Shown here: positions 1-64,000 of the stretch, one piece after another | Position numbering within the stretch: the stretch's first letter is position 1 | Layout of the letters: every line of letters starts with the position of its first letter | Origin: Cyrtodaria siliqua | Taxonomy: Eukaryota; Mollusca; Bivalvia; Adapedonta; Hiatellidae | NCBI GenBank assembly: GCA_037043455.1 | Contig: JAWPHD010001140.1 | Coordinates: 248,001-312,000, forward strand | Length of the DNA stretch: 64,000 bases | Direction of reading: 5' to 3' | The notes under the pieces: generated by a model | Databases searched by the model: none | What the model saw: the letters and a program-made list of their open reading frames with translations, nothing else | What the model was told of the DNA's origin: nothing | Program-made: the position numbers and the translations under genes

Positions 1-1077
1 CACATGCATATATTAAAACAATGGCATTTACCCCATAATAGTATCCCATATCAGTACAACGTCCGTATTGTCCACAGCATCCTCCGCCAGTCATGCCTTG
101 CAAATGGTAGGATGATGAACAATGAGAGGTACCACCCAACAGGCAAGATAACATTTGCTGTATAGCTTTTTAAAAGAAGAAATACCTTATCAGAACAAAG
201 CATAGTTTTATATTTAAATGATATATGAAAAGTGCATGATGCTCAAACATAGTGCTCACAGTTTTTGTAAGAAATAAAGGGCAACCGGAAATCCAGATAT
301 CCTCTGTCATACATGCAGACCATGCTGATATGTGTTTTCATTTGATAAAGTTATTTCAGTGTGTGTGTGTGTACCTGCTTGCGTTTCGAAATGTACATGT
401 ATGTCGTCGTTGGGACATATGTTAGTTTTTGGTGAAAAAGGTGATTATCTCCGATCTTTTTAAAACTGTGCATGCATATAGACGAGAAATGTATCTTCAT
501 GTACGTATATTTGGTTTAATTCTAGCTTTTAGATTGACGAAATAAATTGTTTAAAAACTGCGTTTTCAATAACTAGAACACAAAAATCAATAGCATTCGT
601 GTAGCTTAAAACTACCTTTAGCTATTAAAGGGAAAAACAAAACTTGTATAACAAGTATGTTTGACCGATGCAGTTGTGAATATTAATACTTGGCCTACGA
701 TCCATGTTTGCGTTTTGTCACAATCGGCGTTTATAGATGCGAGGTGTATAAATCTGATCAGTGTCATTTTCGCTGAAAATTTCATTTTGTTATCGATTGT
801 ATCACGTCACCGTGTTTGATAGACGTTCCTCCGACATAGGGTGACGTTAAAACTGATGGTTCAAGAAATGTCGTTACACAATATATTCCAGGAAGCTAAC
901 GTTAACAGATAACGATATGTTAGCAAAAATATATATAACATTTTAAATGTCATTTTCTTCACCCACGTTAGTTAGAGAGATATAGCAGATGGATGTTAGT
1001 CTCCGGAATGTATCATGGACATTGACCCATACGTGCGCTTAGCGTATAAGCAATAATTTATCATCGATATATTGTAC
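1..1077. other. No gene seen
   Basis: AT-rich DNA without a convincing reading frame. It holds a short GT run near 361-372 and nothing else I can support. Confidence 0.5.
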
Positions 1078-1257
1078 TGGGCATTTTAACGAGGACACCT
1101 TGAATTTAAGTTTCATCCGAAGGACTAGTCTGGTGTGAATTCGTTTTTAGGTATTTCGAGAATTAATCTAAACTCTGTCCTGGCTGGGATAGAACGCACT
1201 ATCCCTGGATAACTTAACCGAGGTTCTAACCATTACACCATGGCGGCACATTCACCC
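1078..1257 (-). mobile_element. Decayed tRNA-derived SINE
   Basis: On the minus strand the stretch 1184-1257 reads as a tRNA-like head, with an A-box-like block (TGGTGTAATGG, as in tRNA-Gln) and a degenerate B-box-like block (GTTCTATCCC). The body downstream contains CCTTCGGATGA, a string I associate with the central part of mollusc SINEs. The T arm does not pair well, so this is not a working tRNA. The end near 1078 is approximate. Confidence 0.45.
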
Positions 1258-2334
1258 GTGCTATAAAGTATGCTTATTCATATAATATATGGAGACGCCT
1301 TATCCGGAAAACTGATGGGTTTTCTTTAAAAACTAAAGTTCACAAATCCACTGTGAAGATCTAAGACTCTTTTTATACGTCACCCATTTTAAATTCTATT
1401 TTTTACTTTACACAATATCCTTTTATTTGAAATCTAAAAAGTGTTATGAGAAAGGATATCATTCGACAGAAAAAAAGAAATTATAGGGAGATAATTTACT
1501 AAATAATCAAAGTTTAGTTGATATATCTTTTAATTACAAAGAGCTTGTACTACCTGTATTGTATTATTACTTTATCGCTTCATCAACGTTTTATCCCTTT
1601 ATCTGTTCAAGAAAAGTATAGGAAAATAACTTCTCACAGCAAATAAAGGAATGCACTTATTCTAATGCGCGCAGAAAAAAGTGTTCGTAGAGGGCTTTTT
1701 TAAAACAAAAAACAACAACAAAGATTTAATGAGTTTCCGACTGATGCAAGCTTCAGTGTTCTCCCTACTTTGTGAAAATAATATAAGCATATATAGATGT
1801 ATCAAATAAAAGTGAAACAGATTTCAATCTGTAACATTTTGAAGAAAATGATGCCCTTAGAATCCCATTTTCGGTTGATGTGTGTCTCTTTATCTCATAT
1901 AAAAGAGCATACTTTGAACATTTATGTGGCTATGTGTCTGGTTCCAACTATGTTTCTGGTTCCAACGAACATGTTTTTAATTCTTGTATGGTTCATATCT
2001 CTCTATTCTCTAACTTGTGTTACATGTATATGTGCATTAACTCGATGTTCCAACTAATATGCAAGAGACATACAAAAGTATAATTCCATAATACGGATAC
2101 ATACTATTTTAAATGAATGCATTAGTGCAACGAACAAAGGTAGTGTTTAATAAATGACAAACATATGTACTCCTCCTATCATCAGAAGGTCAAAGGTAAA
2201 CTAAAATTCAACTGACACAATTCCTAAAGTAGTTTACGTCCTAATTCTTTGAGAGTGAATTAACGCCAATAACACCATTAACAAAGTTCAACAGAATGTG
2301 TTTGTCAAGAGGCCAGTAAACATACTCACTTTAT
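1258..2334. other. No gene seen
   Basis: AT-rich intergenic sequence. Short open frames near 1797-2083 have no recognisable motif and no codon signal that I can see. Confidence 0.45.
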
Positions 2335-2338
2335 TTAA

Positions 2339-2657
2339 AGGGACACACGTCAATCTTGATTTGTTTGAAAACTCACTGCGTCCCGTTAGTTATCTTCTTA
2401 GCTTGCATTTGTTCAATCATTAATATTAATTGTTAGAATAGTTCAAAGCAAATTATTTTCGCATATTACTAACTGTTTATAATATTGCACCAGTAATATA
2501 TCTAAAAAAAATGGTGAAATAGTAAAGAAAGATGAAATCTCAATTTTGTTTTATTTAGTTATATGCAAGCAGGTTTAAAGTGAAAATGACGCAGGATAAG
2601 TAAATCGAGGAGCACATTTTAATGTTTGAATAAAACTCAAGATTGCCATGTGTCCCT
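2339..2657 (-). mobile_element. TTAA-flanked MITE, copy A
   Basis: A 319-bp non-autonomous element. It starts AGGGACACACG and ends with the inverse (TGTGTCCCT), and is flanked on both sides by TTAA (2335-2338 and 2658-2661). Its interior matches the copies at 33646 and 61805 in reverse orientation, for example the stretch around 2590-2625. TTAA duplication is the hallmark of piggyBac-type insertion; the assignment to that superfamily is inference. Confidence 0.7.
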
Positions 2658-3038
2658 TTAAAGTCACCAGTTTAAAGTGAACATGTCTGTATAGGCAATA
2701 GGTTTTAGCAAATTGTTATCTGTTTACCCCTTTTATGGCATTTATTTATTATTCGAAAAGCGATCGACTGTATATACACCCCTATTTAGGCGTTATATTG
2801 TCCGCTACGAACTTCTAGCCGAGTGAGATAACAATTAACTTAATACAAATTATTCATGTAAGCAAGACAGTCTGTCGCGTTTGAAGATCTGGGCCATACC
2901 ACAAAGGTCAATGTCATAGTGCGTCTGCACGTATCATACTACTGGTATATGTACATATACCCACTAATGTATATGATCGAGATTATATCTTTTATTAAAG
3001 TCAGAGACAATCTTCGCATTTTCATACTGGATCAATGT

Positions 3039-3262
3039 TCGGCGGTTAAGTGTATGGCGATAATAAATGCAAAATACTTTATTCTGATAACGTATTGCAT
3101 TTCTAAATTGATAAGCATAACAATAATTGTGTTTGTAGTTTAAGTGGCTGATTTCTGACATTTTAAGTCATCAAATAATAGCGCGTGTATTCACTAGCAG
3201 TTGGGCTGAAAATATAGGATACTAGACTAGCTCTGCATTTGTATAGTAGAAATATTAGTTTC
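3039..3262 (+). repeat. Dispersed repeat, copy 1
   Basis: About 220 bp closely matching 50675-50921 in the same orientation. Shared strings include GCGATAATAAATGCAAAATA, GGCTGATTTCTGAC and TACTAGACTAGCTCTG. The second copy lies directly upstream of reverse-transcriptase debris, so it may be part of a retroelement flank. No coding potential seen. Confidence 0.65.
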
Positions 3263-3871
3263 TAATATGGACAAAATATCCTTAAAACATTGTTTATTTA
3301 AAAACAAAAGCAATTTGGAAGTACAAATCATCACTTTTCTATCTTTTGGTATCAATGTTACATGAATATTTTGCCTTTTTAGAAATATATTCAAGGATTT
3401 TCGTCAAAGATAGCATTACAATGAGAAGTCCCATTGACAATATAGTTCTGCTATTGACTTCAGCATTTTTCACAAGTTCATGTACATAAACGAGACACAT
3501 GTACACAAATGTATCTGCAACATAACTAAATACATAAAACAAAGGTCAGATACAGTTAAAATGCTTTATTTTATCAAACATGATGAACAGAAAAGGAGCA
3601 GTTACCATGCGTTTGTTGTGATTAGTTGCTATGATCTATTGAAAGCATCTTGGTGATCAAGATTTTTGACTGGTTCTATGAACACTGCATGTACTTTATT
3701 CACACTGTTTGCAGAATAGATAATTTCCCAGTCGATATTTAATTAGGTTTGTAAGTTTTTTACTTAGCTAAGTTCTTAAGTAGAAACTTAATAGATGTTG
3801 GTGAAATATCAACACATTTATGCTTATTTTTACTTAGTGACTTAGTTAAGTATTTTGTTAAGTATGTACTA
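3263..3871. other. No gene seen
   Basis: AT-rich sequence with several copies of short ACTTAGTTAAG-like strings at 3760-3860. No supported gene. Confidence 0.4.
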
Positions 3872-4134
3872 TTGATTTTATGAATTTTGAGTTCTGCTCA
3901 ACCCGGGGCTAGAGGGCGTTAGTGGTAGCTAGCATATTTCACTACCGTTCCTGAACAGTCTCTATCCAACCAAGTTTATGATAATGGACCTTTGGAAACG
4001 GCCGAGCACGACACATACGAAATATTGCAGTCTCGGTTTGATTGAGACTGTTCATGAGCGGTAGTGAAATATGCTAGCTACCGCTCACGCCCTCTAGCCC
4101 AGGGTTGAGCAGAACTCAATATTCATAAAATCAA
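3872..4134. repeat. Fold-back palindrome
   Basis: Two arms of about 90 bp (3872-3962 and 4044-4134) are inverted copies of each other around an 81-bp spacer. For example GCTAGCATATTTCACTACCG on the left is answered by CGGTAGTGAAATATGCTAGC on the right. The arms would form a long hairpin. The right arm is part of the 591-bp tandem repeat that follows. Confidence 0.75.
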
Positions 4135-5168
4135 CAGCACACAATTTTAACCATCCCGAAGATGGTATGCATACGGCGGTGGACATGGAGTTGACGCTTT
4201 CCCCATGTCGTACGGCGTATGGTCCCAGTATCTAATAAAATAATATGCCCCGAAGAGCGAAATAAACATAATGGAATTTAGTTGGAAGCAGCGGTTATGA
4301 AGCCTGCGTATAAAAAGCAGACAACATATCCTATGAGTGGTTAAACAATACCCAGAGCCTTTTATCGGCCGGAGTAGTGGAACCACCGAATCAAAAATAA
4401 GTAAGAAAACAAAAGAAATTGAAAATGTACCACCGATAACTAATTATAAGTATCGGGCTCAGCGATCTCCAAAGATCGAATGAATAACAGTACTGATTGC
4501 AAGCGCGGGGAGACGTTTTACTGCCGCCACATTGCACAAGCAACGCCACTGTGCTATAAAAAAAGAGTATGATAATGGACCTTTGGAAACGGCCGAGCAC
4601 GACACATACGAAATATTGCAGTCTCGGTTTGATTGAGACTGTTCATGAGCGGTAGTGAATTTTTTGCTAGCTACCGCTCACGCCCTCTAGCCCCGGGTTG
4701 AGCAGAACTCAATATTCATAAAATTAACAGCACACAATTTTAACCATCCCGAAGATGGCATGCATACGGCGGTGGACATGGAGTTGACGCTTTCCCCATG
4801 TCGTACGGCGTATGGTCCCAGTATCTAATAAAATGAAATGCCCCGAAGAATGGAAGAGCGAAATAAACATAATGGAATTTAGCTGGGAGCAGCGGTTATG
4901 AAGCCTGCGTATAAAAAGCGGACAACATATCCTATGAGTGGTTAAACAATACCCAGAGCCTTTTATCGGCCGGAGTAGTGGAACCACCGAATCAAAAATA
5001 AGTAAGAAAACAAAAGAAATTGAAAATGTACCACCGATAACTAACTATAAGTATCTTGCTCAGCGATCTCCAAAGATCGAATGAATAACAGTACTGATTG
5101 CAAGCGCGGGGAGACGTTTTACTGCCGCCACACTGCACAAGCAACGCCACTGTGCTATAAAAAAAGAG
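3977..5168. repeat. Two tandem copies of a 591-601 bp repeat
   Basis: Copy 1 is 3977-4567 and copy 2 is 4568-5168. They are nearly identical and each starts TATGATAATGGACC. Copy 2 has small insertions (for example GAATGGAAGAGC). Both contain the right arm of the fold-back. Minus-strand open frames occur in both copies, but only because the copies are alike. Shorter relatives lie at 49739-49925 and 53814-54005. The family is unknown to me; it may be a fold-back DNA transposon. Confidence 0.7.
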
Positions 5169-5173
5169 TATGA

Positions 5174-5237
5174 TAAGACTGCAATATTTTGTATGTGTCG
5201 TGTTCGGCCGTTTCCAAAGGTCCATTATCATACTCTT
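5174..5237 (-). repeat. Inverted fragment of the 591-bp repeat
   Basis: About 62 bp that is the reverse complement of the first bases of the repeat at 3977 and 4568 (GGCCGTTTCCAAAGGTCCAT). It closes the cluster as a terminal inverted copy. Confidence 0.65.
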
Positions 5238-6764
5238 TTTAAGGAATTGTTGGTGAAATCGGCGCCTGTTCTATTTTCTGCATGCACGTTTGTCGTCCAT
5301 TTATTTGAACTGAACACTTTGTTGAACAATTGTATGTGGTATTCAGAACTAAACGTACCTGTAACTAACAAAGACGTCACCCAGTCTTTGGAATCGTCTG
5401 ATACAGCTCGTACCTATTGTTATCCTTCAGGTAATGTAGGTACCTTTCGTGTACTGTTTATAACTGTTTGTAGGTAAATATTAATTAAATAACCTTGATA
5501 GAATACAATTTAAATTAAATGCCAACTTATAAGAGCGTGTGTATCCCATATATATCGTGTTATGTGTTTTATTGTGTGTGTGTGCGTTCTTGCGTTCGTG
5601 CGTGTGTGTTTGGGTACTTGCGTGCCCCTGAACCTTATACAATCATGACTGAAAACGTGTGTACTATTCACACGCTTGGTAAGTCCGATGACACGATCCA
5701 TGAAATGGGTCCTGGTCAATTACTTGACACTAATCACGTTCTAATATTGTGATGAGTAGGCTTCATTTTGTAGTTTTTGTTGTATTGTCTTATTCTTGTG
5801 TCATAAATTGTAACGCAACTTGGAAGTTTCCGCTATATATGTTAAGTACAATATGCTGCTGTTAATCGAATGGTATATGGCTACGTAAGACCTTTCTTTC
5901 GGAAAAAAGCTAAAAAGTATTCGGTGAGTAGCTTACACTTAGACTAGACCTTTTCAAAAGAAAACAGCAACATTTATATGTTGAAAACATCATTTAAATA
6001 CTAAACAAACATTTAAATGATGAACACCACTGACCACACATATTCAGCGTATCCCCAGACCGAAAGGCAATGTACGTGTATCGTATTAAACGTTTCTTTA
6101 AACTAACGGGTTAAAGCAACATCCAGTCTCAATCACAGAGGCCACAATCCGCGAACGTTTATCGTGAATTTTTGGAAGATTCTCCGTCAGCCATCACAAT
6201 TTATTGATCCGGAAGCAGTTACGCAGCTTGCTGATTGGTCCATTGAAACACATTCTACTACGACCCGGCGCAATGGTATGTACACAGTATGCGACGGCAA
6301 CCAGTTAGTAAATACACTTGGCGCCAAATTCGAAGTTACTTTACTTCTAACAATGTCCATCAAACAGCAAAAAGAAAATGTCGATCGTTACTTGGTAAAG
6401 TGTTAAGTCATATAGTTATATTTCAACTTAAATTATATTCTATTGATTATACTGTGTAAACTACAGTGTCTTTCCAATTTCCAAGTCTCATGTATACACA
6501 GTATACAAGTAGAATATAATAGAAGTTTATTTTTCCCTTATGTAGATTGAAGCATTTACAATACAAACATTGGGCCAAGAAGATGTTTTTTTTAATATTC
6601 TGACTTTAAATTTTAACACGCCAATTCATAAAATAAAAATAAAATTATCTAGAGTGACATTTTCATACTACAATATAGATTAAAGGATGAGCACTGTGTC
6701 TTCTAAAATGACAAATCCAGGCAATCACAATGGCAATGAGCTAGTTTTTAAAAAAAATTGCAAT
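5238..6764. other. No gene seen
   Basis: Contains TG/TGCG-rich simple sequence near 5565-5605 and several short open frames (5193-5477, 6164-6406) without recognisable motifs. I would not call a gene here. Confidence 0.4.
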
Positions 6765-7500
6765 TTACTGACATTTTTTACAAACAAAATGAGAACCTTG
6801 TTTTTGAATTTGTTTCCATCTCATGTGGTGTTTTAATACAGCACAATTTCTATTGAACCAGCAATCACAACTTTCACATTGTATCCATTCTGTACAGTGA
6901 GGTAGCAATTTTTACATTTGGTAGTACTTTCATCTTCTATTTCAGATTGTTCAGAATTGTCATCTTTGCTAACAACTGTTTTTTTACTTTAAGGCCTACT
7001 TTTGTCTGGTATTAATTTCCGAAGTACTTAGCAAATCCTGTTGAACAAGTTCTTCAGAGCTCACTGGTTTGGCTTTTGTTTTTGACTTTCGCGTCCTCTT
7101 TTGAGAAGTGCTAGTACTTGGATAGTTCTGTTCTACATGCTCTTTAGGCTCCTCATCTGTTTTAGTAGACCTGGCAAATCCTGTTCAACCCATTCTTCAG
7201 GCTCATCATGCGTAAGATTTTCTGAAATTTCAACATTTTTCGAAGTTATTGTAGTGCTTGTCTGCTTTTCAACATTTTCACCTGATTTCTTTGGTTTTCT
7301 TGATTGATTGTTTTTGCTTCTGAAAAGTCCTTGGCTCAGTTTGTGTTTTCCCAGACACTCTAACCTGCTTCATATGTGCCATTTTGTTTTCAATCTTAAA
7401 ACTTTCCAATAGGTCCTTTCAAAATTGATTGAACATGACCAGTAGAAATTGTTTGATGCTTTTTTTAATCGTTTGTTGACATCACTTCAAGATCTTGATC
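6765..7500 (-). pseudogene. PHD-finger gene remnant, C-terminal half
   Basis: Read on the minus strand from 7500 downward, short frame-shifted blocks encode a basic linker and then a PHD zinc finger ending at the stop at 6765-6767. Visible finger residues are KCKNC, then WIQCESCDCWFNRNC, and finally VCKKC. The first Cys pair lies in a different frame from the rest, so the finger itself is broken. PHD fingers bind histone tails. The family here is one I associate with multicopy, transposon-like genes in molluscs and cnidarians. The N-terminal half is at 22057-22981, separated only by Polinton 1. At least four frame changes and several stops show it is dead. Confidence 0.6.
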
Positions 7501-7505
7501 AGACA
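7501..7505 (+). repeat. Target-site duplication of Polinton 1 (left)
   Basis: AGACA directly precedes the left TIR and recurs at 22052-22056 directly after the right TIR. Polintons usually make 6-bp duplications; here 5 bp still match. Confidence 0.7.
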
Positions 7506-7698
7506 ATATATATGTATTTTGGGCGTTCTGTTGTAATTTTCGTCTCACTCTGTTTCGCCTCATATTACAACAGAAACGCCCAAAAATACATATATAATAA
7601 ATCATCATTTCATGGTGATTTACTTGATTTATTAAAAAAAATTAAAATAGGGGTAGCGAAGATTGCAAGTTTAATTTTTTATAAGTTATCAAAATTAC
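7506..7698 (+). repeat. Left TIR of Polinton 1
   Basis: Matches the inverse of 21866-22051 with small gaps. The first 64 bases or so are nearly perfect. The outer part is itself a fold-back: 7506-7537 and 7564-7595 are inverted copies (ATGTATTTTGGGCGTTCTGT against ACAGAAACGCCCAAAAATAC) around a 26-bp spacer. Confidence 0.9.
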
Positions 7699-7923
7699 AC
7701 CCAAAATATAAAATGTTTATTTAATACAAAACAAATTTGTCGAGTTGTTATCAAAATTACACCAAAATCAACGAATAAACACAAAGTCAATAAAATATGA
7801 TTTAAACCTTAATACGTCTAAATCGGAGACACTCAGCGTTGTACGACTTTAACCTCCAATAATCGTTCTTTTTTTCTAATTGAAACTGCACCGCAACCAA
7901 CACACACTTGATATTTTGCATAA

Positions 7924-10900
7924 GTGCCGTTTAAAAAACAACGTAAACGAGAAAAGCAAAAATATAATAAATTACAAGAAAATGTTATTAATGAACAAAA
8001 GCAGAAATATGCCAAATTACAAGAAAATGTTATAAATGAACTAAAACAAGTTTTTCAAGATAGAAAATTAAAACTGGTTGACAAACCAATGTGTGGCTAT
8101 TTCAAAGCATACGAGATATCTGCCGAGAAATACAAAGACCCTCAAAAACTATTTCGTGATAAAAAATCCATTATCACAAAACAAATAAGCAAAGAGCTGA
8201 CAAAGATGAATGGATTAAAGTTTCAATTAGGTCTCACTGTAAATCTATTCAAAGATGATGGTGCTACCAAAAGATACACCACAGCAGTATTACACAGCGA
8301 ACAAAATGCAATCTTAAACTCTGAAAAAATAAATGAGTTTTACGATAAATCATCTGCAAATATACGAAAGAGTCTTGAAAGATTTACAAACACAGCATCA
8401 GGATTGGAGATTGATTACTGTGTTAAGTTTTACTTAAATATTGCAAAGTATGAACCATTAAAAGCTTCTTCATATATTCCTTTGTCTAAAGCAGTATCTG
8501 ATAAAAAAGCAATAATTAATGTCAATAATGAAGATAATAAGTGCTTGGAAGTGGCATTGGTTTCTGCTTTGTGGCCTAATAAAAATAATCCAACTAGGAT
8601 ATATAGTTATAACAAACACATGGGTAAGTTGAATATGGATGGTATTGATTTTCCCACTCCAATTTCTCAAATTTTCAAAGTAAAAAAAAACAAAACCTTG
8701 CTATTAATGTTTACGGATGCACAGGAAAAAGGGTATCTGTATTTCCGTATAGAATATCAGAGCAACCGTAAGAAATAGAAAGAATTTACTTGCTTTTAAT
8801 TTCTGAAGATGTTGAGGTTGATTTAGAAAATAAAGATGAAGATGATCCAAACAACGAAGAAGGAATTATAGATGACAATTATAACCCCGATGATTATTCC
8901 AACGAACTAAAAACAATAACAACAAAACATCACTATTTCTGGATTAAAAATCTAAATAGATTACTTTACGATCAAAACAAACATCATGGTAAAACTTATT
9001 TCTGCGATCGTTGCCTTCACGGCTATTCTGGAAAAGGACTACTTACCAAACACAAAGAAGACTGTGATGGTATCAACAAACATCTTGCAGAATAGAAATG
9101 CCAAAAAAAGGTAAAAATCACACACAATTTAAAAATCATCAAAATCAGATGCCTGTGCCTTATGCAATATATGCTGATTTTGAGAGTATAATCAAACCGC
9201 AATCAATCAAATTTGGAAAGAAATCTGAAATTCAAAATGAACACGAAGCTTGTGGTTTTGGATACCAGGTTGTCAGATATGATGGCAAAGCTGAAGAACC
9301 TGTTATTTACAGAGGTGAAGATGTTGTTGAAAAGTTTTTATATCACTTAGAATGTGAGAAGAGCAACATTAATAAAATATTTGCTCACCCAAAACCCTTA
9401 ATCATGACACAACAAAATGAGAAAGATTATGAAAAAGCAACACAATGTTGGATATGTGAGAATAAAATAAAAAATGATAAAAACGGCAAAGTAAGGGACC
9501 ACTGTCATTTTACAGGAGAATACAGAGGTGCAGCACATAAAAACCGTAACCTAAAGCTGAAAATAAAACCAAACAAAACACCTATACCTGTTATATTTCA
9601 CAACCTCAAAGGATATGATAGTCATCTCATCATGCAATAAATACATAAAATGACAGGTAATATTACATGCATTCCAAACAACGCTGAAAAGTATATTTCA
9701 TTTAGTGCCGGACAACTTAGATTTTTGGATAGCTTTCAGTTTATGGCTTCGTCTCTGGAAAAATTGGTTGATGCAACAGGCACATCTGATTTTGAAATTA
9801 CCAAAAATCAGTTTAGACAAACAAATTTACCTCTGCGGAAAGGTATTTACCCGCATAAATATATGGACAGTGTGGAAAGATTTAAGGAAACGATACCACC
9901 TATAGAAAAGTTTTACAGTTCAAACATGTCAAATGAAAGTTTAAAGCACAAAGATTACGAAGATTATGAATATGCTCAAAAACTATGGAATGAGTTTCAC
10001 TGTAAAACTCTTGGAGACTATCATGATTTATATCTAAAACCTGAACTTTTACGAAAAGGTGTTTATCCATACGAATATATGGACAGTATGGAAAGATTTA
10101 AGGAAACGCAATTACCACCTATAGAAAAGTTTTACAGTAGTCTCTCAAATGAAAGTATAAGTTCCGAAGATTACGAATACGCTCAAAAAATATGGGAAGA
10201 GTTTAACTGTAAAACTCTTAGAGACTATCATGATTTATATCTAAAAACTGATGTAACTCTGTTAGCAGATGTGTTTCAAACTTTTAGAAAAACATACGAG
10301 TGCATACAAACTTGATGCTTTACATTACTATACAGCACCTGGATTATCTTGGGATGCTTTACTTAAACATTCAAAAATAGAATTAGAACTTTTGACAGAC
10401 ATTGACATGCACTTGTTTCTAGAAAAAGAAATGCGAGGTGGCATAAGTATGGTATCAAAACGATATGCCAAAGCAAACAATCCACATGTAGCTGATTATA
10501 ACCCTAACGAGGAAAACAATTTCTTAATGTATTTTGATGCAAATAATCTTATAAAAAAGTTTATGGATGGGCAATGAGTCAGTCACTTCCATATTCTGGC
10601 TTTGGTTGGAAAGCCAAAAACAAGAAAGGAAAATATTCTAAACCAAAACTAGGCAAAGGACAAATACTTGAAGTTGATTTGGTATATCCTAAAGAGCTCC
10701 ATGAAGCTCACAATGACTATCCGCTTGCACCGGAAAGATTAACAGTGAAAAAAGAATGGTTGTCTGAATACCAGACAGATTTGTTAGAAAATAATAGCAT
10801 GATAAATACAGAACAACAAGTTTCCAATCTTATGGACAAAGAAAAATATGTGTTACATTATAAAAACCTGCAACTGTATTTATCTTTGGGTATGAAACTA

Positions 10901-11819
10901 AAAAGAAGTACACAGAGTATTAGAATTTAATGAAAAACCATGGATGGAATCATATATTTGTTTAAACACAGAACTTAGGAAAAAAGCTAAATCAAACTTT
11001 GAAAAAGATTTTTACAAACTTATGAACAACTCTGTGTTTGGTAAGACAATGGAAAATTTACGCAAGCGGACAGATATAAAACTAGTCAGAACTGACGGCT
11101 CTGAAAATGAAAAGATAAGAAAAATAATAGCCAAACCCAACTTTAACAGGCGTATAAAATTTTCAGATGAATTGTCAGCAATACATGTAAACAAAACAAA
11201 ATTAACATTAAACAAACCAATTTATGTTGGAATGTCAGTATTGGACTTATCAAAGTACATGATATATGATTGGTATTATAATACCCTAAAGAAAAGGTAC
11301 GGAAATGACTGTACTTTATTATACACAGACACTGACAGCCTACTGGTAGACATCAAAACAGATGATGCATACAAAGACATGGCTGAAATGAAAGATGAGT
11401 ATGATCTAAGTGATTATCCTCAAAATCACCGAATGCATGATGATACAAACAAAAAAGTATTGGGTAAAATGAAAGACGAATGTGCTGGTGTTGCTATAGC
11501 TGAGTATGTTGGATTAAGACCCAAACTATATTCTATTTTGAGAGCGGATGAGCAGATTATTAAGAAAGCCAAGGGTGTAAAAAAATAGGTAGTCAAAAAA
11601 CACTTAAACTTTGACAACTACAAGGATGCATTGTTTGGCAAGAAAAAATACACCAATAAAATGAATATGCTACGTTCGATAAAACATCAAATATACGGCA
11701 TAACAGTAAACAAAGTAACACTGTCACCATTTTACTCTAAAAGATACATTCGAGAAGACGGTATTAAAACTGATGCACATGGTTTCTATAAAAACTTTGG
11801 GTATCAGCAGGAACAATAA
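7924..11819 (+). pseudogene. polB: Polinton 1 family-B DNA polymerase (pPolB)
   Basis: Protein-primed-type family-B polymerase that would copy the element. Blocks in order: N-terminal region (7924-9095, with a C2H2-like CDRCLHGYSGKGLLTKHKEDC at about 9003-9050); exonuclease motif I (YADFES, about 9166); Exo II (FHNLKGYDSH, about 9597); Exo III (YHDLYLKTDVTLLADVF, about 10226); PGLSWDAL; motif A (YFDANNL, about 10530); motif B (NNSVFGKTMENLRKR, about 11025); motif C (YTDTDSL, about 11322); and a thumb ending at 11819. The frame breaks repeatedly (around 8780, 9096, 9640, 10300, within motif A near 10550, and 10930), with an in-frame TAG at 11586. The first codon of the open frame is GTG, so the start is uncertain. 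A roughly 70-codon block is duplicated around Exo III. It runs tail-to-tail with the integrase gene. Confidence 0.9.
9836..10250 (+). repeat. In-frame duplication inside polB
   Basis: Two tandem copies of about 69-72 codons. Copy 1 begins RKGIYPHKYMDS and ends YHDLYLK; copy 2 begins RKGVYPYEYMDS and ends YHDLYLKTDV. The starts are 216 bp apart and the YHDLYLK ends are 207 bp apart, so the copies have diverged by small in-frame gaps. The duplication includes the Exo III block but keeps the reading frame. Confidence 0.85.
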
Positions 11820-12694
11820 GTAATTCTTCTTTGACAAATCCTCTTTGAGGCGCTGGTGCTTTCAAATAATAAACTCTTATACCTTGCGTCACCATATAAC
11901 TTTTAATCTTGTGAATATCTACACTCCACATTGGATCAGTTGCTCTGCGTCTTCCACCTTCTTGTTCCCCGGGTTGATATAAATATCTTACACTTGCATT
12001 CATACAGATAGGATCACCTTTTTATGTTTTTGTTTCAACAGGAGGGGGCTTTTTTTGTTTCCACATTTATTGCTTTAACAACTTCTGGTAATCTCTTTAC
12101 CCACTCTCTGTTGCGTTTTTGGGAATCTATTTCCTTAGCATACTGATAACCAAACAATATTTCAGCTAATGTTCTGTTAAATTTTTCCACTATAGCTTGG
12201 TCTCTGTGTAGTTCTGTTCTGCCTCGTCTGATATTTACATTATGTTTTGCCATCAACTGTGATACTGCACCCATAAATTCTCTGCCTGGATCCACTTGTA
12301 ATAACTTTGGATATTTCAAATGCCGACTGTATATTTTTTCATATGCTTTAGCAACTTCTTTACTATCCTTTGAAGTTAGTGGCTCTGCTTCTTTGTATCT
12401 ACGTGCAATATCGACCACAGTCAACGCATATTTATATGTCTTGCGGCCACGACCAAAGCCAAAAGTATCATGCGGTAAAAATAACAAATCAGCTTGATGC
12501 ACTCCATTCTTAGTAGAAACATCAAACCTGGGTCTAACTATTTTTTTTGGTGCTGGTAAATAAATCTGCCACACAGATTGTTTCTTTAAAAATTCTAATG
12601 CCTTTTTTTCACTGACACCAGCCTCTTTTGCCAATTTTTTAACTGCTGAGTAACCTTTCCAAAATCCTTTTGGGCTGTAATAAATATTTTCCAT
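11764..12694 (-). pseudogene. int: Polinton 1 integrase (DDE, retroviral type)
   Basis: Integrase that would join element ends to host DNA. It starts at ATG 12694 (MENIYYSPKGFWKGYSAVKK). The catalytic triad is visible: D in HQADLLFL, D in LLQVDPGREF, and E in RDQAIVEKFNRTL. The core ends at 12035 in a stop after a frame change. The C-terminal DNA-binding part continues in another frame (12003-11764; RYLYQPGEQEGGRRRATDP and RGFVKEELLIVP), with one more stop between the two parts. The zinc-binding N-terminal domain of retroviral integrases is not evident, as is usual for this group. The 3' end overlaps polB on the opposite strand by about 56 bp. Confidence 0.9.
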
Positions 12695-12737
12695 TTTTTC
12701 TACTAAAGATTAAACTTTATATAACTATAAAGAAAAA

Positions 12738-13034
12738 ATGGAAATCACAACTGCACGATTTGATGAACTGTTTGAAGAGCAATATCAAAATAGCACAAAG
12801 AAATGGACAGACTTGGAAATAGATAAAGTATACAAAATTACAGATACGAAAATAGTAGAAACCGAATATGGTCCATCCATGGTATTGACATAGTTAGACA
12901 ATGGTGAAGTATGGGCGCCTGATCATCTCAAAAATAAATTAGAGAAGAGTGCTAAACCACCATATTATATGCGAACACTTGGATTGAAACCATGTAAAAA
13001 CAACAAAAAAAATAGGTATCATGCAATGACTTAG
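12738..13034 (+). pseudogene. Small conserved Polinton protein, one stop
   Basis: Starts at ATG 12738 (MEITTARFDELFEEQYQNS) and ends at TAG 13032-13034, 98 codons, with an in-frame TAG at 12891. The middle reads EYGPSMVLT and then, after the stop, LDNGEVWAPDHLKNKL; it finishes LGLKPCKNNKKNRY. It is divergent from the integrase, 43 bp away, so both may share a promoter. I recognise the type as a small protein recurring in invertebrate Polintons but know no function. The beta-rich pattern would suit an OB-like fold; that is a guess. Confidence 0.6.
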
Positions 13035-13111
13035 TCTTTTCAAAGTAAACATGCTTAGTCATTCCAAATCAAAAAAAATCTAAAGTAATTATAGTTTTAA
13101 ACTATTTTTTT

Positions 13112-13531
13112 TCATGAACTCAATTTATACGCCACAAATCCAGTTGCAGCCATACCCACCACAATAAACGTAATTTCTCTATTCTGTTGATCCGGAGATG
13201 GTGTATAAAAATCACTCAACTTGGGCTCCGGTTCTAAAAGCAAATGTTTGCCAGTTGTATAATAATACTGTTTCATAGCTTGGTCCACATCATCAAAAGT
13301 CTGCTCTGCATGATGCTCTTTTTGCAGTTGCTTATTAATAAAATCTAATCTCTCTGTTCTTTTGTTATTCCACGCCACTTGTGCTGCGTTTAATTGTTCC
13401 ACTGCTTTGTCATGCCTTTGTCTTTCCTCATCTGAATGACTTCCCATTTTTGAAAAGAAATAATTTGAACCGCTAAACGCCAATGCATTTGTTAATGCGC
13501 CACCTATCATCATTGCTACTGCACTTGCCAT
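13112..13531 (-). CDS. Polinton membrane-associated protein
   Basis: Intact 139-codon frame starting MASAVAMMIGGALTNALAFS. A hydrophobic N-terminal segment (residues 1-20) and a C-terminal one (about 119-136, ITFIVVGMAATGFVAYKL) flank a charged helical middle rich in Gln, Lys and His, so it may be anchored at both ends. It belongs to a run of minus-strand genes between integrase and ATPase with AT-only spacers. Function unknown; the position suggests a virion or membrane role. Unlike its neighbours it carries no break. Confidence 0.7.
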   Translation of the reverse strand: MASAVAMMIGGALTNALAFSGSNYFFSKMGSHSDEERQRHDKAVEQLNAAQVAWNNKRTERLDFINKQLQKEHHAEQTFDDVDQAMKQYYYTTGKHLLLEPEPKLSDFYTPSPDQQNREITFIVVGMAATGFVAYKLSS

Positions 13532-13555
13532 TTTTTTATATATATTTATTTTAAA

Positions 13556-13791
13556 TTATTTCATAATATCTGCAGGAATAATACCTTGCTTAATCAGCAT
13601 ATCCTTTGTAGCCATTGCTAACATTATATCCACAGACAGCATCCCAACATCTACCATATTAAAATCCACTTTAGGTGCTGTTTTTTTAGTAGTTTTCTGC
13701 CAATCTCAGAATATCCAATAGTTAAAAGTGTTTCTACTCCAGCGTGATACATCATATTTACAATTTGTTTTCCGTCAATACTTGCTGCCAT
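13556..13791 (-). pseudogene. Small Polinton protein, frameshifted
   Basis: Starts MAASIDGKQIVNMMYHAGVE at 13791 and ends ...ATKDMLIKQGIIPADIMK at 13556. The 236-bp span is not a multiple of three: the frame shifts in the middle near the run of A/T at about 13690. The distal half, DVGMLSVDIMLAMATKDMLI, is helical and hydrophobic. Not recognised; it sits between two other small minus-strand genes. Confidence 0.6.
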
Positions 13792-13825
13792 TTTTTTTAT
13801 ATGATTATTTTTTTAAAATAAATTA

Positions 13826-14170
13826 TTAAAAATCAAACGGGTCTTTTGGTGCAACATGAACAGCAGCAGGTTGCACAGGTTGCGTAGCAGATTTCTTGTT
13901 ATAAATATACAAACCCAACCCAGCAATACCTAATAAAACCAGACACGGTGGAATATAATTTTTGTATGCGTTTATTTTGATTTCTGGTTCCTCTTCATCT
14001 ATTGTTATTTTTGTTATATGATTTGCAGCATCTTGCTTTGCAGCATCTTGAAGCAAACGCTTTGCCTTTCTTGCTGCTGCTCCTGTTTTCCCAGCCTCTA
14101 TTCGTTTTGGAATTTTTACTTTTTGTTGTTCAACCTCAACAGGTATAACTTCACTCTCTTGGTTCTCCAT
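13826..14170 (-). CDS. Single-pass membrane protein of Polinton 1
   Basis: Intact 114-codon frame starting MENQESEVIPVEVEQQKVKI. The N-terminal 70 residues are charged, with Ala/Lys-rich helix AAARKAKRLLQDAAKQDAA. One transmembrane segment follows (about 74-90, YIPPCLVLLGIAGLGLYIY), then a short Ala/Pro tail ending KDPFDF. Probably a small membrane or virion protein; no function known to me. It is preceded on its strand by an A-run and AT-only DNA like the other genes here. Confidence 0.7.
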   Translation of the reverse strand: MENQESEVIPVEVEQQKVKIPKRIEAGKTGAAARKAKRLLQDAAKQDAANHITKITIDEEEPEIKINAYKNYIPPCLVLLGIAGLGLYIYNKKSATQPVQPAAVHVAPKDPFDF

Positions 14171-14262
14171 TTATATTATCTATTTTTTTTTTTTTTATTA
14201 AAGTCAATATGTCTAACAGTTGTCAGTATTGCTGTAAATGGTGCTAAGCACATTCCATACCT

Positions 14263-14640
14263 TTAATACAACTCACAACAAGCACTTGTCAAAGCATGAT
14301 TAATAAATGGGTCTTCCTCCAAATCTTCTATCAGTTTTGGCGGATTGGTTACATTAAAATATTTTGATACTCCCATCACATACAAGTTAATAAAAGAATT
14401 GCCTAAAGTCTTGGTCATGTTTGCCCCAAGCCTTGCTTCATATCTGCAGTAAAGTTTGTTAATTTCATCCGGGGGCATGCTATCTATATTTGTGAGTTGT
14501 ATGTCTTTACCCAAATATTGACGACTACCGCCGCCAGCCACTATGGCTGATAATCTTTCTTTTTTTGTTTCTTGTTGCTTTGATTCATCACGTTCCGTAA
14601 AACCTTCCGATATGTCTTGTAATAGTTCTTCCGCATTCAT
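14263..14640 (-). CDS. Conserved Polinton protein of unknown function
   Basis: I choose ATG 14640 (MNAEELLQDISEGFTERD) rather than the upstream in-frame ATG at 14793, because the extra residues are a hydrophobic AT-rich artefact and family members start like this one. 125 codons, acidic/basic N-terminus, then GGGSRQYLGKDIQLTNID and a C-terminal helical half (LGANMTKTLGNSFINLYVMG). It lies just downstream of the packaging ATPase on the same strand, after a repeat-rich gap. Role unknown. Confidence 0.7.
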   Translation of the reverse strand: MNAEELLQDISEGFTERDESKQQETKKERLSAIVAGGGSRQYLGKDIQLTNIDSMPPDEINKLYCRYEARLGANMTKTLGNSFINLYVMGVSKYFNVTNPPKLIEDLEEDPFINHALTSACCELY

Positions 14641-14789
14641 TTTTATATTAATAATTTTATTTTTTATCTTGAAATAAACATAAAACATAAAACAACCAGC
14701 TGCGATATTCATGCAAGTAGTAATTGTTAGAATTGTTAATAGCATGGTTATTAATATTGCTATGTTTTTATTAAAATTATTAATTTGCT

Positions 14790-14966
14790 GCAAGCATTGC
14801 TATTAACATTGCTACTTTACTATGAGCAATGCTATAAGCATTACTATATTTTCTGATATTTTCATTATATTTTCATGTCAGTATTGCTATTAACATTGCT
14901 ACTTTGCTGTTAGTATTACTATTAGCAACAAAGCAATGCTGTTAGAAAAAAAGCATTGCTGTTAAA
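14790..14966. repeat. Dispersed GCAATGCT/AGCATTGC short repeats
   Basis: About ten copies of an 8-10 base core (AGCATTGCT and its inverse AGCAATGCT) with TTAACATTGCTAC spacers, in both orientations, between two minus-strand genes. Because the core occurs as both strands it could form several alternative hairpins. Confidence 0.65.
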
Positions 14967-14968
14967 AA

Positions 14969-15494
14969 TTATTCAACCCAATAACCAGTTGGTTGGTCAG
15001 TCCTCAAAATTAACTTGGAATATTTAGTTTTTGCTAAAGCTTTTCTTATTCTGGTTCTCTCCTCCAGCGTTGGAATAACATCATTCTCTCTCAAACAATT
15101 TTCATAACTATCTCTGTCTTTGGTATAAAACATACGCAACCATTTTGCTTGCTCCCTCAAATCTTTCAATACAGAATTATATCTCTGTGAAATAACCCAT
15201 ACTGATTGTTTGGCGTGGCGACCAGAGAATGCCAACTCTGACAACATATCTTTTTTCTTTGTTAATTCGTTGTGGCTGAGCAATCGTCAATAATGTATAA
15301 TGTGGGCTGGCCAGCATACTGTTTGAAAAAATAAACGCAACATACTCTTGTTCAAGTATGTCAAGAACAAACTCTGTTTTACCACAGCCTGTCTGACCAC
15401 AGATAATGGCACTGTGTGGATATTTAGGATATTTTTGTTGTAAACTAGTATCGTGCTTCTTTGAAGCTTCCATCTTCGAAATTGATTTGCGCAT
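14969..15494 (-). pseudogene. Polinton 1 packaging ATPase (FtsK/HerA type)
   Basis: Starts at 15494 or at the internal Met at 15473. Walker A is CGQTGCGKTEFVLD and Walker B is TLYIIDDCSA. After it come the family block KKDMLSELAFSGRHAKQSVW and the sensor-like ISQRYNSVLKDLREQ. About 50 residues normally found between Walker A and Walker B appear missing (the protein jumps from LEQEY to a short segment before Walker B). Two frame changes near 15290 leave A, B and the C-terminal half in three frames. Such ATPases pump DNA into capsids. The start overlaps the end of the capsid-type gene by about 50 bp. Confidence 0.85.
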
Positions 15495-16651
15495 CTTGTA
15501 TTATATATATATAAATATTTAAAGGTTGATCTGCAGCTGCTTTTTTATTTATTATTATCGTTATGCCTTCACTGCCGTTTTCTATTCTTCTTCCACTGCC
15601 GTGTAATAAATTGTCATCACATGTTCTAAGGTCAAGCCACAAAGCATATGATTTTGTCAGATAAGTCTCAAGAGAAACATAATATTTGTTGTTTTTCATC
15701 CCAATGTTGATATGCCTTCATGCCCTGACTATACAACTGATTTGGTACGCCTTCTATTGTCATTTCAACCTTTTCAATCTTTGGGTTGTAATAGGTTTCT
15801 GTGCTTGTTCTTTCTGGGTCTTCAAACAACATTAGAATACCTTTTATGCTCCGTGCTGGTACATTAATGTTGATGTTCCAAAGGGTTTCAGATTTGTTTG
15901 CTATTATTTTTCTATGTCGCAAGATACGATCATACATAAATGACATCTTACCATTGATTTGTTGTCTTATTTGTCTGGATAATTCAACATCACTAACCAT
16001 ATCAAATTCCAAGCAGATATTTTTTATTACATAAGATGCATCAGCATCACTGCTTTTGATAACTTTGTTATAATCGTTAAACGTTAATTCATATTCTAAC
16101 CTATCACCAAGCCCCGCTTGATAAAATGGCATATGACTTTCTAACATTTCAAAGTCCAGTGGAATACAAAATCTATTTCCATAAGCTGCTGCTATAGCTT
16201 CATCTTCGGTGTCTGAGGAAGCATCTCCCGCACCAATTCTATGTTTTAACATGTTTGCTTTACCAATACCTTGGTAAGCTATGTTTACTCGTTCGGTAGG
16301 GCTTTTCCATAAATCAACATAACAATGATATATATCACTGTCATCTATTGACATGACTTCATTGCCACTTATTTTTATTGTCATTTTTTTCACAATTGCT
16401 CTACCCAGATTCTGGAATAGAGTAGCGTTGGCATCTGTTCTGCTTTTAAGTTCTATTTCAAAGGCAAGACGAGCAGTACGTGGAACTTTCACATCATTAG
16501 TACTTAGATTGGGAAATCTTACAAGCAGTTGCTGGTTTTGGTCTATTGTTGAGGGATTATTAGTTATTACTACACTTGTGCGGATGCCCTTGGCACCATG
16601 AGGTTCTCTTAGATTTCTATGAGGGTTGAGTTTGTTTCCGTAATCTGACAT
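15445..16651 (-). pseudogene. Capsid-type protein, probable major capsid (jelly-roll) of Polinton 1
   Basis: Starts MSDYGNKLNPHRNLREPHGA at 16651. A long beta-rich protein, open for 327 codons to 15668, then continuing in another frame (SYALWLDLRTCDDNLLHGSG, then EDGSFKEARY) to 15445. About 20-25 residues seem lost at the junction. Conserved blocks include DSDIYHCYVDLWKSPTE, YGNRFCIPLDFEMLESHMPF and GLGDRLEYELTFNDY. I recognise the family as the conserved Polinton protein next to the ATPase, widely taken as the double jelly-roll capsid protein; the capsid role is from family knowledge, not provable here. Confidence 0.75.
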
Positions 16652-16698
16652 TGTTTTTATTTTTTAAATATATTTTTTAAAATTAAATAAAATAAACA
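16652..16698. promoter_or_regulatory. AT-only divergent intergenic spacer
   Basis: 47 bp made almost entirely of A and T between divergent starts (capsid gene at 16651 on minus, coiled-coil gene at 16699 on plus). It contains TTAAATATATTTTTTAAAAT. A shared bidirectional promoter is an inference from position. Confidence 0.45.
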
Positions 16699-18062
16699 AT
16701 GGCTGAAGGAGGATTTGAAAATCCTGTGTACGATCCAGATGTTGAAGATATGGATGAAGAAGACGCTGCCTGGAATAAATTATATTATGACGAATTTATA
16801 CAACCTGGCTCAGAATTTCAGAGACAAATTGTAAATGAAAATAACCATATTGGACAGCTTCAAGGAGAAGATAAAACAGAAGAACAGCTCACACAAAAAA
16901 AGGGGTTAGTAGATCAATTTGTTATTGAAGTTAATGCTGAGATTAACGGAATTGATTATAAAGATGATTTTAGAGTGGATGAGGACGAAATCGGTAGAAC
17001 AATGTTATATGCAGTTGGGACTGATGATGTTCCACTTACCTATTATAAGGGAAATAATCCAAACGAACCAATCAAGTGTTATAAGCTGGAAACTTTAGTT
17101 AAAAAACATGGTATTGACTTTGTGAAAAATAATTTAAAAATGTATGATTATTTAGTTCCACGTGAAAGAAAGGATCAGGGCAGGGCAGAATTAGCAGCCT
17201 TGACAAAAATAAGAAATACCGTCGCTGCAGAAAATATACCATTGCAAACTTTTTCAACAACGGAAGATGTACAAAATACAGCAGATGCTGTAAATATAAT
17301 TGAGAGTGATTTGAGTAATATAATAGATGAAACTCATCCTAAAAATGCTGTTCAACCGGAAAATCTAACACTGCGAGAAATACGAGGTTTAGATAAGAGA
17401 TTGCAAAGCTTTCGTGGAGAACTTACTAATAATCTCTCAAAGCTCACTGAGCTTGATAAAGACATAACAAAAGAAAAACAAAAACTAGAACAGGTTAGCA
17501 CCCCCGGGCAGGAGGATGAGTTTCAACAAGAGCGCATACGTGACAAAATAAAAAACTTAGAAGATGAAAGAAGTGCACGACTTGAAGCGGCGAGTGAAAA
17601 CAAAGAAGCATTACGCGGTTAAATAAACAGGATAAAAGAACTATAAATAAGGTGTTAAAAGAAGACACAACATTGGGTGAGAGAATAAAAACATTATTCA
17701 AAGAGCAAGGTATTACTATTGTTAGTATTTTGACTGCCTTTAGTATGATTATTGGGGTATTAGTTGAGGCCATTATTCCTACATCAAGTGCTGCGCCAAC
17801 TCCAACTCCAAAACCTGATCCATCAAGCGTAAAAGACTGGATAAAAAAAAAACTACTTAATCTTGGTAAACTTCTTGCCAACCTAGCTGGTAAAGCTGCT
17901 GCAGCACTTCCAGGAGTTATTGGTGCAATAGTATCATGGCTTTTATCTGCAATAGGTAATGTTATTAATTGGCTTGGTAACAATCTATGGGCTTTGCTTG
18001 TGTTTGTTTCCGGGTTGTTGTATGTGGCAGCCAAAGAGTGGTTTAGTAAATCTCATAAATAA
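16699..18062 (+). pseudogene. Coiled-coil protein with hydrophobic C-terminus, one frameshift
   Basis: Starts MAEGGFENPVYDPDVEDMDE. Open for 307 codons to 17622, with a strong C-terminal coiled coil (about 220-305, SKLTELDKDITKEKQKLEQ). The frame changes near 17615-17620, and the protein continues through TTLGERIKTLFKEQGI to the stop at 18062. This second part has a hydrophobic segment, a Pro-rich linker (TPTPKPDPSS) and repeated Ala/Leu helices (LGKLLANLAGKAAAALPG, then LWALLVFVSGLLYVAA). It recurs in marine-invertebrate Polintons. The membrane-active C-terminus could act on host membranes; function unproven. It overlaps the next minus-strand gene tail-to-tail by 20 bp. Confidence 0.7.
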
Positions 18063-19323
18063 GTAATGCAGCAAGACCTATTACTATAGTACCAACAATT
18101 ATGGTTGTTTTGTTATCTTCGTGTTCAATCGCTATTTTTTGTATTTCTTGTGGGTTATGCTCCACAGTTTTATATATTGATTTATCAAAGTCAAAATGTT
18201 TTGATAAAAATTTCTTTGTTGTGGTGCCTTGAAAAGGTTGAATATTTTTTGGTGGCACTGGTTTTACATTTACATCATTATTCAATCCTAATGCTTGTGC
18301 ATCGGTTGCTATTACAATTTCATTATTGTAGTCTTGTATTGTTCCGATTCTTAATTCCATGTCACTCGGAGACATGTACAATCCACTTCCATAGACAAAA
18401 TTTACTTTACTTCTTGCATATTTTAAGGTGGTTTCATATATTGAAATTTGACTGGGCAAGTCGATGGGGCTATTTATTGCGTCCTCTACATTTGCTAGAA
18501 ATTGTTTCTGTGCATCAAATGCTGTTCCAGTTCCAAGTATATCTGTTCTTGTTTGTGATTGTGAGCCAAGAATTGCCCAGCAGTATGTTCTTATGCTGTC
18601 ATTGATTCTTTCTACTCCTGCCCTTGTAAATCCAGATGAATTATCTAGTATAAAAGTAGACCAGCTGTTGTCAGCCTCAGATACTTGTGCAATGTAATCA
18701 ATGTGATATGCTTTATCACTCTCATAGACTGTAAAACTCATCGTTTTGTTGTCGTATACAGAATTTATCAAAGGATGATAACCAATATTTGTCCAGTAAT
18801 TATAAATTGTTCCTAGACCATCATTATAGCTTTGTTTTTGTCTCCAGTCTGAATTTAAGTCAACGTTAAACTCCTTGCATATTCTCTCGTATGCGTTTCG
18901 GTTATATGTGTTATTAAACGCATTCCAATTTGAGTCTTGCGGCATTGCTACACTCATCTCAAATAATATTCTTCTGACTTGGTAATAGACATGAAATCGA
19001 AATAACGAACCAACCAGGGCATCAGCTTTTAGATGGTTGTTGAAATCAATACCACATCCAGTTGTCGCACACCAAATAGCAAAATTCAACTGATTCTGCT
19101 CAAATGACATCCAATCTGTTCCCCAGCTTTGGACTATAGCATCTGATTTGACGTATGGAAAAAAGGTATGATAATATTTTTCAAAGACATTGGGAAATAA
19201 TGCTTTAAAGCCTTTACCGTCTGATGTAATGACTTTGTTTTGATTTATTATATCTATCACTTTCTTGCTGAAAGTATTTGAATAGTGAGCATCTGGGTTA
19301 TATTTGAATTCTTTAGAAATCAT
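18043..19323 (-). CDS. Conserved Polinton structural-module protein (PY-type candidate)
   Basis: Intact 426-codon frame starting MISKEFKYNPDAHYSNTFSK. Conserved blocks are LVGSLFRFHVYYQVRRILFE (about 105-124), the NTYNRNAYERICKEF region and YNYWTNIGYHPLIN. The last 20 residues form a membrane anchor (TIIVGTIVIGLAALLIYEIY). One of the longest unbroken genes of the element, despite decay elsewhere. I know relatives in invertebrate Polintons; PY-type naming is tentative. The gene is divergent from the penton-like gene with a 38-bp spacer. Confidence 0.7.
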   Translation of the reverse strand: MISKEFKYNPDAHYSNTFSKKVIDIINQNKVITSDGKGFKALFPNVFEKYYHTFFPYVKSDAIVQSWGTDWMSFEQNQLNFAIWCATTGCGIDFNNHLKADALVGSLFRFHVYYQVRRILFEMSVAMPQDSNWNAFNNTYNRNAYERICKEFNVDLNSDWRQKQSYNDGLGTIYNYWTNIGYHPLINSVYDNKTMSFTVYESDKAYHIDYIAQVSEADNSWSTFILDNSSGFTRAGVERINDSIRTYCWAILGSQSQTRTDILGTGTAFDAQKQFLANVEDAINSPIDLPSQISIYETTLKYARSKVNFVYGSGLYMSPSDMELRIGTIQDYNNEIVIATDAQALGLNNDVNVKPVPPKNIQPFQGTTTKKFLSKHFDFDKSIYKTVEHNPQEIQKIAIEHEDNKTTIIVGTIVIGLAALLIYEIY

Positions 19324-19361
19324 TTTTTATTTGTATTTTATATATATATATTAAAAAAAAA
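19324..19361. promoter_or_regulatory. AT-only bidirectional promoter candidate
   Basis: 38 bp between two divergent start codons. Contains TTTTATATATATATATT and an A-run directly before ATG 19362. Position and composition are the only evidence. Confidence 0.45.
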
Positions 19362-20006
19362 ATGTTTCATACAATTTCAAACATAGACAACTCTATTAAC
19401 TTACAACAGTATATCGATAATAGGGATGGAACTAAGCGCGTTGGATTAAAAGGTTTAACATACACTATCGGTTGGTATAATATTATTCATGAAACCATAA
19501 AGACACGAAACCAAGATAAAACAGAACATTTACCAGATGGACTCTATAACTTTGAAGACTTGATAAGAGGTTTTAAAATTCTAAATGAAAAGATTACCCT
19601 GAACATTATTGTCCAAAGTGCTACAGCCTTTTTAGATACGCCAATAGAGACACGAATGTCAAGCGGTCTTTCAAAAATGCTGGGATTCGAGGACAGAAAA
19701 TGGTTAAAAGGTATTCGTTTCGGAGATTACCCGATTGATTTAGCTCCTTATAAACAGCTATATGTTCATCTCAAACAAGTTAATACGAGTAGTAATTATT
19801 TCAATGGTGCACCAAGCACTATTATAGGTGTTGTACCTGTAGTAAATAAGCAGTTTGGAGATATAGTATATACAAGTTGTTTTCCTGAATATCACTGTCT
19901 TAGAAATGATGCAATTACTGAATTGAAAATAGAAGTCAGAGATGAGTATGGCAACAAGATAGATTATCACGGTTTGCCTATGAGTTGTGTTTTAGAAATT
20001 ATTTAA
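19362..20006 (+). CDS. Penton-like minor capsid protein candidate
   Basis: Intact 214-codon frame starting MFHTISNIDNSINLQQYIDN. Key blocks are LPDGLYNFEDLIRGF (about 57-71), LSKMLGF, GDYPIDLAPYKQLYVHLKQV, NGAPSTIIGVVPV, and C-terminal ELKIEVRDEYGNKIDYHGLP. The size (about 200 residues), all-beta pattern and linkage to the capsid module fit the single jelly-roll vertex protein of Polintons. The fold is inference; I cannot model it here. The ATG follows a run of A in AT-only DNA. Confidence 0.65.
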   Translation: MFHTISNIDNSINLQQYIDNRDGTKRVGLKGLTYTIGWYNIIHETIKTRNQDKTEHLPDGLYNFEDLIRGFKILNEKITLNIIVQSATAFLDTPIETRMSSGLSKMLGFEDRKWLKGIRFGDYPIDLAPYKQLYVHLKQVNTSSNYFNGAPSTIIGVVPVVNKQFGDIVYTSCFPEYHCLRNDAITELKIEVRDEYGNKIDYHGLPMSCVLEII

Positions 20007-20031
20007 AAAGTATATTTTTATAAAAAAAACA

Positions 20032-20531
20032 ATGAGTATATTTGGACCAACAAGACCTAAAAAAAACCAGGAGACTTGGAGGCTTTGATAGATATTGTTT
20101 CAGATTTACATAGGCAAGTTTTGCCTTTTGTTGACCAGTTTAATCATTTGAGAGATAGAGTTGATAATCTTAAATATGGAATTATAACAATATTTGCGGA
20201 GGCTAAGGGCCCACTTGTGTTGAATAGAATACTCTCATTTGGTAACGGTGGGGCAGAAACAAATGTGGGGCATGTAATGACACGCCGTGGACGGATTATG
20301 GGAATAGGTTTAGCATGTGAACGATTAGTTGGTGACGTATCTGTAATAGTTTCTGTCAATGGTGTTGAACAACCAAATTATGGCATAACGCTTCACATCA
20401 TCCCACGCAATCATGATAACTTTGATAAACCTTTAGAGATTGGTGCTGGTTCTGTTGTTAACTTTGTATGCAAGATTGCCAACGCTACCGCTGTAAATAC
20501 GGTGGCATCATTATTAATTGAATTAATTTAA
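20032..20531 (+). pseudogene. Beta-rich Polinton protein, early frameshift
   Basis: ATG 20032 (MSIFGPTRPKK) leads into a frame change about 12 codons in. The remaining frame (EALIDIVSDLHRQVLPFVDQ onward) is open to TAA 20531. After an N-terminal helical stretch (residues about 15-45) comes a compact beta domain: GRIMGIGLACERLVGDVSV, NGVEQPNYGITLHIIPRN, and C-terminal VNTVASLLIELI. It may be a small spike or trimeric head domain; that is a guess. 25 bp after the penton-like gene on the same strand, with TATAAAAAAAAC before the ATG. Its last 50 bp recur at 21139. Confidence 0.6.
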
Positions 20532-20735
20532 TTTAATTCTACGAGCTGGCTTGATTTTTGTATCAACAAAAAATATATTATATACAAAATTGTATAACAG
20601 TATGCTAATTAGTGTACTGGGTATTGAGAGCTTGCCCTTAAAAGATGTGTTTAATAATTTAATATTAAAAATTTAGTGTTTGTGACTATTTTCTTTTATA
20701 AAAAATATAATGTTATAATTATATGATGGAAAAAA

Positions 20736-21076
20736 ATGGAAGAAAAAGAGAAAAATAAAGAGGAAAATGAAAATGAAGAAAAATATGAAATTGAAGATGA
20801 ATGTGAAGAACAAGAGAAAGACATGGAAGAACAAGAACCAGACATGGAATCGGAGCCAGAAGAATATATACCAATACCAGTAGAGTATGAACCTGTAGTG
20901 CTAGAGGAAGTATGGGATTATGTTTACAAGTGTGTTAGGAAATGGGATATCTTTGAAGACTACAAGTGGTCAACATTATCTGTTATTATATTACTATTTA
21001 TGCCGCAGTGCTCGTAACAACAATTATAGGTTTGTTTGGAACTCTTACCCCATCCGCCTGGTTAATATTACCATGA
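20736..21076 (+). pseudogene. Acidic single-pass membrane protein, frameshifted
   Basis: Starts MEEKEKNKEENENEEKYEIE. About 60 residues are almost all Glu, Lys and Asp, followed by EYIPIPVEYEPVVLEEVWDY and a basic patch. Near 20985 the frame changes to one that encodes a hydrophobic segment (ITIYAAVLVTTIIGLFG) ending at TGA 21074-21076. The span (341 bp) is not a multiple of three. Function unknown; likely anchored with the acidic part exposed. Confidence 0.5.
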
Positions 21077-21138
21077 GGAGTCTCGAAAGTAACAAAGATT
21101 AAAAACTTAACCAAATCACGTTGCTTAAAATCCTGTCC

Positions 21139-21193
21139 GGTTGCTACCGCTGTGAATATGGTGGCATCATTATTAATTGAATTAATTGAATTT
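21139..21193 (+). repeat. Duplicate of the 3' end of the 20032-20531 gene
   Basis: GCTACCGCTGTGAATATGGT and the bases after it repeat 20484-20535 with three differences, including the VASLLIELI coding stretch. It now sits in front of the last gene of the element and has no complete gene attached, so it is a relic of a local duplication. Confidence 0.75.
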
Positions 21194-21215
21194 TTTATTT
21201 ATTAATAAAAAAAAA

Positions 21216-21790
21216 ATGCCGAAGCAACCGACAGCACCAAGTATATATCCTGAGTTGCCAGTGGAAGACGGACAAAATTATAGATTACAAAAGATTTCAG
21301 AAATTGAAAAAAAGTTAATTACAGAACGAGATATACGCCAGTCACAAAATATAAACGTGGTATTAATATTACAGAAGGAATTGACACTACCTTGATATCT
21401 GCAGGTGTTATTATGGCTGGGATTGGATTTGTTGTTCCAGTTTTGTTACCTTTAGAAATAGCAGTAATAGTTTGTGGAGCTACAGTTGTTTGTATGAATT
21501 TTATCAGACGCAAGCTAAATGCAAAAGCTCAAAAACATCATGAAATAAAAACTTTGGCAGAGGCTAAGTTGAATAGCATAAAGCAGTTAATATCAAAAGC
21601 GTTGAGTGATGCACAAATATCTGATCAAGAGTTTAAGTTGATTTTGGATGAGTTAGATACATATTATAGTTTAAAACAGGACACAAAACAAAAAAAGGCT
21701 GAAATAAGTGAAGTTCAAAAAAAAGAACTAGTAGAGCAGGGAAGAAAGGAAGCAATGGCAAACTTACAAAAAAGTCTAAAAAGTGTGTGA
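21216..21790 (+). pseudogene. Two-helix membrane protein near right TIR, one frameshift
   Basis: Starts at ATG 21216 (MPKQPTAPSIYPELPVED). After about 40 residues the frame changes near 21345. The new frame gives GINITEGIDTTLISAG, a hydrophobic pair (VIMAGIGFVVPVLLPLEIAV, then VCGATVVCMNF), a basic helix (RRKLNAKAQKHHEIKTL) and a C-terminal helix with ISDQEFKLILDELDTYYSLK. The same plan occurs in Polinton 2 at 39867-40318, so it is a shared Polinton component. Role unknown, probably membrane-associated. Confidence 0.65.
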
Positions 21791-21865
21791 TTTATTGTTT
21801 TAGTAGTGTGTTTGAGTATGATCGACCACCTTTGTATTCAAGGTCAGAAAATTGTTAATTTGAAT

Positions 21866-22051
21866 GTAATTTTGATAACTTATAAAAAAAAAAAAACTTG
21901 CCATCTTCACTACCCCTATTTTAAAAAAGTTTTAATAAATCAAGTAAAATGGTGATTTATTATATTTGTATTTTGGGGCGATTCTGTTGTAATTTGAGGC
22001 GAAACAGAGTGAGACGAAAATTACAACAGAACGCCCAAAATACATATATAT
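21866..22051 (-). repeat. Right TIR of Polinton 1
   Basis: Inverse of 7506-7698, including its own fold-back arms (about 21964-21993 and 22020-22051). It runs from GTAATTTTGATAACTTAT to ATACATATATAT. Confidence 0.9.
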
Positions 22052-22056
22052 AGACA
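22052..22056 (+). repeat. Target-site duplication of Polinton 1 (right)
   Basis: AGACA, matching 7501-7505. Confidence 0.7.
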
Positions 22057-22981
22057 TATCACTGGAACAAGTATTGAACACTTCTACTTTTGTTAACAAT
22101 CTGAAAAAATTGATCAAACAATTCAGTACATTCCATATTTTTGTCTTTACAGAACTCAAAGATTTTGCTCCCATATTTATTCAACTTCACATCAGAAGTG
22201 ACAAACCTTTTTCTGCCAGTTGTATAAAGAAATGAAATAGAGAGTCTGCTATATATAAACATTTTATTTCCTTGAAACATCTGGAAGGGAGTCTGGTTCC
22301 TCTGTGCTATCATGAATATACTGTTCTTGCTCTCTTAGGGTGTCCAGTATTTTTACAGGACAAACAGCCTCCTCATAGATGACTTGTCCATCTAGTCTTC
22401 GAATATCTATGAGAAGTATTTTTATTAGCAAACGTATGCCTTAGTTTGGCTAAACAGTAACCACCCACGTATCTGATTCTTGCGCGAGATACATTTGTTA
22501 CTGTTCTAGTAGAAGCATGCCTGTTATATACCGAAAAGAGCTGCGCTTTTTTGTTCACAAAATATTTCCTAATTTCAACTGATATATTATAACAGATATG
22601 TAATTGTTCTGAGGTAAATACTTCGGATTCAAACAAAATCAAACAGTTCATTCGGAATTCAGCACTGCAGTGATAACTGTGTTCATCAGTGTAAAACTGG
22701 CCAAGGTCTGTAGATTTAAACTTTTCTGCAGCTTCTTTAACTTCTAATGCACTAATCATTGATGTCATTTTTGAATATTCTTTCTTGTAGAGCTCCATAT
22801 ACTTTTGTTTGTCCAAACGTTTTACAATTTCATTAGTGTTATGCTGCATTGGTGTGAGAACATGTTCAGTTGTTAATTTTTGGAGCACAATGTCCAAATC
22901 CAAATCATCCGGTAGGTCAGTATTGGTATCTTGCTGGCTGATATTTGAAATAATGGTATTGAATTCCTCATCAAAAAACAT
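22057..22981 (-). pseudogene. PHD-finger gene remnant, N-terminal half
   Basis: Starts MFFDEEFNTIISNISQQDTN at 22981. Open for 202 codons with the family block RARIRYVGGYCLAKLRHTF, then a frame change near 22400 (QVIYEEAVCPVKILDTLREQ) and another near 22265 (LNKYGSKIFEFCKDKN). The N-terminal 100 residues are acidic and helical. Polinton 1 entered the coding region here; removing it and one AGACA copy would leave the flanking codons in the same frame. The C-terminal PHD finger lies at 6765-7500. It is divergent from the P-like transposase at 24274. Confidence 0.6.
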
Positions 22982-24273
22982 TCAATAATGTCTGATTTAA
23001 AAGTTACACTATGTATTTTTGTTCTCAAAAACCAAAACAACGCCCCAACCCCTTTTCAAAGTTGTTACGTACCTTGGGCTTTATTAGTGATTATACGGTA
23101 AGTTTTGTAGCCAAACAAATAGAACACTGGAAGTTTTAAACAAATAGAGATGCCATGTGTGTCCATTTAATATAATTAAGTCTTTATAAACAATAAAAAA
23201 ACGTAGTCTGTATAAATAATACAGTATTTTGTAAGTATTGCTACAATGTTTATTTTTTCAAACTGCTTTCAAATTGTTATATTTGTGTTTATAATAAAAT
23301 GCATTTATTCAGTGTAATTTCTGTTAGAGGTTAATTATATGTTTTCTATCAATTCAATACAAGCAAGTTTTTACGCCAGCGTAAAATAGCTGCCTAGAGA
23401 AAATAGCATTATTTCTGGGTAGGACTGGGAACAAAGTTTAACATAATAACAGACCAAGTCACGGGTGTTAAAACAATATTCAAAAAAGGAGTTGTCACGG
23501 AGACGTAAACACGCCGTGACCGTTTTTTTTACCAGACACTTTCTACCCAATTTGTGCTACCAAACATTTTGAATCAAGGTGGGCGAATCCTTACAAATTG
23601 ATTACATATTCACCTTTGTAGCACGACATGCTAAAGTATACACCAGCACATAAATACAATTGCTCACATGCATGGGATGCGTTTGCGTTAGCGTGCATTA
23701 CAACACAGATAAACTGTTCATTGCTACCATGTGTAATTATGAGATTGCGTTATCAAAGTGAAAAAGATCAAAGAAACTATTCATTACTACCTTACCATGT
23801 GCAATTACTAAAACAATATAAGAGTCGCTGCCGTTCTGGCAGCGAATAAAAATAATTTATTTTTAAGAACCATTCTGAAAAAATACCACTCATGATGAAC
23901 TCCCATTAAAGGTATACATGGTAATAATCACCTTCCATACATTGTTAAAGGGATAAACAGCAATTATATTGTTAAAGGGATATACGGCGATCACTGATCG
24001 TATATTATTAAAGGGATACATGACAATCACTGACCATATTCTTATTCCGTCCAAAGAGAAATCCCTAAAAAAATGTTATCACTTTAATACAGAAATAATG
24101 TATTTAAACTATTCTAAATAATAACATTCCTGATGCGCTCCCGTTAAAGACATTTCAATTACGGTATTATTTGAAGCAGAGGGGTAAATTTGTTTGCACA
24201 ATCGGTCTGTTTTTGATTTCCACTCATTTCAGTCTGTTATGTACGTTTCTTTTTCAGGTTACTTAATAGAGTG
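22982..24273. other. Divergent intergenic region with short tandem repeats
   Basis: About 1.3 kb between the PHD gene and the P-like transposase. At 23941-24035 three imperfect copies of a 27-36 bp unit (ATTGTTAAAGGGATA...) stand in tandem. A good 3' splice site pattern (TTTCTTTTTCAG) precedes the transposase ATG at 24274, so an upstream non-coding exon is possible. The open frame 23628-23849 has no recognisable content. Confidence 0.45.
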
Positions 24274-25801
24274 ATGGAAGACAGAGATGGAGAATTTGAA
24301 GTAAACCATCTTTATCAAACCTTTGAGTTTGAAGTGAACGAATCTGGTTTATCTGTGGATTGTGGCAAACGCATGTTCATTGAATATATATCAAAACTAT
24401 TGGCAAATGTGATAAAAGAAATAACAAGGAATGCTACAACAACAAGGACATTCTACAAAGGTATCGTTATACAACCTATAAGAGCACAGATACCATCACA
24501 TGTTTTTCACATAAAAGACGTAAAGAAATACCTACGACCAGATTTTGTAGTAAAATATGAGAATAGAGATAAAATAGTATGTGCTTTTGACAGTAATTAC
24601 TGCAGCAACGGTAACACTTTATATAAAACTGTGACATTTCTAACCAATGGTGAATGGCATTTGGAGCTGAGTGGTGTACAGGTTGACCTAGCTAGTGTTT
24701 ATATTCTGAACAAATATAATCCAAACAAAGAAAGCATTGAACATGTTTGTACTTCTGTAAAGAAATTAAGGTTATGTGAAGGGGTAACGTTAACAACCAA
24801 AAGTGTAGTGAGTATATATCACATTATAGAAAAGTGGCAACCGAACCATGAAAAAGAGGGAAAAAAGTTAGGTCCATTGTGTGTAATAAAGTGGTTCAAG
24901 TGAATTCAGTCACCTTTGTTTGAGGCAAATGTCAAAAAATGACACTAGGACAAACACAGACAGATATAAATTCTAAAAATGACAAAAACAGAAAACCGTC
25001 AGAGCCAAAACCTAAGCAAGTACAAAAAAATAAGCAAAATGTCACAAGAGAAGAAATAATAAAAATAATTCCTGATGCAAATGAAGAGACGATTGAAATA
25101 GTTTTAAGCCAGGCCCCAAATATTAGCAGGGACCCAAAAGGTAGAAGATGAAGCAAAAACATTATAGCTGTATGTATACTGAAGTTGTATTTGATGAAAA
25201 TGTGTTCATGTGGATGCATCAGGAGTCACTTAGAAAAGACATTCAAGATGAGGGGTGGGTAGGTGGAATTATAATTGACGAAATTCAATTCAGTCTGACA
25301 TTCAAGTATGTAAAAGTGGAGATGTTGTGGAAATAGCTGGTCTTCTGGATGTTGGTGAAAAAGGGGAACTTACACATTTTATGAGAACAGGAAAGATGAG
25401 AAGAGTCTAGGCACACATGCCTTATAGCTGTTTTTTCTCGGTATAACTGGATTCCATTTTCCATTTGCCCATTTTATCACAGATGGCATACAAATACCAG
25501 AAGTATATCCACTGTTTTGTTGTTGTTGTTTTTTTTTTGGGGGGGGGGGGGTTGGGGGGGGGGGCAGTATAAGTATAAGCTCCAGATGTATGGCTTTAAT
25601 ACTCTGTACACTTGTATGGATGGAGATCAATCCAACAGAACTTTCATGAAATTTAATATCGGGGAAAACTCGACTACTTTTAAAACTCTATGCCCATGCA
25701 CATTTGGAGAGATGGTTTTCACGATGGACATATGGCATGTAATAAAGAAGATAAGGAATAATGGTATAAAAGTGTTCAATACCCAGTCAATAAATAAGTA
25801 A
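24274..25801 (+). pseudogene. P-like (THAP9/P-element type) transposase, decayed
   Basis: Four frame blocks. (1) 24274-24903: MEDRDGEFEVNHLYQTFEFE, a 210-residue N-terminal domain with FDSNYCSNGNTLYKTVTFLT, intact. (2) 24939-25151: REEIIKIIPDANEETIEIVL, then SRDPKGRR. (3) 25148-25336: WMHQESLRKDIQDEG, GGIIIDE. (4) to 25801: GLLDVGEKGELTHFMRTGK, a stop, then LQMYGFNTLYTCMDGDQSNR and TMDIWHVIKKIRNN. GGIIIDE, TCMDG and the later D/H blocks follow the RNase-H-like core of P-type transposases. The part after GRR and the insertion domain are missing, and a T/G tract interrupts the core. The C-terminus is absent. Confidence 0.6.
25523..25564 (+). repeat. T/G homopolymer tract
   Basis: TTG repeats, then ten T, then long G runs (10 or more G twice). 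It breaks the transposase frame and is a likely site of assembly error or strand slippage. Confidence 0.8.
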
Positions 25802-27016
25802 TGATATTTGCACTCAATAATTTAATTATTAGAAAAGCTCTATACAGTTTGTGTTTAAACATATATTACTAACTATTGATTATATTTCACCAATGATAGA
25901 ATGGTAAATGAAAATTGTATCCTTTCAAAGTGTCATTATTGACAGAGTTTGGCTCAAGCAGGCAAGAGAACTTAGAATGTAACGTTTTTCATTAAAATAC
26001 AGTATTAAAATGGCTCACATTTTCAAAGAAGAACTTCAGCATGTTACGTATGCAGAATATACTATATTATATAATGGAAATTCCCGAGTTGCGTTTCTTT
26101 TTCCTTTAGTGTACATGCAATAAACTTTCTTGATTTTGTGATCCTAAAACGAAAATAAAATACACTGTTACTGTGATTGTCAATTTCCACTTCTGGTTAT
26201 GCTTTTTATTATTGGCATCAACACTATTAGTAAATAACTGTGATAACTTTGCATAATTAATGAATAATGAGTCACCCCTTCCTAATAAATATTAATTATG
26301 AATAGCACTGGTAACTCCACCACAGTATAACGCGTTGAATGGGAATGAACACCGAAGACATATCCATGTACATAACTGTTATTTTGTTCATGTAGCTTTA
26401 TGTTTATTTGTAGAACATGTGCATTATATTTAGAAACTATAAAATGAACTCGATCATTACTTTGGTACTAAAATACTAAGATGTATGGACGATATACGTC
26501 ATTACGAGTTCCTGTCATAATTGAATTAAGCGAAGGGAAAGCTTATATTAGCACGATTTTATAACGGACATTTCGAGAATAAAACACGTTTAAAAACATT
26601 TTTTACTGGAAAAAGCGATAACTTGTTTAAAATGACCTATTAACTGTTTTAATTTTACAGTCTAAGATAACTTTTTAAGCCAAACTTAAGGTTTTATTCA
26701 TAACCAAGCCAACCCCGTTTTCGCATCTTGTGTAGAAGGGGTTGAATGGGGTATGATAGTTAATACTCGGACCACCTAATGTGTAAAATGGCCACATCAT
26801 GACATGGCTCTCCAATTTAAAGTTTCATGCCGAATTACCTTAATCGTACAGAAAGACATCAAGATTTAATTTGAAACGAAACATTAGGATACGCATGCAA
26901 GCAATGACAAAACAAAACAAAATAGACATACATTATATTTCCTGACTAGACTATGAAATATTGTGGTTATATTTAAAACAACAACACTATTCATGATGCA
27001 GTTGCATAAAAATTAT
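25802..27016. other. No gene seen
   Basis: AT-rich DNA with no supported frame or repeat. Confidence 0.4.
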
Positions 27017-27215
27017 TGTCTAGGACTTAATCATGCTTATAACATTTACAATAAAATATGTCCATCATATCAACAAGAAAACTTTGTTAATATCTCTGAT
27101 TCATATAAATAGAACACTAGAGATAGCCAGTCAAATGTTCATGTTCCTGTTGTCAGTAGTGTAATCTCTACTACCTTTTACTACAATGGTATGTTGGACT
27201 GGAATACCTTGCCTG
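27017..27215 (+). mobile_element. Non-LTR retrotransposon remnant (ORF2 C-terminus)
   Basis: One frame with a single TAA encodes YNIYNKICPSYQQENFVNIS, then NTRDSQSNVHVPVV, then YYNGMLDWNTLPG. The spacing of NTR and the Y-G-x-x-x-WNxLP block is the familiar tail of reverse-transcriptase ORFs in CR1/Jockey/RTE-like elements. Only about 65 codons remain. Confidence 0.5.
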
Positions 27216-28959
27216 GTTTGTTTTAACTCTTCAATGTTTAACTCATTTAGAATAGCAAATCAAATATCATATGCAACGATTTGTTTGAATATACTACCGT
27301 AGTATTTCGAGATCGTAACCCACTTTACACCTGGTATATACTTTCTCTCTCTATATATATAATACTGTGATATTATTTATCAAATTTGAGTATTAAGCTA
27401 TTGGTCTTTCAAAATAACTCGTTACTTAACTGCCAAAGTCTTGACTCTGGACACTTGACATAAATTTAAAGGTTTAAAGTCATTGACCCCATAGGAAACA
27501 AGTTGAGGTCATCCAGTGAATATATAGCCATTTTGTCAGTTCTTAATTTTGTTAATTGAAAATGTTATTAATGAAAGTTTGAAAACTGTTATATACTTTC
27601 GACAAGCGTAAACCTCTGCATCATGAAGCATATGCATAACTAAGCTAGCTTAGACCAGACTCTTTTTAATTGAAATGTAATATGCAAAAACTCATAACAA
27701 GCTATGCCTGCATTGCAGTGTAAATGCCATATATTTACGGTTTCTTGAAATGTACATACGTCAAAAGAAAGTTGTCATTTTCAAAAGAGTGATGATACTT
27801 TTCCATCGTTAAAACAGGAAAGAGACAGAAGTATTGGGGTTACTCGTAACGAATACTCTCTTGAGATACCATTGGCAAAACTATCCAAAGTTCCTCGAGC
27901 GATTATATTCATTATTATTCCACCACACAAAGGGAGTTAATCTAATACTAGTTGTACAAGTAGATAATGTTTAAACAGTTGTGTAATGAAAATAATGTAT
28001 GTAGAAGATATTCAACTGTCTCTACGATGTCTGCTATTACCTTACCTCCAATGAAGTACTCTTGAAATACTGTTTAACATAGGACCACATAAGTAGTGCC
28101 AAAAAAGTAAAAAGTAAATGAAAAACACACGGATACAATCGCATATGATTTAATGAATGAGGACAAGTACTCTTTCAACCATTATCGCGTATTTGCAAAT
28201 AATGATGAAAACACTAAATTTTTACCAAATATATCTTTATTTGGTATGTGATTCATAGTTTTTTCTTACATAATATGAACAGAACGCTTATTTTGATTAT
28301 TAAAATCTTCGCGTGGAATACAAGTAAAATATCATATTATATGTCATTTCTTAATACTGCGATAAAATTCACACTTTTAACTAAACATTTATATTTTTCT
28401 TAATATCGACTACACAATAAGATTAAAGTGCTAATACAGTTTTTAACAATTATAATATGCATTTAGTGGACCCTTTTGGTTTTAGGTTTCAAATTCTACA
28501 GCAACAGAAACATGTAGGTTAAAAATTGGAAAATAACATGAAACTAATTCAAAAGTAATTTAAAGCGAACTATGTGAAACTAATGAATATAATGTTACAA
28601 ATAAAGACACACTTACAAAGAAAAAAGCATATAAATACAGGGTCTGTAGCTTTAAGTAAGAGTTGTATTGTCAATATGTGATGAAGAGACGGGCTTCTGA
28701 TATTTATGGAACTAATTACCTAACATTGCTGTCTGTATCAAACATGTGAAACTTTAAATTATTTGGAACAAAAACATAAACTTACTAGAATTTTCCTTTG
28801 ACTTTTGTCGGTGCACAAAACAATACGCAACCGGACTTATAAAGACTATCAACACACCGGAACCATCTACACTACCAGCAATTATCATGATTATAGCAAC
28901 ATCCTGTGTACCTAAATTATGTACTATAACTGATGTAATGATTAAAAAATAAATAAAAA
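27216..28959. other. No gene seen
   Basis: AT-rich intergenic DNA up to the Polinton 2 target site. Nothing I can name. Confidence 0.4.
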
Positions 28960-28965
28960 TATATT

Positions 28966-29290
28966 AGTAGTATAGATAATGAGGATATCAGGCCAGTTTC
29001 CCTCCCGCGGGGAACGAGAAAAACTAATGAAATATGCGAGGGGGGACTCAGGCGTAACTCTCATTCGCACCAAGATCTAAATATTAGTCACGCCTAAATC
29101 AACACCAACATATTTCATTAGTTTTCTCAAGCACCTCGCTCAGGGAAACTCGCCTGATACCCTCACTATCTATACTACTAATCAATCCGGTTGTCATTTT
29201 AATAACATAACATTTGCAACTCGTTAAGCAAAGTCAGACGGAACCGGGCAGTAGTCTTCATCATCGCTCTGCATATCATTTTTTCCGTGG
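28966..29290 (+). repeat. Left TIR of Polinton 2
   Basis: Inverse of 46027-46351. It contains a fold-back: 28966-29036 and 29109-29181 are inverted copies (for example AAAACTAATGAAATATG against CATATTTCATTAGTTTT) around about 70 bp. Its inner end (29230-29283, minus strand) also encodes the last residues of the gene at the other end of the element. Confidence 0.9.
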
Positions 29291-29321
29291 TTGCCTCAGT
29301 ATTTCATTTTTTCTTTAGATT

Positions 29322-29421
29322 ACCATGTCACGTGACCGTTTATAATATAAACGTTTGCTATGTCACGTGACCGTTTATAAAATAAACGTTTGCTATGTCA
29401 CGTGACCGTTTATAATATAAA
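29322..29421 (+). repeat. 35-bp tandem array, left part
   Basis: About three copies of a 35-bp unit (AAACGTTTGCTATGTCACGT...) containing the palindromes AAACGTTT and CACGTG. Continues at 31948 after the LTR element. Confidence 0.85.
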
Positions 29422-29938
29422 TGCTATATCTGGGCTATTCATGTGGGTATAGTAGGTTATACTAATAGTCCAGTATAAGTTTTTAAATAGTTTATTATCG
29501 TATCACTCTGTACGTTTCTCCGTACTATATTTATTTATGGTCCTAGAGTTTGGCTCTAGAGGCCTTTTACATGCATGGCTTTGTTCACTCTCACAATCTG
29601 CTCACTTCAATACAACTTTCAAGAAAACTCATGTAGACTCTAAGGTGTTTTTCCAAGATCTCACACAAAGACAGAAAGCGGGAAAATGCATTTCAGGTAA
29701 GCAATGATCTGATTGGTCAATTGTGTGGTCAGTTTATAGTGATGTGCATTGAAGCAGTGATTTGTATTAATTTGCTTACAGGTTTATTTTAAAGGTACAC
29801 TGTCTATTTTATATATGATGAATACAAGTTTAGTTGTACATCAATTTACTTGTCGTAATGTAAGTTATATAATGTTAAGATTGTTATTTAAGATCATTAT
29901 TAAGTGTGATTTCTACACCTAATAATTCACATACTACA
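29422..29938 (-). repeat. LTR, full copy (3' LTR)
   Basis: 517 bp, TG...CA ends when read on either strand (minus strand: TGTAGTATGTG to GATATAGCA). Confidence 0.75.
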
Positions 29939-30240
29939 TACTTCCCCTGTCCTTGAAATGACGTCCTCGTCATTTATCAGGTACATGACAGCAATAAAAT
30001 ATTTATTTACAAATGACAATGATAAAATGAAACAACACATAGTTAACGTTCAGTTTACATATTGATTTATTTCCTTCTTATCAAAACGTTAACTGCTGAT
30101 ATCAACTATAATCATGTTGTTTTACAGCAAAGAAGAACACACACATAATTCAATATTTTATTTCTTCTTTCTCCGTAATTGCATGAAAACTTCACATGTA
30201 TAGTATATATACAATTAAAATACATTTATATATGAACATT

Positions 30241-30729
30241 TCATTTATCTTTCTTCTGTAACTTCATGATGAAATCACCCATTGTTATCCATTTAGGTGG
30301 TCTTTTATTCCGCGTGGATCGTCTTACAGGAACTTCTGCTCTTTCTTGAATAATCGGTGTTGTCCTATTATCGTCAGTTTTGTCTGAAATAGATTTATCG
30401 TTAGTACCCGTACTATGTGCAAACGGAGGTGTTATAGGCATATCATCTCCATGTTGATTTGCTGTCAACATTACAATACTGTCATCTCTAAGCAAGTTGG
30501 CCATATCTTGCTTTACTGCAAGATCCTGCTTAATGATATTCGTATTTAATTCAACCAAATAATTTTGTTCTGTTTCACTTACTCTATAATCTCTTTCAGA
30601 AACACGTATTTCAGAAATACCAGATTGACTAATATCTGATATATTCATTCCTGCGTCTTCTGCTATGATTACTTGTTTTACCTCTGTACTTATAGGAATG
30701 TTACTATCAGAAATGCTAGTGTCTGTCAT
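30241..30729 (-). pseudogene. Pol C-terminal fragment of LTR element
   Basis: 162 codons starting MTDTSISDSNIPISTEVKQV. Low complexity and acidic, ending VRRSTRNKRPPKWITMGDF. The RRSTRxxRPPKW motif is typical of the C-terminal tail of gypsy-like pol (downstream of integrase). No reverse transcriptase, RNase H or integrase remains. It ends about 300 bp from the 3' LTR, as expected. Start is arbitrary because the upstream part is deleted. Confidence 0.55.
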
Positions 30730-31604
30730 ACTATCTGTAATTACTTTGTCACCAAATACCTTATACTTTCACTCCGTACCAACAATCACGTTAACTGTGT
30801 CACTTTATAACCAGCTACTCTATTGATACACCACCTAACACTGTTTTAACAATTCACTATTTCACCAACTACCGTAAACAATGTTCACTTTTATAAAGTT
30901 CACTCTCTTGAACTACTATATAATCCACTAATTACCTTACATTACTTTCTTTCACGTCTACTTCATCCACTATAATTCAGTAATCAATAACTCAATTATC
31001 TTAATTACTAAAGACAATACCAATAAGATAATGACTTCAACAGGTACACAGCACTATCTCAACTATGATCCACAAATATTAACTCCAATAACTCATGTAT
31101 TATTATACTAATCAACACTCCCTGTTGCACTATGTAATCACTATTGATACACTGTGCTTAACTAAGTACAAAATCTAGGTCACCTCAATTCACTAAGTCT
31201 GATATCTCAATCAATATATGACAAATATTTCAAATGTCTCTCTATATACTTTATATCACTATCTCATATCTCAACTCTTTATATCATCTCGTAATCTCTA
31301 TCTCGTATATCTCAACTCTTTATATCATCTCGTAATCTCTATCTCGTATATCTCAACTCTTTATATCATGCTATCTCATATCTTAACTGTCCTGTATCTA
31401 TTCTTCTCAATTATGTTTTTTTATTGTTTTACTAGCACCGATTTATCTTCTCTACAACTAACTTCCTTTAATTAAAATTCTAACAAATTTCCTGAATTTC
31501 AACTATTAAATCTTTTACTGCTATTTAAATTGATACACAGGTCAGAATTACAACACTCACTGACAGGTGTGTAATTGTAGTAGATCAAACCAGTTTACTA
31601 TACT
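30730..31604. other. Internal LTR-element sequence, non-coding
   Basis: C/T- and A-rich DNA without a frame. At 31258-31376 it holds three tandem copies of a 41-bp unit (TCTCAACTCTTTATATCATC...). Confidence 0.65.
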
Positions 31605-31947
31605 ATCTGCTCACTTCATTACAACTTTCAAGAAAACTCATGTAGACTCTAAGGTGTTTTTCCAAGATCTCACACAAAGACAGAAAGCGGGAAAATGCAT
31701 TTCAGGTAAGCAATGATCTGATTGGTCAATTGTGTGGTCAGTTTATAGTGATGTGCATTGAAGCAGTGATTTGTATTAATTTGCTTACAGGTTTATTTTA
31801 AAGGTACACTGTCTATTTTATATATGATGAATACAAGTTTAGTTGTACATCAATTTACTTGTCGTAATGTAAGTTATATAATGTTAAGATTGTTATTTAA
31901 GATCATTATTAAGTGTGATTTCTACACCTAATAATTCACATACTACA
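31605..31947 (-). repeat. LTR, truncated copy (5' LTR)
   Basis: 343 bp, same length and almost the same sequence as 29596-29938. The missing 174 bp would be the R/U5 end next to the primer site, so the copy cannot have arisen by normal reverse transcription and was cut later. Confidence 0.75.
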
Positions 31948-32235
31948 TAAACGTTTGCTATGTCACGTGAACGTTTATAAAATAAACGTTTGCTATGTCA
32001 CGTGACCGTTTATAAAATAAACGTTTGCTATGTCACGTGACCGTTTATAATATAAACGTTTGCTATGTCACGTGAACGTTTATAATATAAACGTTTGCTA
32101 TGTCACGTGACCGTTTATAATATAAACGTTTGCTATGTCACGTGACCGTTTATAAAATAAACGTTTGCTATGTCACGTGACCGTTTATAATATAAACGTT
32201 TGCTATGTCACGTGGCCGTTTATAATATAAACGTT
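31948..32235 (+). repeat. 35-bp tandem array, right part
   Basis: About eight copies of the same 35-bp unit as at 29322, each with CACGTG. Unit variants differ at GTGACC/GTGAAC/GTGGCC and ATAATATA/ATAAAATA. The array is subterminal in Polinton 2. Confidence 0.88.
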
Positions 32236-32452
32236 CTTGTTAAAAGCGTAATACAAAGTATCGCTTTTAACTTTCGCTCTTTCAGGTCTCTATTCCCAAA
32301 AAGGGTACCGTGTTAAGAGTGATACTAGTCTGCAGTATTTCACTGCCTTATATACCTGTCAAGTAGGCCAAACCTTCACCGATTGGTTGATTTGGCCCTC
32401 GAAGTTACGTATGATTATGTTTGCAGTGTTTGGCCCTCGAAGTTTCGTACGA
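32236..32452. other. Non-coding spacer with a short duplication
   Basis: Holds a tandem pair of about 32 bp (TTTGGCCCTCGAAGTTACGT and TTTGGCCCTCGAAGTTTCGT) at about 32390-32455, and the inverted pair AAAAGCG/CGCTTTT near 32245-32270. Confidence 0.5.
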
Positions 32453-32789
32453 TTACGTTTTAAGGTTTTCAATATCCTTGAATGGAACCCAACTATTGAA
32501 ATCTTCATTGTAACCCTTCCATTTAATCAACGCTTTTTTCTTTTTGTAATCACGTCGTATTACTTTTTCAATCCTGAATATTTCCTGCTTTGCTTTTATC
32601 ATTTCTAATTCATAAAAGCTTCCATCAATGTTTTCGTTGTTTAAATCTTTTATTTTGTATGTCACAGGATTTGTGTTATGAATTTCATCAACAATAAATA
32701 TTTCTTCAGTCCAATTTGGGGTATAACCTTTTTCAAACGTTCTTTTATATTTGCTGATTCTAACATTATCCCCTATTTTAAACTTTCTT
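32453..32789 (-). pseudogene. int: Polinton 2 integrase, C-terminal part with chromodomain
   Basis: Open from the insertion junction at 32789 to the stop at 32453. It encodes KFKIGDNVRISKYKRTFEKG, then YTPNWTEEIFIVDEIHNTNP, then FYELEMIKA and a chromodomain (FRIEKVIRRDYKKKKALIKW, then KGYNEDFNSWVP). The aromatic and WKGY pattern is that of chromodomains, which guide integration to methylated histones in related elements. It is cut off from the catalytic core (34803-35410) by a 2-kb insertion. Confidence 0.85.
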
Positions 32790-32791
32790 TA

Positions 32792-34800
32792 CGTGGACAC
32801 GGCTCATTTCGTTTAAGCAAATACAGATTAGCCGTGGGCGGAGCTTATTATAGTTTTATCGATACATGTAATTTGTGGGCGGAGCTTATCGATCTATTTA
32901 CAATCAAGTCTACTAAAAGATCGATAATTGTCTCGGTATTTATATAACAAACTGAATTAAAACATGATATACATGTAGTGAAAAAGAAGGAAGCCTCAAT
33001 CATTTTGTGAGCGGTGTTTAATAATTATAAACTATCATCGGCGTTCACGGATTATACTAAATTGATTAAAATTAAATGCGAACCGCAAACTGTTTCACAG
33101 TACTGAGTGGTAATGGTTTATAATTAATCAATAAACACAGACCTTATAACTATTAAAATGTCTGTGATATAAAGCTAGAACTATTAAACAAATCGGTAAA
33201 CGTGTCCATTTTAAAATTATAGCCAGTATATATTACTGTATCTTCTCAAGTTTTTTAACAAACTGGGTCCCCCTATTCGTCGAAGGCGCGTGCATCGCTG
33301 TTATATAAAAGACACCAGTGTAGACCAATGATTTATGTTTATCATGTTTATATTACTGTTTAATCGTGTGCATAGTCTATGTCCAATTTGTAGACACAAA
33401 TACAGGGTATACTCAAGCCACGCGCGCTACCGATCAATGACACGTATCGCGATATTTAAAGATGCCGCCTGTCACCAGGGCTTTATATGCTTTAATTTTC
33501 AGCCCAGCTGTCAAGTAGATACTTATCTCAATTTCACATCATTGCAAAAATGACGCAATACATTCCTTTAAACCTTTACACGTCAAGCCTTTGGACGTAT
33601 CAAACTGGTATATCACCCGGTTAGATGTTTACAGAAGTATATTAAAGAAACACACGGAAATCTTGAACTGTTTATCAAGCATTGAAATTAGCGTTTCAAT
33701 TTATTTATCCAGTATCATTTTAACCCTGCTTGCATATACATGTAATTAAAATAATAAATAATTAGTTTTGAGTTTTCATTTTTTTTATCTTATCCTACCA
33801 TAGGTTAACATAATTATATTATCAACAGTTACTAATATTCAAAAATAATTTTCTTTATACTATTCGTATACTTAATATTAATGATTGAACAAATGAAAGT
33901 TATGTAAAAAATTTACTGTAGCGCCGTGAGTTTTTTTAAATCAAGATAGCCGTGTGTCCCTTTAATATTTATCGCCTAGCCTATAATGCATTATTTAAAG
34001 AGACACATGGACTCTTGAAATGGGATGAATCATCAAAATAATCACGCCGGTTTGATTAACCCAATATCATTTTGACTTGAAATTTGCTCGCTTCTACATT
34101 CTCACATGTAAATACGCATGTTGCAGATACGTTGATCATACGTTTGTATCCATTTGACGAATTAAACCAATTGTAATGGTGTGTTATTTAAGGATTATAG
34201 GCCCTCCACCACTTTACCAATTTAGAATGCGCTACATCTAGTAAACCACATGCTTTCATTTCGACGGATATATATACAAAGAGAGATAAGTTATATATAT
34301 GTACATCCTTGTGCTATAACACTATCTCGTCTTGTCTCTTTCTGTTTTCTTATCCTTGTTATTGTAATGAAAGCGATCTTAGAGTTCGATGACACGGGCC
34401 CTATTCCAACAACCCGCTCCATCATAAGCATGAACAATTTAAGATAATGCAATCATTTACTCTAATTTAGCACGCTAAACAGCGAACGTATAACTGAACA
34501 ATGGCGCGGGTTTTGGGATGAACAAATTATGACGTCAAAAAGAAGGTGGGTCTTATGTTTTCGGTCAGGAGTTGCGTTCGTACTAATGGATATGTTTACG
34601 TCTTTAACACATATGTTTACCCTTTAAAAATATACAAACGATATATTATGCATTTCAAATCAAATATATTTCGATAAAATCAAAGGTTGGGGCCACTGAA
34701 GGCAGATTAAGAAGATTAAAATGAAGACCCCAAGGTACCCCTTTTCGCCATATAAGCCAAGATGCGACCTTGGGATCTTAAAGATAATGCGGCGTCCACG
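32792..34800. mobile_element. 2.0-kb TIR element inserted in integrase
   Basis: Starts CGTGGACAC and ends GCGTCCACG, inverted ends of about 7 bp with weaker similarity beyond, flanked by TA (32790-32791 and 34801-34802). TA duplication suggests a Tc1/mariner-like or similar mechanism. No transposase frame is visible, so it is non-autonomous. Integrase sequence resumes in the same frame on both sides apart from a stop at the junction. It holds the TTAA MITE at 33646. Confidence 0.6.
33646..33961 (+). mobile_element. TTAA-flanked MITE, copy B
   Basis: 316 bp between TTAA at 33642-33645 and 33962-33965. It matches copy C (GAAATTAGCGTTTCAATTTA against GAAATTAGCGTCTCAATTTC). A further left half without a right end begins at 33999 (AGAGACACATGG). 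Nested inside the 2-kb element, hence younger. Confidence 0.7.
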
Positions 34801-34802
34801 TA

Positions 34803-35410
34803 ATGCTTAATTTGATTACTTCTCATTTTTCCATACAAGTTGAAATACACTGTTCCTTTATTTTTCTCATCACTAGCCTCAATCGGCGTCATTTTAATAC
34901 TCCGATGTTTTGTATTATTATACTTATCAATCATTTCTTATAACACGTCTAAATATGTGTTTGTATTGTTTGCTGTAAAATATTTCCACATCCTCTCTTT
35001 TAATATTCTGTTAAATCGTTAATTACTACAGCTTTTCCGGAAATAAAAGTGTGATACATTTTGATATTATTATCATCAAGAAATTGCGTAAAAGCCTTGT
35101 TGTAAAATTCCATACCTTGATCAACCCACAACAATTTACAAAGTCTTCCTGTACTGATTATCTGTTTGAACGCTTTGGTAATTTCTAAACCAGTTTTATT
35201 TGGAACGGGTACAACCCAAGCAAATTTACTAAATAAATCAATAACAGTAAGCAAGTATTTAGTACCTTTATTATACTTTGAAAACGATTGCAAGTCAACC
35301 AAATCAGCAGACCATATTTTATCAGTTTCATTAACAATCACACGGCTTTGAGTGAACTTTCTTCGTACAGGCTTATGAAGTTCATCTGCTAACTTGTCAG
35401 TCCATTTCAA
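34803..35410 (-). pseudogene. int: Polinton 2 integrase, catalytic core
   Basis: Core reads LKWTDKLADELHKPVRRKF, then WSADLVDLQSFSKYNKG (first D), KLLWVDQGMEFYNK (second D), and ISGKAVVIN, where the frame breaks just where the third acidic residue is expected. The frame resumes one base over (RFNRILKERMWKYF), meets a TAA, then MIDKYNNTKHRSIKMTPIEA up to the insertion at 34800. There is no ATG for the core: the frame is open upstream into the PLA2-like gene, suggesting a single fused protein originally. Confidence 0.88.
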
Positions 35411-35879
35411 CGCTTTTTTTCGTTTTTTGAGTTTCCGAGTCCTAGTTTATATTTTGCACTAATAACTGGTTTTATATCAAATTCTTAGCAATCTTTTCTC
35501 CAATAGTTTTAGACTTACTAGATTTCAAACCAGTAAGCATGTTTGTATCACACATTGATTTATTACTAGGATTTTCATCATAACAAATATCATGATCTTT
35601 GCAAACAGCATCTAACTCATTTACCGGCTCTCCGCTATCAAGCGGATTACCCGGACCGCAATATTTATAACCAGGAAGTGTTAGCCCTTTTTTGGGTAGC
35701 AAAGGGAGCAAAGCTTTATGAATATCAATATTTCCACCTTCTGTGTTTTTAACAAACTTTGTTTTAGTAATACCACAAGATGCACAAGTTGCTTTTAACA
35801 TTTTTCTACCATTTTTTGCTAAAACATACTTAGGATCAACATTTTCATTAACCTTTTTTTCTTTTATGCAATAACTCAT
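35407..35879 (-). pseudogene. PLA2-like domain upstream of integrase
   Basis: Starts [20 protein letters not shown] at 35879. A zinc-like pair (CASC) is followed by the secretory-type phospholipase A2 core: calcium loop [15 protein letters not shown], then catalytic His-Asp in [13 protein letters not shown]. The first frame stops at 35472, but another frame carries on ([20 protein letters not shown]) to 35407, just at the integrase core. PLA2 domains of this kind in parvovirus capsids breach endosomes; here the role is inferred from family only. Both catalytic residues look intact. The ATG overlaps the stop of the preceding gene (ATGA). Confidence 0.8.
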
Positions 35880-36214
35880 ATATAATATGATAAGATTAAA
35901 CTTCGTTTACAAAATATGATTTTATCATTATCTTTTATATAATTATCGATATCAGCATAACTGTAATTTCCGTTTGCAAAACTAATTCTTTTCCAATCTG
36001 TCCCATTGTGATACCTAATCACTTTGTTATTAAAATCTTCACTAATATTATACCATGAGTAAGTCATGGAATTAATCTTATCGAGTCCAATGCAATACTG
36101 TTTGTTCTTACCTAATATTAATGGTCTGTCAAATACAGCTGTAAAATTACTCGGTGTGTTTGAGCTATTTATTATTGACGCTTTTTCTGATGAAAATACA
36201 ATTTTTTGTTCCAT
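35876..36214 (-). CDS. Beta-rich structural-type protein, probably truncated
   Basis: I start at ATG 36214 ([20 protein letters not shown]), which sits directly in the TCATATTATATG motif shared by neighbours; the upstream in-frame ATG is less likely. 112 codons. Blocks: [48 protein letters not shown]. Relatives I know of are about twice as long. The last 15 residues read through promoter-like DNA of the next gene, so the 3' half has probably been deleted. Function unknown; possibly a virion protein. Confidence 0.55.
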
Positions 36215-36233
36215 ATAATATGAATAGATAAAA

Positions 36234-37642
36234 TTAATCACTTGAATAAAATAGTTTAAAGCTGGATTTTTCAAAAAAGTAAACTGTAGTAGTATTGTCT
36301 GCCATAAATAAGCTGAAAAAAATAGAAGATGATGGTTTTAAATAAAATTCAAATGTTTCTTTTAATATTTGTTTGTCGTGTTTTTTTATCGGGTAAAGAT
36401 ACTTTCTGTTCCCGTCTGTTGTAGACATAAGGATATGTTCTACAACTGCTACCGTATAAGTAAAATCTATTTCAAATACATAACGGCCCTCCTTAAGAAT
36501 TTGCAACCCCAAAGAGTTTTTTATATAATATTCTTCACCTTTTATAAGTGGATTGGCTACAAAGGTAAACGCTTCGAGAAAAAATCGCGAACGCCCGGAT
36601 CTTTCAAGTGTTTTTTTTGCGACGGGTATGATACAAAAGTATTATGACTACCATCATAATCTTGAATAATACTTATTCCATCTATTGTATATTCGACAAG
36701 TAGAATCCGTTTAAATAGTCTACTTTTACTTTCAGCTCATCAATTATACCAATAACTGCTGTGTGCCGGCTATCAGACTTTTGATTATGCTCTTTAAGAG
36801 AAGCTATTTCATCGTCAAAAGCTTTGCTTCTTTCATCCTGAGCAGGTTTCAATTGCTTTGAAACATCATCAATAGCAGTGTTAAGTTTATCAGTGTCAAC
36901 CAGTTTGCTCAGAGCAGTCTCCAACGACTTACCATCAACCATTGTCTTTTTGATGTCTTCAAACTCTTTGCTGATATCAGCGGCGTTGGTGCTTATCTGT
37001 TGATTTAATATTTCAATTTGGGTTATTTCAGTAGTAAAAGCAGTTCTCATTTGTTTTGAAGCATCAACAATAGCAGTTTCTAGTTCATTGTTATCAACCA
37101 TTTGATTATTTATTTCTTTGATTCGCTCATTAATACTGTCAACACCAACATATTTTCTCGCCTAAATTTTTATAGAGCTCGCTATAATCTTCCAATCCAT
37201 ATTCTTTCGTTTCTAACTCTTTTAAGGCATCACCCAAAAGTTTTATTTCATCTTTTAAACCGTTTTGAATTTCAATCATTTTCTCACGGTTTGCTTGTAA
37301 CTTTATTTGTATTTGACTAAGTTTATCATCAACACCTGTTGTCAAATTTTTTGTCATGTCTGGAATATTATCAATATTATAATCACGTATGATTTTTGTT
37401 ATTCTTCTTTGAGTATATTGCCTTGTTGCTACATCATCTGCTTTCTCTGGATTACCCACATTGATAATTTTATTTTTATTCATGTCAAGATCACTTCTCA
37501 AAACATTTTCCTGGTTTTTACCCTTGTGAAGATAATTAACCAAATATTTTTGTTTTACATACTCAGACAGCACAATACCAAAATGTGTAATATTAACACT
37601 GCCAGTAGTAACTTCCTCGCCAAGATCATTAAAAATTCCCAT
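36234..37642 (-). pseudogene. Tail-fibre-like coiled-coil protein
   Basis: Starts MGIFNDLGEEVTTGSVNITH at 37642 (after TCATATTATATGTA). Near residue 45 it has DLDMNKNKIINVGNPEKADD, the short repeat common in phage tail fibres. About 300 residues of heptad-like coiled coil follow (37480-36700), and a C-terminal beta-rich domain (SLGLQILKEGRYVFEIDFTY, then FFSLFMADNTTTVYFFEKSS) ends at 36234. Frames change near 37160, 36690 and 36590, so the gene is broken. The layout N-anchor, coiled shaft, globular tip suggests a trimeric attachment fibre; that is inference. Confidence 0.65.
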
Positions 37643-37661
37643 TACATATAATATGATTAAA

Positions 37662-38307
37662 TTAAATTTCAAAGTTGAAGTTACGTTTTACTAACTTCCT
37701 CGGACGATCAAGATACAGAAAGTCGTACTGCTTGTCAGTTGCTTTTTTTATACTGATCTTTGCTGACATCTTGTTCGTTGGAAAGCATACCCAGCTCACG
37801 ATTAATTGGAGTCGCAAAGAAGATGTAATGAGAACAGTTCAACCGAGTATCTTTGGGAGTTTTGTAATAAGATTGAGATAAATAAATTACACAACAATTT
37901 TTGTGTCTTCCCTGGATGAAATAATTAATAATATCGTTTTGATTGCGCTCGCAAACATAATCATCAAAAATAAATATCTTTTGAGTATCAGAATCTAAAT
38001 CATTAACAGGGATAACTTTATCAGTTGAACATTCTAATATTTCCCCAACTTGGATTTTATTTTTTTTTGATATCTTTTCAAGTTTTTGTGAGAAGACCTG
38101 ATACTTAGACTGTTCCAAGTTTTTAGCAAACAAGTAAATCTTGTCATAGTAAACTAAAGGTTTCAGCAACATGTGAACTAATGTGTTCGTCTTGCCAGAT
38201 CCTGAATTGCCGTATATAAACATTCTAAAACAACAGTCTGGCATAAAGTTCCATAGTTGTTTAAAATTACCGTTTTCTGTTTTCATATCATAGTTTGGAA
38301 CTTGCAT
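37662..38307 (-). pseudogene. Polinton 2 packaging ATPase (FtsK/HerA type)
   Basis: Starts MQVPNYDMKTENGNFKQLWN at 38307. Walker A is IYGNSGSGKTNTL (about residues 32-44), Walker B is QKIFIFDDYVCE (about 110-121), and sensor block YFIQGRHKNCCVIYLSQSYY follows. The frame is open for 190 codons, then shifts near 37745 and ends RPRKLVKRNFNFEI at 37662. It is only distantly similar to the Polinton 1 ATPase. Catalytic motifs intact. Follows the fibre-like gene's promoter motif on the same strand. Confidence 0.87.
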
Positions 38308-38380
38308 TATAATAATGCTTGGATATACTTGTCTTAACTTATTTTAATTGATCTTATTTTAATCTAACTTATATTATTAC

Positions 38381-39842
38381 ATGTCTTTGTTAAAATGGAA
38401 AGAATTACCAGATAAAATGCGAAAAGCGAGTGAGCTTGTTAAAGAATACGAGAATAGATTTACCCGAAAAAGACTAGAAAAAGGAGCTAGTCGTGAATTG
38501 TACAAAGAAGTATTTAAACCTGTAACTAGCGAAATAACAGAGCAAACAAGACGGCTAGCTGAACATTTGATTACCCTTCCAGAAATACGTCAACAGTTGC
38601 TCTTCTTCCTGAGGCAATACGCCCGCAATTACTTGCCCCGCCCGAGCGTGGCAAGCAATTACTTCCCCCGCCTGAGCGTGGACCTATCAAGCAAACCGTG
38701 TATCCCCCCAGATACCGACAATCTCTAGCTGATTACGAAGAGGAACAAAAGCAGGCATTAGAGCCTAGACCAAAATTAAGCTCAGACAGAGTGCTAAGGT
38801 CAAAACCTGCCGAAACCACGGAAGAATTATTTGAAAAAATCAAAAAGAAACGTACATCAATTAATCCCGGGGATGAAGAAATAATAAAAGGAATAGACAA
38901 AGAATTGGAAGAAGAAGAACTAGCTGCGAGGCCTAAGGAACCCAAACCGGTGTATGATATTGACTTGGATGCTGGCATGAATAAAGAAATTCTTGGTAAG
39001 CATGATTTGCCAATACCAACTGAAATATCAGGTATTGCTGATGGAAGTGCTGATTATGATAAATATATTAAAAGGGCCGAGAGGTTGCACAAGGCAATAT
39101 CTCCCAAGATAAGAGGTTTGGAGATAAGAATAGACAACCTCGGCGAACAAAGACTCAAAGAGAGGCTCAGGAACGCGACAACCGATGCGACCAAACGTGA
39201 AATTTCAAGATTAATAGTTAACACGGGGTCACGCAAAAACGAATTAGATAAACTCGCAAAAGAACATGATGGTATGACTGATGAAGCGGATGCTCTGGAT
39301 TTTTACATAGGCAGGTTAGGGCGAATTCGAGAAGCTAGAGAAATTGCACAAAAGACTGGCAAAGGGATGCAACAAAAACGAAATTCCTACAAAGTCGACC
39401 AAGATGGCCACTATGGAGTGTTACAAATTGATTTACCTAAGCTTGTTGGTCATCACAAACTTATTGCCAAACAACGAGAAGCAATCGTGCTAGACCTCAA
39501 AGTAGACGATGATTTTATAGACTTGATAACAAAGCGTTACAATAATAAAAAACTTATTCAAAGCTGTCTCAGAATGCTTTCAAGGAACTAACAAAATTAT
39601 CTGGTTTACCAATTCATAAAGGTTCTTCAAAGTTCAAAAAGATTTTAGGAGGTTTAGTTGAATATTACAATAGTCTTAAAGATTTGATGGATGATCTAGA
39701 GTTAGTATGTGTGAGTATCGAATCAGGAAATAATAGTCCACGGCTAATAAATAAAGGTATTAGCATAATCGATGAATTATTAAAAATAGGTAAAATATCA
39801 TCCAAAGAACATGAGCAACTATTTTCTAAATATCTTAATTAA
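38381..39842 (+). pseudogene. Long coiled-coil Polinton protein, two frameshifts
   Basis: Starts MSLLKWKELPDKMRKASELV. The N-terminal 75 residues are helical (TSEITEQTRRLAEHL). The frame changes near 38600 into a Pro-rich segment and a 300-residue charged helical part (DIDLDAGMNKEILGKHDLPI, then RAERLHKAISPKIRGLEIRI). It changes again near 39570 and ends in FKKILGGLVEYYNSLKDLMD and LLKIGKISSKEHEQLFSKYL. A Pro-rich insert carries two near copies of an 18-24 bp unit (CCCCGCCCGAGCGTGGCAAG). Recurs in invertebrate Polintons; role unknown, possibly scaffold or core. First gene of the plus-strand group, divergent from the ATPase. Confidence 0.7.
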
Positions 39843-39866
39843 ATTATTGTCTAACTGTAATTATAC

Positions 39867-40318
39867 ATGACAAAAATTACTAACAAAGAAGAATTAATTG
39901 ATCACTTGACAGACTAGTGGCTGCATACAGACGCAGTTATAAATTGTGCGGTATTATAAACACAACATTACAGATTACCAGTGGAATAATTGGTTGTACT
40001 GCTGTATTGGCATTGGCTCCGGCAATTCCTGTTTTCGTGGCTGCAGTTGCTGCATTTCCTCCAATAGTTGCTGTTTTAGCAAGTAAAACAAGAATAGCAG
40101 AAAAAAAGACTTTGTTAAAAACACATCATAGAAGTTTTAAACAACTTTTATCATATGTCCAAATAACCACAGGACTAGAAAATGACGAGGAGATAATTAG
40201 GATTGTCTTTAATAAAATATTAGAATTTCAAAAGAATGATAACTTCACAGAACCTCTGGAAATGTATATGAAACGGTTCAAGCTTAATGGGCATTACGCT
40301 AGTAGAGATGCTCCGTAG
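39867..40318 (+). pseudogene. Two-helix membrane protein of Polinton 2, early frameshift
   Basis: ATG 39867 (MTKITNKEELIDHLTD) runs into a stop within 17 codons; the next frame (YRRSYKLCGIINTTLQITSG) is open to TAG 40318. Two hydrophobic segments (GIIGCTAVLALAPAIPVFVA, then AAFPPIVAVLA) are followed by a basic helix (SKTRIAEKKTLLKTHHRSFK) and a helical C-terminus. The same layout as Polinton 1 21216-21790, so a core Polinton component. Function unknown. Confidence 0.65.
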
Positions 40319-40410
40319 GATTCCGTAATTCTTGCCTGACTTGTTTCCATATCCTATCGTACTTTTCTCTGGTTGATTTTGTTTTAATCGTTTCGTTTAT
40401 TTTTCTATAT

Positions 40411-40850
40411 TTAATATTTTAAATATTTTCTGAAAAATGTATTCGAATTTGATTGATCTTTTTCGACGTTCATTTGATCCAAAACCTTTACAATTTTGTA
40501 AAACAAATCTTCAAATCTTTATCTATTTTTAGAAGACAAATCATATTTTACCAAGTGTTTATCTAAATGATACTTTCTGTGATTAATAGTTTTCTTTCGG
40601 CTGTAATTGTAACCTGCAATAAGATTGTAGCCGAGGTGAGTGCCTCAATTAAGGCAAATACGCTGGTTATCGAAAACTTCACAAGTATCGTTATAATTTA
40701 TACATGCGTAAGTACACTTGTAACACAGCTTGGCTCTAGTACAATATTTACAAAGCTTCTTTTTATTAGTCGTGTAAAATAAGATACAATCATATTACGA
40801 TCATTAATATCTAAAACGCTTTCACAATATTTGCAATTTATTATACTATA
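40411..40850 (-). pseudogene. Cysteine/histidine-rich protein remnant
   Basis: On the minus strand one frame gives INCKYCESVLDINDRN, then after a shift KLCKYCTRAKLCYKCTYAC, CEVFDNQRICLN, a stop, then KKTINHRKYHLDKHLVKYD, ending at 40411. Repeated CxxC spacing suggests a zinc ribbon or finger protein, a type also met in other Polintons. Broken by at least one shift and two stops. The plus-strand frame at 40567-40782 over the same DNA is a shadow. Confidence 0.4.
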
Positions 40851-40870
40851 CCCTAGAATTATATTTTTAA

Positions 40871-40911
40871 AATATAGGCTTAAAGAAATATTATCTTATG
40901 TAATTATATAA
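40871..40911 (+). promoter_or_regulatory. Promoter-like block, copy 1
   Basis: AATATAGGCTTAAAGAAATA followed by TTATCTTATGTAATTATATA right before ATG 40912. Nearly the same block precedes polB at 42026-42067. Confidence 0.6.
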
Positions 40912-41213
40912 ATGGAACGTATAGAAAAGAAAATCAAAAACTTTAAGAAAAATCAAACGGAACATGCAAAAACTATTGATTTTGAAGATGCGAGTAATAA
41001 GCTTTTAATTTTTTCAAACTTTCAAGATTTGACAGAAAGAATCATAACGATGGTAAAACAACTAAAACTGTCTTATAAAATAAAAAAGGAGATATAAACA
41101 AACAAATTTCAGATGCAACCAGTTACCAGCCAAAAGTATACAAAGATTCTTTTATTGCATGCTATGATGTTTACTTAAGCAAGGAATTGAAATTATTATG
41201 TATGGTTGACTAA
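40912..41213 (+). pseudogene. Small charged Polinton 2 protein, one frameshift
   Basis: Starts MERIEKKIKNFKKNQTEHAK; 61 codons to 41097, then another frame (SDATSYQPKVYKDSFIACYD, then VYLSKELKLLCMVD) ends at 41213. Helical basic N-terminus. Preceded by the promoter-like block shared with polB. Not recognised. Confidence 0.5.
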
Positions 41214-41233
41214 AATAATATAATCTTTAATAT

Positions 41234-41481
41234 ATGAGTATTTACAGTTATGCGGAAGAAGAAAAAAACATTTTGAAGAGGAACAGAAGGTTTATGAGAA
41301 AGTAGCTGCTTACGAGCAAGCTCTTTTAACCAAGACAAATGAACTTATCAAAGAGTTTGAGACAGTTCACATGCAACGATTGTCAGATGATATTGCAGCT
41401 TTTTAAAAAGATTAGGCAATAAAAACTGAGATTGAGTGCAATGATGCTGTAAAGCTTCTCACAGATCTAGCAGAAAAATAA
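41234..41481 (+). pseudogene. Small helical protein, frameshift and stops
   Basis: ATG 41234 (MSIYSYAEEEK) shifts frame in the A-run at about 41265 and continues HFEEEQKVYEKVAAYEQALL, then TKTNELIKEFETVHMQRLSD, with two stops before the end TEIECNDAVKLLTDLAEK. A single long amphipathic helix. Not recognised; 20 bp after the previous gene. Confidence 0.45.
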
Positions 41482-41514
41482 ATTAAGATTTTTAATGAAA
41501 CACAATTAAAAGTA

Positions 41515-41997
41515 ATGTCTGAAAATGTTGAGTTGTTCAGAGATAATCAAATCAGCAATCTAGAAAAACCTCATGCGATTAATACTGATATCGGATGTTA
41601 CGAGGACTTTGAAACCCTTGTCGAAAGTTTAAAAGAATTGATTGATGCAGAAGTTTTTGATAAAGACGAGTTTATAAACTATTGCAAATACAGGATAAAA
41701 ATAAAATCACTGGCAGCTGGAGGTGATCTTAAAACTGTTGATTTTGATAGATACTGTAAATATCATGTAAAAATAAGTCAGATGATAGATAATAGAGTTC
41801 TTGAGGAAAAATACTTTCGGAGATACTTAGACATTCTTCTGGATAATGAAATAGATGCTCTCTTGGATGAGGTTACTAACGAGGACACCGGTGAAGATGT
41901 TTATGAGAATACTGATGAAGATACGGATGAGGACACCGATGAGGACGCCGACGAGGATATCGATGAGGACGCCGACGAGGGTGAAAATATTAAATAA
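41515..41997 (+). CDS. Acidic-tailed protein of Polinton 2
   Basis: Intact 160-codon frame starting MSENVELFRDNQISNLEKPH. A helical N-terminal domain contains two related segments (FINYCKYRIKIKSLA and FDRYCKYHVKISQMI), which look like an internal duplication of about 35 residues. The C-terminus is a TDEDTDEDADEDIDEDADE acidic tract coded by a 12-18 bp tandem repeat. Acidic tails like this can bind basic proteins or histones; that is a guess. One of the few unbroken genes of the element. Confidence 0.65.
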   Translation: MSENVELFRDNQISNLEKPHAINTDIGCYEDFETLVESLKELIDAEVFDKDEFINYCKYRIKIKSLAAGGDLKTVDFDRYCKYHVKISQMIDNRVLEEKYFRRYLDILLDNEIDALLDEVTNEDTGEDVYENTDEDTDEDTDEDADEDIDEDADEGENIK

Positions 41998-42025
41998 AAT
42001 AATGTTATTTAATTAATTAATTAAT

Positions 42026-42067
42026 TAATATAAGCTTAAAGAAATAATCTTATGTAATATTATAATA
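42026..42067 (+). promoter_or_regulatory. Promoter-like block, copy 2 (polB)
   Basis: AATATAAGCTTAAAGAAATA followed by ATCTTATGTAATATTATAAT before ATG 42068. Matches 40871-40911. Confidence 0.6.
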
Positions 42068-45000
42068 ATGAGTATCCGAGAAATTGAAACATCACCAAAA
42101 CAGTATATCAAGGTTTTTAAAGTAAATGTTGTCAGTAATGATCCGCTCAGACAACTACAAAAAACACAATCAAGTGTTGTGAACTTTCTTAAAAAAGAAC
42201 TAAGAAAAACAGGTGGATTGATTAAGCATTGATGTAAAACTTACTTTTAAAAAACAAGTATCGGATGATAGAGGATTGATTGATTGAATTGGATTTTATA
42301 GTCGCACCAACAGCTAAGGTCATATGGCGACTTTCCAGTTTTCATTGGTGGAGGAAGACCCCAGGTGCCCCTCCGGGCAATTTTCTTGCACGGGCGTGCA
42401 CCTGGGTAGAACCACCGACGTTTCGCAAGCCAGCTGGATAGCTTCCTCACATAAAGATTCCTTGGCCCCTGAGGGATCGAACCTACAGCGGTGAGAGGCA
42501 AGTGATTTCAAGTCAGAGACGTTAACCACTCGGCCACGGGCGCCCCCTGGATGATAGAGGAGGTTTTGATTGCGTATACAAAACAGCTTACTTTGCCTCG
42601 AAGGCGGTAATAATATTAAACAAAAATCAAATATCGGAAACATTAGACAAAGCACAGGAAGAAATTATCAATATAATTGGAAATTGGATTCAGTTGGGAA
42701 GTGGTCGGGTAATTGAGACACTAGACGCACACTATATAAATCGAATAAAGTATAAGCCTTTACGGGGTAGCTCTTATTTGGATTTACCAAAAGAACTTTC
42801 TAATTCTAAAAAAGGATTAATAAATATAAAAAATGAAAAAGATAACGAATGCTTCAGATGGTGACATTTGGCTTATGAATTTCCTGCCAATAATAAACCA
42901 CAAAGGATAACAAAGTATAAAAAGCATATTGGTGATCTTGATTATAAAGGAATTACATTTCCTGTTACTATCAAACAAATCCCAAAAATAGAAAAACAAA
43001 ACAACATTTGTTTTAACATATTTGGGTATGGAGATAATCAAGTATACCCTTTGCACATATCAAAAAATAAAGCAGAAAAAACATGTGATATGCTTTTAAT
43101 CACCAAAGAAGAAAAAAATCATTATGTGTGGATAAAAGATTTTAACAGGTGAATTTTTAAGCAAACATTACATTCGAATAAAAAATGGTTTTGTAAAACA
43201 TGCTTGCAGTGCTTTAAATTAGAAAGAGTTCTGGAAAAACATAAACATGTTTGTCTTTCACTTAATGGTAAGCAAGCATTAGAGATGCTAAACAAAGATG
43301 AAAAAGTTAAGTTTAAAAACTACGACAGACAGCTAATGGTTCCGTTTGTTATATATGCTGATTTTGAAGCAGTAACCGAAAGTATTTCTTCAGTATCAAA
43401 CAATCCTAAACAATCACATACAGAAGCATATCAAAAGCATACTGATTGCAGTTAGGGGTATAAGGTTGTTTGTTGTTATGATGATCAATATTCAAAACCA
43501 GTTATAACGTATAGAGAACATGATAGAAGAAGAAAAGTGGTGTAAAAAACTATGAATGTAAACTTTAAAAAAGATCTAGTAATGTCACAGGAAGAAGAAG
43601 CTGGATTCCAAAAATCTAAATCATGTCATATTTGTGGTAATGGTTTTGCAACAACTCTCAAAAAAGGTGACGCGGGTTATACAGTGGCATACAAAAACTC
43701 CATCAGAAAAGTTAGAGACCATTGCCATATAACTGGAAAGTATAGAGGAAGCGCTCATGACATATGTAATATTAATTTCAGGTTGACTAGAAAAATACCT
43801 GTTGTGTTTCATAACTTGAGAGGATACGATTCCCACTTTATATGGAACACATCGGAAAGTTTAAACAAAACATAATTGTTATACCGAATAACATGGAGAA
43901 GTACATGGCTTTTATGTTAGGACAAAGTTTGGTGTTTATTGACAGTTTTCAGTTTATGTCTCAATCATTAGAACATTTAGTAAAAAACATCCCTTCGTTT
44001 CAATACACCTCTCAGGAATACTCTGGCGACAAGCTAGAATTAATAAAACGGAAAGGCGTTTATCCTTATGATTATATGAACAGTTTTGAACGCTTCAAGG
44101 ATACTAAATTATCTGACAAAGATAGCTTTTATTCTCAATTAAATGATGAGCACACTTCAAGAATATCGAAAACATTTAAGATTAAAAATATGGGAGAATA
44201 TCATGATTTGTATCTTAAGACTGATGTGCTGTTGCTGACAGATGCTTCTGAAAACCTTAGAAAAATGTGCATTGAGTATTACAAATTAGATCCTTGTCAT
44301 TACTTCAGTAGTCCTGGTTTAGCTTGGGATGCATGCCTTAAGATGACTGGTATCCAACTTGATTTAATAACTGATATTGATCAATATTTGTTTGTGGAAA
44401 AAGGATTAAGAGGCGGTACGAGTTATATTGCAAACGGATATTCACAGGCTAACAATAATATATGAAAAACTATGACAAGAAAAAAGAAAACAAGTACAAA
44501 ATATATCTCGATGCTAAAAACTTGTATGGATGGACTATGTGTCAACCGTTTCCTACTGGCAACTTCAAGTGGGTTGATAAGTTTGAAAAAGGAAAATCAA
44601 ATTACATTGTTGAGTGTGATATTACGTATCCTGAGAAACTGCATGACTTACATAATGATTATCCTCTCGCCCCGGAAAGTTTAAACATAAAAAATGAGTG
44701 GCTGTCAGACTATTGTAAAAATTGAAAACAAAAGTTTAATTTAGAACATCGTAATATTAATAAACTTGTCACGACACTAAAAAATAAAGAAAAGTATGTT
44801 GTGCATTTTAGAAACTTAGAATTGTATAAAAAGCTTGGATTGAAGGTAACAAAAATACACCGAATACTACAGTTGGACGAATCAGAGTGGTTAAAGACAT
44901 GAATAGACTTAAATACTGCCAAGAGAACAGCTGGTAAAAATGCTTTTGAAAAGGATTTCTTCAAGCTGATGAACAATTCAGTTTTTGGTAAAACTATGGT

Positions 45001-45718
45001 AAACTTGAGAAAAAGAATTAATGTTAAATTAACTCACGATGAGGAGGTCCTTTTAAAATATGCGGCAAGACCTTCATTTATTTCTTGTAAAATGTTTAAT
45101 GAACATTTATTTGCCATAAACAGAATAAAAGAACGATTAGTTTTAAATCGTCCTTGTTATGTTGGCATGTATTTTAGACTTGTCAAAATATTTGATGTAT
45201 GATTTCAATTACAACTATATCAAACACAAATATGATAGAAAAGCTAAGTTATTATTTACTGATACCGATTCCTTGTGTTACGAAATAGAAACAAAAGATG
45301 TTTATGCGGACTTTTACAAGGAAAAGAACTGTTTGATAATTGTGATTATGATCCAAAAAGTTAGTTCCATTTTAATGATAATAAAAATGTTATTGGCAAG
45401 ATGAAAGATGAAACTTGTGGAATACCCATAGTTGAATGTGTTGGGTGGCGAAGTAAACTATATTCGTATGTGCTAGATAATGAGGTTAGTACAAAGAAAT
45501 GTAAGGGTGTTAAAAAGTGCGTTGTTAAAAAACAGATAGCACATTACGATTAAAAAAAGATTTTGTTTACGGCAACAGAAGCTCACCATGAGATGAAAGT
45601 TATTAGATCGCAAAAGCATAACATAAGCAGCTATGCAATAAATAAAAAAAGTTTATCAGCTTATGATGATAAACGGTACATACCAGATAACGGACAAGAT
45701 ACGTTAGCATACAGTTAA
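42068..45718 (+). pseudogene. polB: Polinton 2 family-B DNA polymerase (pPolB)
   Basis: Starts MSIREIETSPKQYIKVFKVN. After the SINE insertion (42276-42548) the N-terminal domain continues (FDCVYKTAYFASKAVIILNK). Exo I is VIYADFEAV (about 43349), Exo II is FHNLRGYDSHFI (about 43810), Exo III is YHDLYLKTDVLLLTD (about 44200), PGLAWDA about 44315, motif A YLDAKNLYGW (about 44504, intact here), motif B NNSVFGKTMVNLRKR (about 44968), motif C FTDTDSL (about 45257). The end is ISSYAINKKSLSAYDDKRYI to 45718. Stops include TGA near 42864 and 43150 and TAG near 43453, plus frame changes near 43545, 43845, 44460, 44725 and 45175. Same order as the Polinton 1 enzyme but clearly divergent. Inactive. Confidence 0.9.
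42276..42548 (-). mobile_element. tRNA-derived SINE inserted in polB
   Basis: 273 bp on the minus strand flanked by the 13-bp duplication GGATGATAGAGGA (42263-42275 and 42549-42561). The head (42470-42548) is tRNA-like: A box TGGCCGAGTGG, B box GGTTCGATCCC. The body has GGGGTCTTCCTCCACCA and GGAAAGTCGCCATATGAC, and ends in GTTGGTGCGACTATAAAA plus an ATTGATTGATTGA-type tail. It looks like a known mollusc SINE family. The tRNA-like head is not a working tRNA gene. Well preserved, so a recent insertion. Confidence 0.9.
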
Positions 45719-45778
45719 TTGTAATAGTTGAGTAGCATTCAAGGGTTTAAAAATAATTATATATAGTATTATTATATA

Positions 45779-46093
45779 ATGGAACAACAAAGATTAGAAA
45801 AGGTTTGCAGAAAACTTAACCATTTAAAAGATAAATATAGAAGAGAATTGATGAGAGGTAAGCAACTCCAAGTAGAATATGAGGTAGTCCGTGATGATTT
45901 TATGGACACCAAAAAAAGGCGATTGCTGTTTCAAATGGATAATTATGAACGTGAGATGGCCGGAAACAGAGAAGAGCTTCTTGAACTGAAATACAAAATA
46001 GCAAAGTGTAGAAAAATAAAATACTCCATGGTAAAACATGATATGCAGAGCGATGATGAAGACTACTGCCCGGTTCCGTCTGACTTTGCTTAA
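45779..46093 (+). CDS. Small coiled-coil protein reaching into right TIR
   Basis: Intact 104-codon frame starting MEQQRLEKVCRKLNHLKDKY, almost entirely helical with heptads, ending DMQSDDEDYCPVPSDFA. The last 20 or so codons (from about 46032) lie inside the right TIR, so the left TIR carries a copy of the same C-terminus without a gene attached (29223-29283, minus). Preceded by TAGTATTATTATATA. Not recognised. Confidence 0.65.
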   Translation: MEQQRLEKVCRKLNHLKDKYRRELMRGKQLQVEYEVVRDDFMDTKKRRLLFQMDNYEREMAGNREELLELKYKIAKCRKIKYSMVKHDMQSDDEDYCPVPSDFA

Positions 46094-46351
46094 CGAGTTG
46101 CAAATGTTATGTTACTAAATTGACAACCGAATTGATTAGTAGTATAGATAGTGAGGGTATCAGGCGAGTTTCCCTGAGCGGGGTGCTTGAGAAAACTAAT
46201 GAAATATGTCGGTGTTGATTTAGGCGTGTCTTACATTTAGATCTTGGTGCAAATGAGAGTTACGCCTGAGTCGCCCCTCGCATATTTCATTAGTTTTTCT
46301 CGTTCCCCGCGGGAGGGAAACTGGTCTGGTACCCTCACTACCTATACTGCT
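46027..46351 (-). repeat. Right TIR of Polinton 2
   Basis: Inverse of 28966-29290, including both fold-back arms, ending CCTATACTGCT. Confidence 0.9.
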
Positions 46352-46488
46352 AATATTATATCTTCATACAAATTATATGTATTTTACTGTCTCAATAAAG
46401 GAATTAATAGAATTTAATTTTGAGTTCCTTGTTACCTACTATGATTAATACTTGTTGCGCCTTACTAAAAGCTATTCTTTATCGCAAG

Positions 46489-46760
46489 TGGATATAAAAG
46501 TAGAACAGGAAATGTAGCATTCAAGGACCACTGTCAAACAAAATAATACCTCGAAACAAACACCAATTAAAAGGATAATTGCAAGAGAAGTAGGTATTTG
46601 ATATCCCAAACATACAATGGTTGATAATAGGGCTTCCGCATTCGGTCCGCCTGTGCCTGGGGGTTGAAACCAGGTTCTTGGTTGCACTAAAAGTAGATAT
46701 AAAAGTCGAACAGGACATGTAGCTTCCACAGAACACAGTCAACCGAAGACGCGCATTATC
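46489..46760 (-). mobile_element. Non-coding fragments of the RT element
   Basis: Two minus-oriented pieces share ATATAAAAGTCGAACAGGAC and CAGGTTCTTGGTTGCA strings with the untranslated ends found at 49168, 53160 and 58420. A partial tandem pair (46489-46541 and 46692-46745). Confidence 0.55.
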
Positions 46761-48068
46761 AGAAGCAAAATGAACATGTTAAAAAGAAACAAGACATGTG
46801 ACATCACAAGAACAAACGGATTGACAATTGACAAAAAAGGCCGCTGTGGCGCTAGGGAGAACCAAGCATCACTCATGCGTAGTGTCATTGCAATTAAATG
46901 TCACAGGGTAAATAACAAAATCACCTCCTACTTATATTCGTTAGCAAACAAGGCAGCATCAACCTCTCTCTTACTCTATAGTCATCCAATATAACGGGAT
47001 AGCTTCAGTTAAACGTCTCTACTAGACAATATAACGGGACAGCTTCAATTAAAAAGTCTCTACTAGACAATCTCCTCTAACACACTAAGCAGCATTTATA
47101 AGTATTTAAGTAAAAACACAAATGAATATTATACCAAAATCTTAGAAATACACGAAGAAAATACTCAGTGACTTTCCTTTTAACTTTATTTATACTGGAG
47201 GACTTTATACACACATAATGTATATGGTTTCAATAATTCTTACAAGCAACATTGAAACTAATGGCGCGATAGCCCCAATATATTACCTAATTAAAACAGA
47301 TTTTCACAGTAATCAAATTTGACTGTAGTATTTGATGAAGTAAATATAAAGTGATATATACACATAAATGATTCCGAAATACGATTAAAAGTACGATATA
47401 ACTTTGACTGTTTTCATAGAGGTGTTTTGAAAGTTCTCAAATACATTCGCTGCGATTCACTTACACAGGGTATTATCTGTTATATATGTTGTATCTGTTG
47501 GAGAACTGACCACAACTGTAAGGCAAAAGCATAACTATAACCCCGAGTAAAGAATTTAATTGGAGAAATACAGGTGTAAATAAATTATGACGTTCCCTAG
47601 ATAAAACTAATATATACGACACAGAGGTAAGCAAATATCTGTATATGAGTAGCTCATTTGAGGTAAATCAGGTCAGAACAAATTATAGTAAAATATACAA
47701 AAAAAACATGCATGCGAAATATATTTAAAATCTTTTAATTAGATTTTAGAGTCGTTTGGAATGATCTTTTATTTCGGTCTACGTTAATCAGGGCTATCTT
47801 TATAGATGATAAGTGGCGACGACAGCACACAGCTTAAATAGTCTTTCCAGGGCCAAGTTTTCTTAAATAACGTAATTTCAGCTGAACCTTTTTATTAAAT
47901 TGTTAACGGCCTACAAAACGAGCTAAAATCACGACCGACCGACCACTCATTCAGCCACCCACCCAAACACGCACTGACTCAGCCACCCACACACCTACCC
48001 ACCCACCCACCAACAAACCCAACCACCCACTCACTAAAAATCCCACCACGCACATCACCCGCCCAGAA
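46761..48068. other. No gene seen
   Basis: AT-rich DNA with a short direct duplication (ATATAACGGGATAGCTTCAG... at 46989 and 47023) and C/A-rich simple sequence from about 47935 leading into the microsatellite. Confidence 0.4.
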
Positions 48069-48683
48069 CTCACTCACTCACTCACTCACTCACTCACTCA
48101 CTCACTCACTCACTCACTCACTCACTCACTCACTCACTCACTCACTCACTCACTCACTCACTCACTCACTCACTCACTCACTCACTCACTCACTCACTCA
48201 CTCACTCACTCACTCACTCACTCACTCACTCACTCACTCACTCACTCACTCACTCACTCACTCACTCACTCACTCACTCACTCACTCACTCACTCACACA
48301 CTCACTCACTCACTCACTCACTCACTCACTCACTCACTCACTCACTCACTCACTCACTCACTCACTCACTCACTCACTCACTCACTAATTCACTAACTCA
48401 CTCACTCACTCACGCACTAACTTACACACTCACACACCCCACATCACTCACTCACTCACTCACTCACTCACTCACTCACTCACTCACTCATTCACACACT
48501 CACTCACTCACTCACTCACGCACTCACTCACTCACTCACACACCCCACATCACTCATTCACTCACTCACTCACACACACACTCACTCACTCACTCACTCA
48601 AAACCCAACCACCCACCCACCCACTCACTCATTCACTCACATTCACTTACTTACTCACTTACTTACTTACTTACTTACTTATT
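48069..48683 (+). repeat. (CACT)n microsatellite
   Basis: Near-perfect CACT repeats for over 300 bp (48069-48395), then interrupted CACT/CACA blocks to about 48600 and a TTAC run at 48646-48683. Assembled length is unreliable. Confidence 0.95.
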
Positions 48684-49167
48684 TATGTAATCTGTAATCT
48701 GTAAAGATTTAATTTTATTAAACCATTTTTATTAAAGAAAAGGACCCGTAAATAATAACACTTACTGATATGTAGACCTTTCAGCCGCCAAACAGCACTA
48801 AATAAACGCTAGTGTGAATGTCAATAAATACTGACAAGGTGATGGCAGCATCTCTCACGTCCCCTACCTTGCTGACTTAGTTACTTCAAAATTACATTCT
48901 TGAGAAACACAAACTCTGCCCAAATCTCCACTCAGATTTAACAAATACGGAACGACAATTCGGATTGCATATATTTATTAAACGATACGGATAGTTTGAT
49001 CCCCGCACTTGAATCTTGAGTTTAATACGTTTATTCATCTAAATTAATCTTAGTTACGATGAATATCTTAAGCGATATTTAACTTAGTGCGCAATATAAT
49101 TAGAAAACCTTAATCAGCAGAAAATGAAAACAGAGGATAAATGGTCGGTCATATTGAACTGCCGTGG
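48684..49167. other. No gene; repeat fragment
   Basis: At 48780-48830 a piece (GCTAGTGTGAATGTCAATAA) recurs at 49892 and 53985 as part of the fold-back repeat family. Confidence 0.45.
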
Positions 49168-49722
49168 GTATGTATAAGTAGAGTCGAACAGGACAAGCAA
49201 CATTCAAGGAGGATGACAGTCAACCACAAACACACACAGAAACAAAGAACAACGTTAAAGATGAATAATGGGCAAAGTAAGATATCACAGACACAAAAAG
49301 GGTTGACAAAAGGGCTACCGACTTGGAACGGTCAGTGGCAAAAAGGCAGGCATGGAGTTTAAACAAGGTTCTAGGGTGCACCAAATCTCACTCTTGCCAT
49401 ATTGGCATCCCAGTAAACGGGCCAGTGTAAATAAAGATATCCTCGCCTGGTTATAATCTCTAACAAACAAGGCAGCATCAATAGGCATTAAAAGTAGAAC
49501 ACACAAATGACCATGTATATAAATCACGTCACCATAGAAGTCAGGTTGAGAAGGTTCTTGTCGAAGAATCGTTTTTAAGTTATTTTTGTATTTTGATAGT
49601 AGATCAGGGCCATGATAATACAATTGGTCAACGGTTTCTCGATGTTTATGGTAACGGCAGCACTGGTGGAGTAGCGTTTTAGTTATACAAATAAATACTG
49701 ATCTTTTGTGAGCAAAAAACAC
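49168..49722 (-). mobile_element. RT element fragment, C-terminus and UTR
   Basis: The minus-strand frame from 49722 encodes ITKTLLHQCCRYHKHRETVD, then KYKNNLKTILRQEPSQPDFY and GDVIY, matching the reverse-transcriptase C-terminus at 52500-52680. It then runs into non-coding sequence shared with 53160-53380 (GGTTCTAGGGTGCACC). Decayed copy in opposite orientation to the main copy. Confidence 0.65.
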
Positions 49723-49738
49723 AATTAAGAGAATAAAG

Positions 49739-49925
49739 AAGCAGACTCGGTTTTATTGAGTCTGTTCATGAGAAGTAATGAAATAAGCAACACCTCTCAC
49801 GCCCACTAGCACCGGCTTAAGCGGTATTCTACTTCAAAACCACATATATTGGGCTCGTTGGGAGACTTTTTACAACCGCCACACTGCTAAACGGAACGCT
49901 AGTGTGAATGTTAATAAATACTGAT
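49739..49925. repeat. Relative of the fold-back repeat
   Basis: AGACTCGGTTTTATTGAGTC, TGTTCATGAGAAGTAATGAA and the CCGCCACACTGC block follow the order seen at 4030-4110 and 4525-4550. Confidence 0.55.
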
Positions 49926-50674
49926 AAATGTGATAAAGGTGACGAATGTTAATTTCCAATTCTACTAAAAGCTCTGGAAAAAGGAATACCCTTAGAACAT
50001 ATACCACATAAGAAGTTTAAGCAGGGATAATTGTCTTAATACGGCTTTAATGTGACATTTTTTTTAAAACGTCTGAGCTACGTGTATAAATAGTACCAGT
50101 ACTCCTTTTTAGATGTATACTCGCTGTATTCTGTATTGCGAAATGCAATAGAGAAATATGAAGGTAGGCGAAAATACAACAAATCAACAATACGAATAAC
50201 CAACTACTCCTGTTCAAGATGCCTTGCCTGTATTGTTGTATTTTCCAAAGCAATATAATACGTTAAGGCTAAGCTAATATTTTTAATAAAAGGGTAGTAT
50301 TATTGACTGCCGTTAGTAATTGTACATCCATCCGTAACGCTTACCCATGCCAACCACTAACCCTTTCCAAAGAATTACTTAAAGTAATATATAAGAAGTA
50401 CATGGTTAGTAAACTAGAAGTTCAGCTATATCCTGTTGAGTGTAAGAAAAGTGATAAATGCGAGCCTCTGGCGAGTATTCATCATTTTTCGACACGAGCC
50501 AAAATACAACTGAAATTCTAAGTTAATAACCATGTATTTTGTTTTATCATGCAACAGTTTAAAATAACATAATTTAAATGAAAAACAATGGAAATGTACA
50601 GTTTACGTCTGCTGCCGTCAAAATACAAATGGAGGATAGTTTGTCAGGGGAAATAACTTTGGTAAAAAATGTTT
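49926..50674. other. No gene seen
   Basis: AT-rich DNA; open frames 50047-50253 and 50303-50521 have no recognisable motif. Confidence 0.4.
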
Positions 50675-50921
50675 TCGGCGTTTAAGTATATTTATAGCGA
50701 TAATAAATGCAAAATACATTATTTTGATAATGTATTGCATTTCTAAGTTTATAAACATAGAAAATATTGTGTATATTTGTAGTTAAATGGCTGATTTCTG
50801 ACTTTTTAAGTCATCGAATAATATCACGTGTAGTCACTAGCATATTAGTTATACAGCAGTTGGGCGGATAATATTAGGTTACTAGACTAGCTCTGTATTT
50901 GTATAGTAGTAATATTATTAT
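50675..50921 (+). repeat. Dispersed repeat, copy 2
   Basis: Matches 3039-3262; this copy has a 20-bp insertion (ATATTAGTTATACAGCAG region). Adjoins the RT copy at 50926. Confidence 0.65.
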
Positions 50922-50925
50922 TGAA

Positions 50926-51215
50926 GCCTACATTACATCACGTCAATGTTTTATCGAACTCAGTAGCACTAATTCGTATACTCCAGTCCAATTTACTGAG
51001 GATGATGTTGTTTCCACACATATCACTCGGTGCACTACTTTCAAGGCTGCGGTAGACGAAAAATAAAACCAACTGCCAATTATGTACTGGATTCCTAAAT
51101 TGCATAAAAATCCGTATAAGGCCCGCTGTATTTCGAATGCTAGTGCCTGCACCACAACAAACATATCCAAACTGATTAGTTTGTTTTGGTCTATAAAAAA
51201 TTCAGGATAAAAGTC
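50926..51215 (+). mobile_element. RT element fragment, internally deleted
   Basis: Parallels 51395-51745: ACTATTGGATTCC-type block encoding MYWIPKLHKNPYKARCISNA and CTTTNISKL, then a jump to LFWSIKNSG. Ends where copy 2 begins. Confidence 0.65.
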
Positions 51216-52883
51216 AATTCTTAAAAATTATAGATGCACGTATTACATTTTATAAGGCTAACCCCTCTTTACTACCTCCGAGACCTAGATTTTCCTTTCG
51301 TAATTTAAAATAGGGAATTCAGGAATTTCATAATAAATTTGTATTCGTTCCAGACCTGCAGATAAAGCAGCTAATAATGTAATTATTGTTTGACGCCTAC
51401 ATTATGTCAATGTTTTATCTCTGGAACTCGGCAGCACCAATTCGTATACTTCAGTTAATTCTACTGAGGATAATGTTGTTTCCGCACATATCACTCGCTG
51501 CACTACTTTCAAGGCTGGTGTAAACGATAAGCAAAATAAACTGCCTACCATGTACTGGATTCCTAAATTACATAAAAATCCTTAAACGGCTCGCTTTATT
51601 TCTAATTCTAGTGCCTGCACCACAACAAACATCTCCAAACTTTTAACTTCTTGTCTTACTGCCGTTAAATATCACGTTAAACTATATTGTGATAAAACTT
51701 ATGAAAACTCTGGGATTAATTTGTTTTGGTCTATAAAAAATTCAGGAGACATTCTTGATAAAACTTTCGATAAAGGTCAAGTTTCATCAATAAGTACTTA
51801 TGACTTCTCTACACTATATACAACCTTACCACATCATCTTATTAAAGACAAGCTAATTTCTCTTATTCAAAAAACATACGCTAGAGAAAATACTACATTT
51901 TTGGCTTGTAATAATATTAAAGCGTTTTTTACTAACGGCAGTTTGGACATGTATACTATGTGGACTTGCTATGAAGTTTGTGAAGCACTCATCTTCCTAT
52001 AAGATACTATTTTCGTCAGGTATGGTACCACCGTTCATAGAAAAGTTGTTGGTATCCCTATGGGTACGAACTGTGCACCACGTGTCGCATATTTGTTTTT
52101 ATTTTGCTATGAAAGGGATTTCATGTTGAGTCTTTCACCAGATACCCAGGCAGATGTTATTGAAGCTTTTAATGACACCTCTCGGTATCTGGATGACATA
52201 CTGAACATTGACAACCCTTTCTTTCCAACTATGGTTGATAATATTTATCCTAAAGAACTTCAGCTTAATAAAGCTAATATATCTGATAATAACACTTCTT
52301 TTCTTGATTTAGATCTCTCGATTGAAAATGGTCAAATAATTAGCAAAATCTATGACAAGAGAGATGATTTTGATTTTGACATTGTTAATTACCCCCACTT
52401 GGATGGGAATGTTCCCCGAGCAACTTCTTATGGGGTGTATGTGTCTCAACTTATTCGTTTTTCAAGAGCTTGTACTCGAGTTGAGGACTTTAATATTCGT
52501 AATCTGTGTATAACTAAAAAGCTACTCAATCACGGTTACCGTTACCATAAACTTCGTAAAACCTTTGCAAAATTTTATTATCGTAACCCTGATATTGTTT
52601 CCAAATATAAAAGTAATTTAAGGACTCTTCTGGCGACAAGGACTATCACAACCCGACTTCTATGGTGATGTAATTATAAACTTCGTAATATACTTGGTCA
52701 TGATCACTTTCATACTATCTCTGTTAAACTTGTTAAAAAGTTTATCAAAAGAGTTTATGACCCTATCATTTTACAACGTACTGCATGCTTGGTGGTAGAC
52801 CCTTTTACATTTCGCCACTATGCTTTCCTCGTTAACTTTACGATGACCGGACAGGCTGTGGACCCTATCATGACGCCTACCTA
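51216..52883 (+). mobile_element. Reverse transcriptase, Penelope-like candidate, decayed
   Basis: Broken frames encode an N-terminal block (FRNLK, then EFHNKFVFVP), PKLHKNP, FWSIKNSGDILDK, catalytic region A (STYDFSTLYTTLPHHLIKDK), region B (GIPMGTNCAPRVAYLFLFCY), the catalytic RYLDDILNID and FLDLDLSIENGQIISKIYDK. The C-terminus is NHGYRYHKLRKTFAKFYYRN and QAVDPIMTPT, ending about 52883. The RT blocks fit the Penelope-like branch best; I see no GIY-YIG or AP endonuclease. Several stops and shifts (51590, 52002, 52668) make it inactive. Copies of its C-terminus recur at 49168, 53385, 56780 and 57756. Confidence 0.7.
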
Positions 52884-53512
52884 AAGCCCATTGGGACGGT
52901 GGCGTTTGATGTTTGTCTATGATCGTTCCTGTCGTGCCCTTAATGGTTTATTCTCTTGTTGCTCTGGCTTCTGCCAAGTCACTGAGTACCTTCATTGTGG
53001 CTTTCTAGGCTATTGTTTTTTTTTGTATTATATTTACACGAGCATATTCGTGTTTTACTTATATTGCATATTGATGCTGCCTTGTTGGTTACAGATTAGA
53101 TCATGGCGGGGATTTCTTTATTGACACTGTCCTGTATTAATGGGTTGACAGTAGGGTAAGTGTGAGTCTTGTTGCACCCTAGAACCGGTTTAAACCCCCA
53201 GTGGCCTTTGTTGCCACTGACCGTTCCAAGGCGGTAGCCCTATTGTCAACCCTTTTGTGTTTGTGATGTCGTTTGCATTTTGTATTACTTTTGCCTTCTC
53301 GTTTGTCTGTTTGCGTGTTTGTTTTTGTACTTTGTGGTTGACTGTCGTCCTTGAATGCTGCTTTCCCTGTCCGATATTTTTATATTTCTTTGTATAACTA
53401 AAAAGCTTCTCCATCAGGGCTACCGTTACCATAAACTTCGTAAAACCTTTGCAGAAGTGCATCATCGTAACCCTGATCTTATTCCCAAATTTCGGTTAGA
53501 AGCGGGAAAGTT
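52884..53512 (+). mobile_element. RT element 3' region plus a second C-terminal fragment
   Basis: Non-coding tail (CCCTAGAACCGGTTTAAACC, CTGACCGTTCCAAGGCGGTA) followed at 53385-53495 by another copy of the C-terminal coding block (GCTACCGTTACCATAAACTT). Confidence 0.65.
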
Positions 53513-53813
53513 TTAGACGAATTTCTGTACGTTGCATAACTGGTTGTGTTTCACCTGAGCAAAACGAGATGAAATTTCTGTAAGTCTCATCATATTATAC
53601 GAAGCACTAGCAATAGTACAAAGTAGGACATTCTCTAAAGAAAAACAAGACACCAATCAATGTTAAGTCGAGTTTTTTCTACATGCCTGTATGAGTTAGG
53701 GCAGTACTTGCAGTCAAATATACAGTGGACGAATAATAAAACCAATTTTATATTAAGAAATAGAGAAAACGGGATCCTTTGGCTAAACCGAACACAAACA
53801 AGAAAAGAAAGAA
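53513..53813. other. No gene seen
   Basis: About 300 bp, no supported content. Confidence 0.4.
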
Positions 53814-54005
53814 GCAGACGCGGGTTTATTGAGTCTGTTCTTGAATAGTAATATGATAACACATATCAAGCCTCAATGCACCTGCTTAAGCGGTTGTCTG
53901 CTTTAAAGTCATTGTGAATGGGCTCTATGTTCCCAAATGATCAGAAAGTAATAACTTATTGTCGGGCCACCACACTGAACTAAGCGAACAGTAGTGTGAA
54001 TGTCA
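53814..54005. repeat. Relative of the fold-back repeat
   Basis: GGGTTTATTGAGTCTGTTCT and the CTGCTTAAGCGGTTGTCTGC and CCACCACACTGAAC blocks follow 49739-49925. Confidence 0.55.
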
Positions 54006-54201
54006 ATAAATAAAGTTAAGCAAATCCTTTGGAAGCAACGAACGCAAGAGAAGAATGTACCAGACTCGGTTTAATGATGATATAATATCAATTAGGCGAT
54101 AGACGACAAATTGTTTTAACGAACTATTATATCTGAATCACACACACACGCATACACGCACACACCCACACCCACAAACGCACACACACTCAATATATAT
54201 A

Positions 54202-54428
54202 CTGAACTAAACAGCTAACGCACCAATAGACAATACCTTTAATGTATGAACTTATTATATTCCGACTGGTACCGTTGGAGACAGGAGATTTGAATGATTT
54301 GTTTTAATTTGCAGTCGTTATTGACAAGCTATTTGTCTCGTTCAGAATGAAATTTGTTTTGATTTATTGACTGTTATCATTGAGATATTAAAGGTATTGT
54401 CTGCTGGTGCGTTAGCTGTTTGGTTCAG
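54202..54428. mobile_element. TA-flanked MITE
   Basis: 227 bp with inverted ends of about 38 bp (CTGAACTAAACAGCTAACGC against GCGTTAGCTGTTTGGTTCAG), flanked by TA at 54200-54201 and 54429-54430. No coding capacity. TA duplication suggests Tc1/mariner-driven mobility. Confidence 0.75.
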
Positions 54429-54430
54429 TA

Positions 54431-54510
54431 TAGACTGAAATTGAATTGAGGTTATTTTACAGCGCACCAACACAAAATGTTATATGGCGCCAACAGGAAT
54501 GAACATTCCA
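54431..54510 (-). repeat. SINE 3'-end-like fragment
   Basis: Minus strand reads GGCGCCATATAACATTTTGT and GTTGGTGCGCTGTAAAATA, resembling the 3' body of the SINE at 42276. No tRNA-like head nearby. Confidence 0.35.
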
Positions 54511-56779
54511 GGCTCACTCTACATTTACATCTAGATAAATATATGCAGAATGAACCTAGAACCTTATCACCTGCAGAACTGCAGAGTTGCTACAACCGCT
54601 CTTGTACACACTACTTTTTTCGCTGGAGCCACGATCTGCCTCCACATAAGTAGCACCTGAAACAATACAGATATCATGATGAAGCCTTTTAATGAACATA
54701 TCAAAAATGACAAAGTTAACATGAATTTGGGAAATTTTGCCCCTTGCCTTGATAAGCAGTGGTTATATTCTTGTCCGGGAACGACAGAGATAGAATGAAT
54801 TACATGCAAGAACAAATAAATGAAACACCATTCTGACAATTCTACAACAGTTATTATTATTACCGCCTGCCCAGTGGTACCGGCAACCTTGTTAAAGACA
54901 TACCACTAAGCTTCTGAAGCACTCCATCTCCTCGCTATAATATGCCATATAAGCATAGTCGTAGTCAGCTTGCTTTGCATAAGAGAAAAAAAATAGTAAA
55001 TTATATTTGGAAAATGGATGAGGCTCGACGATATACTGTGTGATCTAGACAAGCTGTGGAACCAGAATATTTATCAATTTTGATTTTAATAAACATTCAT
55101 TAGTATCTATAAATAAAAGTGGTAGTTCACCTGTTATGATTTCATTTACAAAAGTATTGTTCACGAACTTTTAATAATACATATTTGCTGTATACTTTCT
55201 AACAAAATAGCCTTATGATGTATATGTTTCCTTTGTTGGTGCCTCAGTTTTAATTAAGGTGCAGTTAAACCAACATACAATTAAGGTCTCACTATACACT
55301 TCGATTTTACTGTGTTGGCCATAGGCAGTATAATCCAATTTTCCATTCTGAATCAAGCGTTTACAGTCTAAAAGTACTTTTTTGGGAAAATACAATTACT
55401 GCTGCACATAAAAATCCACAACATCTGGTACATAGTCCACTTTGTTTGTTTTTTGTAATGTGAGGGGTGGCAGGCAAGGTATCTTTTCGGCTTTCACTAA
55501 ACAGTTTGCACCTAAATTCATACGCATTTTGAGCACCCACAAATGTGTCACATTTTGCTGTCAGTGTTGTCTAATCGCTGTTTATCCAATCTCATACTGT
55601 TGTTTTCTCACCTGCAACAAGAAAAGAAAATATCCATGGGCAATTATTAAAATATCTCAAACCGAAGAACAAACCCCTACTTTTTATGGTGTAAGAATCA
55701 TCTACAGTCACATGCAAGGGAGTTAAGTGTGTAGTCCTACAGTCACATGCAAGGGAGCTAAGTGTGTAGTGAGACCGTAACATGTCGCCAGTTGTCAATC
55801 ATATATCCATTTTAACCAATCAAACCAATAGTATACTCCCGACAATCAATATCACGTGCAACAGTATAATAAAGCACGTGAAGCTGTATTATAATATAAC
55901 CTAGTGTCAATATACTCCGACATCAACAATAGGGCGGAGATATCTATGTACTGGCGACATGTCAATTACTGGTATGTAGGGCACTTTTAATGTTTTTATC
56001 ATGCTATAAAACAGTGAAGATGGTGAGCAAAGTACTAAAGCATAAACGGTTGTTTACGTACACGTAGGTCCCCAGCCGCTGATGGTACAGTCACAATCAT
56101 TTGTTATGCCTAATCTTGCGAATTGACAATATGATATTAGACTCTTAGATTGCCAATTTATACAGTCTGAGTGTATATTCTGATTATTCTGTGTAAATTG
56201 TCTTTTTACTTTTTCAAAATGATAGAATGATAGGAAAAAGTGTCGAATGTTTCAGACCAAATGCAGCATGAGTTTGAATGATAATATAGTTAATTTACCA
56301 ATATGCTTATTTCTGACTGTTAATTCATGTACAGTTGTTTAACAAGTGTCATAAACTAAGTATACCTTTCTCAAAGTCGCAACGAAAACTTGCTTGAGAA
56401 GTACAATACCAACCTAAAAACATTAATTATGAGACTAGGAATTTCTCAACCTTTTTTCTATGGGGATGTGGTCTATGAACTTTGGACATGAAAGGAGTCT
56501 GACGGATTTTCCAACCAATTTAATCAGGAAATTCGTCAAAAAATGATACGACTCGTTAGTATTATAACGACTTTATTTTATCAGTAGAGTATTGTTACTG
56601 GTCCTTTGGGACCAACGATCCCAGTATATGTGGATTTGAAGTAGAATGCCGCTTTTGCTGATGTCAGTGGGTATGAAATGTGTTGCATCATACATTACCT
56701 CATATAAACAGACTCAATTCAGCCGATTCTGCTACTTTATTTTGTCGGTTGTGTTTGTTGCTTCAAAGGATCACTATTG
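54511..56779. other. No gene; one 35-bp tandem duplication
   Basis: At 55702-55771 a 35-bp unit (CTACAGTCACATGCAAGGGA...) occurs twice. Short open frames at 54567-54839, 55213-55395 and 55442-55726 show no motif. Confidence 0.4.
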
Positions 56780-57240
56780 TCAGTATTTATTGGCGATTGA
56801 CCCCTCTACAGTCAATCACTACGCTTCACTTGTCTCTTGTGTGATGACCTGAACACCTCGTGGGACGATGAATGCACCTTCTGAAACTCTGAGGGGAGGT
56901 TGGTGCATGAAATCTCGTCCCGGTCGTAACCTAGATTTGCTTTCCCTTCGGCTCATTATATCATATGTTTTTTTATAATTTTTGCAGTAACATATACGTG
57001 TATCGTTTCCTAATTTTTCTGGATGTGGACTTTATTGCAAGATATTTTCTTATGATGGGGTGTACATTTATTTACTCTGTCTTGTCAATTTCAGCGCTGA
57101 AGACATGCTTATAGCAAGCTTGTGTACACATAATATCGATTTAAGCTGACCAGTATTGTCTACTGACCGTTCCACGTCGGTAACCCTGTCTTCACCACTC
57201 GTCATTATGTATAATATTGTCCTTTTCATTCTATAATTAA
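56780..57240 (+). mobile_element. RT element fragment
   Basis: Encodes DPSTVNHYASLVSCVMT, the counterpart of DPFTFRHYAFLVNFTMT at 52800, then a non-coding tail with CTGACCGTTCCACGTCGGTA as in the other copies. Confidence 0.5.
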
Positions 57241-57755
57241 AATTGCTCTTTGTTTGTGTCGCAGTGCGGACCTACGGTGCACTTGCGTTTGGTTGATATG
57301 CCTTCTATAGGACAATTTTTCTCATTTTTGTCGAAACGTGTTGCGGCCGCGGCAAGATTTTGTTGTATACGACCCATTTGGAATATTATGTACTCGGTAG
57401 TCAATTTTAATAGTGCAGCGTGTTTTGTAAATGATGTAAAGGTAAGCTTTGTTTTTTTCCTTACAGTGCACCAGTATAATAATTACAACATTACTGAATC
57501 ATTTTTATGGCCGGTAGTTGGAGTTAGCCGAAGAGATTGTGCTAATAGTTGTTGGACTTGTGACAAAACGAGGAAAGCTGGAGATAAAGATATGGGTAAA
57601 CTACTTTATAATTATCTGTAACAATACTATTTCATATATAATTATTCTTTAGCCCCTTTTACATTTGATAAACTTTAGCTCTCACATTGACTATATATGA
57701 GTAAGTCAGTCATCATCAGTATCATCATCCTCCTCATCATCATCTTGATGACATT
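57241..57755. other. No supported gene
   Basis: An open frame 57250-57621 (with CANSCWTCDK) has no recognisable domain; a short CATCATC run lies near 57710-57750. Confidence 0.35.
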
Positions 57756-58620
57756 AAAATTCGTAAACTACAAAGCTACTCCTTCAGGCCTACCGTTACC
57801 ATAAACTTCGTAAAACCTTTGCAAAATTGTATTATTGTAACCCTGATCTTCTTTCCAAATATAAAGGTAATTTAAGAACTCTTCTGCGACAAGGACTATC
57901 ACAACCTGACCTCTATGGTGACGTGATTTATAAACTTCGTAAGATCATTAGTCACGATCACTTTCATACTATCTTTGTTAAACTTGTTAAAAGGTTTATC
58001 AAATGAGGTTATGACCCTATCATTTTGCAACGCACTGCATGCTTGGTGGTAGACCCATTTACAGATCATCACTATGCTTTCACCTTTAATTGTGCGATGA
58101 CTGGACAAGCTGTGGACCCTATGATGACGTCTACCTAAAACCCAAAAGGACGATGAGTTTGATGTTTGTCTGCAATCTTGTCTTTTCGTGTCCTCAATGG
58201 TTTATTCTCTTGTTGCTCTGGCTTCTGCCAAGTCATCGAGTACCTTCTTTGTGACTTTCTAGGCTATTGTTTTATTGTATTTATATATACACGAGCATCT
58301 CTTTGTTTTACTTATATTGTCTAATAATGCTGCCTTGTCGGTTAGAACATAGTTCATGGCGGGGATTTCTTTATTTATACCGTCCCGTTTTATAACCGAT
58401 AAGTGTGAGGTTTGGTGCACCCTAGAACCTGGTTTAAACCCCTAGAAGCCTTTTTTGACACTGACCGTTCCATGGGGGTAGGTAGCCCTATTGTCGGCCC
58501 TTTTTGTGTTTGTGACGTCTTATGCCTTTACTGCTTATTAACATTGCCATTCATGTTTGTCTTATTACGCGTTTGGGTATACTGTGTTCTGTGAAAGCTG
58601 CATTTCCAGTTGGAATTTTC
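57756..58620 (+). mobile_element. RT element fragment, C-terminus and 3' tail
   Basis: Blocks match 52530-52883 closely (AAACTTCGTAAAACCTTTGC, GTGGACCCTATGATGACG, CTACCTAA) and then the tail with CCCTAGAACCTGGTTTAAAC and CTGACCGTTCCATGG. Confidence 0.7.
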
Positions 58621-58635
58621 TACTTATTTTTATCA

Positions 58636-58870
58636 TTATCATCATCATCATTAGCATCATCTTCATCATTATCATCATTCACATGCATTATCATCATCAT
58701 TATAATCGTCATAATCCTCATAATCATCTTTATCATCATTATCATCATCATCATCATCATCATTGTCACCATCCTCATCATCGTAATTATCATCGACATC
58801 AAGCATCAGCGTCATTATCATAAGCATCAGCGAAAAAAGCATCATCATCAATATCATATCAAATAGCAGC
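58636..58870 (+). repeat. ATC/ATT microsatellite
   Basis: Imperfect ATCATC and ATCATT repeats; long open frames over it on both strands (Ile/His-rich, Met/Asp-rich) are artefacts. Confidence 0.85.
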
Positions 58871-61804
58871 AACAGAACCACATGAACCATCACAATCATC
58901 ACCAAAAACGGAAGCTGCAGGAGTAGCATCCCCATTATCAGCTGGAATAACATTACATATTGCACCAATTATAGCCATAAACAACTCAGAATATGATCTT
59001 TATTTTTCATTTTAGATGTTTACAATGAGATTGCAGATCCAGTTGTTTGAGAACATAAGTAAAACAGTGACATGTAACATATAATTCAATGCAATTTTTT
59101 TGATAAACTCTTCTAATAACTTCAATAATTATACCATATTACAATTTACATGTATCATTTCAATTAAAATTTACGAACTCATTTCAACGTTATTATTGTT
59201 CTATGTTCTTCTATATAAACGAATAGTTGGGATTTTTACCAAAACCAAACATTTACCTTTTTAAACAAACAAATAGATACATTTTGCATACATTATTGCT
59301 CACGAACTGTTTAACTTATGAAGGTTACATTATATTGTTTGATGGTTTGCGCAGTCTCATCTGACTTTCCTGTCTAATCCGCTATAGATTATTGAGGTGT
59401 AATATGAATGATGATAAGCATTTGGGACTAACTGGCAACAATGATATTGCGTTAAACTGGTAATGCTAGAACTAGTTCGAAAGTAAACGTGAAGTGAGGT
59501 AGAAAAAGAAATACCATACAGACAGTCTCAAATGTTTAAGACGAGTTAATAAACTGTTTCGAATGGCATCTACGCATGCAAACCAAATTGCTAGCATGCT
59601 ATTATGCACGAGGCGACTCCATGCTATGTGGTCTTAACCCACTAAGCACGACTAAATAGCCTTTGCGTCCATTGTAAACGGAGATCGATGACAGTGAGTA
59701 ACTCACAGGCTAATCAGGGTTTACAATGTCCGTCTGCTGATCAGTCATTTCCTCTAAGATACCCCTTTGTCACACTTTGTGTGTGTTGTGTAACAGATGG
59801 GTGGGGTATCATTTGTAAACATAGACTGATCGGGAATTATTTTACTATGTCATGACGGATATTTTGATGGATGTCATCACATAATAATATTTTTAAATGA
59901 ATGCTATTGCTGTCTGTTCATTATACAGCGTTTAATATTGTATATTCAATATTACAGTATGCCTCTGTATCTGAACAGTAGCAGGTGGGAGTTGTGTCGT
60001 CACTAAGTGTATGCTATTAAAAGTGACAAATTGTTTTAACAAGGTATTTTAAAGATTATTGATTGTTTAGTTGGTATAACAGGTGTTGAAAAAATGTTCC
60101 TCAATCTAGACTCGAACCAAGGTCTCTGTTTACTTTACCAGCACTATATTACTTATCGAGGACATATGGTTAGGATTTAATTATTCACCCGGTTATAATA
60201 GCGTAAATGAGTCTCCATGCCCCTTCCACAGTAAAGTTAGAATGTTGACAACCTGTAAAAAACCCAAATCTGAGTAGAATTCTGGGAAACTTACTTTATC
60301 ATGTAAATAAACATGTCTGCTATTAAAAATCAGCAAGGAAATAGGGGGTTTATACCTTCTAAGAAACATTTCTTCAGCTGTAACCAACACCGGGTTAAAG
60401 GTCAAAGCTATTTTTACCCCTTGCAATGTCGTACCCTGTCTACTTTCACTTCTTAAAATTATATCAAAACTGTCAACAACATGATGAACTCCCTTTTCAA
60501 ATATCTGCAACATGTCCAGAAACAGTTACAGCCCAAAAAATAACAGGAAATTGCACTAAATTAGTTTTTAAAGAAAACAAAAGATAAGCTCTCTTTAATA
60601 CAGAACTACTTCCGACTGCACCAAGCGAGCACATCAGGCTGATTTAGTGTAATTAAACCACTATATAGCTGTATTCAATAACATTGGCTTTCAAGTTAGT
60701 CTTTTACTGAGGTAGCTATACTATTTCAGTATAGTTACAGATATCAATAGCAATTGACTATATTCATGACATACTGGTACCTGTCAAACTAATATAATAA
60801 TATAGACCTGCTACGTATGGAGGTAATCATGTCTCAGAAACTGTTGATGTACATGTATTGTAGAAGCGGGTGTTTGTTAAGTCACAAAGTGAAACACATT
60901 ACTCCATAAGCAACTGAACTTTTGTGTTAATCAGTGATACAAAACCCTGCATATCCTTCTTCAGAAATGAGGCTGCTTTGATAATTAAAATTGATTTTGT
61001 TCACAATTAGTAGAAAGAAATAGAAAGGAAAAAACTCTTTATTCATAATACCATATACACAGTGAGAATGAACATGTACCTATACTTGCTATACATTTTA
61101 TATTTTATATTTATAGCATCTGCATACCCTAGTATATCAAGAAACCAAGACAGATACTCATTAGGTGATAACAGCAGCCGGCATCTGTGCCAGACCATAA
61201 AAGATGTGGGACACAGTCAAGACCTCTTGCTGTCACATGAAACTATCCATCTCGCAACTGTGTATTTAAGTTCTGCATTTGCGATTGGATAGTGATTTGC
61301 GATAAGCATGCTATTTCTACAATATGTTTCCTCACTTTCATCTGCTCATGGATTTCCTTATCAGTTGAAGACAGAACAGACTTTCATGACAATTGTAAGT
61401 AATTACTAGTAACTCAAATCTAACCTATAAACATATTACATGTATGTTTGAGCCTTTTACGATCAAGGTAAATACTTTTAATAACACATGGCTTCAACAA
61501 GAACTGATCCTAGTTCTCTATAGAGGGATTTTGAATTTACATGCTGCAACTTTAGCAAACTAATTTAAATCACAAAGATTGACACCAACATTATACAACA
61601 ATGTTTCTATGTTTAATTTCTATTTTCCTAAAAGATTTAGTGGATGAGTGTATTTTATACACCATAAATAATGATAACATATACCTTTTTGAATTTCGTC
61701 CCAAGTGATTCATTTTTTCCTTGAACATGTTGAATTAGAATCATCTAAATACACGTAAGATAACAAGTTTCATAATGGCATACACTTCAATGTCATTGTT
61801 TTAA
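58871..61804. other. No supported gene
   Basis: AT-rich DNA. Two weak exon candidates. The minus frame 60193-60513 has a splice donor-like GTAAGT after HVYLHDK and acceptor-like TTGCAG upstream. The plus frame 61062-61292 has a signal-peptide-like start (MNMYLYLLYILYFIFIASAY). Neither is recognised. Confidence 0.3.
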
Positions 61805-62077
61805 AGGGACACACGGCAGTATTGAAGTGTTTATCAAACTTTTGAAATTAGCGTCTCAATTTCTTTATCCAGCATCATTTTGACATATAATGAAATCAAA
61901 TTTTGAGTTTAAGTTCCTGCTATTAGACCACAGGTTTAAATATAATATATGGGCAATATAACCAATAGTTATAAATATACAAAAACTATTTGATTCCTGT
62001 AATTAATAAAAATGACTGAACAAACTAATGAGATGCCAGGAATTGTAATAAAAATATCAAAATTGCCATGTGTCCCT
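61805..62077 (+). mobile_element. TTAA-flanked MITE, copy C
   Basis: 273 bp starting AGGGACACACGGC after TTAA (61801-61804) and ending TGTGTCCCT before TTGA, a one-base change of TTAA. Same orientation as copy B. Confidence 0.7.
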
Positions 62078-63848
62078 TTGAATTTAAAATGAAACGACTC
62101 TACTGCTTACAGATTTGAACTGCCATTCAAATGCCTGACTTTTCTTTTTTCAGGGAGACATCACTGCGATACAGCTCTTTTATAGTTGACATGGTCATCT
62201 TTGCTGTTTATCTAAATCCATTTTCACAGCGGTCCAGATGGTATATTAGTAGTTAAAGGATGTTTGTGTAATTATCCAATGCTGGATGTAAATGCCTGAC
62301 AGAAAAATATACATATCAGTCATAGACAACCATTTACATATATACATAGGATAAATACACTTTCTCTTCTTGTTATTCTGTAGTGACATCTCATCTTTGC
62401 TCATAGGAAGGCCATTCCAAATACGGTGCATTAGAATAAAGACGCTGGTTCCAACATCCTATACCAGTTGTAATGATACAGGGCAGGACATTTCCACTCG
62501 TCCGATCGCCATGCTGACTGAATATGTTATAATTGTATCCAACCATACCAATCAATTAATGAAGTCGATAAAAAAAATCTGACGAATTCTAAAATTTAGC
62601 ATAATGTATAGAAACGTGTTTTTTAAATTGTTTAATCTAATTTAAGTTTTGTCGATCAATACCTTTTTCTCTCAAAAATGATAATTTAGTCTACAAATGT
62701 GTTCAATAGAAGAATTTGTAAGTTGTAGTTTCTTTGGTCTTCGGGTAGGTGTGGAGGGAAAAAAAGAGGAAATCTCTGCAAAACTAGAAAATGTGTCCTT
62801 GTGGCACGGATGCCCAACTTAGCACTGCCAACCACATAAAAAAAGTGTTTAAGTAGGTCAGGGTCATTCTCAGTGTCAGATTTTCTTTTGCTAAGTGCAT
62901 CCGTAATTGAGAAGATAAAGAATACTAAAGATGCTGAGTTTGAAATCATCTCGGATCTCACCGCCGTGGGTTAGAATCCTAATGGGGGTTTGACTTGTGA
63001 AGAAGTGTCGATTCTTACAGATGACAGAGGTACCATATACAATACTGGTTCTTCCCAAGAATACGGTATTTTTTTCACAATATAACCAGGCTAGGGAGTC
63101 TTCACAATTTCAGGAAAAAAACACTGGGTAGTAGCCTCAACCACTAAAAACTGAATGTCATTTATAGCTTAAAATGTGCTGAAAAATTATGTTAAACACC
63201 AAATAAACTTTTAATACAAACATGTTGCTGGCATGTATATTTAAACGTGTATGAAGCTGCAAGTAAATGTACTCCTACTAACAAATATATTTGAGGACAT
63301 GAATTTACATAAGTTGTCATCGAAAGCTTGTTTTCAAAGCCTGCACATGTTTTATTTGACATATTGTTCATCACATTTCTTGAATACATATTGTTTAAAC
63401 CAAATAGATTTGTAGGCAGGTTCCCAGATTCCAATGTATCCTTCCTGTCTCTCTGGGGCAGTTCTTCATGACATTGGCGATGATGAGGCATTAAAAAACA
63501 TTCAATTTATCAACTGATTTTAGGCACACATGCACCTGACATTAGCAACATATAGTTATATGTCATGCATTTATATAAGATTTTCGTAAAAAGAACAAAG
63601 ATTATTTTTATCAGTAATTAAATAAATGCAAATGTCTGCAAACAATCCTTTTCTTTGTCGGTCAATTTTGAACACAGAAACCTAAACATAATAAAATAAA
63701 AAAAATGTTTGTCCGAAACAAAATGCAATGTATAAACCAGATCATCAGAGTTTACACAGGAAGTCAGGGTTAACAGAAATCAGCACAATACCGAAGGTGA
63801 AAAACTAGTAAATATTAATTCGGGCTAGTAAAAATCTAGAAATTGTAT
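62078..63848. other. No supported gene
   Basis: No convincing frame; the minus-strand frame 62686-62961 lacks motifs. A GTGGGTTAGAATCC string near 62967 resembles a decayed B box but has no partner A box. Confidence 0.35.
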
Positions 63849-64000
63849 ATACGAGGGGCGTTCATTATATAATGCAACTACACTACAAAACACAAAATAA
63901 CAAATCATATGAACACAATGTTTATAACATCCCTTCAAAATACTCTCCCTTTACACATATGCACAATTTCAACCTTTTAATCCAATTTTGGAAAGCGCTG
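63849..64000 (-). mobile_element. Mariner element, 3' end, runs off window
   Basis: Starts after TA with ACGAGGGGCGTTCATTATAT, a typical mariner terminal repeat. On the minus strand the last coding stretch reads FQNWIKRLKLCICVKGEYFE followed by a stop at 63922; the WxxRxxxCI...GEYFE pattern is the C-terminus of mariner transposases. The rest lies beyond 64000. Confidence 0.75.

Follow-up and report, generated by a model that had tools for sequence, protein, structure and literature searches.

The ends of a Polinton-like element family seem to keep their ability to fold back

In the family of P2, a Polinton/Maverick-like element of Cyrtodaria siliqua, the capacity of each DNA end to form a fold-back seems to be maintained, and it may assist the element in copying its tips. 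Within each P2 terminal inverted repeat (TIR), the outermost 214 bp form a single long imperfect palindrome, which starts with AGTAGT and has ACTACT at its inner end. Near the tip, the two arms of this palindrome vary together among 35 elements, and we consider it very probable that selection or copying actively maintains the match between them. P2 lies in the window, the whole stretch of 64,000 nt that was analysed, and unlabelled coordinates refer to that stretch.

The element, its TIRs and its recognisable genes are as follows.

28966..46351, no strand assigned: Polinton/Maverick-like element P2 with an AGTAGT end motif, recognised by its TIR pair, near-matching target site duplications (TSDs), rve, PLA2/DUF5679 and A32 ATPase matches, and PolB motifs
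28966..29311, plus strand: left TIR of P2, a 92.3% inverted match to 46012-46356
46012..46351, minus strand: right TIR of P2, an inverted match to the left TIR
35003..35446, minus strand: rve integrase fragment (PF00665, E = 3.9e-13), its gene broken
35475..35906, minus strand: ORF with DUF5679 and a phospholipase A2-like domain (PF08398, E = 3.3e-16; PF18930, E = 4.8e-11)
37738..38343, minus strand: A32-type packaging ATPase (PF04665, E = 4e-14)
43546..45272, plus strand: PolB remnants in several frames, recognised by motifs only (NSVFGK at 44975, DTDS at 45261)

The TIRs are about 325 bp long, and the alignment of 28961-29311 with 46356-46012 has 92.3% identity. The left terminus reads AGTAGT (AGTAGTATAG) at 28966, and the right end reads AGCAGT with its terminus at 46351; the flanking 6-mers, TATATT and AATATT, agree at five of six positions, a near-perfect 6-bp target duplication. 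On these sequence features P2 would be classed as a Polinton/Maverick, with a predicted rve integrase and A32-type ATPase, an AG-type TIR end motif and a 6-bp TSD. The ATPase has 1961 relatives at E <= 1e-5. The genes of this copy are broken. Its PolB fragments are conserved among P2-family members; those tried gave no Pfam match, and no double jelly-roll major capsid protein was found in the subset of P2 ORFs scanned.

Just inside the left TIR lies a 35-bp tandem array, whose unit is rich in short palindromes such as GTCACGTGAC. It is present as two blocks (29325-29421 and 31947-32235) flanking a 2.4-kb LTR-like insert, which is bounded by 358-bp direct repeats (29583-29940 and 31593-31949, 98.6%) and carries a 175-aa ORF on the minus strand (30244-30768).

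The initial annotation had proposed that the P2 TIRs contain fold-backs with arms of about 71 bp separated by about 70 bp. This was borne out by shuffling and folding, with bounds within about 2 nt of those proposed, and the palindromes and their arms are placed here.

28966..29179, plus strand: terminal palindrome of 214 bp, P2 left end (AGTAGT...ACTACT), from self-inverse score and DNA fold
46138..46351, minus strand: terminal palindrome of 214 bp, P2 right end, from self-inverse score
28966..28993, plus strand: outer arm of the left end, positions 1-28; its variable part, 12-28, changes in step with the inner arm
29152..29179, minus strand: inner arm of the left end, the inverted match of the outer arm
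46324..46351, minus strand: outer arm of the right end
46138..46165, plus strand: inner arm of the right end

Self-inverse scores were 136 for the left end and 142 for the right, against a mean of 20 and maxima of 37 and 42 in 1000 dinucleotide shuffles each. Folded as single-stranded DNA, 28966-29181 reached -53.3 kcal/mol compared with -16.6 +/- 3.1 for 200 shuffles (z = -11.8). The strong arms occupy approximately 28966-29036 and 29108-29179, and the middle pairs weakly too. When 1274 window positions were ranked by self-inverse score, the P2 ends took ranks 2 and 3, and rank 1 went to a fold-back at 3851-4150, away from any Polinton end. A separate scan of 3185 steps reached a stem score of 44 at four loci: both P2 ends, 3861-3921 and 54201. 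The outer arms of the two P2 ends (28966-28994 and 46323-46351) differ at 6 of 28 positions, by eye through transitions, which is far above the rest of the TIR. An Rfam search of the window gave no match.

Other repeats in the window include its strongest palindrome, 277 bp at 3865-4141, which is partly repeated in a tandem duplication (3977-4575 and 4568-5176, 96%; 3851-5176 overall), an inverted repeat at 54198-54432 with 46-bp arms (93%), and an array of the 4-bp repeat ACTC, about 150 units long, at 48068-48679. Plus-strand ORFs at 51586-52665 resemble, by eye, a Penelope-like reverse transcriptase.

Relatives of P2 were taken from the window's own assembly (2.88 Gb in 26,948 contigs), which holds, besides P2's own, at least 150 ATPase copies at 85-92% identity, 150 of 4370 first-look candidates having been scored. 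The sample consisted of stretches either side of the ATPase in 10 elements and 40 short stretches at predicted ends, an end being accepted in the short stretches when at least nine of ten motif bases agreed. Nine of the 10 elements and 24 of the 40 stretches yielded motif ends, which together with P2 and one neighbouring end met by chance (E21x) gave 35 elements. Both ends carried the motif in eight of the 10 fetched elements, one end in E15 and none in E31. One end per element was counted, nine being left out (P2R, E17L, E19L, E21R, E23L, E25R, E27R, E29R and E33R); for E17, E19, E21 and E23 the better-kept end was used, which favours matching. The sample covers one family in one assembly with ends chosen by their end motif, and the near-zero variation at positions 1-11 is partly due to this selection.

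Target duplications were scored in the nine two-ended elements. Five match at 6/6 positions and P2, E23 and E25 at 5/6; E21 matches at 0/6 at the scored place, or at 6/6 by eye if three extra bases are assigned to the element, a GGT that sits between the likely TACATG duplication and AGTAGT at its left end (E21L). The TIR end of the neighbouring element (L021:2155-2391) lies 23 bp from this same left end.

A survey of terminal palindromes against shuffled controls, suggested at the outset for Polintons in general, was carried out in the P2 family only and gave a clear excess there. The outer 40 nt of each end were compared with the region 110-300 nt inside, with 300 shuffles per end. In 33 of the 35 ends the outer 40 nt paired inward better than all but 2 of the 300 shuffles, the exceptions being L054 and L070 (5/300 each). 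Lowest-energy DNA folds paired the tip with the inner arm in 33/35 ends, with z < -3 in 29/35, from fold units cut at the inner arm, a bias towards pairing; the tip of L070 has no inward pairing in its fold. In 35 elements the palindrome begins precisely at the terminus. Its inner arm stops 208-221 nt from the terminus in 29 ends, and 190-258 nt from it over all ends; this arm repeats the end motif AGTAGTATAG in 22, and the other 13 have a decayed or different inner arm. An asymmetric core lies in P2's orientation in 35/35 ends, the margin being small for several of these 13.

L041 has a terminal 8-bp duplication (AGTAGTAT abutting AGTAGTATAG) such as might result if synthesis slipped or jumped back at its start. 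L065 carries long G runs in both its arms, and L053 in its inner arm. TIR subgroups switch exactly at the inner ACTACT boundary, with AATCAATCC in most, TGCCATTTT in L039-L041, L057 and L072, and TGCCTCAG in E29. The L041 duplication, the extra bases of E21L, the G runs and the boundary subgroups would fit end slippage or re-joining, all as single cases.

The sequence of the arms differs among elements, and within each end one arm follows the other. At positions 11-20, the outer arms of the 35 ends match their own inner arm at 0.886 and those of other ends at 0.673, a difference reached in 0 of 20,000 permutations. For the 22 ends that keep the inner motif, the values were 0.950 for own and 0.674 for foreign arms (0/20,000), with the same outcome when the inner arm was located by the invariant motif alone, blind to the variable barcode. 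The other 13 ends gave 0.777 and 0.669 (17/20,000) with no coupling at positions 29-40; coupling is thus weaker in 13 of 35 ends, and a perfect palindrome is therefore unnecessary for element spread. Reducing the set to one row per distinct barcode (16 rows, positions 12-19) left 0.953 v 0.609 (0/20,000). The 8-nt barcodes are identical between arms in 17 of the 22 ends, and position 12, which has three states, matches in all 22 (10.3 expected). Parsimony on a core tree of 20 ends, leaving out L053 and L065 for their G-run length changes, required 31 outer and 30 inner changes at positions 12-19, and only 35 when both arms were counted jointly; at least 26 changes are therefore shared by both arms.

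Coupling drops sharply after position 28, being weak at positions 29-40, yet not absent: 0.536 own versus 0.500 foreign for all 35 ends (193/20,000), and 0.591 versus 0.520 for the 22 (19/20,000). Position 29 is a standing mismatch, with 1 match in 22, and mismatches are frequent in the 22 at positions 23, 25, 27 and 28. Some mismatches predate insertion, because they are present at both ends of an element (E25, E17). Mean entropy is 0.72-0.91 for columns 12-28 and 186-203 and no more than 0.49 elsewhere in the palindrome, so that its most variable columns are those that pair, self-matched.

In eight of nine two-ended elements the left outer arm departs from the right one at 0-3 of its 28 positions; in P2 it does so at 6. 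This shared sequence indicates that the ends are homogenised and says nothing on how the TIR arose. Barcode distance showed Spearman correlations of -0.27 to 0.15 with rve, PolB-fragment, ATPase and core distance (10 elements, low power, pairs not independent). That barcode distance fails to track gene and core distance suggests that matching counts more than the letters themselves. The earlier idea that fold-back ends may be a functional feature gains support within P2's own family, where arm covariation goes far beyond permutation. The companion idea, that fold-back ends are how TIRs become duplicated, gains no direct support from these data.

Selection for pairing, one protein reading both arms, or copying from arm to arm could each keep the arms matched. 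If a single element protein (the integrase, or terminal protein/PolB) binds at both arms, they could co-evolve without any folding. The recurrence of AGTAGTATAG in the inner arm of 22/35 ends would be expected of a second site, the switch of TIR subgroups exactly at the inner ACTACT boundary makes the inner end look like a unit, and the arm spacing is loose (190-258 nt). The putative site is, however, highly variable, and much of the remaining stem pairs too in the 22 ends. Nor does it track the divergence of rve, PolB fragments or ATPase, and simple co-evolution with one tested gene is disfavoured by the absent distance correlation (10 elements, short fragments, low power). We judge the two-site explanation improbable.

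A second alternative makes the matching a by-product, in which one arm is rewritten from the other by a template switch inside the quasi-palindrome during replication (quasipalindrome correction), with no benefit to the element. The long G runs in the arms of L065 and L053 are consistent with such copying, as is the barcode common to left and right ends. At one place the P2 inner arm fits its outer arm (ATTAGT/ACTAAT) where most of the relatives aligned with it have a mismatch (AACAGT). Against this, conserved mismatches persist beside the tip (position 29 and the core), so copying falls short of the whole palindrome, and the stable position of the inner arm across divergent cores suggests retention. 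Copying as a mere by-product is, on balance, unlikely.

Parvovirus terminal hairpins also place a palindrome at the extreme terminus, and are processed by a Rep nickase with flip/flop. A rolling-hairpin transfer of this kind would account for the overall shape of the P2 ends, in which unique sequence follows a palindrome that occupies the very terminus. In the P2 family, however, the orientation of the asymmetric core is fixed (35/35, with the small margins noted above), on which flip/flop transfer was rejected, and position 29 is never flipped. We regard this route as very improbable. No HUH nickase match appeared among the ORFs scanned for domains. Chance, or a MITE or fold-back inserted at the element end, has a negligible claim: the window does hold other fold-backs (3851-4150 and 54201), but in the 35 elements the palindrome sits right at the terminus and its arms co-vary, and a chance origin was rejected by the fold z, the self-inverse shuffles and the family stem test.

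How Polintons copy their linear ends has been inferred mainly by analogy with adenoviruses and phages. We propose that the P2 ends could act as fold-back telomeres for protein-primed replication or end repair, a proposal whose chances we take to be evenly balanced. The tip sequence, about 28 nt, is present twice per end, facing outward at the terminus and again, in inverted form, some 190 nt deeper inside. When the end turns single-stranded, as a displaced strand or as a 3' overhang in strand-displacement synthesis, the tip may fold onto the inner arm and so rebuild, within one strand, the short duplex of the normal double-stranded end. This folded duplex may then be a substrate for restarting protein-primed synthesis or refilling a worn tip, with PolB as the presumed user of the folded end. 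The confinement of most coupling to the last 28 nt and the mismatch at position 29 fit a tip of limited length that is re-paired, rewritten or refilled. More tentatively, the end might be a self-templating telomere, distinct from adenovirus panhandles and parvovirus transfer, in which each lineage carries four self-matched copies of a rapidly changing end barcode, about 17 nt long, one in either arm at both ends, and the tip is rewritten from the inner arm by short fold-back synthesis.

The other Polinton of the window, P1, also ends in hairpins.

7512..7593, plus strand: P1 terminal hairpin, left end
21965..22045, minus strand: P1 terminal hairpin, right end (bounds approximate)

Each P1 end unit is about 80 bp, with a 26-bp stem, two 1-nt bulges and a loop of about 26 nt, and folds with z = -8.2. 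The P1 ends have a self-inverse score of 69 (maxima of 58 and 54 in 1000 own shuffles each), and stand tenth and eleventh in the non-overlapping window list of these scores, so that the P1 palindrome does not stand out from the rest of the window. The terminal sequences of P1 and P2 are dissimilar, with a local score of 16 whichever way they are oriented, in agreement with the initial annotation. Its view that the two elements share one terminal plan is true only in outline: both have fold-backs at their termini, but the P1 unit is only about 80 bp and that of P2 is 214 bp. To call the elements unrelated was too strong, since both carry PolB motifs and an rve integrase. The P1 polymerase matches the phrog_1907 DNA polymerase (E = 1.3e-4), a PDB search with the P1 PolB fragment gave no match, and Capsid_N in P1 reached 16.1 bits, under the cutoff of 24. 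If the self-templating telomere is real, the unrelated hairpin of P1 would be an independent case of the same solution.

Wider searches returned few candidates for comparison. IMG/VR held no relative of the P2 ATPase or of its 29-row alignment; the 29-row alignment had no relative in genome_contigs, and P0001 none in phages. A degenerate PolB motif search found one IMG/VR contig (L001, longer as L006) and four MAG contigs (L002-L005). L006 has tandem repeats, its best self-inverse scores lie near 9001-9301, and no strong palindrome was found near the one contig end seen, which may not be the element end. A word search of open-access literature, which does not establish absence from print, found no report of palindromic or fold-back Polinton ends. 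Any genome can be scanned for covarying terminal arms, which provide a signature of end folding at the sequence level.

For vertebrate Mavericks/Polintons, (AGT)2 is one of two end motifs reported, along with 6-bp target duplications, TIRs of 46-1447 bp, and PolB, integrase and ATPase genes (PMC8097293). P2 resembles them in its (AGT)2 end motif, 6-bp TSD, TIRs, and integrase and ATPase genes; the available text of that report makes no mention of a terminal palindrome or arm covariation, with 0 occurrences of "hairpin" (PMC8097293). Bidnavirus inverted terminal repeats (ITRs) are said, in the text available, not to form hairpins (PMC4061559). Teratorn, a piggyBac/herpesvirus element, is like P2 in having extra TIR copies inside the outer ones, but is described, in the sections available, without a palindrome within one TIR (PMC6431247). 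Adenoviruses replicate by protein-primed strand displacement, and the displaced strand pairs its two ITRs with each other to restore a duplex end; this panhandle is a duplex between the two ends of a strand, whereas the duplex proposed for P2 lies within one end (PMC9863843, as far as available). Local fold-back would be an alternative to the adenovirus panhandle, and arm covariation makes the choice between panhandle and local fold-back testable. A precedent is given by the protein-capped telomeres of Streptomyces, whose terminal 13 nt are complementary to an inner palindrome, with a terminal protein that primes synthesis and a 3' overhang that folds (PMC4513846, in the text available). The tip of the P2 family is likewise complementary to its inner arm. 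The Streptomyces system differs in being bacterial, with an internal origin, Tap/Tpg and several short palindromes (PMC4513846), whereas the P2 family has one long palindrome.
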